The position numbers and the translations under genes are program-made. A DNA stretch of 64,000 bases. Origin: Astropecten irregularis (taxonomy: Eukaryota; Echinodermata; Asteroidea; Paxillosida; Astropectinidae). The notes beneath the pieces were generated by a model that did no database searches, was not told the origin of the DNA, and was given only the letters and a program-made list of their open reading frames with translations. Position 1 is the stretch's first letter, and each line of letters starts with the position of its first letter. The DNA lies in assembly GCA_963971285.1 (NCBI GenBank), contig OZ020251.1, forward strand, positions 5,890,001 to 5,954,000, given 5' to 3'. Positions 1 through 64,000 of the stretch are shown in pieces.

Positions 1-213
1 TAACATGTTTAATGTAATAAATAATCTGATTTTATGTACAGCATGTAAAGCGTGTCGACAATTGTATGACACAGTTATATTCATTGACGTATACTAGTGG
101 TTATATTAAACGTAGTGGCTAGTATTAAACATTCTCAACACAAATACTGTACCAGTTGCATTTAAGTTTCTCGTTATGTCTTGTTGTTGAGAAAATAAAG
201 TCAGGCCATATAG

Positions 214-420
214 GATGGTTCCCTTGAGGTGGTGTGCGCAGAGATATTTGATATGATCGCATCCTCAAATATCCCCTTCACTTGTCCCCTGGCTAAAGAG
301 AGCTCTTGTTCCACCTTGAGGGAAGTAACAGCCGACCAGCTGCGACAAGAACGAGATGAAATCCGAGAGCTTTTAACGTGCTTGTCCTCAGTGAATGCAG
401 CAAAACATCTCCTGGCATAA
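214..420 (+). CDS. possible terminal coding exon, function unknown
   Basis: An open frame runs from just after a TAG at 211-213 to a TAA at 418-420. Its last 40 residues look helical and charged, with Gln, Arg and Glu in an amphipathic pattern. AG dinucleotides at 227-228 or 239-240 could act as acceptors. It could be the last exon of a gene lying left of the window. I recognise no domain, and the frame is short enough to be chance. Confidence 0.2.
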   Translation, partial: DGSLEVVCAEIFDMIASSNIPFTCPLAKESSCSTLREVTADQLRQERDEIRELLTCLSSVNAAKHLLA

Positions 421-550
421 GGGTGTGAGTTAACTGTGTTATATGTACGACACTTATTTCAATTGGTAACCCGAAGGGATGTTTCCAATCGATCGAATCC
501 AGACGAGATCTGGATGGACATGTGTTTGTAAAGATGGAGAAATCCTAGTC

Positions 551-917
551 TTAAAGGTAATATCATACTTTAGTTTCTATCAATGAAATACAGATTCATG
601 GGCAAAAAATATCAAGACAGAAACAGCAACAGTCATCTGTGAACAATTCAGTCCTATATGGTGCCCACTTTTTGAGAAAACCGTGAAATAACAGCCACAA
701 TATGTTTTAAGTCTTTCTCTTTTATGTTTGATCTTTTAAAAGATCAAACAGATTTTCGGTCGTTGTTTTACTTATTTCTGGATAAATGCACCATTTCGGG
801 CAGAACAATTTTAACGTTATGTTTCTACCACCACCATCTTCATACTATGTAAGTTATACGTAAATCTGTGAACATTTCTGCTTTGGTTTCTTACCAATGT
901 ATGATACTACCTTTAAA
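551..917. mobile_element. MITE family A, copy 1
   Basis: The element has terminal inverted repeats, TTAAAGGTAATATCATAC on the left and its near complement ending in ACCTTTAA on the right. Its centre contains the palindrome GATCTTTTAAAAGATC near 729-746. Related copies lie at 8581-8938 (same orientation, degenerate right end) and 63600-63963 (opposite orientation). It has no coding capacity, as expected of a non-autonomous DNA transposon. Confidence 0.75.
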
Positions 918-1410
918 AGCAGGCAACAGAAAGCTCATCTAACCCGATTAGGCCTCGTGAATCTTCATTTTTCCACATAAGCCACTTTCACACACACACA
1001 CACACACGCATACCAAACAAGGGAACAACTATGTATGAAGTTTGTTCAATCACTATTCGCATCAGAAAGATTCATTGATTGGCTCCATCCATCTTCAATC
1101 TGAAGTTAAATCTCAGCTGTGTATGAAACTGGAGTACGATATGTGAAAAACGAATTTTACAGGATGATTTTCACATACAATAGTACACTCCAATGCTACA
1201 GCAGGAGCTTTTATCTCAAAATGCCATTTTGAGGGCACCACTTCGGTCCATTATAGGATTGTCCAAATTGTTTTCTATCATTTGAACTCTTTCCATATGC
1301 AAGTAAAATGTCTACATATTTTAAAATCCGAAAAAAACAAAAAAAGCAGAGTTGTTCAGTCTTGTGATTTTGTGCCATAAGGGGTAATTCCACTAACCGA
1401 GGATGGGACC

Positions 1411-1656
1411 TTAGGGAGACTTTCTCATAGGGTCGTGCATAAACTTTACTTACCTATTTCTAAACATCATCCAAACCAATGAACTTAAAATTGACCTATG
1501 TTCATATTGAGAGCATTCTCTGTCTACTATTGAAATATGGACCGTACAAATATGTCTTCAAAAGGTAGCTAGTACCTTAGGGAGACATCGAAAAGTCTTC
1601 CTAAGTCCCGATGTCCTAATGTCCACTTTTAGATGATAAATTACGTGTCTCCCTAA
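1411..1656. mobile_element. MITE family B, copy 1
   Basis: This 246-bp element begins TTAGGGAGAC and ends GTCTCCCTAA. The interior aligns along its length with 4645-4873, including the shared ACCTATTTCTAAACATC stretch. It is non-coding. Confidence 0.7.
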
Positions 1657-1732
1657 TATCACATTTGTAATTATTCATTAACACCAGCTGCTCCATTCGA
1701 TGATAACAATCTCACAGTCCCTCTATACTCAT

Positions 1733-1935
1733 GATGATGATTAACACTGCGTCCAAAACCACAAGGGAAGCTGACTGATTGTGTTAGGAGTTTGACTCTA
1801 GCGGGATTCGTACTGGCGACCATCCCGAATACCATACAGGCGCTCTGCCTACTGAACTATCGTAGCCATACGTCGATGGTGTACCTAATTAATTATCTAG
1901 TTAATTATCTTTATTCGTTTTGCAGTCAGAAGCCA
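1733..1935 (-). mobile_element. tRNA-derived SINE fragment (diverged)
   Basis: Read on the minus strand it has a tRNA-like A-box region, a B-box-like stretch (complement of gggattcgtactggcgacc) and the linker GGCTTCTGACTGC found in the better copies at 12687-13889 and 17874-18095. It is more diverged than those copies and is truncated. Confidence 0.6.
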
Positions 1936-2129
1936 TGAAACCACGCAAACACTGCTATATACCAAGGGTCATACTTCATACTGCCAAACAAACAAATATA
2001 ATTCAAGGATAATTTATAAAGATATTCAGGAGGTCGCCAGTTCGAATCTTACTTTCTAGTCATTTGTTTACTACGGGGAGAAAAAGCGAGAGCCAGATAA
2101 TGGTTAATAATTAGAGCACGTATCTACGC

Positions 2130-2595
2130 TTACTATATCGACCGATACTGACGAAGAGGCATCTTAATTGCCATCCTCATACCACGGTCATGCTAAATTG
2201 ATGCGAAAAAAAAATCAGCTTCGAAGCGCACGTTTCAGACATTAAATCTAAGTCTTTGAAACCGCTGATTTCGTAAGTGTATTTGTATTGTTAGATGGGA
2301 AAGAGTAAGATAATCGATATTAATTAGACCAGTTCTGTGGGCGTGCTATCGACCGGCGTTAACACACAGGTATCTTGAATGCCATCCCGCATCACGGTCA
2401 TGCTAAATTGATGAGCAAAATATTCGGAGCGCACGTTTCAGACGTCAAATTTAACTGTATAAAACCAATGGCTTTTTATAAAGTGTATTTGGTATTGTTA
2501 GGAATATTTGGTTAGTTATTGTATCTTAATGATGCCATGCTATATATCAGTTTCAATGCACACGTTTCAGACGATATACATGTAAGACTTTTTTT
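2130..2595. repeat. three diverged tandem copies, about 200 bp period
   Basis: The words cacggtcatgctaaattgat and gcgcacgtttcagac recur near 2180-2240 and 2395-2440, with a weaker third copy near 2565. Spacing is about 200 bp. The copies are old and non-coding. Confidence 0.5.
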
Positions 2596-2744
2596 TACGA
2601 GTCATGCATTCACACTTGAAGAATACGATGCTTCAATGAAGACACGGAAAGGCAGATGATTGTAAAGTAAAGCCAGAACCAAAATACAATTGTATTAAAG
2701 GGAAGGTAAAATCACAACAGATGAGTTGTACGCATGGGATATGT

Positions 2745-3470
2745 TCCTCAAGTTCAGAGATGCATTATTGATCATGCTCGAACAATCAACCAGGATCATA
2801 TAATTATTATGATTATTTGTGGCTTCGTGATTCTGTCGTTCCTGTACTTGGTTGTAAAGCAATTGTAGTCAAAGATTATATAGCGCTACGCACAAGATGA
2901 GGAACTCTCCACTGAAACGCGTAATCGCCACGGGCGTCATTCTGGCTCTCCACGTACGGAGATGATATGAGCGATGCGTGCGATACTTGCAAAAGTAGGT
3001 CCAGAAAACCACCAAAAAAAAATCGCCGTTTTCATATTCAGCTGCTTCACACCAATGTCAAATATTTATATTTATATTTACAATAAACAATAAGTTTCAA
3101 TCGAATCCGGGCCAAAATCTTGCCCAACACTCCCATTTTCTTTGATAAATTTCACAGCTCCCATATGTCCAGTGTACAAACTACTCGCTATTTGCAAGCC
3201 AAAATGGCGGATCGTGTATAATTTCTTTGGGGAATGGCGACCTCCATACCGATTACCACGGGCCCTATGGTCAGCTATCCATCTTGCACGTAGCGCTTTG
3301 GTAAACACTCCAATCAATACAGACTCTCAAGTTCAGAGATGCATTATTGATCAGGCTCGAACAATCCACCAAGGATCATATAATTATTATGATTATTTGT
3401 GGCTTCGTGGTGATGTCGTTCCACCTATACTTGGTTGTAAGGCCACATTGATTAGTCGTTTCGTTTACGC
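2745..3470. repeat. direct duplication upstream of the PAN/discoidin gene
   Basis: About 130 bp starting caagttcagagatgcattat near 2748 recurs near 3328 with few changes. It lies immediately upstream of the first gene. Open frames across it have no recognisable domain and look like chance. Confidence 0.6.
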
Positions 3471-3668
3471 GACGCTGTAGCGCTCAGATATGATTTGGCA
3501 CACAACGTGATAGGTCCATAGGCGTATAGTCTGTGACGACGATGCTTGTATCTCGGTCTAACTATATTATCAGTATATTATATCTATATGAAGTATATTA
3601 TTCCGAGTTTTACAAATCAGCTTTTGTAATTACCTCTACTGCGTCTCTTACAAGTCATTGCTTGAACA

Positions 3669-4059
3669 ATGGATATTGTCAATTTGGCAATTGTTCTTTT
3701 GGAACTTTTCGAAGTCTTTGACTTGATAACTGCAACCGGGTTAGGTATTCCTTCATGTCAACGTGGAGCAAGCCTGAGGGAGCAGCAAATGCGACGGGGT
3801 TACAACCACACATTTTACCGCGGTCCCGCAAAGAATCAAATCCTACATGGACGCGGCTATCTTAATATAACCACCGGCTCCTATCTGACGTGTGCTGGGA
3901 TGTGTCTGCGGGATGATGCCTGCAAATCATTCAACTTCTGCCTCAATGACAAGCAATGTCAGCTTAATTCTGCAGCCTTCTTGCAGAATGTGAGTGACCT
4001 GCTGTTTGCCAGTGGTTGTCAGTATTTTGATCAAGGCTATCACGTGCCCGAGACTGAAG
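3669..4059 (+). CDS. gene 1 exon 1: signal peptide plus PAN/apple domain
   Basis: This is the first coding exon of a secreted lectin-like gene. The start ATG sits in ACAATGG, and the paralogue starts at the matching ATG. A hydrophobic N-terminus of about 25 residues, interrupted by acidic residues, looks signal-like. It is followed by a cysteine-rich PAN/apple module at roughly residues 30-125, with TCAGMC, DACKSFNFC, CQLN and GCQYF. PAN domains bind proteins or carbohydrates outside cells. The exon ends GAAG before gtaagt, phase 1. The fold is inferred from the cysteine pattern, and the ligand is unknown. Confidence 0.75.
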
Positions 4060-4644
4060 GTAAGTTCTTTTTTTCTTCGTGTTGACTAACCGGTGAATCG
4101 ATTTTAAATTCAAAACGGGCAAAACGGAAAAGCCTTTGCATTTGGTCTGATTTTTGTTTGTCCAACTTGTTCTTGTCGAAGCCGAGGCTTATCGGATATT
4201 ATTAAATATACAACATAGATGAACAATGTGTTCACCAAAATGTTCAGTTGTCAACATGACGTCATCAAGTGTGGAATTTAAAACACATAGAAAACAACAG
4301 CCAATTCTGCCTCGAAATTTGATGGGCTGATAAAATATAGGTTGGAAATTTAAAATTATGTCTTCATGTCGTCATCACGATTTTGTTTTGGTCCTACATT
4401 TATATACCACATTATGAACCAAAGATTCCTCAATGCGCTTTAAAAAATAAAACAAAACTTGACCTTTATCACATTAAACACATTAAAAACCTTTTATAAT
4501 AATTATTTTATATTATACATTTAAAATCCATAACAATAATAATAGTAACAGTAACACAATACTAAATCAAGCCAGCTGAAATACGATTAACGTAAGAAAC
4601 GACGCACAGTACTTAAAGTAATTATAACTTCCGGTAAAGGGTCA

Positions 4645-4873
4645 TTAGGGAGACTTTCTCATTGGGTCGTGCACAAACCTTGCTTACCTATTTCTAAACA
4701 TCCTCCAAACCAATTAACTTATAATATACATATGTTCATATTGAGCGCATTATATATCTTCTGTTAAAATGATGGACATTACAAATATGGGTTTAAAAGG
4801 TAGCTGGTATAACAGGGAGACACAGAAAAGTTTCTCCTTAATGTTCACTTTTAGACTCTAAAGTGTCTCCCTA
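4645..4873. mobile_element. MITE family B, copy 2
   Basis: It begins TTAGGGAGAC and ends GTCTCCCTAG. It aligns with 1411-1656 and lies in gene 1 intron 1. Confidence 0.7.
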
Positions 4874-5066
4874 GTGTGCAATTTAGATAAATTAATGTAT
4901 CACCAACAAAGGTAAGAAGAACCGGCTTAAAACGAAAGAAAAAAGTTCATTAACTATATTTTAAATGTGCGCCACAAATAGACACCGCAGTGACGTCACC
5001 GTGTGCAACGTAGCATCAGCTGCACTTTAACTGTCCCATGGCTTTAGCCGCATGGGTAGTAGGTCA

Positions 5067-5307
5067 GGGGCCAATTTCATAAAACTATTAAGCACAACAA
5101 TTTGCTAAGCATGACATTTCTGTCTTAACAAAAACAGGGTTAACAACCAAATTTCCACGTGTTGTGTATCACTTCTGATTGTTCTTTGGCTGTTGTTCGC
5201 TGACCATGAATATCAAATAGAATTTTCAATGGTGGTTTGTTTTATTAGGCGAGACATTTTTGTGCTAAGCAACATTTTGTGCTTAACAGTTTTATGAAAT
5301 TGGCCCC
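5067..5307. mobile_element. MITE family C with perfect 20-bp inverted ends
   Basis: The left end GGGGCCAATTTCATAAAACT is the exact reverse complement of the right end. The inner arms (TTAAGCACAA, TTGCTAAGCA) also pair. A diverged relative lies near 14960-15180. I saw no clear target duplication. Confidence 0.8.
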
Positions 5308-5455
5308 AGATTGCTGTTTGGTTGTTGGTCCTTCCTGGTGTTTGGCTTGCTTCTTGGCTAATCTGTCCCATACTGAATTGTATATGCCTGAAGCTGACCT
5401 TTCCAAACAACATTATACGTTTGCCTTTTCTTCTGTTTCCTATTTTAGGTCATTG

Positions 5456-5735
5456 GAAGTATAATACATGATTGATGAGGGTCACAGAACAGCACTCACA
5501 CTTTGTCTTATTCATAATGTACATAAAATGATAAGCCTGAGAAAAATTTGAGCTCATTCAGAAATTTTAGTAACGAGTAAATAGCGAAAAACTGACATAA
5601 AGAATGGTTTTGATCTTACCCCGAGATCAAAACTGTTTTGGGTCCTCGTTTCAATAATTTCTGGATAAATACACCAATTCATGCAGAAATATTTTAGCGG
5701 TATGATTCTACTAGAACCATTTTCATACACAGCCT
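5456..5735. repeat. degraded foldback element fragment
   Basis: The words ATAATACATGATTG, AGAACAGCACTCAC and AAAATTTGAGCTCA match the terminal and inner parts of the 58.0-59.9 kb tandem unit. TCTGGATAAATACACC matches MITE A. It is a mosaic relic. Confidence 0.5.
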
Positions 5736-5766
5736 GGCTCGGTCTGGTCTGCTCTGGTCCCGCCTG

Positions 5767-5987
5767 GTCAGTGGCGCACCCAGGGGGGGGGGGGGGGCTC
5801 GGGGGGCTTGAGCCCCCCCCCCAAGAGGGTCCCTGAAAAAAAAAACGAGAAAAAAAACGAAAAAAAAGGGGGGGAGGGAAAGGTAGAGGAGGAATGGGGG
5901 GGGGAGTCACAAAATGTTTTGTGGGAGAAAAATTTTCTTTGAGCCCCCCCCCCCCAAGACAAAATCCTGGGTGCGCCGGTGCGCCTG
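5767..5987. mobile_element. small foldback element with G/C homopolymers
   Basis: GTGGCGCACCCAGG at the left pairs with CCTGGGTGCGCC at the right, enclosing long G and C runs. It is inserted among GGT-type repeats in gene 1 intron 1. A related but distinct element lies at 48857-49045. Confidence 0.6.
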
Positions 5988-6194
5988 GTTGATCTGGTTT
6001 GGTTCGGTTCGGTTCGGTTCGGTTTCGTCTGGTCTGCTCTGATCCGGTCTGGTATGTTCTGGTCCGGTCTGGTATGTTCTGGTTTGGTTTGGGATTATTT
6101 GTGGTTTTTGGTTTGGAATAATTTGTTTTTGGTTTCTTTATTTTCTTGTCTATATTTTGTTTCCTCTTTGGTATTTATTATTTTTGTTTTACAG

Positions 6195-6237
6195 GTGTCC
6201 CAAGCACCTGGTGACAGTCTGGTGACTACAAGTGAAG
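6195..6237 (+). CDS. gene 1 micro-exon 1 (43 nt, frame broken)
   Basis: It is flanked by ttttacag and gtaaatcacgtg and is clearly homologous to the three 39-nt exons downstream. It is 43 nt long rather than 39. If spliced with the phases of its sisters, it would shift the frame and meet a TGA. It is probably skipped or decayed. The others are symmetric phase 1-1, so skipping this one would be harmless. Confidence 0.5.
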
Positions 6238-6602
6238 GTAAATCACGTGACTATCTATCTTGATATTATGATGTTACCTTTTACATGTATATATGCGAAT
6301 AAAAAATGTTTTAGGTCTGTTTGGCATTGCATCCCTGCTTGAATACTTGATTGCCTGCCTGCCTGCCTTTCAATCCCGCTTTCGTTCCTGCATGCTTGCT
6401 CGTTTGCTTGCTGGTTGGTTGCATACGTGTATGCCTCCCCGCTTGCCATCTTGCATGTTCCTCTTACTTTTCGCTCCGCTGGTCGCTTTACATGTATTTT
6501 TGTTTTTTGTTGAGTGCTTGGTTGTTTTCTACCCAGCTTCCCTGCTTGCTTTACTCCCTTGTCTGCCTGTTTGCTTGCAGCTTGCTAGGCCCCTCCCCTG
6601 TT

Positions 6603-7060
6603 TTGGTTTGGTTTGGTTTGGTTTGGTTTGGTTTGGTTTGGTTTGGTTTGGTTTGGTTTGGTTTGGTTTGGTTTGGTTTGGTTTGGTCTGCTCTGCTCTG
6701 CTCTGGTCCGGTCTGGTTTGGTATGTTCTGGTTCGGTTTGGTTAGGCTCAGTTTGGTTTGGTCTGGTCAGCTCTAGTCCGGTCTGGTATGTTATGGTTTG
6801 GTTCGGTTCGGTTCGGTTCTGGTATGTTCTGGTTTGGTTTGGTTTGGTTAGGCTCAGTTTGGTTCGGTTTGATTAGGCTCAGTTTGGTTCGGCCTGGTTG
6901 ATCTTGTTTGGTTTGGTTTGGTTTGGTTAGGTTCAGTGAGCGTTGATCTGGTTTGGTTTGGTTTGGTTTGGTTTGGTTAGGTTCAGTTTGGTTTGGTCTG
7001 GTCTGATCTGGTCCGGTCTGGTATGTTCTGTTTTGGTTTGGTTTGGGATTGATTTTGGTT
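6603..7060. repeat. (TTTGG)n array and degenerate derivatives
   Basis: A perfect pentanucleotide run covers about 6603-6688. It passes into degenerate GGTTC, GGTCT and GTATGTTCTGG variants to about 7060, lying between two micro-exons. Long open frames here are artefacts of the repeat. Confidence 0.9.
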
Positions 7061-7148
7061 TCTGATTTGGATTGATTTGTTTCTCGTTTCTTTATTTTCT
7101 TGTCTATATTTTTGTTTCCTCTTTGGTATTTATTATTTTTGTCTACAG

Positions 7149-7187
7149 GTGTCCCAAGCAATACTCCTCTGGTGACTACAAGTGAAG
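7149..7187 (+). CDS. gene 1 micro-exon 2 (39 nt)
   Basis: It is bounded by tgtctacag and gtaaatcac, with phase 1 at both ends. It encodes 13 residues, GVPSNTPLVTTSE after joining. The Ser/Thr/Pro-rich peptide resembles a mucin-like, O-glycosylatable spacer between the PAN and F5/8C domains. The surrounding intron is also duplicated relative to the 6.1-6.25 kb region. Confidence 0.6.
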
Positions 7188-7587
7188 GTAAATCACGTGA
7201 CTATATATCTTCCTTCTGATATTTTCTTGATCGGTTTGTTGGTCAGCATGCCGGCTCATTTTAACTGTTTGATGGCTTGGTTAGCCTGTTGGCTTAATCT
7301 TCCTAAACATATTTTTTTCTTTGTGTGAACCCAACTTTGGAAAATGTTTATTAAACGTGCCCGTTGCCCGATAAGGTCAATTACTAATTACAACAAATCT
7401 CCCAAGAAAAATCTTACCAAAACTGCTCGAGGTCGGTAAGACATACACAAATGGCAGCTCGTCTGCTTGCTACACATGCGTGCATGCGTTTTTGTTCCTC
7501 TATTTAGTTGTTTAAAATGTTCTGTTCTTCCACTTTTTTTTTATTGTTTGTCATCTTCTCCCTCATGCTGTTTCTTTCTTTATACAG

Positions 7588-7626
7588 GAATCCCTAGTAC
7601 CACTCTACTAGTGACTACAAGTGAGC
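7588..7626 (+). CDS. gene 1 micro-exon 3 (39 nt)
   Basis: It has a tttatacag acceptor and a weaker c|gtaaat donor, with phase 1 at both ends. The encoded peptide is of the type GIPSTTLLVTTSE. It is homologous to the neighbouring micro-exons. Confidence 0.55.
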
Positions 7627-8148
7627 GTAAATGACGCGCTCTTTTACTTTTTACTGGTTTGTTCATGGTCGGGTTGTTGGCGAGTTGGTCATTGTCACAC
7701 TATGAGCCTGTTTGTTTAAGGCATGACATGACAGTACAGATAACTGAGCTTGGAACCTAATTGAATAAAATAATTACGAAAAGACAGCAAATTCAATCTT
7801 TCATATTAAATAAATGTAATATATGTTACCTGCCACAAATACAGTATTAAAACACATTCGAATTATCATTAAATTGATACCAAGAATTCCAATTTTGTAG
7901 TAGCTTAAAGAGGATCATTTTTACTTCACAAAACTCGCTAGATTTCTTAGAACTACATTTTTTGATGGATTTTTCTATCCGCCCCCGAGCTACCCAAAAT
8001 CCAGATTCTCTGAACTCGTCAAAATAAGTGGCCTCAGTGAACCTCGCAGAGTAGTGGTTTTATAATGTTTTTAAACGTTTGTTTTCGTTCTCCTATTTTG
8101 CTGTTTTCCCTGTCTACTTTCTCGTTGCCACTTCCCCTATGTTTTCAG

Positions 8149-8187
8149 GAGTCCCAAGCACTACTTCTTTGGCGACTACAAGTGAAG
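8149..8187 (+). CDS. gene 1 micro-exon 4 (39 nt)
   Basis: It is bounded by atgttttcag and gtaaatcacgtg, with phase 1 at both ends. The encoded peptide is of the type GVPSTTSLATTSE. A flanking intron segment of about 80 bp (near 7840-7910) is repeated near 8212-8290. This supports growth of the array by segmental duplication. Confidence 0.6.
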
Positions 8188-8580
8188 GTAAATCACGTGA
8201 CCATATTATTTTAAAGCACATTCGAATTATCATTAAATTGATACCAAGAATTCCAATTTTTGAAGTGGCTCAAAGAGGATAATTTTTACCATATGATTTT
8301 ATATTATGGTAAAAATTCTTGATAGGTTTGATGGCTGGTTGGTCAGCTAGGCGATTTCCTTTTACTATGTGATGGCTGCTTGCACTCGCTGCCTGTTTTT
8401 GTTCAGTTGACAGCAAAGATAACATAGCGCTATTTAATCTTTGGTTGACAGTTCGGTTGTTAGTCCGTCCCATCTCATGCTGAATTTGCTGTGGTTAAAT
8501 CTGACTTTTCCAAACTGTTTTTTTATGCATTTTTTTAATGCCAAAAATATAATATAATAATATATTATCGTAAACGTCGC

Positions 8581-8938
8581 TTAAAGGTAGTAAAACTTTG
8601 GTTTTTTATCAAAGAAATACAAATTCATGGGCAACAATACCAAGACAGATACAGTAACAGTCATCTGTGAAAATTTCAGTCCCATACGGTGCCTACTTTT
8701 TGAGAAAATAGTGAAAACAGCCACAGTTTTTCTTATGTATTTTCTGTTTTATTTTTGATCTTTTAAAAAATCAAAAAAAATGTCGGTCGTTGTTTTACTA
8801 GTTTCTGGATAAATACACCAACTCAGGCGGAATTTGTTTTGTTTTGTATGTTTCTACCAGCACCATCTTTATAACCTGTATACGTAAAGCTGTGAACATT
8901 TCTGTTTTGGCTTCTTACCAAAGGGTAGAATAAACGTT
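8581..8938. mobile_element. MITE family A, copy 2
   Basis: It begins TTAAAGGTAGTAAAAC and aligns along its length with 551-917. Its right terminal repeat is degenerate. It lies in the intron before the first discoidin exon. Confidence 0.7.
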
Positions 8939-9104
8939 CTGTGGTTTCAAACCAACACCAGCACGCACCATACCCAAAGATTCCAAAAAGCAATCATCTG
9001 CGCAAATACAAAGCATTTACAAATACATATACAAAAAGAGATCCTGTGTATAAGCCCTTAGCTTAATGGAAGGTACAATTTAAAACGTTCACATTTATTT
9101 GCAG

Positions 9105-9279
9105 CTTCTACATCAACTGAAATGCTTGCTAGTTGCTTGAATCCAGAACCGTTGGGCCTTGAGGATGGTACAATACTGGATAGCCAAATCAATGCGTCGA
9201 GTACAAGGAATGACGATAAAGGCTACTTCCCTACTACTGATGCTCGTCTGAACAACAATGGCTGCTGGGCACCTCAAAG
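9105..9279 (+). CDS. gene 1 exon: F5/8 type C domain, first part
   Basis: The acceptor is tttatttgcag and the exon is 175 nt, the same length as in the paralogue. After a Ser/Thr-rich linker it encodes the start of an F5/8-type-C (discoidin) domain. The cysteine before PEPLGLEDG, then ASS, then ARLNNNGCW are typical of the first strands. Such domains bind glycans or phospholipids outside the cell. It enters in phase 1 and probably leaves in phase 2 at AG|gttgg, a weak donor shared by both paralogues. Confidence 0.75.
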
Positions 9280-10910
9280 GTTGGATTCAAACCAAAATGA
9301 CTATTAATTTTACTCTCTCAATATGTATTTTACGCTTAAAAGATCACGCCGGCTTCAAATTTCTAAAGAAAATAACATTACATACTAAAACACAATAATT
9401 CTAGAACATCTAAAGAAGATATACTTGAAAAAAGGGGGAAAAATCAGAAACAAATTGTGTAGTTAAAGAAAATTAACGAAAAAACAAAAAAGAGGTCAAA
9501 GCTCAGCGTATACGGATTTCCAGCCTCAGTTAATGCTAGAAGGATATGGCACACCATTGGTTTTAGACCGGTACTCGTACTTGTGTCTAAATAATGTTGT
9601 AGCTGCCGTATGAGAATTCCAGTAAGGCGATACCCGTACACGGTAGAGAAAACATCGAGAAACATAAACAATTACTGAATTAGGCGAATCCGTCTGTTTG
9701 CTGAAAACATAAGGCTTTTCCGAAATATTCACGAAATTTTTTGAGTAAACAAAATGTTTCTGAGTTCACGAAATAATGTCGAATTGACGAAATGCTTTCG
9801 AGTTCACAAAATGTTTTCAACAAAATTATTTTCAGGGCATGAAACAATTTCTAGGGAAATATTTCCTTGTATTAAGACAAAAGTCTTAATACATACATTC
9901 CATGAATAAATGTTAAATGTTGATTTCAAAAAACATGTTAAATATTATCATTTCCACATGAATACGCAATATAATTTTGAGAATGACAACAAGACTTTAA
10001 GGGCACAAATGATTTGTATGTATAACAAGAAATTATCTCCAATGCCCCCCCCCAAAAAAAAAATAAATAATAATAAACACATAACAAATAAACAAACAAA
10101 CAAACAAAAGCTACGGGGACTTGATGAGTGATTAATGTTCACAGGCCACGCGGTCTCGTATAAAAAAGCTGCATAATTAATATGTGCTTGCGTGGACCGC
10201 ACTGGTTATCACGGCTCCATGCATCGGGCTGAATGCGTCGCAAGCCACCACCAGATGTGTCTGCAGAGGTGGTAACATCCGATCGGAGTGTCTAGTCTGT
10301 TATAATAATAATAATGTGGCATGAACTTACTTTACCTAATCGCGTTGGAATTCCTGATAAAAAAAAGGAACACTTAGGAAGTCATTTAACAAAAGGTCAT
10401 CCTGAAATTATGTAAACCACAAACCGATCCATTTAAATTGTGTACACTTAAAAAGCTTCTAAACGACTGGAAGTGAAACTAACAAAATCCGAGTCAAAAA
10501 TTTGGCGCGACTTCAATTGTTTTCGTGATTATCACGAAATTGGCGAAATTATACCGGTTTTTTGGTTAGGAATGCACTATTCCAATTTTGGAAGACATTT
10601 TCATGATGGTAAAAGCATACATTGGTGTCAAAAGACGCAAAACGAGGGCGGCGAGTTGCTTTAACCTTATGTTCGTATAAAAACAAAGGCGTAAATACTC
10701 GAGGATTTTTTGGCTTGCACACTATTTTTCATTCATTTCAAATAAAGACACGGATATCTAAAAACAAGTAAACAAACACCCCAATGAATAAACAGATGAG
10801 CGAGGAACGGTCCTGCGGATCGATGGGCCGGTAGATCGACAGCCCGCCTACTTATTTGATTTTATAACTTCCCTATTCTCCGTGTATACTAGCTAGGCCG
10901 GTATCATGAG
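9280..10910 (+). other. gene 1 intron between discoidin exons
   Basis: This AT-rich stretch has simple repeats near 10050-10110 (AAAC/ATAA type). Part of it (10770-10930) is homologous to the same intron in the paralogue (20130-20380). I found no convincing exon in it, although the phases of the exons on either side do not match. Confidence 0.5.
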
Positions 10911-11174
10911 TATTTTGAAAATCAATGCCATTCCGAAACACTTGTTTGGGAGAATTCTGACTCAAGTCTCATGTATGACGTTTTTGGTTTACACAGCAAG
11001 AATGGTTCCTGGATCCAGATTAACCTCGATGTAGATACAGTACTGTCGGGAATTACTCTGCAAGGTTATGTCCGTAATTCTATCAGCTACTACGTGACGA
11101 AGTACATGGTATCGTACACTACGCCCTATATGCACGAGTTTCAACATGTGACATATGCCAACGGATCCATGCAG
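10911..11174 (+). CDS. gene 1 exon: F5/8 type C domain, middle part
   Basis: The core of the discoidin domain is clear: GSWIQINLDVDTVLSGITLQ and then YVTKYMVSYTT. The end at CAG before gtattc is clear, phase 0. The 5' end is not. Possible acceptors at 10893, 10911 or 10953 give phase 0, whereas the preceding donor is phase 2, so a boundary or a small exon is missed. The first 170 bp of the core are almost identical to gene 2, far more than the other exons. Confidence 0.65.
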
Positions 11175-11283
11175 GTATTCAATTAGATCTCCTTACTTTT
11201 CATTCGTCGCATTATTTAATACGAGACATAAACAAATCCAAACAATTGTTTCTATTTTTTTTGTCTGTCTCTTTTCTTTTCAG

Positions 11284-11427
11284 ATCTTCAGAGGGAATGT
11301 TGACGCCACTACACCTGTGACTGTGATGTTTCAGCAGAGCATCCTAGCGACTGCAGTCCGTATAGAACCTCTTGCCTGGGAAAAATGGGTTGCTGTGCGC
11401 CTCGAGCTTGAAGGATGCCGCATTTAA
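11284..11427 (+). CDS. gene 1 terminal exon: end of F5/8 type C domain
   Basis: The acceptor is ctcttttcttttcag. The exon starts in phase 0 with IFRGNVDATTPVTVMF and ends VRLELEGCRI before TAA at 11425-11427. The closing Glu-Leu-x-Gly-Cys pairs with the first cysteine of the domain, as in other discoidin domains. No coding sequence follows, so the domain is the C-terminus. Confidence 0.8.
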   Translation: MFRGNVDATTPVTVMFQQSILATAVRIEPLAWEKWVAVRLELEGCRI

Positions 11428-11525
11428 TCATACAGCTCTCATTAGGTCTACTGGTACAATGTAATTGTTGAAAGATACAAACAAGGGGAACCATAATGAG
11501 GTATCAGGGTTATGCATGATTTTCC

Positions 11526-11531
11526 AATAAA
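11526..11531 (+). terminator. polyadenylation signal of gene 1
   Basis: AATAAA lies about 100 bp after the stop codon, at the expected place for a short 3' UTR. Confidence 0.55.
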
Positions 11532-11534
11532 AAC

Positions 11535-12673
11535 AAATTGTTGATGTGATATGACATAATATATGGCTAAAACTAGGCTCGAACACTGACCCTGGAATTA
11601 TTTTTTTTTTCTAGTGCGACAATATGAATCAGTAATTTTTAACTTACATGAATTCAAGCAAGTGATCCATATAATATCAATTATTTGAATTTCAATCATA
11701 ATTTTAAGAAACACAGGGTGTTCAAGAAAGTATGATTGACGTCATGGCATTTTTTTTTTTAATTTTAAATTAGTTTTGAATATTATTATATTTTAGTATG
11801 TTTCTGTATATTTTGGAGGCATCAACAAAAACCTTGAAAAGTTGTAGTATTGGATTTTGATTGTGATGTTTGAAATTACTCAGTAGATTATATATATTTA
11901 TAATGTTTTATCAGAATATCTTTTTTACATGAGGCATGGTCCCTCACAAAGCACTAAGATTTAAAAAGAGATTACCAGTATGGAACCTGACCAGATAATT
12001 AATTTTTTAAAGAGTTTCAAATCTGATGATTTGAAACAAGCAAACAATAATGGTACACGACCAGCAACTTTCATTAATTACAGCACACCCCTAGAATGGT
12101 CTCGGTCCGATCTGATAGTTACGGGGGAAATGAGAGATAAAGTTACAGTAAAATAAAGAAATAAGTGGACATTTTAATGACATCTTTCACAAGACAAGTC
12201 GGCAAGATCAATTAACAAATGTCTACTGTGTCAAAGAAACAGTGCTCACATACACTCATGAACAATTGTCTTAATACATTTATTTGATGAATAAATGTTA
12301 AATATTGATAAAAAAAAACACGTTAAATTTTAATGTAAAAATATCAATGCTAAATATCATTGTTAAATGTAAACGTGAATTTTGTATGTGTATTATAAGT
12401 ATATAGTTTTTATATAAAGATTACTTTAGAAAATCAATGTGAAATTTTTACGTGAATACAAATCACCCGAAGAGTAAATGTTAATACTTACAGTGTCAAT
12501 TATCAATGTGAAATATTAAGGTTAATTTCCTTTGAAAAAGTATTCCGAAACTTTAACGTGAAGCAATTAAAATGCGAGCGACGTGGAACGATATGGATTA
12601 ATCACTTGGAAGTGTTCATTGAGTTCCTGGAAACATTTTCGTGACGCTTTCACGTTATCTTTGCATTTCCATG
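11535..12673. other. AT-rich intergenic stretch
   Basis: There is no coding signal. The stretch 12300-12560 is rich in imperfect repeats of ATGTTAAATAT and AATGTGAAAT. Otherwise I see nothing definite. Confidence 0.4.
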
Positions 12674-13902
12674 TAGATTCGTTTTAATCATCAAATAACC
12701 ACAAGGGAAACTGACTGAATTTACAGTCATTGAAAAGTGAACAAAAAAAATTGACTGGAGCGGGATTCGAGCAGGCGATCTCCCGAATACCGTACATTCG
12801 CTAAACCAACTGAGCTATCCAGCCCTACGTTGGTGGTGTTGGTGGTAAAGTCAATTATCTTTGTTCGTTTGGCAGTCAGAAGCCATGAAACCACGCACAC
12901 ACCGCCATGCCCCAGGGATCGTTTCATTGGGCCGTATGCATAAAAAGTAGCAATTGCTTGCAAGCAATTGCTTCAAGTACAAGCAATTGCTTGTCAGGCA
13001 AAAGATCAAGCTTAAGCAATTGCTTAAATCCGTATGCATAAACTTTTGCTTCTGCTTAAACCTTTTGCTTGCTTTCAGCAGGCAATTGCTTGAGGTTTCA
13101 ACAATGAGGACGCCACGCCAGTGCAAAAACCATTCATGGGAGTACAAAGGCGGATTACGTAATATGTAACGTGGGTGGGGAGGTGATCAGTACAAGATGC
13201 CTAACACTCATACGAGCTCTACAGCAGGCAAAGACCAAAAATCATGACAATTTTTGGCAAAAGGATGGATGAAAAACAAATGAATACAAGAGCGAAAACA
13301 AAACACAAACATAATTATTTGCAGGAGCTATTTCTTCTCGATTTATTCTACCCCTGTACAACTTCGGGGTTTCTCTTACGATCATGAACACGATGAATGA
13401 ACGCAAACATCATGATTAAGCAAGAGCTCAAGCTGGTATGACGGAGCTTCAAAAAACGTAAGCAATTGCTCATAAGAGCAAGCAAAAGGTTCGTTTTATG
13501 CATACGTTTTCTATAGCAATTGCTTATCTTTAAGCAATTGCTTGCTGTCCGCAAGTTATTGCTTGTGCTTGCTAGCTAAAGCTTTTGCTTGCAAGCAATG
13601 ACTTATTTTTATGCATACGGATTCAAGTAAAAGGCTAGTACAAGCAATTGCTACTTTTTATGCATACGGCCCAATGATACACACAGCAAGCTGCATCCTG
13701 GGAACGGTACATGGGGGATCACTCAAAGAGGATACGGCTTTTTAATTAATATAATCATCAAATAACCACAAGGGAAACTGACTGAATTTAAAGTCATTGA
13801 AAAGTGAACAAAGAAAAATTGACTGGAGCGGGATTCGAACCGGCGACCTCCTGAATACCGTGCAAGCCCTCTACCAACTGAGCTATCCATAGATTCGTTT
13901 TA
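12674..13902 (-). mobile_element. dimeric tRNA-derived SINE with 13-bp target duplication
   Basis: The element at 12687-13889 is flanked by perfect TAGATTCGTTTTA repeats at 12674-12686 and 13890-13902. On the minus strand it starts exactly at a tRNA-like 5' end, with GATAGCTCAGTTGG (A box) and GGTTCGAATCC (B box). It runs through a tail to GATGATT, continues through a linker and has a second tRNA-like unit ending in the same GATGATT tail. A foldback element interrupts it at 12924-13677. Without that it is about 450 bp. A working tRNA is unlikely, since the acceptor arms pair poorly. Confidence 0.85.
12924..13677. mobile_element. foldback element built on AGCAATTGCTT palindromes
   Basis: The outer arms are TCATTGGGCCGTATGCATAA and its reverse complement. 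The interior carries many copies of the self-complementary word AAGCAATTGCTT and pieces of it, such as CTTTTGCTTGC, in both halves. It sits inside the linker of the dimeric SINE and so is younger than that insertion. It has no coding capacity. Confidence 0.85.
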
Positions 13903-14283
13903 GATAGGACATAACAATTAGCCAACACCGTAAACAAAAATCAATATGTACAGGAATTGTGGCAAACTTAGCATGGTCGTATTTCGAAACTTATCACTCT
14001 GGGATGATTGCAGCTTTTTTGTCTTATTGAGCTGTGGTTGAAACATTGGCTTATTATAGTAATTCTGCCATTGTTTCCAAAATAAGAAATGTGCTCACAT
14101 GGTTAATGGCTTAAACCAATTTCAAAACAAGTAAAGGAACAAAATAACATGTCAATTAACCTTTTCCCCCACTTAGACAGTTATAACGATTAAATGTATT
14201 CCTAGTTTACCTTGATGAATTTGTAAATACTCAGTTATATGAAGTTCTAAATTTGTGTGGAATTAATTTGTTTTTTTTGTGTT

Positions 14284-14675
14284 CGGTAGATATCATTATT
14301 TAAATGTATGCGTACAAGAAATCCTACAAGAAACCTCCGGTCCTCATCCAAGTCTCAATTGGTGTGCCCCCATACTTCAACAAAATCATATGGGTGTAGA
14401 GCTTTTTCAGCAGCAGCAGCACAACTCTGGAACACTATTGCAGAGAACATCAAGCTAGCTGGTACTGTTGAACAGTTTAAGGCGCTCCTTAAAACACATC
14501 TGTTCTTAAATTGATTGTTTGGTTTATTCTGATATTTTTGACTGTGTTTATGTGAATCTTCTAGATGTCCATGTTTATTTCTTTCTTTCTTCTTCTTTCT
14601 TACAAGCGCTTAGAGACATGTTTGATTGTGATTTGCGCTATATAAAAGTGGTTTATTATTATTATTATTACAGTT
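14284..14675 (+). mobile_element. 3' end of an L2/CR1-like LINE
   Basis: The frame 14308-14514 matches the very C-terminus of non-LTR retrotransposon reverse transcriptases. It has a YGCRAFS-type motif, then LWNTIAENIK, then FKALLKTHLF before the stop. It is followed by the usual 3' region with GCGCTTAGAGACATG, TTTGCGCTATATAAAAG and a short ATT microsatellite tail. It is a severely 5'-truncated copy. Confidence 0.8.
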
Positions 14676-14959
14676 GACCGTGAAGCATTTTTATTTCAGG
14701 CTTAAATGATATTGCCCCCCAAAAAATAATAATAATAAATCAAGGATCCACTAGCGAGTTATTAGTAGTCAATACTCACCTTAATTGCATGATTGAATTT
14801 TGTTTTGTTCAGTTATAATATTTGTTTTCAAATGATTCGCTAAGGAATCCACAATGCCCGATGCAATTGCCATATGATTGAGTTTATCATGTGACCTTAG
14901 AATATAAATATTCAAAATATCCTGCTTTCGCACGCCATAAGTACAGTGGGATCTGACAA

Positions 14960-15180
14960 CCATGTACCAATTTAATGGAGCTGCTAAGCACAACAAATTG
15001 CTAAGCACAAAATATATTTGCTAATGAAAACAAACCAGCATTAACAATTCAAATTGATATTCATTGTCAGCGAACAACAGCCAAAAAACAATCACAAGTG
15101 ATACGCAACAAATGTAAATTTGGTAGTAAACCCTGCTCTTAATAAGACTGAAATGTCATGTTTAGGCCATTTTAGGTGGG
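14960..15180. mobile_element. diverged MITE family C relative
   Basis: Stretches such as GCTAAGCACAACAAATTGCTAA and CAGCGAACAACAGCCAAA match the arms and interior of 5067-5307 in reverse orientation. The ends have decayed. Confidence 0.5.
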
Positions 15181-16035
15181 AAAAATTAACCTAAACATTC
15201 AAGAGCTTATTATAACGATCGCGGTACCGGCCGTTGCGCGTTACGCGGTAGGCGATGCACCAGAAACATGATGGAACGCCGCGGCTTTATTCGGTATTTG
15301 TTCGTCGGTAATTCCATTTTAAATTGCCAATTTCGTAATTTTATTTGCCATTATGTAATTTCGGTCGCCAATTTCCATCATTCAATTTGGCAAATTGAAC
15401 GATGGAATTACCGAAGCAAATAATCTAAAGAAGATAGCTGCGGAGTTCCATAAAAACGGATGTAAAATTACCATTACAAATGGCGCCGACGTTAAAGAAG
15501 CGTCCACGAGCAGGCAATGCGTCATCTAGTTTTGTTTTATATATCTATGCATGTAACTGTGTGCTTTGTATTGCAAAAGACCCCTTGCATATACAATGAA
15601 TGATCCCAATTGCAACATGGATAAATAAATTGTGGAATAGAATTTAATTGTGTTTGGTTGTGAATGTCTGTACATGCACTTAAATGGTTATTGGAGGCGT
15701 TTCATTCGTTTTGTTCAGCAACAGGCAACCAAATGGTGTCATTTGTATTGATTATATAGAATCACAATGGAAGCATCATCTACAAACTAAAAAAGCAAAA
15801 ATTCATTTTGCGCAAAGAAATGTTAATAATGTTGATTTCAATGATTGTACGCTGCCCGTAGCTGGCGGATCATTGCATGTATTCTCCATTGATGCAGATG
15901 TCATACTGTATATTTCAAGCAAGTCACAAAGGTTACAGGTCACTGCTTATATAGTATACGTATATAAGCTTAGAGGATAATTGTCTAATGGAGCTATAAT
16001 TAAATAGCTAATTCAATTCTTGTTAAACCCTAACA
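15181..16035. other. intergenic stretch with an unrecognised 98-codon frame
   Basis: A frame at 15684-15980 has no recognisable motif, no upstream context and ordinary composition, so I do not call it a gene. A CpG-containing patch lies at 15215-15300. Confidence 0.3.
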
Positions 16036-16690
16036 GGCGTCAAACGTGGTATTGTCCTTCCGCTAAAATTGAATTAAAACCAATTTGAAAACCCCTTTTA
16101 CTCCGATGTCACGATCGTATAAGTAATTATTAAATGCAATACATAGCTCTTCCATGCGTAGGCAAATTAGCGAGTAATGGTGCGTGAATGGGTACACAAG
16201 GCCAGGCGTCGTTGGAAGGTGTGAACTGCGGAGGCGACTTCCTTCCTGTTCCCATGCTCAGAACGTGCTATTGTCACTCTGCAAACATTTCAATTAAGCA
16301 ATTTTGAAAATGTCCACCTTTTGTACTTGGATGTCACGACCGCCTGCGTTATCACTATATAAGCGATACTGAGTTCTTTCATACGTCGGCAAACTCAGCA
16401 TCATGCATGAGTGGGTAAATAACACCAAGCTTTGTATGGGAGTAGGAGCTGCGGAGCCGACTCGTTTCCTGTCTCCTTGCTCAAAACGTGCTATCCTTGC
16501 TTCTTCGGAAACATTTCATCTGAAGCAAATTTTGATGCCATTTGGATATATCGGTCGCGTGCGTTCATATACTATAATTTAAAACAATGCATAGCTCTTC
16601 CATACGTCAGCGGGTATTCAAGGCTAGGTGTAGGAGGTAGGAGAGGCGGAGCAAGCTTGCTTCTAGTCTCCATGAACCAAGAAAGAACCT
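16036..16690. repeat. three old tandem copies, about 222 bp period
   Basis: The word AACGTGcTATTgTC begins near 16042, 16262 and 16484. Each copy later has TAGCTCTTCCAT-like and GGAGCTGCGGAG-like stretches. The copies are diverged. The array ends about 600 bp before the start of gene 2. Confidence 0.6.
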
Positions 16691-17289
16691 TCATGTAAAA
16701 CCTTTTAAATTCAGCGCCACCTAAAAAAAAAAACAATTATTAGTCGCTTGAGTGGACCAATCATGTCCTCCAGCGCCGTATTGAGGTTAATTTATTCCAC
16801 CCACAAATTATATTTCAACCAATCATACAAGTTTCAAGATCAGGTATAACAAGATATTGATTTCCTTCCATAGCTAGCCATGAGGTAATCTGTTAGTGTG
16901 GTGATGCAGGCAGTCGCCAAAGCGGTTGAGGTGTGGGCGATTTCGATCATAAGGAAGGAACGGAGTGATTGGTAACCTACATTGCGCTGGTATCAACACG
17001 TAGGCCTACACGCAAGCGTAAGGAATCCATAGCTCATGCAAAAATGCACACACTATTACTACAGAAATGATGTACGGAAGCTTTTAAAATTGACCATCTG
17101 CATTTCCACATTGGTAAAGAAACACGGTTTACCTCTAAAACACGGAAAACTCATAATTCATCTGGAGGACAATATTGCCATGGAGCCATGTTTTTAATAA
17201 GCTCCGAGAAATGAAGAATTTCGAACTCCAATCAAACCGGGACCTGAAACTAACCTACCATGGGTCGTATACAACTCATTGTTCGAACA

Positions 17290-17668
17290 ATGGATATCGT
17301 CTATTTAGCTTTTCTTCCTTTGGAAATCGGCTTGATTACTGCAACCGGAGTAGGCATTCCTTCATGTCAAAGTGGAGCAAGCCTGAGGGAGCAGCAAATG
17401 CGACGCGGTTACCAGCATCGATATAACCGCGGTCCAGCAAAGTATCAAATCTTGCAAGGACGCGGATATCTTAATATAACCACCGGCTCCTATCTGGCGT
17501 GTGCCGGGATGTGTCTGCGGGATGATGCTTGCAAATCCTTCAACTTCTGCCTTGATGATAAGCGGTGTGAGCTCAACTCGGGTGCATACCTCCGGGACGT
17601 GAATGACCTGCTGTTCTCAAATGGCTGTCTGTACTTTGAGGAAGAGTATCACAATCCTGAAATCGAAG
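17290..17668 (+). CDS. gene 2 exon 1: signal peptide plus PAN/apple domain
   Basis: This is the paralogue of 3669-4059. The chosen start ATG (ACAATGG) matches the start of gene 1; an in-frame ATG 30 nt upstream is not shared. A hydrophobic leader of about 22 residues precedes a cysteine-rich PAN module with ACAGMC, DACKSFNFC, CELN and GCLYF. The donor is GAAG|gtaatc, phase 1. It differs from gene 1 at many residues, unlike the shared discoidin exon downstream. Confidence 0.75.
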
Positions 17669-18604
17669 GTAATCATTTGTTTGTCGTAATAAATTAAAGC
17701 GAACTGATTGTTTTAAATTGAGCAAAATAACTTTGGTTGGAAATGAAAACAAACATTATATTATGTTCATTTCCTACGCGGCTTCTTACATTTTGGACTA
17801 AGTGTGTCGTGAAATTTATATCTGCATGTTTGTTTTTATCTTCTTCGTATATAACTACTAATATAGGAACAATAAAATCATCAAATAACTACAAGGGAAA
17901 CTGACTGAATTTAAAGTAATTGAAAAGTGAACAAAGAAAAATTGACCTGAGCGGGATTCGAGCCGGCGACCTCCTGAATACCGTACAGGGCGGCGCTGTA
18001 CCAACTGAGCCATCCAGCCCTACGTTGGTGGTGACCCAAATAGTCAATTATCTGTGTTTGTTTGGCGGTCAGAAGCAATAAAACCACGCACACATGTTGA
18101 TTTTTTTGTTATCATTAGACGTCACTTCTTGCATTCCCCATTTTACACGTTTTATTACTGCATTTAAATCAGTAATACAGGTATTCATTTAAAGAGAGCA
18201 TATACACCCCTGTATGATTTGCAAAGATGTGCGTTTTAGCTTAATTTGGTACTTAAACAGAGTCCCTGAAAAACCCAGCATCTGATCGATGAACCAACAT
18301 ATCCCATGGTGACTGTTTTCACTTTTTTACGAACTGTTGAGTCCATTTTATGTCTCAAACTCAATAATGTTTTTATTGCAAATCGTGTACGCTGCCTTTA
18401 AACGCCAAGTTTTAGCAAAACAACTTCCGTGATGCAACCGATACGAGGTGAAATACGCCCTTAGATTCATGGTAAAAAAATATAATTAATACAAAGTAAT
18501 TACAAACGCAAGTTAAAAATAATCAGGACATTTTGTGCACAAGCCCCTAACTTTATGGATTCTAAAATGCTATTACAGTTGATAGAGTTTGCGCTTATTT
18601 GCAG
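17669..18604 (+). other. gene 2 intron 1, no micro-exons
   Basis: I looked for the GACTACAAGTGAAG core of the gene 1 micro-exons and found none. Exon 1 (phase 1) can join the next exon directly. The intron holds a SINE fragment (17874-18095) and, at 18250-18375, a reverse copy of sequence also present at 57955-58080. Confidence 0.6.
17874..18095 (-). mobile_element. tRNA-derived SINE, 5'-truncated
   Basis: On the minus strand it contains the linker, the tRNA-like unit with GGTCGCCGGCTCGAATCCCG and the tail ending in GATGATT. It corresponds to the 3' half of the dimer at 12687-13889. Confidence 0.75.
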
Positions 18605-18779
18605 CTTCTACAACAGCTGAACTACTTCCTGCGTGCTTGAGTCCAGAGCCATTGGGTCTTGAGAATGGAACTATACCAGGCAGCCACCTTATTTCGTCCA
18701 GTGAGTTGACTGACGAGCACGGCTACCACCCAGCTTCTGACGCTCGCCTGAACAACGATGGCTGCTGGGGACCTGCGAG
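18605..18779 (+). CDS. gene 2 exon: F5/8 type C domain, first part
   Basis: The exon is 175 nt with a cttatttgcag acceptor, phase 1 in and phase 2 out, exactly as in gene 1. It encodes CLSPEPLGLENGTI, then SSS, then ARLNNDGCW. It is the opening part of a discoidin domain. Divergence from gene 1 is substantial. Confidence 0.75.
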
Positions 18780-19559
18780 GTTGGTTTAAAACCAATGAAG
18801 TACATTATAAGCAAACATTGACCAATTATAAGGCTTGGATTTTACCCAGTGGACTCGATACGTATGTTAATATCAATCTTCTCTTCTCTTCTGTTTTTTT
18901 TTTTTTGTATTTGAACTAAAATATCAATTTGACTTCTTAGCGCACATATTGATTCTGCGATTTTGCTTATAATTTTCAAATTTGTCCACGTATTCGAAGG
19001 TTGGTTACACATAATTACATTTGGACTGGAGGTGATACTTACTGTTGAAAATGCTTCAGGTTAATATTGAATGTTGAGGATCAGTTGACGCGCATGCTAA
19101 TTTTAATGAAGTATCTCATTTCAAATTAAGAAACAAATAACACAAGAAACTAGACCTGTGTTTGTTGGTAACAAACACTGAGCTGTTTCGCGTATGTTTT
19201 TAGAAGTAATATGAAATACAAACCTGATCGCAATTGTCCCAGTACAGAGAAATTGCGGTGTTTTAATTGTCGTAAGCAACTATCAGGAGCGTCGTCACTC
19301 GTCCATTAATACACGCATACATTATAGATACATGCACATACACACGACCATGAGAAACACAGAAATGGCAGAGTCTAATATAGGCCAGCGCGCAAAGTAT
19401 GTATGGTTGTGCATGGGCGGTGGAAACAGCTATATGACTATGATATATAGCCATATCAGCGGTCCAAGAATTTCCAAGGCCCGTGTTTTGTGTTACATGT
19501 ATGTTTGACTCTAAATGGCAAAATTGATGATTAAAATAAATCAATAAAAAATCAACCGA

Positions 19560-19925
19560 CTACGTCATAGTGACGTCACTTCACATTAAGGATACTAGTA
19601 CCATTTCCTACATACCCACCAAGTTTCATTACGATTATATATACGCTTATATGTGTTTCTGGGTTTCTAACAAACATTTTACCGAAAAAATTAAAAAAAT
19701 ACGAATTTTCGTTCAGGAGATATAAAGAAAAGGTCAAACAATTGAATAATTCGTATACAATCACACGATGACGTCATCGACACGTGACTGCTATTTTTGT
19801 CTATAACACGTCCCCATACACTTGCATACCAAGTTCGAGTTGCATCGGACATGCAGTTCCAGAGATAAAGAGCTCTGAAATTGGCACGTTTAGAATGACG
19901 TCATGGTGCACGTGATGACGTCATG
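19560..19925. promoter_or_regulatory. cluster of four TGACGTCA palindromes
   Basis: Perfect CRE-type octamers lie at 19571-19578, 19769-19776, 19896-19903 and 19916-19923. They sit in degenerate tandem sequence with recurring CCAAGTxxGAxxTG words, in gene 2 intron 2. They could be bZIP sites or simply part of an old repeat. Confidence 0.4.
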
Positions 19926-20392
19926 ATGACGAAATTGTTCGGCATGCGATTCGGGGTGGTGGTCTAACTATGTGCCAAGTATGAAGTTGATCGGAATTAG
20001 CGTAAGGGTAGAAGTGACTTGTAGAAAAAAACATGTGCATTGTCTATGGGAAAAAAGTGGGAAAAAAAATAAGAAAACAAAAAATAAGAAAAACAAAAGC
20101 TGTTCCGCTGCATGCGAAACAGCTAATAAACACCCCAACAAACAAACAAACAACTCGACGAATAAAACAGTACAGACAAAAGCCAAACAACAGGACGGTC
20201 CTGCAAATGGACAGATCGACAGCCCTGTTGATCGACAGGCCGCCTACACATCACAAATCGACATCCTCGGCACCCATTGTTATCTCCACTATTCTCAGTG
20301 TATACTATCTAGCCCGGAGTATTATTTTGCATGCAAAAACAAAATGCTCTGCAAGATGTTCAACATTGAAAATCAATGGCAATCCGAAACAG

Positions 20393-20626
20393 TTTGTTTG
20401 GGGTAATTCTGACTCAAGTCTCGTGTATGACGTTTTTGGTTTACACAGCAAGAATGGTTCCTGGATCCAGATTAACCTCGATGTAGATACAGTACTGTCG
20501 GGAATTACTCTGCAAGGTTATGTCCGTAATTCTATCAGCTACTACGTGACGAAGTACATGGTATCGTACACTACGATCTCTATCCCCGAGTTTCAACATG
20601 TGACATATGCCAACAGATCCATACAG
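20393..20626 (+). CDS. gene 2 exon: F5/8 type C domain, middle part
   Basis: From 20405 the sequence is almost the same as gene 1 from 10953, encoding the VYDVFGLHSKNGSWIQINL core. It ends CAG|gtatta, phase 0. An acceptor at 20391-20392 (aaacag) would open it in phase 0, again not matching the phase 2 donor before it. Just upstream, gene 2 has one extra base relative to gene 1. No terminal exon like 11284-11427 is visible between here and the satellite, so this copy may be incomplete. Confidence 0.55.
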
Positions 20627-22555
20627 GTATTAGATTAGATCTCCTTACTTTTCATTCGTCACATGCTTAAAAACAAGAAAGAGAAACAACTAATTTCAAC
20701 ATAATTTATACCTGACTGTAGGCAGGGGTCGGCTAGGCTGGCCAGGATAGGGTCTATGTAAAAACATGTATAATTTTATAAACAGGGTGATTCTTATTAT
20801 CACTTACCATTTTTAAACCATTTGATGGCAAAGTTCAAGTATCTTTCTCAGTGTGCAATCACCCCACTTTAATTCATTTAGCTCCAATTCGTTTATTAGG
20901 AAAAATCATATCTTGTTTTAGTTATTAAATTATTGATATTATTTCTCTCTCCGATAAAGATTGTTTTAGAATCGAAACCTCAGGCACTCGTAACTCCTAG
21001 CATGTGTATTGGTTGATTGATTGATTGATTGATCGATTGATTGATTAATTGATTGGATGAGCATACCAAGTCCTAGTATTATGTAAAAAGGGGGACAGTA
21101 TTTTTGCAAGCATCCCCCTTTTTACACGTTTTGTGTAAAAAGGGGGATATTGCATTTTCCGCATCCCCCTTTTTACAAATTTGTAAAAAGGGGGACCTTG
21201 TAAAAAGGGGGATCAGAGGATGCCCGAGTCCGGACCGCACGGGGGGATCTTGTAAAAAGGGGGACTCGTAGGCTCTTTCAATGATTTGTTTGATATAGAT
21301 TGAAAATTATAAATTGCCTTATTTGGCATTTTACTAAGAGCGCCCTTTTGTGCCATCAAGTAGGGCCTATATATTTAAAACAAATTGAAATATTATTTCC
21401 AAGTATTGTTGTATTTGCCCTTACCGGGTTTCCGACAAGGGGCCGAAGTGCTGAGTCTCGGAGTCCCAGCGAGTACACGGACAAAATTATGACATGATGT
21501 CGACTCGCTGGATGCTGTTTACAAGACTGCCTGGGGCACGCATGCCGGTTGGGCAGCCTGCCGCAACCCCCTAACCGCGTCATGCTTCTGTGCCTTTTAA
21601 TATATCCAGTACAGTATGTTTGTTTTGTTTTTTTCTTCAGATTTTTGTAATTAGGGAAGACCAAATCATACTTGTAGCCGCAGAAAATAAATAAAAAAGA
21701 CCCAACAGTCTGATTGCAAAGCCAGCCGTTTGACGGACATAAAATAATGTTGTGTAGGCCTACCCTTTAGCGCTGCAAAACTTAACATGGGGAAAAACGT
21801 ATTGCGCTCTTGTTTAAAGAGCTTTTGTCAGTGTACTCAGCTCGAAGAAACTTCAAGAGGTATAGTATAATTATAGTTCTTCAAAAAGGTGGAAGTTGTT
21901 GAAGAAACAAGTTTGGGAATATATATCTCGGACAAAAAAAACAAATGTGGGAAACATACAGAAAAAAAAAACAAATGTGGGAAACATAATTTTTCTTCAA
22001 ACTAATTTTGAAAAACAAACACTATTTTTGAAAAAAATGATGGCACAACACATGATGGACAAATACACCTTGATAAACAAATTTCGGGAAAAAACGTATC
22101 CGGAAAGTATATTTTGATAAACAATTAGTGAAATATATCTTCCAAAAACTATTTTGAAAAAACAAAGCACTTCTATTTTTCAAAATATTATGGCACAACA
22201 GAACCTTCGTAGTTTACACATGGCTGCCACGACGTGAATGGTGCGACTATCGGAGCTGCTGCTGCGAAAGAAATTGATAGAATTAGCTTGTTAATTCTTA
22301 TCATAACACATTTTATTTGTCACCAGTGATATAGTCATGTTCTGCACGTATCCGGTAGGTATGATTTTGCCCATTTTTCTTTCATTTAGGTTCGATATTT
22401 GTGTCATTTTTCACCAGAGAGAGATCGATTTTAATACGCACGTGGGCACGTGTGTGTTGTTACTGTACGTGCACACGTGTGGATCAACTGGTTGTGTACA
22501 CCATGTCCATGTATTGCATGACTACTTTTGGGCCGTACATTGTTCTTAGTAGGCC
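20627..22555. other. non-coding stretch with simple repeats
   Basis: It contains a TGAT-type simple repeat (about 21008-21058) and the poly-motif cluster at 21082-21265. At 21890-22000 there is a short duplication around ACAAATGTGGGAAACATA. No discoidin terminal exon was found. Confidence 0.5.
21082..21265. repeat. seven copies of TGTAAAAAGGGGGA in both orientations
   Basis: Forward copies start near 21082, 21133, 21182, 21199 and 21251. Reverse copies (TCCCCCTTTTTACA) start near 21113 and 21164. The spacing is irregular. The same motif recurs at 62030-62910. I do not know its identity. Confidence 0.7.
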
Positions 22556-22559
22556 TACA

Positions 22560-23690
22560 TTTTATGTGCAGGGCTTCATCGTGATCGTGCCATTAAGGCA
22601 TTATTTTATCGTAATTTGAGCACGGGTAGGCCTCGCAGCTGTCCACTTTTTTTCTACATTTTTAAAATGCAAACTTTGGTTAGGCCTAGCTAGGCCTACC
22701 ATGCCTACTAGTACTACTAGGTTAGTTACGTGTAGTAGTAGTAGTATAGGGCCTACTACTAAGCCTACTACTACAATACTTTCTAGTTTGCTAGTACTGT
22801 ATAACTAAACTTCTACTCCTTATAGTAGGGGCCTACTTTACTACATTGTAGTATAGGCCTAGTAGTAGTACTACTAGTAGTACTAGTAGTACTAGTAGTA
22901 GGCCTTTTAAAGTTAGTTTATAGTTTCCAAGCGGGCACATGTACAAGTCGACCACAAAACAACTGGGCCAAATTTCATGAAATCCTTTACTGTATTTCAC
23001 GGGATATTTTTCTTTTTGGTAACGGTAACCAACCAAGGAATTTCGGCAGAGTTGTGCAGCGCTGCAGTAACGAATGCCGCAAGAAAAAAAAGGGTCAAAA
23101 TTGCATGTCACAGTACATGTACATGTACCCGGCCAACTACTTGACCGGCATGGTTGTGCCATTGAGGCAATTTCATCGTAATTTGAGCACGGGTAGGCTT
23201 TGCAGCCGTCCAATTTTTTATTACAACATTTTTAAAATACAAACCTTTGGTTAGGCATAGGCCTACTATTTCTACTAGTACTAGTACTGTACTAGTAGGC
23301 CTTCAAAATAACTAAAGACTAGTACTTTATACTAGGCTACATGTAGTATATAGGCATAGTAGTACTACTACTTAAAGGACTACTAGACCTACTAGTAGTA
23401 GTAGTAGTATGCCTTTTAAGGTATTATTTGTGGGCCTATTACAATTAGTATTGTTCTCAAGTGTGCACTGTACAACAAGTCGATCACAGAACAACTGGGG
23501 CCAATTTCATGAAATCCATTACTGTAAGGAATAATTCTTCGCTTATGGCAGCAGATTTATTGAACTTATGGTTAGCGTATTTCAATTCAGAGATTTCTTT
23601 TTGGTAACGGTTACCAATAAATTTCTGCAGATTTGTGCATTTCTGCAGTAATGAATGTTGCAAGAAAAAGAGGCATAGAGGCATAGTACA
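22560..23690. repeat. tandem duplication with TAG/CTA low-complexity core
   Basis: Two units of about 550 bp share GTAATTTGAGCACGGGTAGG, then AATGCAAACtTTGGTTAGGC, then a TAGTAGTACTACTAG-type core, then CCAATTTCATGAAATCC and a GGTAACGG palindrome. Unit 1 is about 22560-23090 and unit 2 about 23150-23690. Confidence 0.65.
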
Positions 23691-24482
23691 TGTTCACGCC
23701 ACCTACTTTACCGACAGTTTTTATCTTTGTCATTTATATTAACATCCATCAGGAATCCAATTTTAAACCAAGACCTAAACCTTTTTAGTTTTTTATATAA
23801 ATTATTACAACTTATTTGAAATGAAAGGCTATTATCATTATTTGTATTTATGAAAAGAAAATTGTACCTTTCTAAAGACCTACATGTGTTTCTATGGTCC
23901 AATCGCAATAGTGCCTTCTTATTCTTATTATTCTTTTATAATAATTATTTTCATCACTTTCTCATTACAGATACATGTATCATCAAATTACCTTGATCTC
24001 CTAACATGGACTGTGAGTCGAAGCAGCTTTGCCATTCTGGTAGGCCTTAAAGTTGGTGACGATATTCCATTTAATTATGTTAAATTTATTTGTTCTCGAT
24101 GAAGGAATTAATCATCAGTTGATGTTATCAGTCATCAAAGAAATGCTTTGCGTAGGCTAATAATGAAAATACTACTAATGCAAGTATCTCAGGCCAGATA
24201 GATTAAACAATGCAAGCAATTAGGAAATTTCATGGAGAAAAAAACATTGTGTTGCAATAGACATCTTTGCTTATGTATTCAAAGCACTTATTTGTGGCAT
24301 ATCTGAATGAAAAAACTGCAGATTACAATTCCCCCATTTAAATAACTACCTATAACTGACACTTGAGGCATAAGGGTGTGCAGCAACCCACCCAAGCATA
24401 ATAATTTATTAATTAAGTAATTAATGTTGCTGATGGAATATTCTGGACATCTGTTGATTGGTCAAATTCTTATACAATGCAG
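23691..24482. other. AT-rich stretch before the satellite
   Basis: I see no coding or repeat structure I can name. Confidence 0.3.
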
Positions 24483-24579
24483 GTAGCCAAGCACAAAACT
24501 TGAACACTGGGGCCATCCTCCATCATACTGACTGATAAGCTTGAAAAACAAAGGAGTCTTTGTGTTAATTGGTGCCCAG
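24483..24579 (+). pseudogene. decayed copy of the exon-like block at 36006
   Basis: It is preceded by tacaatgcag and followed by gtgagtg, like 36006-36098, with a similar interior ending TGCCCAG. Read in the matching frame it meets a TGA after six codons. These two blocks lie on either side of the 131-bp array. Confidence 0.45.
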
Positions 24580-24637
24580 GTGAGTGTTTGATTTAATTAA
24601 CTTCAAACAAAGGGCTTCAAACAAAAGTGGATTAGCA

Positions 24638-27600
24638 TTGACCCTGAAACCATGTCAGGTCAACAGGCCTTGACCTCATGCATATTAATGTAAACTGACC
24701 TTGGGTGACCGCACTCAATTTCAGAAGATAACCAAAAATATGGCAAAATACATCAATCTGAGTGACCTTTGACCCCCAAACCATGTCAGGTCATCAGGCC
24801 TTGACCTCATGCATATTAATATAGACTGACCTGGGTCAACTACTCCCAATTTCAGAAGATAATAAAAAATATGGCAAAATACATCAATCCAATTGACCTT
24901 TGACCCCAAAAGCATGTCAGGTCAACAGGCCTTGACCTCATGCATATTATTATAGACTGACCTGGGCTGACCTCTCCCAATTTCAAAAGATAATCAAAAA
25001 TATGGCAAAATACATCAATCCAATTGACCTTTGACCCCAAAACCATGTCAGGTCAACAGGCCTTGACCTCATGCATATTAATATAGACTGACCTGGGGTG
25101 GCTGCTCCCAATTTCAGGAGATAATCAAAAATATGGCAAAAAACATCAATCCAATTGACCTTTGACCCCAAAACCCTGTCAGGTCAACAGGCCTTGACGT
25201 CATGCATATTAATATAGACTGACCTGGGGTGGCTGCTCCCAATTTCAGAAGATAATCAAAAATATGGCAAAATGCATCAATCTGAATGACCCTTGACCCC
25301 CAAACTATGTCAGGTCAAGAGGCCTTGACCTCATGCATATTAATGTAGACTGACCTGAGCTGACCTCTCCCAATTTCAAAAGATAATCAAAAATATGGCA
25401 AAATACATCAATCTGTATGAACCTTGACCCCCAAACCATGTCAGGTCAAGAGGCCTTGACCTCATGCATATTAATATAGACTGACCTGGGGTTGCTGCTC
25501 CCAATTTCTGGAGATAATCAAAAATACGGCCAAATACATCAATCTAAATGATCCTTGACCCCAAACCATGTCAGGTCAAGAGGCCTTGACCTCATGCATA
25601 TTAATATAGACTGACCTGGGGTTGCTGCTCCCAATTTCTGGAGATAATCAAAAATACGGCCAAATACATCAATCTAAATGATCCTTGACCCCAAACTATG
25701 TGAGGTCAAGAGGCCTTGACCTAATGCATATTAATATAGACTGACCTTGGGTCAACTACTCCCAATTTCAGGAGATAATCAAAAATATGGCAATATACAT
25801 CAATCCAATTGACCTTTGACCCCAAAAGCATGTCAGGTCAACAGGGCTTGACCTCATGCATATTATTATAGACTGACCTGGGGTGGCTGCTCCCAATTTC
25901 AAAAGATAATCAAAAATATGGCAAAATACATCAATCTGAGTGACCTTTGACCTCCAAACCATGTCAGGTCAAGAGGCCTTGACCTCATGCATATCAATAT
26001 AGACTGACCTTGGGTCCACTATTTCCAATTTCAGAAGATAATCAAAAATTTGGCAAAATACATCAATCCTATTGAACTTTGACCCCAGAACCCTCTCAGG
26101 TCAACAGGCCTTGACCTCATGCATATTAATATAGACTGACCTGGGCTGACCTCTCCCAATTTCAGAAGATAATCAAAAATTTGGCAAAATACATCAATCC
26201 AATTGAACTTTGACCCCAGAACCCTGTCAGGTCAACAGGCCTTGACCTCATGCATATTATTATAGACTGACCTGGGCTGACCTCTCCCAATTTCAGAAGA
26301 TAATCAAAAATATGGCAAAATACATCAATCCAATTGAACTTTGACCCCAAAACCCTGTCAGGTCAACAGGCCTTGACCTCATGCATATTATTATAGACTG
26401 ACCTGGGCTGACCTCTCCCAATTTCAGAAGATAATCAAAAATATGGCAAAATACATCAATCCAATTGAACTTTGACCCCAGAAGCCGGTCAGGTCAACAG
26501 GCCTTGACCTCATGCATATTAATATAGACTGACCTGGGCTGACCTCTCCCAATTTCAGAAGATAATCAAAAATTTGGCAAAATACATCAATCCAATTGAA
26601 CTTTGACCCCAGAACCCTGTCAGGTCAACAGGCCTTGACCTCATGCATATTATTATAGACTGACCTGGGCTGACCTCTCCCAATTTCAGAAGATATTCAA
26701 AAATATGGCAAAATACATCAATCCAATTGACCTTTGAGCCCAAAACCATGTCAGGTCAAGAGGCCTTGACCTCATGCATATTAATATAGACTGACCTGGG
26801 CTGACCTCTCCCATTTTCAGAAGATAATCAAAAATATGGCAAAATACATCAATCCGAATGACCCTTGACCTCGAAACCCTGTCAGGTCAACAGGCCTTGA
26901 CCTCATGCATATTAATATAGACTGACCTGGGGTGGCTGCTCCCAATTTCAGAAGATAATCAAAAATATGGCAAAATACATCAATCTGAATGACCCTTGAC
27001 CCCCAAACTATGTCAGGTCAACAGGCCTTGACCTCATGCATATTATTATAGACTGACCTGGGCTGACCTCTCCCAATTTCAGAAGATAATCAAAAATATG
27101 GCAAAATACATCAATCCAATTGAATTTTGACCCCAAAACCCTGTCAGGTCAACAGGCCTTGACCTCATGCATATTATTATAGACTGACCTGGGCTGACCT
27201 CTCCCAATTTCAGAAGATAATCAAAAATATGGCAAAATACATCAATCCAATTGAACTTTTACCCCAGAACCCTGTCAGGTCAAGAGGCCTTGACCTCATG
27301 CATATTAATTAGACTGAACTTGGGTCAAATACTCCCAATTTCAGAAGATATTTAAAAATATGGCAAAATACATCAATCCAATTGACCTTTGAGCCCAAAA
27401 CCATGTCAGGTCAAGAGGCCTTGACCTCATGCATATTAATATAGACTGACCTGGGCTGACCTCTCCCATTTTCAGAAGATAATCAAAAATATGGCAAAAT
27501 ACATCAATCTGAATGACCCTTGACCCCAAAACCCTGTCAGGTCAACAGGCCTTGACCTCATGCATATTAATATAGACTGACCTGGGGTGGCTGCTCCCAA

Positions 27601-30600
27601 TTTCAGAAGATAATCTAAAATATGGCAAAATACATCAATCTGAATGACCCTTGACCCCAAAACAATGTCAGGTCAACAGGCCTTGACCTCATGCAAATTA
27701 ATATAGACTGACCTGGGGTGGCTGCTCCCAATTTCAGGAGATAATCAAAAATATGGCAAAATACATCAATCTGAGTGACCTTTGACCTCCAAACCATGTC
27801 AGGTCAACAGGCCTTGACCTCATGCATATTAATATAGACTGACCTTGGGTCAACTACTCCCAATTTCAGAAGATAATCAAAAATTTGGCAAAATACATCA
27901 ATCCTATTGAACTTTTACCCCAGAACCCTGTCAGGTCAAGAGGCCTTGACCTCATGCATATTAATTAGACTGAACTTGGGTCAAATACTCCCAATTTCAG
28001 AAGATATTCAAAAATATGGCAAAATACATCAATCCAATTGACCTTTGAGCCCAAAACCATGTCAGGTCAAGAGGCCTTGACCTCATGCATATTAATATAG
28101 ACTGACCTGGGCTGACCTCTCCCATTTTCAGAAGATAATCAAAAATATGGCAAAATACATCAATCTGAATGACCCTTGACCCCAAAACCCTGTCAGGTCA
28201 ACAGGCCTTGACCTCATGCATATTAATATAGACTGACCTGGGGTGGCTGCTCCCAATTTCAGAAGATAATCAAAAATATGGCAAAATACATCAATCTGAA
28301 TGACCCTTGACCCCAAAACAATGTCAGGTCAACAGGCCTTGACCTCATGCAAATTAATATAGACTGACCTGGGGTGGCTGCTCCCAATTTCAGGAGATAA
28401 TCAAAAATATGGCAAAATACATCAATCTGAGTGACCTTTGACCTCCAAACCATGTCAGGTCAACAGGCCTTGACCTCATGCATATTATTATAGACTGACC
28501 TGGGCTGACCTCTCCCAATTTCAGAAGATAATCAAAAATATGGCAAAATACATCAATCCAATTGAACTTTGACCCCAAAACCCTGTCAGGTCAACAGGCC
28601 TTGACCTCATGCATATTATTATAGACTGACCTGGGCTGACCTCTCCCAATTTCAGAAGATAATCAAAAATATGGCAAAATACATCAATCCAATTGAACTT
28701 TGACCCCAGAACCCTGTCAGGTCAAGAGGCCTTGACCTCATGCATATTAATTAGACTGAACTTGGGTCAAATACTCCCAATTTCAGAAGATATTCAAAAA
28801 TATGGCAAAATACATCAATCCAATTGACCTTTGAGCCCAAAACCATGTCAGGTCAAGAGGCCTTGACCTCATGCATATTAATATAGACTGACCTGGGCTG
28901 ACCTCTCCCATTTTCAGAAGATAATCAAAAATATGGCAAAATACATCAATCCGAATGACCCTTGACCTCGAAACCCTGTCAGGTCAACAGGCCTTGACCT
29001 CATGCATATTAATATAGACTGACCTGGGGTGGCTGCTCCCAATTTCAGAAGATAATCAAAAATATGGCAAAATACATCAATCTGAATGACCCTTGACCCC
29101 CAAACTATGTCAGGTCAACAGGCCTTGACCTCATGCATATTATTATAGACTGACCTGGGCTGACCTCTCCCAATTTCAGAAGATAATCAAAAATATGGCA
29201 AAATACATCAATCCAATTGAATTTTGACCCCAAAACCCTGTCAGGTCAACAGGCCTTGACCTCATGCATATTATTATAGACTGACCTGGGCTGACCTCTC
29301 CCAATTTCAGAAGATAATCAAAAATATGGCAAAATACATCAATCCAATTGAACTTTTACCCCAGAACCCTGTCAGGTCAAGAGGCCTTGACCTCATGCAT
29401 ATTAATTAGACTGAACTTGGGTCAAATACTCCCAATTTCAGAAGATATTCAAAAATATGGCAAAATACATCAATCCAATTGACCTTTGAGCCCAAAACCA
29501 TGTCAGGTCAAGAGGCCTTGACCTCATGCATATTAATATAGACTGACCTGGGCTGACCTCTCCCATTTTCAGAAGATAATCAAAAATATGGCAAAATACA
29601 TCAATCTGAATGACCCTTGACCCCAAAACCCTGTCAGGTCAACAGGCCTTGACCTCATGCATATTAATATAGACTGACCTGGGGTGGCTGCTCCCAATTT
29701 CAGAAGATAATCTAAAATATGGCAAAATACATCAATCTGAATGACCCTTGACCCCAAAACAATGTCAGGTCAACAGGCCTTGACCTCATGCAAATTAATA
29801 TAGACTGACCTGGGGTGGCTGCTCCCAATTTCAGGAGATAATCAAAAATATGGCAAAATACATCAATCTGAGTGACCTTTGACCTCCAAACCATGTCAGG
29901 TCAACAGGCCTTGACCTCATGCATATTAATATAGACTGACCTTGGGTCAACTACTCCCAATTTCAGAAGATAATCAAAAATTTGGCAAAATACATCAATC
30001 CTATTGAACTTTTACCCCAGAACCCTGTCAGGTCAAGAGGCCTTGACCTCATGCATATTAATTAGACTGAACTTGGGTCAAATACTCCCAATTTCAGAAG
30101 ATATTCAAAAATATGGCAAAATACATCAATCCAATTGACCTTTGAGCCCAAAACCATGTCAGGTCAAGAGGCCTTGACCTCATGCATATTAATATAGACT
30201 GACCTGGGCTGACCTCTCCCATTTTCAGAAGATAATCAAAAATATGGCAAAATACATCAATCTGAATGACCCTTGACCCCAAAACCCTGTCAGGTCAACA
30301 GGCCTTGACCTCATGCATATTAATATAGACTGACCTGGGGTGGCTGCTCCCAATTTCAGAAGATAATCAAAAATATGGCAAAATACATCAATCTGAATGA
30401 CCCTTGACCCCAAAACAATGTCAGGTCAACAGGCCTTGACCTCATGCAAATTAATATAGACTGACCTGGGCTGACCTCTCCCATTTTCAGAAGATAATCA
30501 AAAATATGGCAAAATACATCAATCTGAATGACCCTTGACCCCAAAACCCTGTCAGGTCAACAGGCCTTGACCTCATGCATATTAATATAGACTGACCTGG

Positions 30601-33600
30601 GGTGGCTGCTCCCAATTTCAGAAGATAATCAAAAATATGGCAAAATACATCAATCTGAATGACCCTTGACCCCAAAACAATGTCAGGTCAACAGGCCTTG
30701 ACCTCATGCAAATTAATATAGACTGACCTGGGGTGGCTGCTCCCAATTTCAGGAGATAATCAAAAATATGGCAAAATACATCAATCTGAGTGACCTTTGA
30801 CCCCCAAACCATGTCAGGTCATCAGGCCTTGACCTCATGCATATTAATATAGACTGACCTGGGTCAACTACTCCCAATTTCAGAAGATAATAAAAAATAT
30901 GGCAAAATACATCAATCCAATTGACCTTTGACCCCAAAAGCATGTCAGGTCAACAGGCCTTGACCTCATGCATATTATTATAGACTGACCTGGGCTGACC
31001 TCTCCCAATTTCAAAAGATAATCAAAAATATGGCAAAATACATCAATCCAATTGACCTTTGACCCCAAAACCATGTCAGGTCAACAGGCCTTGACCTCAT
31101 GCATATTAATATAGACTGACCTGGGGTGGCTGCTCCCAATTTCAGGAGATAATCAAAAATATGGCAAAAAACATCAATCCAATTGACCTTTGACCCCAAA
31201 ACCCTGTCAGGTCAACAGGCCTTGACGTCATGCATATTAATATAGACTGACCTGGGGTGGCTGCTCCCAATTTCAGAAGATAATCTAAAATATGGCAAAA
31301 TACATCAATCTGAATGACCCTTGACCCCAAAACAATGTCAGGTCAACAGGCCTTGACCTCATGCAAATTAATATAGACTGACCTGGGGTGGCTGCTCCCA
31401 ATTTCAGGAGATTATCAAAAATATGGCAAAATACATCAATCTGAGTGACCTTTGACCTCCAAACCATGTCAGGTCAACAGGCCTTGACCTCATGCATATT
31501 AATATAGACTGACCTTGGGTCAACTACTCCCAATTTCAGAAGATAATCAAAAATTTGGCAAAATACATCAATCCTATTGAACTTTTACCCCAGAACCCTG
31601 TCAGGTCAAGAGGCCTTGACCTCATGCATATTAATTAGACTGAACTTGGGTCAAATACTCCCAATTTCAGAAGATATTCAAAAATATGGCAAAATACATC
31701 AATCCAATTGACCTTTGAGCCCAAAACCATGCCAGGTCAAGAGGCCTTGACCTCATGCATATTAATATAGACTGACCTGGGCTGACCTCTCCCATTTTCA
31801 GAAGATAATCAAAAATATGGCAAAATACATCAATCTGAATGACCCTTGACCCCAAAACCCTGTCAGGTCAACAGGCCTTGACCTCATGCATATTAATATA
31901 GACTGACCTGGGGTGGCTGCTCCCAATTTCAGAAGATAATCAAAAATATGGCAAAATACATCAATCTGAATGACCCTTGACCCCAAAACAATGTCAGGTC
32001 AACAGGCCTTGACCTCATGCAAATTAATATAGACTGACCTGGGGTGGCTGCTCCCAATTTCAGGAGATAATCAAAAATATGGCAAAATACATCAATCTGA
32101 GTGACCTTTGACCTCCAAACCATGTCAGGTCAACAGGCCTTGACCTCATGCATATTATTATAGACTGACCTGGGCTGACCTCTCCCAATTTCAGAAGATA
32201 ATCAAAAATATGGCAAAATACATCAATCCAATTGAACTTTGACCCCAAAACCCTGTCAGGTCAACAGGCCTTGACCTCATGCATATTATTATAGACTGAC
32301 CTGGGCTGACCTCTCCCAATTTCAGAAGATAATCAAAAATATGGCAAAATACATCAATCCAATTGAACTTTGACCCCAGAACCCTGTCAGGTCAAGAGGC
32401 CTTGACCTCATGCATATTAATTAGACTGAACTTGGGTCAAATACTCCCAATTTCAGAAGATATTCAAAAATATGGCAAAATACATCAATCCAATTGACCT
32501 TTGAGCCCAAAACCATGTCAGGTCAAGAGGCCTTGACCTCATGCATATTAATATAGACTGACCTGGGCTGACCTCTCCCATTTTCAGAAGATAATCAAAA
32601 ATATGGCAAAATACATCAATCCGAATGACCCTTGACCTCGAAACCCTGTCAGGTCAACAGGCCTTGACCTCATGCATATTAATATAGACTGACCTGGGGT
32701 GGCTGCTCCCAATTTCAGAAGATAATCAAAAATATGGCAAAATACATCAATCTGAATGACCCTTGACCCCCAAACTATGTCAGGTCAACAGGCCTTGACC
32801 TCATGCATATTATTATAGACTGACCTGGGCTGACCTCTCCCAATTTCAGAAGATAATCAAAAATATGGCAAAATACATCAATCCAATTGAACTTTGACCC
32901 TTAAAACCCTGTCAGGTCAACAGGCCTTGACCTCATGCATATTATTATAGACTGACCTGGGCTGACCTCTCCCAATTTCAGAAGATAATCAAAAATATGG
33001 CAAAATACATCAATCCAATTGAACTTTTACCCCAGAACCCTGTCAGGTCAAGAGGCCTTGACCTCATGCATATTAATATAGACTGACCTGGGCTGACCTC
33101 TCCCATTTTCAGAAGATAATCAAAAATATGGCAAAATACATCAATCTGAATGACCCTTGACCCCAAAACCCTGTCAGGTCAACAGGCCTTGACCTCATGC
33201 ATATTAATATAGACTGACCTGGGGTGGCTGCTCCCAATTTCAGAAGATAATCAAAAATATGGCAAAATACATCAATCTGAATGACCCTTGACCCCAAAAC
33301 AATGTCAGGTCAACAGGCCTTGACCTCATGCAAATTAATATAGACTGACCTGGGGTGGCTGCTCCCAATTTCAGGAGATAATCAAAAATATGGCAAAATA
33401 CATCAATCTGAGTGACCTTTGACCTCCAAACCATGTCAGGTCAACAGGCCTTGACCTCATGCATATTATTATAGACTGACCTGGGCTGACCTCTCCCAAT
33501 TTCAGAAGATAATCAAAAATATGGCAAAATACATCAATCCAATTGAACTTTGACCCCAAAACCCTGTCAGGTCAACAGGCCTTGACCTCATGCATATTAT

Positions 33601-35878
33601 TATAGACTGACCTGGGCTGACCTCTCCCAATTTCAGAAGATAATCAAAAATATGGCAAAATACATCAATCCAATTGAACTTTGACCCCAGAACCCTGTCA
33701 GGTCAAGAGGCCTTGACCTCATGCATATTAATTAGACTGAACTTGGGTCAAATACTCCCAATTTCAGAAGATATTCAAAAATATGGCAAAATACATCAAT
33801 CCAATTGACCTTTGAGCCCAAAACCATGTCAGGTCAAGAGGCCTTGACCTCATGCATATTAATATAGACTGACCTGGGCTGACCTCTCCCATTTTCAGAA
33901 GATAATCAAAAATATGGCAAAATACATCAATCCGAATGACCCTTGACCTCGAAACCCTGTCAGGTCAACAGGCCTTGACCTCATGCATATTAATATAGAC
34001 TGACCTGGGGTGGCTGCTCCCAATTTCAGAAGATAATCAAAAATATGGCAAAATACATCAATCTGAATGACCCTTGACCCCCAAACTATGTCAGGTCAAC
34101 AGGCCTTGACCTCATGCATATTATTATAGACTGACCTGGGCTGACCTCTCCCAATTTCAGAAGATAATCAAAAATATGGCAAAATACATCAATCCAATTG
34201 AACTTTGACCCTTAAAACCCTGTCAGGTCAACAGGCCTTGACCTCATGCATATTATTATAGACTGACCTGGGCTGACCTCTCCCAATTTCAGAAGATAAT
34301 CAAAAATATGGCAAAATACATCAATCCAATTGAACTTTTACCCCAGAACCCTGTCAGGTCAAGAGGCCTTGACCTCATGCATATTAATTAGACTGAACTT
34401 GGGTCAAATACTCCCAATTTCAGAAGATTTTCAAAAATATGGCAAAATACATCAATCCAATTGACCTTTGAGCCCAAAACCATGTCAGGTCAAGAGGCCT
34501 TGACCTCATGCATATTAATATAGACTGACCTGGGCTGACCTCTCCCATTTTCAGAAGATAATCAAAAATATGGCAAAATACATCAATCTGAATGACCCTT
34601 GACCCCAAAACCCTGTCAGGTCAACAGGCCTTGACCTCATGCATATTAATATAGACTGACCTGGGGTGGCTGCTCCCAATTTCAGAAGATAATCTAAAAT
34701 ATGGCAAAATACATCAATCTGAATGACCCTTGACCCCAAAACAATGTCAGGTCAACAGGCCTTGACCTCATGCAAATTAATATAGACTGACCTGGGGTGG
34801 CTGCTCCCAATTTCAGGAGATAATCAAAAATATGGCAAAATACATCAATCTGAGTGACCTTTGACCTCCAAACCATGTCAGGTCAACAGGCCTTGACCTC
34901 ATGCATATTAATATAGACTGACCTTGGGTCAACTACTCCCAATTTCAGAAGATAATCAAAAATTTGGCAAAATACATCAATCCTATTGAACTTTGACCCC
35001 AGAACCCTGTCAGGTCAACAGGCCTTGACCTCATGCATATTAATATAGACTGACCTGGGCTGACCTCTCCCAATTTCAGAAGATAATCAAAAATATGGCA
35101 AAATACATCAATCCAATTGAACTTTGACCCCAGAACCCTGTCAGGTCAAGAGGCCTTGACCTCATGCATATTAATTAGACTGAACTTGGGTCAAATACTC
35201 CCAATTTCAGAAGATATTCAAAAATATGGCAAAATACATCAATCCAATTGAACTTTGACCCCAGAACCCTGTCAGGTCAACAGGCCTTGACCTCATGCAT
35301 ATTATTATAGACTGACCAGGGCTGACCTCTCCCAATTTCAGAAGATAATCAAAAATATGGCAAAATACATCAATCCAATTGAACTTTGACCCCAGAACCC
35401 TGTCAGGTCAAGAGGCCTTGACCTCATGCATATTAATATAGACTGACCTGGGGTGGCTGCTTCAAATTTCACAAGATAATCAAATATATGGCAAAATACA
35501 TCAATCTAAATGATCCTTGACCCCAAAACCATGTCAGGTCAACAGGCCTTGACCTCATGCATATTAATGTAGACTGACCTGGGCTGACCTCTCCCAATTT
35601 TAGGAGATAATCAAAAATATGGCAAAATACATCAATCAAATTGACCTTTGAACCCAAAACCATGTCAGGTCAACAGGCCTTGACCTCATGCATATTAATA
35701 TAGACTGACCGGGGTTGATCGCTCCCAATTTCCGAAAATAACAAAAAATATGGCAAAATACAAGCAAGCAGATGAGCTTTTACCTCAAAACCATGTCAGG
35801 TCAACAGGCTTTGACGTCATGCATATTAATATAGACTTACCGCTCCCAATTTCATAAAATAAATATGTTGAAATACAA
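24638..35878. repeat. 131-bp satellite array, about 86 monomers
   Basis: Monomers of about 131 bp carry the landmarks TTGACCTCATGCATATTAAT, CCCAATTTCAGAAGATAATC and ATGGCAAAATACATCAATC. Units at both edges are more diverged than internal ones, as expected if unequal exchange homogenises the centre. Identical multi-monomer blocks recur at offsets of 656, 1,311, 2,097, 3,670 and 6,028 bp, all close to whole multiples of 131. Most monomers hold several AGGTCA-type half-sites. Minus-strand frames of 60-64 codons exist in nearly every unit but shift frame between units and are not genes. Confidence 0.97.
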
Positions 35879-36005
35879 ATCTTTGGTTCTTACTTGGTTA
35901 ATCTGATTACTCGGAGTCTAATGGTGTTCCTCTTTGCACCCAAAGAAATTTGTGCAATCCTCAGTTAATATTATGGATCCTTGTTGATGTTCTTGTACAA
36001 TGCAG

Positions 36006-36098
36006 GTTACCAAACACTTAATTGGAAGACTTTGTCCAACCATCGTCATCCTGACTAGTGTACTTGTGAAGATTGTCCAGCTTCTAGTTTGTGCCCAG
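36006..36098 (+). CDS. exon-like block, 31 codons, unrecognised
   Basis: It has a tacaatgcag acceptor, an open phase 0 frame of 93 nt and a CCCAG|gtgagt donor. The peptide is hydrophobic (VILTSVLVKIVQLLV) and could be a membrane anchor. A possible next exon opens at 36888 after gtcttacag. It might be the N-terminus of the P450 remnant at 37735, but I cannot confirm this. Confidence 0.35.
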
Positions 36099-37734
36099 GT
36101 GAGTGTTATATTTATATCAATTCAAACCACACGTTTCTGGAAAATGAAGTGCAAGTAATCCTCCAATAATCATAAGGGAACCTGTTTCAGGGTTGAGCTG
36201 AGAGAGACTCGACTGGCACTCCTATCACTCAGTTCCCAACTTTAGCTATTGAGTGGATGGCTAGACACACTGATGTAAACAAAAACAACTTCATCAAAGG
36301 GTGCTGGCTCAGGAGAGCCATTGGCAGGCTTCTAGCAGAGTAGGAAGAGCTCCTTGGATGGAAGTCTTCCTAGGAAACAGAAACTCTGAACAGCAAAGCT
36401 GCATCTGCCAGGGGCCGTCTTACAGGTGGATGTTTCTGCTTCCGTTTCTGCTTCCGTTGGAGACGGTTGAGAAGTGTCTGTCACCCTTCCTCAATTTAAA
36501 AATGTGCTGTTCAGGCATTAAGTTCACCGAATGCCCAATACCCAACCTTGTCCATGGTTTGTCGTCAAAATATAACACATATAATATGACCAAATGTTGG
36601 AATAATTCAAGACAACCACAGGGTAACTTCATTTCCGAAAACTATTTACAAGTGTTTTATTCAACTCTTGGACATTGCGCTTCTTCAGCTTAAACAATGT
36701 CCACTTATTTCAAAATAAAAGGTACAGGTGATACTACGCTCCCAGAGCTAATAACAATATCCACATATCTCAACTTAGGCTGATAGGTGATACTGATACT
36801 AAGAACTAACAATATCCATTCAGTTAACACTATAATGATTCATCACTGATGATATTATGCAACTTTTGTCTTACAGTTTCATCGAACTAGGAAATATCGG
36901 CGGGGAATCTCTAATACGCTCTTGGTTCCTCGAACACAAGTTAGCGCCTCTGTAGCTCCTCAAATCAGCTCCCCAAGTAAGCTTTACTCTTCATCTACAA
37001 CTCCAGTATTAAAATGGCTCCTTAAAACTTAGCTCCACAACTTTCAATTAAGTTTGCAATGGGAGACCTCTGACTAACCATGGTTAACTTTAAGAGGCTT
37101 CCCTTCACTGTTCTTGGGAAACGTGTGTCATGTTGCTTTTGTGCGCAAATATTCGTTGTAAATACAATAAACACAAAAGCTTATTGCAAGAAAGGTCTTT
37201 GACTCCATTGTCCTGGTTGATAATGACTCAAATTCATATTTGGAGTGAGTAGAATAATGGCTGTCCTCAGCTGTGACTTCCCAGATACGTTAAGTCAAAT
37301 TCAAGTAGCAGATCCGTCAGAATGTTGTTGTCACAAATCAAGAGATGCTGGTATATTCTATGGTAGTAACATTATGTCATTAGTCAGCATTCAGGAATGT
37401 TAGTTGATTACAATCTCAGCGAAAGATGCAAGATGTGTTGCTCTATGTGGCAGCATGTTAAGCGCACAGCACAGTTTGCATGGATACATACATCTACATA
37501 TACCTGGTTGAAGTTGGCGTTTAATGGTTGCTATCCATTAATTGGGTAACATCACATACCAGTTAATTAAGTGCAGTCATGCATGTAAACATGAGGAGGT
37601 CGGAGGTACCAGGTCGTAACAATGCCTAAGTGTAAAAAGTTTGTAGTGTAAAAAGTGTATTGGCAACAATCAGATGTTTAAATTCCTAATTCCCTTTGTT
37701 CCATCATGCACTACAGGGTTGACAACAACCCAGG
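36099..37734. other. unique island between satellites
   Basis: A 130-codon frame at 36301-36693 has no recognisable motif. A short candidate exon at 36888-36983 has an acceptor, an open phase 0 frame and gtaagc, but its product is not recognised. Confidence 0.3.
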
Positions 37735-37961
37735 CCTTACTTCAAAGGTATCAATGACTTCGCGAACCTAGTTGTTGAGCGATTCACGATCTACAATTGA
37801 GTTCCCGTGGGCGGCGTTTCCACCATGCCTATGACACCGTCCACAGCCACGCCCACAGTGTCATGAAGCAGCACAAGGAGGCTCTTATTGAAGCTGAGGT
37901 CAATGGTGTCACAAGAAAGAGAAAGTCCATAGACTTCTAAGACATTCTGCTTTTTGAAAAG
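37735..37961 (+). pseudogene. CYP4-like cytochrome P450 exon, disrupted
   Basis: Two reading frames together resemble an internal CYP4 exon. The first has PYFKGINDFANLVVERF. After a one-base shift near 37796 come GRRFHHAYDTVHSHAHSVMK, KRKSIDF and DILLFEK before a gtatga donor. P450 enzymes of this family oxidise fatty acids and similar lipids at the ER membrane. A TGA at 37798-37800 marks the frameshift and a TAA at 37938-37940 interrupts the DF-DILL motif. No heme-binding exon is visible, so this is a remnant. Confidence 0.65.
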
Positions 37962-38238
37962 GTATGAAAAAAGAATCTTGCCTATCCCTGCTTGACAACA
38001 TGTGCCTCTAATTAGTAATTTATGTACTTCAGAGAAACTGTTCCGTCGAATGGAATCCCGCATCCTTATCACTGGGTTACATTGGTTACATTTGCGTAAT
38101 GTTTTGGTCTTCTTTGGCTCTAAAAGGCTCAAGTTCTGCTTGTTCTTGTTAGGGGTGGTTCATTGTTTGGAGAGAAGGAAATGATTAATTGTTAAATTTG
38201 TCATTGAGATTTTTAAGATCCTTTTTTTGCCAAAACAG

Positions 38239-38331
38239 TCTCAGAAGAGTGAATTCTCAAATGAAGCTATTCAACAGCTGATCTTCCACTTCGAAGACGA
38301 GATTAGAGATAACTACAAGAACATAGTAAAG
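38239..38331 (+). CDS. orphan exon, 31 codons, unrecognised
   Basis: It has a strong acceptor (cctttttttgccaaaacag), an open phase 0 frame of 93 nt and an AAG|gtatgg donor. The peptide is acidic and probably helical (EAIQQLIFHFEDEIRDNYKN). I do not recognise the family. It could belong to a gene whose other exons I could not find. Confidence 0.35.
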
Positions 38332-38667
38332 GTATGGATAATATGCAAGAGCCAAAGTGATTGGAATGGTTTTAATTGCTTGCTTCCTTGTTTGCTGCAC
38401 TGCTTGCTGCCCTGCCATCTCACTTATTATTTTGCTTTGCACTCATTGCACTTTTGGCAAGTACTTGTGATACACATGAAGTAATTTTCCTTGATTATTG
38501 GTCATGCGTGGTTAAGTTTCCCCTTGTTGGGACTGAATGTGGTGGATTTTTTTGTTACTTCCTTGTGTGTCACAAGTAAGCTGAACTTAACTGAATAACC
38601 CTATTAACCCCTTCATATCATTTCTAGACATCCTGCTGAATGCACCCTAGCGACTCATTTACACTGA

Positions 38668-38725
38668 GCTGATGGCTGAGCCATGTCACTGCTGCATCTC
38701 ATTACAGACGAGGCCGCTTAATTCT
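38668..38725 (-). pseudogene. relic zinc-finger exon of the recombinase-like family
   Basis: These 58 bp align without gaps to the zinc-finger exon at 54749-54879, at about 72% identity by eye. The KRP, WLSH and Leu positions are kept. The Cys-Pro-Leu-Cys codons have become Arg, Leu and two stops. It is a dead fragment of a second gene copy. Confidence 0.55.
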
Positions 38726-38744
38726 CTTACGGTTACTTTTGTAA

Positions 38745-39555
38745 AAGAAAGATAGACAGTACATAAACCTGATCAGTAATGCTAAACTGCAATTACAGCA
38801 AGCAATGAACAATTAGCTTTGTTGTTCAGTTTCCTTTAAACTGTTCGGAATGTGATGAAATTGTCCAGAATGTGATGTTCATAAAATTTTAATTGGGTAT
38901 GTTTTCGTTAGACGTAGAACCACAATCCCCTCTATCTTGTTCAGCTGTCATCACTGTTTAGTTATCTTACTCTGTACCATAAATAGCAAGCAATTGTTTA
39001 CCCCTATTTCTAAGAAACTGCTTTTAGTCCACCTAAACATTGTCACAAACCATCAAATCAGTTGTCAAATTAACCAAACAATTAAGATTTTATTGTCATT
39101 CAGTCAACTCCATGGAAAGATTTTTGTTTTGTTTTATGAACATAAACCGACTTAAACTCAGTGGGTTTTAATAAACCAAAGTAATGTAAAAATGCAATAA
39201 ATGGTTCATTTGTACACAATTTTAGCACACTATGAGATGAAATTCTTTGTCACAAGGTGATGAACTGAGATGAATTCTTATAAATTATAGTATGTCCCCA
39301 ATATTCATATTATCTTCTACTGACTGATGCCTTAAAAGAACAAATAAAATACCCCTGAATGAATGTGTCCTATTTACAATATTGAAGGCAGGAACTAGAC
39401 AGAATTAAGGCAGTACATTTCAACTTAACTCAAACTGTAATTAACATAACACATTTAATTCTATGAACGTTATACTTTTGCTTATTCCTGCCATTCTCTA
39501 TCACTATGTGGAGATTATCTTATAACCAATGCAAAGTACTAAAAATTCATATTGT
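38745..39555. other. AT-rich intergenic stretch
   Basis: No genes or clear repeats are visible before the 159-bp array begins. Confidence 0.3.
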
Positions 39556-39559
39556 TATG

Positions 39560-41095
39560 GTCAGTCAAGACACAAGTTTATGTACATATTACACAGATAT
39601 TAAAAATTCATGTTGTTATGGTGACAAATAGTGGCCTAATTTACAATCATGTTCCTTTTCCACCATAGAGTAAGCCAAATCATAAGAATTATTTCACTTT
39701 CTTTCTTTGCAGCCTACATTTTGGCTAGGCTACACAAGTTATGTACATATTACACATATTAAAAATGCATGTTGTTATGGTGACAAATAGTGGCCTAATT
39801 TACAATCATGTTCCTTTTCTACCATAGAGTAAGCCAAATCATAAGAATTATTTCACTTTCTTTCTTTGCAGCCTACATTTTGGCTAGGCTACACAAATAT
39901 ATTTACATATTACACATATTAAAAATTCATGTTGTTCATATGGTGACAAATAGTGGCCTAATTTACAATCATGTTCCTTTTCCACCATAGAGTAAGCCAA
40001 ATCATAAGAATTTTTTCACTTTCTTTCTTTGCAGCCTACATTTTGGCTAGGCTACACAAGTTATGTACATATTACACAAATTAAAAATGCATGTTGTTAT
40101 GGTGACAAATAGTGGCCTATTTTACAATCATGTTCCTTTTCCACCATAGAGTAAGCCAAGTCATAAGAATTATTTCACTTTCTTTCTTTGCAGCCTACAT
40201 TTTGGCTAGGCTACACAAGTATATGTACATATTACACATATTAAAAATGCATGTTGTTATGGTGACAAATAGTGGCCTAATTTACAATCATGTTCCTTTT
40301 CCACCATAGAGTAAGCCAAGTCATAAGAATTTTTTCACTTTCTTTCTTTGCAGCCTACATTTTGGCTAGGCTACACAAGTTATGTACATATTACACATAT
40401 TAAAAATTCATGTTGTTATGGTGACAAATAGTGGCCTAATTTACAATCATGTTCCTTTTCCACCATAGAGTAAGCCAAATCATAAGAATTATTTCACTTT
40501 CTTTCTTTGCAGCCTACATTTTGGCTAGGCTACACAAGTATATGTACATATTACACATATTAAAAATGCATGTTGTTATGGTGACAAATAGTGGCCTAAT
40601 TTACAATCATGTTCCTTTTCCACCATAGAGTAAGCCAAGTCATAAGAATTATTTCACTTTCTTTCTTTGCAGCCTACATTTTGGCTAGGCTACACAAGTT
40701 ATGTACATATTACACATATTAAAAATGCATGTTGTTATGGTGACAAATAATGGCCTAAATTACAATCATGTTCCTTTTCCACCATAGAGTAAGCCAAATC
40801 ATAACAATGGGAGACTTTTGGAGAGTCAGTCTTGAGTCAACAGCGCACGCACGCGCAATACAAAGCGCGCATGCTCACAATTTCGCAAGCATGGTTTGCG
40901 CGTGCGCTGTTGACTCAAGACCGACTCTCCAAAAGACTCCCATTATTTCAACTTCTTTCTTTGCAGCCTACATTTTGGCTAGGCTGCACAAGTATATGTA
41001 CATATTACACATATTAAAAATGCATGTTGCTATGGTGACAAATAGTGGCCTAAATTACAATCATGTTCCTTTTCCACCATATTTCATTTTCTTTT
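39560..41095. repeat. 159-bp tandem array, eight units
   Basis: The landmark TTGGCTAGGC falls at 39721, 39880, 40043, 40202, 40362, 40521 and 40681, a spacing of 159-163 bp. A last copy lies after an inserted element. Each unit has ACATATTACACATATTAAAA, GTTATGGTGACAAATA and a TTTCTTTCTTTGCAG stretch that looks like a splice acceptor. Confidence 0.95.
40806..40944. mobile_element. 139-bp hairpin MITE inside the 159-bp array
   Basis: The arms start AATGGGAGACTTTTGGAGAG and pair over about 45 nt with two mismatches. The loop is rich in GCGC and GCAT. It is present in only one of the eight units, so it inserted after the array had formed. Confidence 0.9.
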
Positions 41096-41230
41096 AGCCT
41101 ACATTGTAGTTACTCTGTCCCTAGTATGTTATTAGACCCTAGTATATGGTCACCAAGACCCAAACATGGTTAATAGGGACACACATACTACGTTATAGTT
41201 ACTCTGTCCCTAGTATGTTTACCAGACCGT

Positions 41231-41310
41231 AGTATACGGTCACCAAGACCCAAACATGGTTAATAGGGGTGTCCCTATTAACCATGTTTGGGTCTTGGTG
41301 ACCATATACT
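41231..41310. repeat. hairpin junction 1 in the 90-bp satellite
   Basis: Two arms of 38 nt (ending TTAATAGGG and starting CCCTATTAA) with one mismatch are separated by four bases. The array is locally inverted here. Confidence 0.9.
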
Positions 41311-43870
41311 ACATTATAGTTACTCTGACCCTAGTATGTTTACCAGACCCTAGTATAGGGTCACCAAGACCCAAACTTGGTTAATAGGGACACACATACT
41401 ACGTTATAGTTACTCTGACCCTAGTATGTTTACCAGACCCTAGTAAATGGTCACCAAGACCCAAACTTGGTTAATAGGGACACACATACTACGTTATAGT
41501 TACTCTGACCCTAGTATGTTTACCAGACCCTAGTATAGGGTCACCAAGACCCAAACATGGTTAATAGGGACACACATACTACATTATAGTTACTCTGACC
41601 CTAGTATGTTTAGCAGACCCTAGTATATGGTCACCAAGACCTAAACATGGTTAATAGGGACACACATACTACATTATAGTTACTCTGACCCTGGTATGTT
41701 TACCAGACCCTAGTATAGGGTCACCAAGACCCAAACATGGTTAATAGGGACACACATACTACATTATAGTTACTCTGACCCTGGTATGTTTACCAGACCC
41801 TAGTATAGGGTCACCAAGACCCAAACATGGTTAATAGGGACACACATACTACATTATAGTTACTCTGACCCTGGTATGTTTACCAGACCCTAGTATAGGG
41901 TCACCAAGACCCAAACATGGTTAATAGGGACACACATACTACATTATAGTTACTCTGACCCTGGTATGTTTACCAGACCCTAGTATAGGGTCACCAAGAC
42001 CCAAACATGGTTAATAGGGACACACATACTACATTATAGTTACTCTGACCCTAGTATGTTTAGCAGACCCTAGTATATGGTCACCAAGACCTAAACATGG
42101 TTAATAGGGACACACATACTACATTATAGTTACTCTGACCCTAGTATGTTTACCAGACCCTAGTATAGGGTCACCAAGACCCAAACATGGTTAATAGGGA
42201 CACACATACTACATTATAGTTACTCTGTCCCTAGTATGTTTACCAGACCCTAGTATAGGGTCACCAAGACCTAAACATGGTTAATAGGGACACACATACT
42301 ACATTATAGTTACTCTGTCCCTAGTATGTTTACCAGACCGTAGTATAGGGTCACCAAGACCTAAACATGGTTAATAGGGACACACATACTACATTATAGT
42401 TACTCTGACCCTAGTATGTTTACCAGACCCTAGTATAGGGTCACCAAGACCTAAACATGGTTAATAGGGACACACATACTACATTATAGTTACTCTGTCC
42501 CTAGTATGTTTACCAGACCGTAGTAAATGGTCACCAAGACCCAAACTTGGTTAATAGGGACACACATACTACATTATAGTTACTCTGACCCTAGTATGTT
42601 TAGCAGACCCTAGTAAATGGTCACCAAGACCTAAACATGGTTAATAGGGACACACATACTACGTTATAGTTACTCTGACCCTAGTATGTTTACCAGACCC
42701 TAGTATAGGGTCACCAAGACCCAAACATGGTTAATAGGGACACACATACTACATTATAGTTACTCTGACCCTAGTATGTTTAGCAGACCCTAGTAAATGG
42801 TCACCAAGACCCAAACTTGGTTAATAGGGACACACATACTACATTATAGTTACTCTGTCCCTAGTATGTTTACCAGACCCTAGTATAGGGTCACCAAGAC
42901 CCAAACTTGGTTAATAGGGACACACATACTACATTATAGTTACTCTGTCCCTAGTATGTTTACCAGACCCTAGTATAGGGTCACCAAGACCCAAACTTGG
43001 TTAATAGGGACACACATACTACGTTATAGTTACTCTGACCCCGGTATGTTTAGCAGACCCTAGTAAATGGTCACCAAGACCTAAACATGGTTAATAGGGA
43101 CACACATACTACATTATAGTTACTCTGACCCTGGTATGTTTAGCAGACCCTAGTAAATGGTCACCAAGACCTAAACATGGTTAATAGGGACACACATACT
43201 ACATTATAGTTACTCTGACCCTGGTATGTTTAGCAGACCCTAGTAAATGGTCACCAAGACCTAAACATGGTTAATAGGGACACACATACTACGTTATAGT
43301 TACTCTGACCCTAGTATGTTTACCAGACCCTAGTATAGGGTCACCAAGACCCAAACTTGGTTAATGGGGACACACAATCTACGTTATAGTTACTCTGACC
43401 CTAGTATGTTTACCAGACCCTAGTATAGGGTCACCAAGACCCAAACTTGGTTAATAGGGACACACATACTACATTATAGTTACTCTGACCCTAGTATGTT
43501 TAGCAGACCCTAGTAAATGGTCACCAAGACCTAAACATGGTTAATAGGGACACACATACTACATTATAGTTACTCTGACCCTAGTATGTTTACCAGACCC
43601 TAGTATAGGGTCACCAAGACCCAAACATGGTTAATAGGGACACACATACTACATTATAGTTACTCTGACCCTAGTATGTTTACCAGACCCTAGTATAGGG
43701 TCACCAAGACCCAAACATGGTTAATAGGGACACACATACTACATTATAGTTACTCTGACCCTAGTATGTTTACCAGACCGTAGTATATGGTCACCAAGAC
43801 CCAAACATGGTTAATAGGGACACACATACTACATTATAGTTACTCTGACCCTGGTATGTTTACCAGACCG

Positions 43871-43952
43871 TAGTATATGGTCACCAAGACCCAAACATGG
43901 TTAATAGGGGTGTCCCTATTAACCATGTTTGGGTCTTGGTGACCATATACTA
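43871..43952. repeat. hairpin junction 2 in the 90-bp satellite
   Basis: It has the same fusion sequence as junction 1, with perfect arms of about 39 nt. The two junctions are 2,640 bp apart. Confidence 0.9.
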
Positions 43953-44608
43953 CATTATAGTTACTCTGACCCTAGTATGTTTACCAGACCCTAGTATAGG
44001 GTCACCAAGACCCAAACTTGGTTAATAGGGACACACATACTACGTTATAGTTACTCTGACCCTGGTATGTTTAGCAGACCCTAGTAAATGGTCACCAAGA
44101 CCTAAACATGGTTAATAGGGACACACATACTACGTTATAGTTACTCTGTCCCTAGTATGTTTAGCAGACCATAGTAAATGGTCACCAAGACCTAAACATG
44201 GTTAATAGGGACACACATACTACATTATAGTTACTCTGTCCCTAGTATGTTTACCAGACCCTAGTATATGGTCACCAAGACCCAAACTTGGTTAATAGGG
44301 ACACACATACTACATTATAGTTACTCTGACCCTAGTATGTTTAGCAGACCCTAGTAAATGGTCACCAAGACCCAAACTTGGTTAATAGGGACACACATTC
44401 TACGTTATAGTTACTCTGACCCTAGTATGTTTAGCAGACCCTAGTATATGGTCACCAAGACCTAAACATGGTTAATAGGGACACACATACTACATTATAG
44501 TTACTCTGACCCTAGTATGTTTAGCAGACCCTAGTATATGGTCACCAAGTCCCAAACATGGTGAGGAACTATTGAGCAACTACATTAAATGTGCTCTCGC
44601 TGGTATAA

Positions 44609-44614
44609 TTTATT
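44609..44614 (-). terminator. polyadenylation signal overlapping the stop codon
   Basis: AATAAA on the minus strand contains the TAA stop. The satellite begins about 50 bp further on, so the 3' UTR may be very short. Confidence 0.35.
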
Positions 44615-44723
44615 TTTCAGGATATTTCTTTTCCATCTCAATAAGCCACCTCATGTGGTCGTACACCTGTCTGGTTGAGTAAGAATTTCTCAGCCAGGGT
44701 ATTTCGTTGAGTAGATCGTCAAC
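44610..44723 (-). CDS. recombinase-like gene, exon 20 (terminal)
   Basis: The acceptor is gttcttacag and the exon runs in phase 0 to TAA at 44610-44612. It encodes the second half of the SANT-like module (EIPWLRNSY, STRQVYDHMRWL) and a lysine-rich end. Confidence 0.8.
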   Translation of the reverse strand, partial: VDDLLNEIPWLRNSYSTRQVYDHMRWLIEMEKKYPEK

Positions 44724-47700
44724 CTGTAAGAACAGAATATGGAAAAACCAGTACATTTTTTATTCTGACTAGTTTCATCATATTTTGACTTGTTTCTTGT
44801 ACAGTGCTTCATGTTTCAGATTTTAAAATTTCTGCAAAATAGGAAAGTTTTGCACAAAATTTAAAAAGAATGTTTTTAATATCCTTGATTGATCTGGAAT
44901 GTTTATGTGTTAAGCATTCCAGATTTAGACTGTTTGTAATTCCTAAATTCATTTGTTATTAGTTGTTACAATTCCAGGAAAATGTCAGAGCTTTTTTGAT
45001 ACAATCAATTTTGATACAATCTATTCGATATTTGTCCTGCATGAGTGTTAGGCCTAATTGTCTCAATTGCAGGAGTGCTTTTATATTTTATAATTGTTCG
45101 CTTACCAAATCCATCAGATTCTTCTTTTTCCCTGGCATGGTCCCATCTTTGGCCTTTAGGGCTTTGTATTTTTCCAGGAGGCAGTCATCCTGTTCGGTTG
45201 ACCACATCCTGGAAACTCGACCACCTCTTTTCTGCAGAGTTATGGAACATTCAAAAGTTACTAATTTAATAGGTATTTTAACATTTAATGAATTGATGCA
45301 GTGTACAGACAAACAATTATTAATTACCTGTTTTAATGTGGAATAGATGTCATAATATTGGTTTTTGCACTTTATGATGATGTGTCAATGAAATCAAACA
45401 GAAAAGCTTCTGAATGCTTACTTATCGTGCTGATGAAAATATGAAAGTTGGCCAGTGTTCTCCTTGACTCGTTAATTAGGCACAGAATTTGTGACATGAT
45501 ATGAAATATGTGCCATTTATTTTAAGGTTTGGGGGCTTAACTTGATTTGATGAATATGTATCAAGGATATGCATTAAATTTTATAGGACAAGTATACTGG
45601 CTGCAGTTTGTATCCGGTTACCCGGTTAACCGACCATTCAAAAGGGTACCCGGGTACATTTTCCCAGTTAGGTTAATCGAAAAGTATCTTTTTAATGGCC
45701 TCTTCTTTTTGAAACATAGACATTTCAAGAGTTCACAAAGAAAAAAATGTCAAGTCAGGGCCGGTGAGCACAAATTACCACGATCTTTTGAAAATTGGAC
45801 CAGCAGGCTTATGCAAAGCAAAGGCCAGACATTTTGCTATGTCTACCACTGCCAAATGTTGTGACAAAAGAATGTTGTCAACCAATTTCCTAAAAGACCA
45901 AAACTTACTATTTCTTTGTTATACGGGTAATCGTAATCGTAACCGAAAAATTGAAGGGTAACCGGTTACAAAATTATTCGTAGACTTACAGCCCTAAAGT
46001 ATACACATTTCTGGCAATACTGTTTTTACCTTTTTTTTCAAGACCACAGTTTCCTGACTTGAATCTTTGTCCTGGGAAAAAGATACAAAATATTCTAATT
46101 TAGACCTGAAGATAAGATTTACAAGAGATGCATAGTGGGGATTTGTCTTTGTTTTCCTTTACTCTAAAGTCATCCAAATCTCTAGACTTTGTGCACAAAT
46201 GAGGAAGCATTTTCCTATGTACATTGTTGTCTCCTTAAATTCATTACTGTTCCTCCAGGTTGGGGGTTAAGCATGCACATGTAGGGGTAACAACTCTGTC
46301 TTGTATAAACAAAGCATGTGACGGAAACATCAAACATCAACAGAAGAAACCAACAATATAATATAGTCTAATTGGTTCTTGATGTTGTTGTTCTATATAC
46401 TCAAACGTACAGATGGGGATCCGCACTGTGATCCACATGCATGTACATACAGACAACTCTGGAGCAAGGAAATCCTGTCAATATATTCCCCGAAAATGGG
46501 GGAACGCACTTTTTTCTGTACATCAACCAATGGGCAGTAAGTAAGAAAGTATTATTGTCTCTCCTACAATGTATCCCCAACATCACAGACAGACAGTGAA
46601 CATATTGACATACAGAAGGTTTGGTGTGTAGGTAGACAAATGAAAACACTAACTTACATTTCGCAGGCCACAGAAAGACATGCTTTGCATGTAGGTGTTC
46701 TGTAAGGTACAAATGTAAAATATAAATGAATTTTAAAATCATGATTCTTTCACCAAATGTCAATGTTAGGGATGGTTTTTCTTTATGACACGAAAGAATT
46801 ATGATTTGAGTTGCCATACATTAATTTGTTTGGATTCAAAGTACTTTTATACATTGAACTAATATGGCCGCATTTTAAACGTCACTAGGTCTAAGAAAAA
46901 AATCTTGTTATACTTGGAAAAGCCTTATGTTCTGTTATCAACAGACATAATCTCTAGTTTTATTGTGTATTTATACACAAAATGGTGAACAGAAGGTGTG
47001 TAACACTGAGTTGACAAACCCAAGTACTTATAAAAAAAAAGTTGAAAGTTGGAGCACTAGAAAAGCAATGTTGCTTGTATGATGGCTAGCAGTAAGACTT
47101 ACTAACATACCCTCAGCAGCCTTTTTATTAACAGATGCTGAGGCTTAAAACAATTGAAAGAAGTTAATTTCCAAGGAATGATTCATATTGAGGAGTTACA
47201 GTAATATATACTAAGAATCAAGTCAGAACACTGACTCACTCAGGTTCACTGGTCAGCCTGGTGTCAATCAATGTCAGGAAGTGATGAAAGTATGTGACAA
47301 CAAAATTGTTCTTGGAAATAAGGAGTAAACATTTCTTAGATGCTGTCTTCATGTGACAAAACAATTATAATAAGGAAATAAGGCTACAGGTCAAAATTGT
47401 ATTACTACTTATGTGGATGGTTATCAGTTACATGTAGGCCCTATAAGGCAAAAAATGGATTTTTATAATTTCATTGAATAGTACAAATAATACAGAGGAC
47501 ATGGCTTTCCTCAACTGAGTTGCAGTTGTGAAGAGTGGAAGCTCACGAGCAAACGAAAGAAGAAGAAGAAGAAGAATCAGTCCAGAATGTAAAATTAATG
47601 AACTGCCAGATAAGAAAAATGAACTGAAATGAATAAAATAATTAACTGTCTGTATCACGATAATGAAACGTACCTCTGATGTCTGTTTTGAAATCCTGCT

Positions 47701-50700
47701 TGGTCCAGGTATGTCCTGCATTGAAACATGTTAACATTTGTAACCTTGAACAATATTTTTTTTAAGATACGTCGATTTTGTGAATACATGTAGTATATAT
47801 TTATTTATTTATTTATTTATAAAATTAAATAAGATTATGTAAACTATAATATTTGTGTAGGTGTAATGAGGAATTTTACTCACTTCAGGGTTTTCTTCCG
47901 GTATCCATGGAATCCTTTTAGGACTCATCGCCGGTGGTTCATATGTCTATTACAAAAGATATGCATCATCATCAGTATTACCTAATGACATTGAATGGTG
48001 CCATATACCATGTATACTATAGAAAACTTGTGTCCAGTTTTATATCAAGTGCGTATGGGGTCGCCATTCTACGTCTGATCTTTTTGCTTGATAAGTTATA
48101 ATTCCCAGTATATTACATTATATGTCAATGTTATAGTATACAAATATCACATGGTTTGAAGGTGAAAGTCGCTTCTAGCTCCCGAGGTGTTGGAAGTTAT
48201 AGTTCCAAAATATAGTTCCAGAGGCGAACTAGTTTGTCAACTTCCAACACTGAGGGAAGCTAGAATCGACTGTCCACCCGAAATAAACCATGTGATATTT
48301 GTTTTACAATATCTCATAGATATTCACAATTTCGTTGAGATCAGTATCAGTGAATGCTTCAAAATGTTCGTGTTCGTGAGCCGTCATTAACCTCATGTAG
48401 GTCGAAGCTCACGCACGCGCACTGCAAACTTTTCCTTGGATGCGCAGTGAGATGTTACATGTGTAGCAGCGTCTTCGGACATTTCCCGGCTAACTTGCTG
48501 GTAATCAGCAAATATATCCACTTGCATGTGATGGTGAATTTACCAATTGGGATTCGGCTATAGATCATGAATATTTATGAGGTATAGTAATATAGTATAG
48601 TAATATACAATATGACTGTTTACCTCAAGATCTTGCTCATGTTTGATGGCTGATCGTCTTGCCTCTGCCTGACATTGGAAAGAAAGACATTCTTTTATAT
48701 TCAAGCTAAGCTTGACCCATCATCAATCCGAATTAAACTATCCATATGAACAATACCTGTTTCAAATGTAATTGGCTGTGCTTTTAAACATGTCTTACAG
48801 GCACACTTCATTATTTTGTCTTCCAGCACACATATTTGCAGAATAAATCATTTCACTGCAGGGGCGGATCCAGGGGGGGGGGGGCTTTAGGGGAGAGAGG
48901 ATGGAGAAAGACTCAAAAAGAGAAGATAAAGAGGGGGAGACAAAATTAGCTAGCTTTGATCGCCCCGAAATGCATTCGTCGCTATTGAATTGGCGCATTT
49001 TTGTTGTACGCCCCCCTTTTGGAAAATCCTGGATCCACTCCTGCACTGTGTGCCCTACTTTGGTGCAAGATCCTCGTCATCATTGTGTTAAGTGACTTAC
49101 CGAAAACAAGAGTTTTTGTATGGCATTTGTCGATCTAACTGCCTCCATGGGCTTCTGCTGTGCAGTATAATATTTTAGCTGCGTGCTCTCATTATGCGCC
49201 ATGTGCCTGACCACTCTTGTTCTCTCTCCTTGGTCATGATCTGCTCCTTGATTCTGTAATATAAATTCAATTCAGCAGTGTCAGGTGTAATGTGTTTTTG
49301 CATGTTGGTAGCCTAAAAGGCAGTTATAAAGCCACACATAGTTTGATCAATAAAGCACATATTAAATACTGTGCAGTATTAGTACACTAGTAAACGTTAA
49401 GTTGTCCACTAAGCTGAACAAAACTACAGGTAAATTTTTGTGGGGTGAGGGGTCTCCCCAGATGGCAGTAGGGATTGAACAAATAAAACTACTCAAGACT
49501 GAATGTTTAAACCTCTTTCTAAGAGTTTGTGCTTATTTATTTTCCAGATGGTCAACGTAATTGTGTTTTTGCATAAATTTTGCATGCATGCATGTATCAG
49601 ACATTCGTATGGAGTGGCACAGATTACAAGCGGGTGATACTCAAGACTACTGTAGGTGCAGGTCTGTCAGTTCCAATCTTATGTTACAAGATGTAAACAA
49701 AGAAAAACTGAATGTGTTTTACAGCTCATGTTTTAACAACTTACTTGTGTTGCCACGGTTTTCCTGATTGTGTTCGCGTTGAACTTGCCAGGCAGTTTGA
49801 GGCTGTCCCACATGCTGATTTTAGAGTTGAAAGGAGATAATTTATAACTCTTTGAAAGGACTGCTTAGGTCACAAGCAACAGTAGTGAGTATTCTTTTCA
49901 TGTAAGAAAAGTATTTTGACACTTTCCCATTCTCTTTAATTTCAATACATTTTTTCAGTCTGATGTAAATAATGCACATCATTATGATGACAAACGTTCC
50001 TTGCTTATTTGCAGCGTGGTTCTTGTGATTGGCTCAACCAAAATATGATGACAACAGGAACCAAACAAGGTACCATACATTAATACAAGAAAATATTTTG
50101 TGTATTTCACTTGCTGTCATACAAGGTCTTGTCTTTCCTATTGTTCATGTACTTAAAGGCCTGCAGTGCATTTAGTTTTAAGTCCACGATTTGAACATGC
50201 ATACACAGGTTTTTATTAATTTATTCTTTGCCAAAAGGTATTTCCAAAAAGTACTTAATAGCACTCACCTCTGTAGTTCTTGGGCCATCCTTTGAATGGG
50301 CAAGCCATGGTTGGCTAAAAAAAGTGGGCTTTTCTCTTCAGAAATATCTGACAAGAGTTGTGGGGTGAGGGGTCTCCCCAGCTGACAGTAGGTTGTCATT
50401 AGATCCCAAATCAACTTTGGGATCGATACCAGCTGGGGACCATATGTCCCCTTTGTCTTATGGTCCATGACCTGCAAAATGGAATTTTAATTGTGTCAAA
50501 CCATCATTTTGTATTTTCCGAGCAGCTTAAAAATGCAAATAGGGAGGTATTAATTACAGGCACTTCACACTACATCTTTTATTGATTGCTGGTACTAATG
50601 AGCGAAAAAACTAAAACCACTCAAGACCAGAATGTATAAACCTCTTTCTAAGAGTTTGTGCTTATTTATTTTCCAGATATTATCTGCATAAGAGTCTCTA

Positions 50701-53700
50701 CTCAACCATTGCATCATGCCTGCTTTGTTATGCCTGCCTGCGGCCTACACACATGTAAAGCCTGGCCATATGACCTTTATTTGACTGGTGGCTGATAATA
50801 AGGTTGGAAGAAGCAACGCTAAAAAAAAAACCCCAAAAAGGGCTAAAGGGTTCAGTAAGGACTTACTGAAACAACATGGTTCTCATTCAGCTCATCATCA
50901 AGGACACTTTTTGCTGAGCAAAACTCCCCGAGAGTCATGTTGCGTATCACTCCAGCTCTGGGAGCCCCTTGCAAAAAGAGGAGTGACATGATGCCATTTC
51001 TAAGGTCTCGCACCTGGTTCCAGGGGAGCTTTACCCCCTTCTTGAGTGCATCTGTGAGCAAGAAGTTAATAATGAAGGTAAATAAATTTGCAAAACTCTT
51101 TCCAAAATAATACCAGTAATTCTGTATCTAGAAAAATACAAACACTGTTTTCAATCAGTTGACAAATTACAATTATTATTTATACATGTGCAATTCAGTT
51201 TTCAACTGCTAGACATGTTGTTAAAGTAAACCCTTTTTTAATTGAATTGAATTGATAATAAGAACCATCTGACGGTAAGTCTTGTTACATAAGTTGTTGT
51301 TGGTCAGCCATAATAAAATTTATTTTATCATTTTAATTGAATTATCCTTTTAACCTATTTTTTTTTAGTCTGACTTTGTTTCCTCAATATTTCACGTTGC
51401 CATGCATGTCCCTTTTAACACTCATCCATAGCAGCCCCTCGTCATGTCCTCAGAATATTCATGAATTGCTTTGTCATTTCCATTGAAATGCATTGAATGT
51501 GGGCATTGTCTTGAACAAGAAGTCCTGTGAACCTTTATTGTAAAAAAAAACCACTCATTGTGGTACATTCACCCCCTTGATTTGCTTTTGAAAAGAATTG
51601 CATTTTCAAGCTGACCACAATCTGTGATCGAGTTTTAATCATCTGGGCATGAACCGATTTAGAGTCTGCCTTGAATACGAACATTGCTCAACATTCCTAC
51701 TCACATGAATTTGGTTGATTTTAAGTTCTAAATATGGTTTAATGATATAACAAGAAAAGGGATAAATTCCTCAAATCTGATTGATTTATCTCTGGCATCA
51801 GATTCTTTTCATTTTAAACAAACTGTCCAGTAGATAATTGGAAGGATAAATATAAACCTGTAATATTTGTATTTGTGCGTAAGATGTGAATTTGTAGCTT
51901 ACCAGCAGTTGACTCTGCACGTTTTACCATTGCAGACCGGAATGTCAGTAGATCTTGCGGCTGCAGGAGGATGTCTACATTGGGGATGAACAGGTATTTG
52001 AAACACATCAAGAGTTTATCAATGAAGGTAAGCACCCTTTCAGTAAATTTGGTAAGGAACTGAAATTAACTTTTTGTTTGGGCTGGAGGTTCATTAATGA
52101 TAATAATAATAATGGACACACTTATACGGCACCAGTATCCACCATGCTTGATGCTCATGGCGCGCAATACACAAAATTACAATGCAAAAACACAACAGGA
52201 AATCATTAAGCATTAACAATAATAACAATACATGTACAAATTACAGTAGTGTAAGGTGAACAAATGGGTTTTCATGTTTTCATGGGTTTTAAATAAAGAG
52301 AGGCTTTGGTTCACAGGAATAACAGAGTCGGAGTACTCCATTTTGATATAACAGGTTAACACCACCACCTCATCTGCTAGATCTTGATATATGCTTAAAT
52401 GGGTAGGCATCTGGTAGGTCAGCAATTGTCGGGGGTTACAACCATGTTTTGCAGATGCCAATAACGTGTGTGCTTATGTTTTACAGGGTATGTAGAAATG
52501 TCTGGGAACTCCAGTGCGAAAGAAGAAAACAGTGTACAGATGGAGAGCAAAATGTCGAGAAGCGCTGCACACAGGTACAGTGTACATGAGGGTCTGCTTT
52601 TAAGAGTTACTAATGTTTATTTCAGTGAGCCGCACTTTTCATTCAGTAAATGATATAGGTTTCAATTTTGTGCTTTGCCTTTTGTACTTTACAGGATTGT
52701 AACATAAAGATATACTTACCATCTATCATGGCCCGTATCTCCTGCTCGTGAACTGCTACAGCTCTGCTCAGACTTTTGCAAAAGTCTTTGCAGCAAGCTG
52801 CAGCATCACTCACGAGCCGGAAACTTATCCCAAAACGTCGTCCAATACCTGGCGATCTTTCCAAGAACTGGCAGAGTTTGTTGATGCTTGCCAGGTATTG
52901 GACTTGCGTCTTGGGTGCCCTCTTTTGATTCTGCAAAGCTGCAAGGAGTCTGTAACATAAAGCATAACATTTTATAGGTTTTAGGTTGGTAACTCGGTTG
53001 AGATACAACTAAAACAACTTAAATGTCATCATGAGTGAGAGTATCATTTTTGATATAATCAGTTGTTGTATCATGATATACAGTTAAAAGCTAGAACATT
53101 TCATTAACAGATACAGTAAAAAGTGGTCACTGTCATGATGAATGGCCATACAAAATTTATGGATAGCATTTGTTTCTGCAAATTATTTATTACCCTTCAT
53201 TGGCGTAGATGAGCACTACGTTATGTGCTTTATGAGGTAATAAATAATTTGCATAATTATATCTTCTGATGAAAAAATCACTAATAACAAAGACCACTTG
53301 TTTGTTGTGTGTATCATGAAGAATTGTAGCACCAGAATCTTTAGACTTAAGCCCCTTTCATGGGGAAATTTGTGCATCCTATCTGAGTGTTTTTTTGTTT
53401 GATCCATTTAATCTTTTTCAGTTGAAAAAGCAGTCACAAGTTGAGTAATGCTGTGATGTAACCAGACCTTTGGGGCATTCCAGGTTTGAGGAGGAGGAGG
53501 GGGGATTCCAGCTGAAGCTTTTCAGCTGCCAGCTCCAGATGGCGACGATGCTGAATTGCCTGCCGCTTGGCGCCATCGCCGCTGCCAAACTTGCAGGCCA
53601 TGTGAGCCTGAAATAGCTCCATGATGTTCTCTGTGGGGGATAGCAAGTAAAGGTAATACGCAAAAACAGAAATAACAAAAAATAATGTTTTGGTAGGCAG

Positions 53701-56700
53701 AAGTATTTGAATCGTTTATTTTAAATTTGTACGGGCTGAGTATTTGTCTTTACTGGAGTTGCCTGTCACGTTGCTGCAGAAAGATTCGCTGAGTAATTCG
53801 GTAAATTACTAGGCCTATAATTCATGATGCGGAGGAATTTGCATGCTTAATTAGTGAATGTGATTTTATTGATGTCAATTGGAAAAGTTTGGGATTTTTG
53901 CAGGTATTTTGTTAATTGACATGATTTGACATACCGTTTACATCGTCCTCGATAAATGGGCCGGAGACATTCACTCCTATCGAAGCTTGGGTTTGTGGCC
54001 TTGGCTTCCTGTCTATTTTGGCCATCAGGTGACGAAAAGCCTCAGTTCCTCGCTAAATAGTAGTACATGTATAATATTTGCAAATATGTGAACAAAGGAG
54101 CCTACATAATACTAAAATCGATGTTTATATATAATGAAATTATTAATATAGGAAATGTAAAACTTACATCAATTTCATGTTTGTAGTAGAGATGTGTGTC
54201 CACACGCACCAATGATTTGTACGGGCAGCCGGGATATGGGCAGTCGGCGGTCTTGGGGGTCTTTTGGCCATGCTCCTTTTCGCCGCCAAATGGTCGTGGT
54301 TTACGAATTGGATTTCTACAAGTCATCACAAATAGAAGTAAGTGAGTGAACATAGTAATACAGTATAGCATGACAGACTCACAGTTAAAAACATAGTGAT
54401 CTATTTTCCCAGAAGCACGACTTTAAAAGCAATGGAGGATAGTTTACAGTGGCATGAGGAAAAACAGGCTAATTACCAGAGATGCCTGAAAATCAGGTTT
54501 TTAACCTGAATTTACTGACCTTTGAATAACCTCACTGAGTTATTCCTGTAAATATACTCTGTACAAATGTAAAAACATAATAAATTCCCTTTTAAAAAAG
54601 ATTTCTCTTCCCTCAAAATATAACTTTTAATGATGAAAGTGTGTCATGCGCACAATTAACATGCCACTTTACTACAAAACGTATCATGATCTTCAATTAT
54701 GATATGTATTTTTTGTTGAACTGTGAGTTATTCAGAAAGTGATCTTACCCAACTCTGGCGGTTTGTATCACTCCAATTCTTCTGACCTTGTCCCGCATGT
54801 TATGGGTCCTTATTAGGTGATGGCTTAGCCATGCTACTGATTTGTCACATAATGGGCAGGGCCGCTTAGTTCTATTACTCTGTAACAGAAAGTACAGAAA
54901 ACAGTGCTTAATTGTAAATTCAACAAGAACAAACACCTTTTATTTGCCTCACATGTGATCAGTTTGTATTGTCCACCATACTTCAATGTACCGGTAAACC
55001 TAAATTTGGTCTTTTCTTTAACAGTACAAAGCAAACCTGATATTGTCGGCATGCGGGTCATTGCATCGTGCAAAGAAGGTAAATATCCCTTTAGCTGTTC
55101 AGTGATTTTGTGCTATATTTCAGTGACTTAACAATGGTATGTGGATCGGTTTGCGGAAACAACAAGTAATAATCATTCGTACTTTCACACTTCTATATCT
55201 TTCGCACTTCTCGCAATTAGGTCACAACGTTTCGACTAGCCTGTTCTAGTCCTTATCCGGAGACCTGGAGACCTGATGAGGACTATAGAGCAGACTAGTT
55301 GAAAAGTTGAGACCTAATTGCAAGAAGTGCGAACGATATAGAAGTGCGAAAAAACGAGCGATTAGTACATGGTGTTTCCGCAAACTGATCCACATATCAA
55401 TTTTCACCATTCATTAAGCCTCAAATCAGCCCAGAGTAAATACTACATGTAGACCTACGTATATGTTAACTGTATGCATATAAACAAAAGTCCATTCAAA
55501 TCTGGCTTACTGGTTTCCACTTAGTGGCAGTGCTTCTCATCTGCAACCTCCTCTTGCTTGGTTTACACCAGTGGGGAAGTACTGCTTCATTTTCGTCCTC
55601 TACTGGAGTCTATTTGGAAACATAAGTCAATTATTGGTATTTAGTTTTTAAAGAAATGAGCCTTGCGCCTAGCAAGACCATATCGAAAGTTAAACGACAA
55701 GAGGACAAGAACATGCAAGTTAAGATACACATAAATGGATGAGAGGATCAGGACAAAGGGGGACAGCCTGACCGGGGAAACAGGGAAAGGGGTGTGGAGG
55801 TACGTAGGCATGATCAAAGGTGGACACCAACAGGAGTGGAGATACTAGCCAGTATTAGAGAACAGGGATGAACAGGGTAAATGGAAAATTAATGGGTATG
55901 CAGGGGGTGTATAAGGAAAATTGAGGAAGATGGATATATTAATCTGTGAGATCTTGGGTTTGCTCAGTCTGACTAACTGCAGGAGGGGTGGGGCAAAAAT
56001 GAAGTCCTTTGAAGACAAGTTTGTGCTCAATGCGAGTTATGGATGAGGTTGAAAGATAGTATTGGGAGGGGTTGTGGGTAATTGGGACTGATGCCCTGGT
56101 CATCTGAAAAGTCTAGCTGTGACACTGGTGCAAAGAACAGACATAATGTTTAGAAACACATAGTGTCAATTTCACTGCTTAGTTGCCTATACCTAGTATC
56201 AGAAAAGTGGGAACAATTGTTGGAAGTTCAATATCAAGATGTGCTATTTCATTATTGAGGCTCTGGAGAGAGTACTTTTTACTTTTTTAGGTCTGGTTCA
56301 GAACAATGGGATAAGGAACAAAAGAAACACTTTAACAGCTAAACAACAAGCAATTGGATGTTAAAAAAAAAAAACACTTTGTGAAAGTGAATTAATATCA
56401 TATGTAAGAAGTAATACATCCTAAATAGTGGAGACAATAGAGTTTGGAAACAATTGCTTTACCTCTTTGCCATCTTTCCCTCCATCTGCCTCTTCATCCG
56501 CCTCTTCATCTTCATCTTCATCTGCATCTACCTCTTTATCCACCTCTTCATCTTCATCTGCCTCTTCCTCTTCATCCACCTCTTCATCTTCATCTGCCTC
56601 TTCCTCTTCATCCACCTCTTCATCTTCATCTTCATCTTCTTCATCTTTGTCATAGTGATAATCATGATCATCATCTTCCTCTCCACTATTAACGGCCACC

Positions 56701-59700
56701 TCCTCATCTTCTGCTCTGTCTCCTTTTTCTTCGTCATCAGGGACCCCGCCCTCACTCAAGGCACTTAGAAGGTATGTGCACTGAAATTATTTGAACAAAA
56801 TGAGATAACTTTTAAATTTAGAATTGTAAAGAGTCAATGTGTTTTTTTTGTGACTTGAGTCGAGTCGAGTCATTCGATTCGGGTCGGATGTGAGTCACGT
56901 CTTTGACTCAAGTCATTTCAAGTATAATTAGAAATCTTCTAGTGCAGCCATACCTTTTATGGGTGATTGTAAAGTTTGCCCCCACCCTCTGTGTTTTTAC
57001 CACATGCTGGAACAACAGCGAATATGACACAGGGGTCCCAAACTCAACAATTGCTGTCATATGAAGGTATGATGGGTTATAGATGCATTAATTAAGCTCA
57101 AGGTTGGAATGATTTGTGTGAAAAAATTTGTACTGGATGCACACCTGCGCAAAAAACAAAATAGATGAAATTTACTTTCTATATTCAAGCTTTATAGTAA
57201 CATAGTTTTCACAACATTTATTTGCAGGAAAGAATAAATTGAACTTGATGTAGCCAGTGCTGAAGAACATCAAAGCCCTTTTGAACTCATATCCTGGCCC
57301 TGGTTGGATACTGCCTTCACTCCTGTGACTGTGACTACCATCCAGGATGTAGCATGTTCTGCCACATCTGTTAACTTAGTTCCCAACTTTTGTAATTGAT
57401 GGAGGATAGTAAAATTTTACTCAAACATGTTTTATAACTAAATGACGGGAACATATCCTGACAAAATTATTATGTTCTTAGTGAGTTTACTTTCGTTGTA
57501 ATCAGCTTTCCTTGTACCGTAATCATCCTATAAATCGAAATTTGCACACTTCCAAACCTGCATGTTGGAATTGAGGGGGGTACTACATGTTAGATAATCA
57601 CCTTATTTCAACATGCAAGTCTTTACAAGTGTCAGTTTTGAATATTGCATTGAAGATATACAGACGTTTCACAAAAGTGCGCCACCATGAGTTTGCAACG
57701 CGTTGGCCAATTTATTGACAAACTGCGCATCTTTCCACATCACATTGTGATTAGCCAACGTGTTGCAAAGTCATGGTGCCCCACCATACGAACCGTTCGC
57801 ACTGCACCTGCAAAGACTCAATTTTTTTTATTAATTAAGTAGGGGCTTAAATTTGGAAACAAGGGACAGGTGATAGGAGATTCAGCATTCTCATTTGGGT
57901 AGGCCTAAAGCTTGGCAACAAATGATTTAAATGGAGCATAAGGGTTTGCAAGGCCTCCAAAAAAAAGTATAGAGTTTGAGGCAGAAAATGGACTCAACAG
58001 TTTGTAAACAATGCAAACAGTCACCATGGGAAATCTTGGTTCATCAGATGCTGGGTTTTTCAAGCAAATCAAGATTTAGTGTTTTTTCCAAAGATCGTTC
58101 GTCCGAACTATTTTTGGAACTATTCTTCATGTTTTATATGAAAAATTGAGTCGGGTTTTCGCTATTTTATCGTGACTCAGATGTCCGATTGAGCTCAAAT
58201 TTTCACAGGTTTATTATTTCATATACATGTTTGATCAGACAAAGTATGAGTGCAGTCCTGTGACCTTTACCAATCATGTATTGTACCTTTAAGCAATTAG
58301 GGTTGTACCTTTAAGCAACCAGGGGCTTATTTCACCAACGTTTTGCGATCATTGCTAACACCCAAATCCATCCAAAATGGAGAATCGATGGCAGAGTAAC
58401 AATCTACTATTACGTGTGAAAGCAATGATCGCAAACTACGACTTAAGTGAAATTGCATGGCCTCAGGCATATCAGATTAATTAAAGGTATAATACATGAT
58501 TGGTAAAGGTTGCAGAACAGTACTCACTGGTTCATCAGATGCTGGGTTTTTCAAGCAAATCAAGATTTAGTGTTTTTTCCAAAGATCGTTCGTCCGAATT
58601 ATTTTTGGAACTATTCTTCATGTTTTATATGAAAAATTGAGTCGGGTTTTCGCTATTTTATCGTGACTCAGATGTCCGATTGAGCTCAAATTTTCACAGG
58701 TTTATTATTTCATATACATGTTTGATCAGACAAAGTATGAGTGCAGTCCTGTGACCTTTACCAATCATGTATTGTACCTTTAAGCAATTAGGGTTGTACC
58801 TTTAAGCAACCAGGGGCTTATTTCACCAACGTTTTGCGATCATTGCTAACACCCAAATCCATCCAAAATGGAGAATCGATGGCAGAGTAACAATCTACTA
58901 TTACGTGTGAAAGCAATGATCGCAAACTACGACTTAAGTGAAATTGCATGGCCTCAGGCATATCAGATTAATTAAAGGTATAATACTTGATTGGTAAAGG
59001 TTGCAGAACAGTACTCACTGGTTCATCAGATGCTGGGTTTTTCAAGCAAATCAAGATTTAGTGTTTTTTCCAAAGATCGTTCGTCCGAACTATTTTTGGA
59101 ACTATTCTTCATGTTTTATATGAAAAATTGAGTCGGGTTTTCGCTATTTTATCGTGACTCAGATGTCCGATTGAGCTCAAATTTTCACAGGTTTATTATT
59201 TCATATACATGTTTGATCAGACAAAGTATGAGTGCAGTCCTGTGACCTTTACCAATCATGTATTGTACCTTTAAGCAATTAGGGTTGTACCTTTAAGCAA
59301 CCAGGGGCTTATTTCACCAACGTTTTGCGATCATTGCTAACACCCAAATCCATCCAAAATGGAGAATCGATGGCAGAGTAACAATCTACTATTACGTGTG
59401 AAAGCAATGATCGCAAACTACGACTTAAGTGAAATTGCATGGCCTCAGGCATATCAGATTAATTAAAGGTATAATACATGATTGGTAAAGGTTGCAGAAC
59501 AGTACTCACTGGTTCATCAGATGCTGGGTTTTTCAAGCAAATCAAGATTTAGTGTTTTTTCCAAAGATCGTTCGTCCGAACTATTTTTGGAACTATTCTT
59601 CATGTTTTATATGAAAAATTGAGTCGGGTTTTCGCTATTTTATCGTGACTCAGATGTCCGATTGAGCTCAAATTTTCACAGGTTTATTATTTCATATACA

Positions 59701-60508
59701 TGTTTGATCAGACAAAGTATGAGTGCAGTCCTGTGACCTTTACCAATCATGTATTGTACCTTTAAGCAATTAGGGTTGTACCTTTAAGCAACCAGGGGCT
59801 TATTTCACCAACGTTTTGCGATCATTGCTAACACCCAAATCCATCCAAAATGGAGAATCGATGGCAGAGTAACAATCTACTATTACGTGTGAAAGCAATG
59901 ATCGCAAACTACGATCTGATCCAGTTTGTTCTTGAAAATAGCTGTGAAAAATTGAGCTTAATTGGACATCTGAGTCTGCTCCTGAGAAAATAGTGAAAAC
60001 CTGTCCCATTATTTAAAAAAAAAAGAATAGATTTCATCTTGCCCCGAGATCAAAACTCTTTTTGGTCTTTGTTTGACTTATTTCTGGATAAATACAGCAT
60101 TTCAGATGAAAAAATTTTAACTGTATTTTTCTACCAGCACCATCGTCATCTGTTTGGATATGTTACTAATCCTGTATTGTACATTTAAATCATCTAGGCC
60201 CGATGCATCAATTTTGATTTGTAAATATGTTGACATTCAGTTGTTGGAAATAAAATATACATCTGTCCTTTTCTTGCAAACTCGATCTGCTGAAATGGAT
60301 TTGGGTATCCTGTTTTGGGGTGTCTCTGGCAAAACATGTTAAAATTATTTTTTGTATGTGTTAGCCCTTGTTATAATGATCCAGTTGCATAAAAACTGCA
60401 TGAAAACTAAATAGGCCAATAGGCCTACATTGATTAAAACCATTTACATGAAGCATGTTGAGAAAAAATACAGTTAAGACCTACCTTTCTCTTTCTTCCC
60501 TTGGCCAT
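44610..60508 (-). CDS. zinc-finger/tyrosine-recombinase-like/SANT-like protein, 20 coding exons, 795 aa
   Basis: The model joins 20 exons, listed below, with GT-AG sites and matching phases throughout. The total is 2,388 nt from ATG to TAA with no internal stop. The order is a basic start (residues 1-8), acidic stretch (9-114), linker, zinc finger 1 (155-173), zinc finger 2 (216-237), helical core-binding-like region (about 300-434), tyrosine-recombinase-like fold (435-638), short linkers, and a SANT/Myb-like tail (717-795). Tyrosine recombinases cut and rejoin DNA through a tyrosine. Box I Arg466, Lys501, Arg581, His607 and Tyr615 or 616 are present, but the box II histidine is Asn578. The protein is probably nuclear. 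A host gene derived from a Crypton-like or related recombinase is likely, and activity is uncertain. Confidence 0.85.
45106..45231 (-). CDS. recombinase-like gene, exon 19 (SANT/Myb-like)
   Basis: It is 126 nt, phase 0 at both ends, bounded by aactctgcag and gtaagc. It encodes the first half of a SANT/Myb-type helical module (RMWSTEQDDCLLEKYKAL) followed by a lysine-rich stretch. Such modules bind DNA or histone tails. Confidence 0.8.
45583..45996. mobile_element. hAT-like non-autonomous element
   Basis: Inverted sequences around TTTGTATCCGGTTACCC and GGGTAACCGGTTACAAAA lie near the ends, and the right end reads TTACAGCCCTA, like hAT termini. I see no clear 8-bp target duplication. It lies in intron 18. 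Confidence 0.4.
46030..46071 (-). CDS. recombinase-like gene, exon 18 (42 nt)
   Basis: Phase 0 at both ends, with a ctttttcccag acceptor and an AAG|gtaaaa donor. It encodes a polar linker ending in lysines. Confidence 0.65.
46658..46699 (-). CDS. recombinase-like gene, exon 17 (42 nt)
   Basis: Phase 0 at both ends, with a taccttacag acceptor and a gtaagt donor. It encodes NTYMQSMSFCGLRN, with no recognised motif. Confidence 0.65.
47674..47715 (-). CDS. recombinase-like gene, exon 16 (42 nt)
   Basis: Phase 0 at both ends, with a tttcaatgcag acceptor and a gtacgt donor. It encodes a polar linker (DIPGPSRISKQTSE). Confidence 0.65.
47884..47946 (-). CDS. recombinase-like gene, exon 15 (63 nt)
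   Basis: Phase 0 at both ends, with a tttgtaatag acceptor and a gtgagt donor. It encodes a proline-rich linker with KRIPWIPEE. Confidence 0.7.
48141..48301. mobile_element. foldback MITE in intron 14
   Basis: CAAATATCACATGGTTT at the left pairs with its complement at the right. Inner arms around CTTCCAACAC and GTGTTGGAAG also pair. Confidence 0.7.
48624..48668 (-). CDS. recombinase-like gene, exon 14 (45 nt)
   Basis: Phase 0 at both ends, with a ccaatgtcag acceptor and a gtaaac donor. It encodes a charged helical linker (AEARRSAIKHEQDLE). Confidence 0.7.
48857..49045. mobile_element. GGATCC-ended foldback element in intron 13
   Basis: GCAGGGGCGGATCCAG at the left pairs with CTGGATCCACTCCTGC at the right, enclosing a G run and a C run. 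It lies very close to exon 13. Confidence 0.7.
49101..49253 (-). CDS. recombinase-like gene, exon 13 (catalytic His and Tyr)
   Basis: It is 153 nt, phase 0 at both ends. VVRHMAHNESTQLKYY corresponds to the last catalytic box of tyrosine recombinases, with His607 matching the Gly-His position and Tyr615 or Tyr616 as the candidate nucleophile. The Ser-Thr between them also matches. Confidence 0.8.
49437..49555. repeat. partial duplication of exon 11 and intron 10 sequence
   Basis: GTGGGGTGAGGGGTCTCCCC and about 15 more bases match exon 11 (50356-50400). The next stretch, CCTCTTTCTAAGAGTTTGTG onward, matches intron 10 (50640-50685). It is non-functional. Confidence 0.6.
49745..49814 (-). CDS. 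recombinase-like gene, exon 12 (box II)
   Basis: It is 70 nt, entering after a phase 2 donor and leaving in phase 0. NTIRKTVAT fits the box II pattern HxLRHTxAT, with Arg581 kept and the first histidine replaced by Asn578. Confidence 0.8.
50269..50471 (-). CDS. recombinase-like gene, exon 11 (catalytic Lys region)
   Basis: It is 203 nt with a ccattttgcag acceptor and a gtgagt donor. The start VMDHKTKGTYGP matches the beta-hairpin that carries the catalytic lysine (Lys501), followed by the helical segment before box II. Confidence 0.8.
50867..51051 (-). CDS. recombinase-like gene, exon 10 (box I Arg)
   Basis: It is 185 nt with a ttgctcacag acceptor and a gtaagt donor. LLFLQGAPRAGVIRNMTL fits box I of tyrosine recombinases, with Arg466 in the catalytic position. 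Confidence 0.8.
51903..51974 (-). CDS. recombinase-like gene, exon 9 (72 nt)
   Basis: Phase 1 at both ends, with a catccccaatgtag acceptor and a gtaagc donor. It encodes a helical segment (DLLTFRSAMVKRAES) linking the core-binding-like and catalytic parts. Confidence 0.75.
52098..52470 (-). mobile_element. LINE or SINE 3' end, minus orientation
   Basis: ATAATAATAATAATGGACAC with a CGGCACCAGTATCCACC stretch looks like the reversed 3' end of a retroposon with an ATT tail, as at 14640-14672. The body is not identified. It lies in intron 8. Confidence 0.4.
52720..52949 (-). CDS. recombinase-like gene, exon 8 (core-binding-like helices)
   Basis: It is 230 nt with a tatgttacag acceptor and a gtaagt donor. 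TQVQYLASINKLCQFLERSP is typical of the first helices of the SAM-like core-binding domain that precedes the catalytic fold. Confidence 0.75.
53468..53630 (-). CDS. recombinase-like gene, exon 7
   Basis: It is 163 nt with a ctatcccccacag acceptor and a weaker AG|gtctgg donor, phase 2. It encodes a predicted helix (MELFQAHMACKFG, then RHLELAAEKLQLES). The match of phases on both sides supports the weak donor. Confidence 0.7.
53935..54052 (-). CDS. recombinase-like gene, exon 6
   Basis: It is 118 nt with a tactatttag acceptor and a gtatgt donor. It encodes RGTEAFRHLMAKIDRKPRP and an acidic end. No domain is recognised. Confidence 0.75.
54168..54315 (-). CDS. recombinase-like gene, exon 5 (zinc finger 2)
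   Basis: It is 148 nt with a gatgacttgtag acceptor and a gtaagt donor. CPYPGCPYKS with VDTHLYYKH gives C-x4-C-x10-H-x4-H, a C2H2-type finger, preceded by a basic stretch (NPIRKPRP). Confidence 0.8.
54749..54879 (-). CDS. recombinase-like gene, exon 4 (zinc finger 1)
   Basis: It is 131 nt with a tttctgttacag acceptor and a gtaaga donor. CPLCDKSVAWLSHHLIRTH has C-x2-C and H-x4-H with a short spacer, a C2H2-type finger. A relic of this exon lies at 38668-38725. Confidence 0.8.
55138..55398. mobile_element. foldback MITE in intron 3
   Basis: TATGTGGATCGGTTTGCGGA at the left pairs with TTTGCGCAAAC-like complement at the right (GTTTCCGCAAACTGATCCAC). Inner arms around CTTCTATATC and GACCTAATTGC also pair. 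It occupies much of the intron between exons 3 and 4. Confidence 0.8.
55511..55609 (-). CDS. recombinase-like gene, exon 3
   Basis: It is 99 nt, phase 0 at both ends, with a gtttccaaatag acceptor and a gtaagc donor. It goes from acidic to basic (VEDENEAVLPHW, then KPSKRRLQMRS). No domain is recognised. Confidence 0.75.
56463..56780 (-). CDS. recombinase-like gene, exon 2 (acidic stretch)
   Basis: It is 318 nt, phase 0 at both ends, with an ataatttcag acceptor and a GAG|gtaaag donor. More than half of its 106 residues are Asp or Glu, arranged in repeats of the type DEDEEVDEEEEA. The DNA is a GAA/GAT-type imperfect repeat, so length may vary. Such stretches occur in nuclear and chromatin proteins. 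Plus-strand serine-rich frames here are shadows. Confidence 0.7.
56785..60484 (-). other. recombinase-like gene, intron 1
   Basis: This large first intron holds the 491-bp array (58038-59913), a related degraded foldback copy (59915-60190) and a TGAGTCGAGTC-type simple repeat near 56858. The segment 57955-58080 is shared with gene 2 intron 1. No other exon is seen. Confidence 0.6.
58038..59913. repeat. 491-bp tandem array, 3.8 nearly identical units
   Basis: GGTTCATCAGATGCTGGG begins at 58038, 58529, 59020 and 59511, exactly 491 bp apart. I noticed only a couple of base differences between units. Each unit contains one foldback element with TAAAGGTATAATACATGATT ends, and a second with TTATTTCACC and GCGATCATTGCT arms. 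Confidence 0.95.
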
Positions 60509-60519
60509 GGTTGCCTGAT
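60485..60519 (-). CDS. recombinase-like gene, exon 1 (start codon)
   Basis: After a likely acceptor (tttaaatgacag) come 11 untranslated bases and ATG at 60506-60508 in a good start context (CAACCATGG). Eight codons, MAKGRKRK, look like a nuclear localisation signal and end in phase 0 at gtaggt. The phase match to the acidic exon supports the choice. Confidence 0.65.
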
Positions 60520-60938
60520 CTGTCATTTAAAAACAAATCAGTTTATTAGACAGTCCTTAAAATAAGGGTGTTGTGTAGGCCTAGGCCCCCTATGTATTTT
60601 TGTGCATCAGAGCTTCAATTAAGGTTGATTTTTAATTGACTGAGAAATGTCTTGAAAGGATGGCTTAGCTTTTTGCATTGACTCTATTTAATGATTAGCT
60701 TGCCTTCTTTCAAATGTCTTGATCAGTAACAATAAAGTAATAAAAGGATGGACATAAACACTGCCTACTAAGTACTATAGTACTAAACCATCATGTAAAC
60801 ATGCATGGTGGAGTGCATCATTCATCAGTTATAAATGATGCAAACTTCCACGGAAAACGGTTTTCCGTTTTGTGTGATTTCTTTTGTTTCAAGCACAAGA
60901 CTAAACAAACCATGATAAGGAGTAGTACAAGTAATTAC

Positions 60939-61090
60939 CTCTACTTTGAAGAAAACTCCGAAAAATCTGCTGACGAAAACACAGAATAAAAGTGTTTTTT
61001 TCCTAGAATTATTTATTCACTTCGACGGTCGTCAATGGAAGGTGCCGCTCTCGCGTAACGGTCGAAAGGGCCAATGACATTGGTTGAAAG
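60939..61090 (-). promoter_or_regulatory. candidate 5' UTR exon and promoter
   Basis: A possible donor (GTAGAG|gtaatt) lies at 60938-60939 on the minus strand. Further upstream is a CpG-containing patch with two facing CCAAT boxes at 61071-61075 and 61079-61083. The transcription start is not determined. Confidence 0.35.
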
Positions 61091-61099
61091 TTTAAAAAC

Positions 61100-63599
61100 C
61101 GCATAGGGTAATTTGCATATAAGGATGTTCTATTATCGTGGGGGTGGAATAAAGCGTGATGGACAGCCTAGGAAGTATTTACAATCGGGTAAAAGTGGTA
61201 CACATTGATAACTTAATGATCTTGTTTGCAACTGAATCTCTTCTTAGAAATCAATCTTTTCCTCTGCAAATATTGTGTTAAAAAAGGAAACAAAGGCCCA
61301 TCTTTTTGTATTCTCAAATTTAGCAGGCCGATAAAGCCTTTATGATTAGGCCTACGTTCGTATGCCTATACATAGGCTAATAAAGTAATATTATGCTCGA
61401 TCGTATTTTGCATGTTTTGTTTACAAATATTGGGCTGTAATGTTTAGCAACCTTAAATTTAACTATTTTTGATAAACGTAGGCCTAGTTTGTTGTGAAGT
61501 ATAAAAGTAGGGCCTATGTGGGGGACAATTAACACTTCATAAAGACGTGATATTTCATCAGTCGGATTTGTACGTGTCCAAAAATTGTATTTATATTCTC
61601 AAGGAATCGTTGAGCATTAAGCAACATTTAAAGTTCACTATCTCCGTTGCTACCATAAAACCACCCACCCCACCCACTGACACTCCCCACCCCCACCCAT
61701 CTCAGCCCCTAGACTCGCCCTGACCTTGACATGACATGACATAGGTCATTAACACTGGGGATTTAAAAACCCTGGGGATGTTAACGGTTATTTAAATCCC
61801 CCTTTTGAACGATTTCAAAATGCAAAAGTATACGTTAGTCGCTGTGGGAATATGCGATTCACGAAGTGAACTGAATTGATAATCGTTCTACAGGTATTTG
61901 AATATTGCAACCTGAAAATTGTTAATCATTCAATGAGAAATATTAAAGCATTAATGAGAAAAAGCCGAGGAAAGTCGCTGATATTATAGTTCGTGAAGGG
62001 GTAGCTACGGAAACGACCTAAGGGTCAAGGTCACGTCCCCCTTTTTACAATAAAGCGCGCCCTCTATATGTTAATACTTGGATGCTATCCAATTTGGCAT
62101 TTACTGCAGACGTTACATAAAAGTCTTTTGTAGAGAACTAAAAACTTAATTGAACTTGCCCTCGTGTGTGATTTTTGCATTGGATGGGCACAGGGATGAA
62201 ATATGTCACTTTCCTTAAAAAAAAAAAGCATTTTTCCGGATAAAATTGCCAAAAACCGTCATGCGGGGGCAAGACGCAGGTGTCCCCCTTTTTACACAAA
62301 ATCCAAGTAAAAATGACTGGAAAAAAATTAAAATGAGTAAATTCGTAAGTGTTGCTGGGCTGGTTATATGTTTTAGAGCTTGCCTTTCTGCCTGTGAGGT
62401 TAAAAAAAATAACAAGGCACGGGAAAAAGAAATAGGGCACTTTTAGTTTTAAGAACCCCCCTTTTTACAACACATTTTGCCGAAATTAAGGTTTTTTAAT
62501 ACCATGTAGGAAATTTAATTTTGAACAGAAAAATAGTGGAAAATTTTATTATTTCTTCATGAATCGTAGAGATGAGATGTTATGTTACCTTTTAAAGGAG
62601 AAATCATCAAAATAGGCGGTATATTATAGGAGATATGACATTGTGAATCGGGCCGTTTTTTTCTTTTACGTCGACGGGCATCGACGGACAAGGCGGTCAC
62701 GGTTAGTACAAGCCCGAGAGGACCTTTACGTCAAGATTTTGACTGCTTCGGATCACCCAAGGATTTTTTGTTAGCATCATCCGAAGTGAATATATCATAC
62801 CTGTCATTCGTTAAAATATCTTAGGAAAAGCAAGAAATGGTCAAATGTTATCGATAACATCCCCACTTTTACACAAAACCCATCCAACCGTGCTTGTAAA
62901 AAGGGGGATTCTCGGAATAAACCGCTTTAACCAGGGGTCATCTTCATGTAGCGAAATGAAGCGGAAAACCCATTCGGATAGATTGCGTGTAGACTTCTTT
63001 ACCTTGAAATCGTCTTCCACAACGGAACGTGGTTCTACCGGGGGTGGGGTGGTTGGGGCGGGCTTGAGCCCCACAAATTGTGTCTAGTCCGCCCCCGCCC
63101 CACAAATTGTGTCTAGACCGCCCCCCCCCCCCCCCCCCCCCCTACAAAAAATTGACAATACTGGGTCGTTTCAGTTATTACGCGACAATTACATGAACAG
63201 GGTGTTGTGTAGGCTATAGGTGCATGCTTTTCTACTCCTAATAAGACATTGCAGAAGCCGGTGTTAGGAGAAAGGTCGAGCCCCCCTCCCCCCCCCCAAT
63301 AAATATGGTATCAAGTACTGCGCCTGGTCCTCCAGCATACGGGGTAAACTATGACATGTTAGGGTTAATTTTGTTTACAACGTATGACCTTTTAATTATG
63401 CATTTAATTAAGACACAGGGCAGCATGATATACAATAAAAAACGTGTTTATTTAATATTTATGGATTCACGAAATCTTTATTAAGAAAACCAGAAATTGT
63501 GTAGGTCAAAATAAATATTTTGATAAATAAAATAAACACTATTACTCAAACACGAGATGGATGTAAGTTATACATTTCCTGAATGAATAATTTCATTAT
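61100..63599. other. intergenic stretch with G/C tracts
   Basis: Five copies of the CCCCCTTTTTACA motif lie between 62030 and 62910. A short direct repeat of CCCACAAATTGTGTCTAG falls at 63071 and 63101, and a C run at about 63119-63142. No genes are seen. Confidence 0.5.
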
Positions 63600-63963
63600 T
63601 TAAAGGTAGTATCATACTTTGTGAAGAAGCCAAAACAGAAATTTTCACAGATTCACGTTAAACTTATAGGGTATGAAGATGGTGGTAGAAGAAACATATC
63701 GTTACAATTGTTCAACCTAATATGGTGTATTTCTCCAGAAAAGAGTAAAACAACAACCGAAAATCTTTTTGATCTTTTAAAAGATCAAAAATAAAAGAGA
63801 AAAGACTTAAGAAATACTGTGGCCGTTATTCACGGTTTTCTCAAAAAGTGGGCACCGTATGTGACTGACATTTTCACAGATGACTGTTACTGTATTTGTC
63901 TTGATATTTTTGCCTATGAATCTGTATTTCTTTGACAAAAAAAAAAGTATGAATTACCTTTAA
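63600..63963. mobile_element. MITE family A, copy 3 (reverse orientation)
   Basis: It begins TTAAAGGTAGTATCATAC and ends ATTACCTTTAA. The interior is the reverse complement of 551-917, including the GATCTTTTAAAAGATC palindrome. Confidence 0.8.
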
Positions 63964-64000
63964 ACGATTTTAAACTCCTTTGTTAACACACTGCAAAGTG

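What the first reader, a model, noticed from the sequence alone, without database searches (positions are those of the whole stretch)
44610..60508. Intact host gene fusing zinc fingers, a tyrosine-recombinase-like fold and a SANT-like tail
Twenty coding exons can be joined with canonical GT-AG sites and every phase matching, giving 795 codons and no stop. Boxes I and II and the His/Tyr box of tyrosine recombinases are in the right order. The many introns argue for a long-resident host gene rather than an active transposon. A fusion with two zinc fingers, a large acidic domain and a SANT-like module would suit a sequence-specific chromatin or DNA-rearrangement factor. I do not know of a described function for this combination, but I cannot search.
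Basis: partly seen in the sequence, partly recalled or inferred. Interest (0 to 1): 0.82.

Follow-up and report, generated by a model that had tools for sequence, protein, structure and literature searches.

The report
Animal gene with tyrosine-recombinase core
An animal genome carries a gene, split into about twenty pieces, for a protein that joins two zinc fingers to the core of a DNA-cutting-and-joining enzyme and still keeps most of that enzyme's active site; what it does is not known.

Summary
On the minus strand, 60508-44610, 20 exons join with GT-AG sites and matching phases into 795 codons plus stop; exons 14-18 and the 8-codon exon 1 are least certain. Residues 286-640 match tyrosine recombinases (YR): against a 159-row XerD-family profile they beat 300 of 300 shuffles, 42 of 42 E. 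coli protein pieces and 300 of 300 chains of stop-free non-coding pieces. Five of six catalytic residues align (R466, K503, R581, H607, Y616); the sixth is His to N578. With half profiles the local score is inside (bacterial half) or barely above (viral half) the shuffle range; the global score stays beyond all shuffles. Two C2H2 patterns and an acidic exon are real. The SANT-like tail found no support. Crypton-derived DUF3504 genes lost the catalytic tyrosine and second arginine; this gene has both. Copy number, expression and orthologues could not be tested: the own-genome search did not complete, and no collection of animal sequences was at hand. Most likely: a host-resident, zinc-finger-guided, YR-fold DNA-binding protein, possibly still able to cut DNA.

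The parts
60485..60508 (-). exon 1, MAKGRKRK (residues 1-8), start codon uncertain
   Evidence: donor AAG|gtaggt, phase 0
56463..56780 (-). exon 2, acidic region (residues 9-114), 12/18-bp coding repeats
   Evidence: 63 of the first 114 residues are D/E
55511..55609 (-). exon 3 (residues 115-147)
54749..54879 (-). exon 4, first C2H2-pattern finger CPLCDKSVAWLSHHLIRTH (155-173)
54168..54315 (-). exon 5, second C2H2-pattern finger CPYPGCPYKSLVRVDTHLYYKH (216-237)
53935..54052 (-). exon 6 (residues 241-280)
53468..53630 (-). exon 7 (residues 280-334); the local YR alignment begins at residue 306; weak donor gtctgg
52720..52949 (-). exon 8 (334-411), presumed core-binding (SAM-like) region, all-helical model
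   Evidence: Pfam Phage_int_SAM_4 E 0.036-0.19, below cut-off; AlphaFold2 mean pLDDT 78; no significant PDB fold match
51903..51974 (-). exon 9 (411-435)
50867..51051 (-). exon 10, box I; R466 (codon 50957-50959)
   Evidence: aligned to XerD R148
50269..50471 (-). exon 11, K503 (codon 50451-50453) in DHKTKG; K501 is the alternative
   Evidence: aligned to XerD K172
49745..49814 (-). exon 12, box II NTIRKT; N578 in place of His, R581 (codon 49763-49765)
   Evidence: aligned to XerD H244 and R247
49101..49253 (-). exon 13, H607 (49194-49196) and nucleophile-position Y616 (49167-49169) in HMAHNESTQLKYY
   Evidence: aligned to XerD H270 and Y279 in global mode
48624..48668 (-). exon 14 (short, phase 0, uncertain)
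47884..47946 (-). exon 15 (short, phase 0, uncertain)
47674..47715 (-). exon 16 (short, phase 0, uncertain)
46658..46699 (-). exon 17 (short, phase 0, uncertain)
46030..46071 (-). exon 18 (short, phase 0, uncertain)
45106..45231 (-). exon 19, first half of the C-terminal region (W..EQDDCLL)
   Evidence: no Pfam or PDB support for SANT
44610..44723 (-). exon 20, end of the protein, stop TAA 44610-44612

Best explanation
An intron-rich, host-resident gene encodes a DNA-binding protein built on a tyrosine-recombinase core. SHOWN: the exon chain as an open, phase-consistent, coding-like frame; YR homology; five of six catalytic residues; two C2H2 patterns; the acidic N-terminal part. INFERRED: host residence; nuclear location; the two fingers choose the DNA site; the core-binding and catalytic domains clamp the DNA as in Cre or XerD, probably as a multimer; the acidic part stays unfolded and contacts histones or partners. 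Because the nucleophile-position tyrosine and both arginines are kept (unlike in the DUF3504 genes), I think the active site was under selection until recently, so nicking and rejoining of DNA through a 3'-phosphotyrosine link is possible (about 0.4). Nothing here shows activity. Likely origin: capture of a mobile element's YR, with fingers and introns added. The confidence given covers the reading with or without chemistry, so it overlaps with two of the rivals.
For: Gene model and coding signal. YR homology: hhalign score 37.7, E 5.9e-5 for this one comparison, probability 65%; 0 of 300 shuffles (max 28.8); 0 of 42 E. coli protein pieces (max 26.9; five phage YRs score 27.3-104); 0 of 300 non-coding chains (max 23.5). 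Hexad R-K-N-R-H-Y; 5 of 6 identities, against at most 3 of 6 in 300 shuffles. Divergent phage YRs also vary at the N578 position: K in two, Y in one. DUF3504 genes lost the tyrosine and second arginine (PMC3212892, passages). 19 introns; no inverted repeats of 28 nt or more enclose the gene.
Against: No YR family hit in Pfam, NCBIfam, PHROGs or PDB sequences beyond Phage_int_SAM_4 at E 0.036-0.19. The score depends on the profile: with the bacterial half (81 rows) or viral half (79 rows) the local score is 22.2 or 21.8, against shuffle maxima of 24.5 and 21.6; global scores (18.7, 22.1) still exceed all 150 shuffles (maxima 9.7, 12.1) with 4 or 5 hexad residues. The catalytic part alone (435-640) scores 24.7, P 9%. 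The lysine column is not aligned reliably: Cre and RXM show R there, and K501 lies beside K503. No joined-protein fold, expression, orthologue or copy number.
Confidence: 0.55

Rival explanations
1. The gene belongs to a multi-copy, intron-bearing YR transposon or recently amplified family, not a settled host gene; its YR moves the element.
For: The retained active site is what a mobile recombinase needs. I recall, from no call, many unnamed fish and cnidarian proteins with fingers, a YR-like middle and a C-terminal helical domain; a lead only.
Against: 19 introns; no inverted repeats of 28 nt or more enclose the gene in 44563-61100 (shorter ones would be missed, and Cryptons may have none). 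In the window the joined protein finds itself and, weakly, a fragment of exon 11 in intron 12 (E 0.03) plus one chance-level hit (E 1.7). No dedicated search for reverse transcriptase was made.
Confidence: 0.25
2. A domesticated YR used only for DNA binding or protein contacts, with no chemistry left.
For: This is what the paper on DUF3504 genes proposes for domesticated YRs, while stating that no function of the domain had been reported (PMC3212892, section 16). His-II is replaced by N578 here.
Against: Tyrosine, both arginines, a lysine and histidine III are kept; natural phage YRs also differ at the N578 position.
Confidence: 0.35
3. A host enzyme that carries out programmed DNA rearrangement, excision or topology change at sites chosen by the fingers.
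For: Retained catalytic set plus separate C2H2-pattern modules in an intron-rich gene.
Against: No target sites, rearranged loci or activity known; not testable here.
Confidence: 0.15
4. A decaying pseudogene, or a chain of exons that is not spliced as drawn.
For: No transcript; microexons 14-18 uncertain; an AATAAA overlaps the stop and a 90-bp satellite starts 48 bp beyond it.
Against: No stop in 795 codons, all phases match, coding periodicity, and the YR alignment crosses the junctions from exon 7 to 13.
Confidence: 0.1

Closest known systems
XerD / phage integrase tyrosine recombinases (XerD, Cre, lambda Int)
   Same: Order of R, K, (H), R, H, Y; a region aligned to the core-binding domain before the catalytic part
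   Different: 22-24% identity; no family hit by single-sequence HMMER; Asn in place of His-II; fused to fingers, acidic exon and a C-terminal region; 20 exons
Crypton-derived DUF3504 genes (ZMYM2/3/4, QRICH1, KCTD1, KIAA1958, WOC)
   Same: Animal genes thought to come from YRs; ZMYM genes also carry zinc fingers (PMC3212892, passages and section 16)
   Different: Those lost the catalytic tyrosine and second arginine; here both are kept; no DUF3504 hit
Crypton-derived YR in an intron of bird ATF7IP
   Same: An animal YR kept under selection; the same paper says it may retain catalytic activity in some birds (PMC3212892, passage)
   Different: There an intact frame inside an intron of another gene, with no fusion transcript known; here the YR itself is split by introns and fused to fingers
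Crypton, DIRS and Ngaro mobile elements
   Same: Eukaryotic YR with active-site residues kept (recalled and PMC3212892 passages)
   Different: 19 introns; no enclosing repeats found; no GCR1_C hit. Reverse transcriptase was not specifically searched for
ALOG proteins (DIRS-derived DNA-binding domain of plant regulators; PMC3537659, passages)
   Same: Host reuse of a YR's DNA-binding part
   Different: ALOG proteins of plants keep only the N-terminal domain; here the catalytic part is kept

Membership tests
Tyrosine recombinase superfamily | Profile-level similarity beyond chance | tested here: met
   Score 37.7; 0 of 300 shuffles, 0 of 42 real protein pieces, 0 of 300 non-coding chains. With half profiles: local score inside (22.2 against 24.5) or barely above (21.8 against 21.6) the shuffle range, global score beyond 150 of 150 shuffles
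Tyrosine recombinase superfamily | Catalytic R-K-H-R-H/W-Y set in order | tested here: inconclusive
   5 of 6 identical (R, K, R, H, Y); His-II is Asn; phage YRs with K or Y there exist
Tyrosine recombinase superfamily | Curated family match (Pfam Phage_integrase) | tested here: not met
   No hit; the test also missed the catalytic domain of the annotated phage YR Mae-JY04
Tyrosine recombinase superfamily | YR fold | not testable with these tools
Tyrosine recombinase superfamily | Cleavage or strand exchange through Tyr | not testable with these tools
   needs the bench
DUF3504 / Crypton-derived host genes | DUF3504 profile match | tested here: not met
   not among the hits listed up to E 10, HMMER filters on; low power for a single divergent sequence
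DUF3504 / Crypton-derived host genes | Loss of catalytic Tyr and second Arg (PMC3212892) | tested here: not met
   R581 and Y616 present
C2H2 zinc fingers | C-X2-4-C-X8-12-H-X3-5-H | tested here: met
   two matches; 2 of 5000 shuffles have two or more; loops of 8-9 and 10 are shorter than the classical 12 (recalled); Pfam hits below cut-off
SANT/Myb | Profile or sequence match | tested here: not met
   no SANT/Myb hit in Pfam or PDB sequences; a fold could not be predicted because the region spans two exons
Active YR transposon | Multiple copies and defined ends | tested here: inconclusive
   no enclosing inverted repeats of 28 nt or more in 44563-61100; copy number not testable because the genome search did not complete (21 calls)

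The most novel reading that the evidence does not exclude
An intron-rich animal host gene, with its own targeting fingers, that keeps a working tyrosine-recombinase active site: a host site-specific recombinase that cuts and rejoins the animal's own DNA in a programmed way, parallel to RAG but with tyrosine chemistry. (A Crypton YR in an intron of bird ATF7IP has been suggested to be possibly active, PMC3212892; no host YR with proven activity is known to me, from memory.)
Probability: 0.13. Interest if true: 0.92.

Novelty: new variant of a known kind. Interest (0 to 1): 0.58.

Why it matters
Domesticated tyrosine recombinases in animals are known, but the DUF3504 genes had lost the catalytic tyrosine and second arginine (PMC3212892). 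A multi-exon animal gene that keeps R, K, R, H and Y makes it possible to test whether animals have a tyrosine recombinase of their own, and if so what it rearranges.

Tried and rejected
Rfam on the whole window: nothing. Viral contigs with the joined YR part: 3 pattern matches, no relative. Phage records, tblastn: 9 records at E 0.2-0.8, of which 2 (two deposits of Sphingobium phage Lacusarx) are an annotated tyrosine recombinase. NCBIfam: nothing; PHROGs: one family of unknown function at E 0.12; PDB sequences: GpsB at E 0.87. Nop14 and BKRF4 Pfam hits come from the acidic stretch and lie below cut-off. SANT: not supported; SERBP1 (E 0.015) matches a short stretch only. Exon 8 fold: helical, best PDB match E 2.2; exon 11 fold: mean pLDDT 59, unusable. 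My first periodicity null was too easy, because exons are stop-free by choice; one search repeats it with stop-free pieces. Half profiles weaken the local YR score. Literature: in 9 answered searches no listed title or abstract start describes this architecture; the library is open-access only, and two papers were opened, by passages and one section.
Full report
What was claimed. A 20-exon minus-strand gene at 44610-60508, 795 codons, with zinc fingers, a tyrosine-recombinase-like fold and a SANT-like tail.

The gene model. I located each coding piece and its splice sites and joined them (the end of exon 20 was mended). Twenty exons join with 19 GT-AG introns of 115-3704 nt, every phase matches, and the product is 795 codons ending in TAA at 44610-44612. 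Donors match the consensus at 6.9 of 9 positions on average, against 4.4 for the 827 GTs of the locus. With the acidic exon removed, codon-position composition gives chi-square 41.2; 2 of 2000 chains of stop-free non-coding pieces from the same window reach it (mean 13.0). The easier null gave 0 of 2000. Least certain are the 8-codon exon 1, the weak exon 7 donor and exons 14-18: these five are 42-63 nt and all phase 0, and 4 further candidates under the same thresholds lie in the same stretch, one of them a variant of exon 14.

The recombinase core. Standard libraries do not see it. Pfam gives only Phage_int_SAM_4 at residues 333-367 (E 0.036-0.19, below its cut-off); NCBIfam gives nothing, PHROGs and PDB sequences nothing relevant. 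I therefore built a profile of 159 XerD-family recombinases: XerD, 80 loci and 78 of the 80. XerD R148, H244, R247, H270 and Y279 are invariant in it and K172 is kept in 158 of 159; that these six are the catalytic residues is recalled. Against it, residues 286-640 score 37.7 (E 5.9e-5 for this one comparison, probability 65%, aligned from residue 306). Controls: 300 shuffles, mean 15.2, maximum 28.8; 42 pieces of E. coli proteins, maximum 26.9; 300 chains of stop-free non-coding pieces, maximum 23.5. Known recombinases on the same profile score 104 (lambda), 86 (Cre), 61 (Lacusarx), 46 (RXM) and 27 (Mae-JY04), so the protein sits among the divergent phage enzymes.

The active site. In the global alignment R466, K503, N578, R581, H607 and Y616 fall on XerD R148, K172, H244, R247, H270 and Y279; the local alignment fixes the first four and ends before H607 and Y616. 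Five of six are identical; 300 shuffles aligned in the same way reach at most three. The one change, His-II to Asn, is at a position where phage recombinases also vary: K in Lacusarx and Mae-JY04, Y in RXM. The lysine column is the least reliable: Cre and RXM show R there, and K501 lies two residues from K503.

Against this. With only the bacterial half of the profile (81 rows) the local score is 22.2, inside the shuffle range (maximum 24.5); with the viral half (79 rows) it is 21.8, barely above it (21.6). In global mode both remain beyond all 150 shuffles (18.7 against 9.7; 22.1 against 12.1), with four and five hexad residues in place against at most one and two in shuffles. The bacterial half alone also scores the phage enzymes Lacusarx, RXM and Mae-JY04 poorly. 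The catalytic part alone (435-640) scores only 24.7. Exon 8 alone models as helices (mean pLDDT 78) without a significant PDB match, and exon 11 alone is unusable. I hold YR homology at about 0.9.

Other modules. Two C2H2 patterns, CPLCDKSVAWLSHHLIRTH and CPYPGCPYKSLVRVDTHLYYKH; two or more such patterns occur in 2 of 5000 shuffles. Sixty-three of the first 114 residues are acidic, in a stretch coded by 12/18-bp tandem repeats. The C-terminal 80 residues have no Pfam or PDB support for SANT; the name should be dropped until a fold is at hand.

Surroundings. The window looks like animal DNA: frames with PAN domains (two, above Pfam's cut-off) and F5/8 type C domains (three, E 4e-6 to 6e-4 but below cut-off) suggest two tandem gene copies; there is a 131-bp satellite of 85.5 copies and a 90-bp satellite ending 48 bp beyond the stop codon. 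No inverted repeats of 28 nt or more enclose the gene within 44563-61100; those found lie in introns 1 and 3. Intron 12 holds a fragment of exon 11 and intron 10 (49438-49549 against 50358-50678, two pieces of 94% and 98% identity), a partial duplication.

What it is. Domesticated recombinases are known in animals: the DUF3504 genes derived from Cryptons. [quoted passage not shown] This gene keeps both, plus the first arginine, a lysine and histidine III. It is therefore not a DUF3504 gene by that feature, and Pfam shows no DUF3504 match, though that test has low power (it also misses the catalytic domain of an annotated phage recombinase). The same paper names one case nearer to this one: a Crypton YR in an intron of bird ATF7IP that may retain activity. 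From memory, and from no call, similar unnamed proteins with fingers, YR-like middle and helical tail occur in fish and cnidarian predictions; if so, this is one member of an undescribed animal family rather than a lone gene.

How it works, most likely. The fingers choose the site, the YR core clamps it, the acidic part recruits or tolerates chromatin (inference). Retention of the nucleophile-position tyrosine and both arginines, when little else is recognisable, suggests selection for the chemistry until recently; I give about 0.4 that it can still form the covalent tyrosine-DNA link. Whether the gene serves the host or a mobile family turns on copy number and synteny, which I could not test: the genome search did not answer in 21 tries.

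Literature. In nine answered full-text searches no listed title or abstract start describes this combination; the library is open-access only, and apart from PMC3212892 (passages, one section) and PMC3537659 (passages) I saw only listings.

Noticed in passing
3666-4085, 10893-11427, 17254-17697, 20018-20638 (+ strand): Frames with PAN domains (E about 2e-6, above cut-off) and F5/8 type C domains (E 4e-6 to 6e-4, below cut-off), apparently two tandem copies of one lectin-like gene.
   Followed up: partly
24638-35841: 131-bp satellite, 85.5 copies, 90% matches.
   Followed up: no
41099-44562: 90-bp tandem array ending 48 bp beyond the gene's stop codon; an AATAAA overlaps the stop (44609-44614, minus strand), so the 3' UTR may be very short or made of satellite.
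   Followed up: no
58037-59914: 491-bp unit repeated 3.8 times, 99% alike, in intron 1; units carry 51-nt inverted repeats like a MITE.
   Followed up: no
55130-55404: Foldback element with 119-nt arms, 84% complementary, 37-nt loop, in intron 3.
   Followed up: no
49438-49549 against 50358-50678: Fragment of exon 11 and intron 10 copied into intron 12, two pieces at 94% and 98% identity: a partial internal duplication.
   Followed up: partly
6602-7046: TTTGG pentamer array, 89 copies, 76% matches.
   Followed up: no
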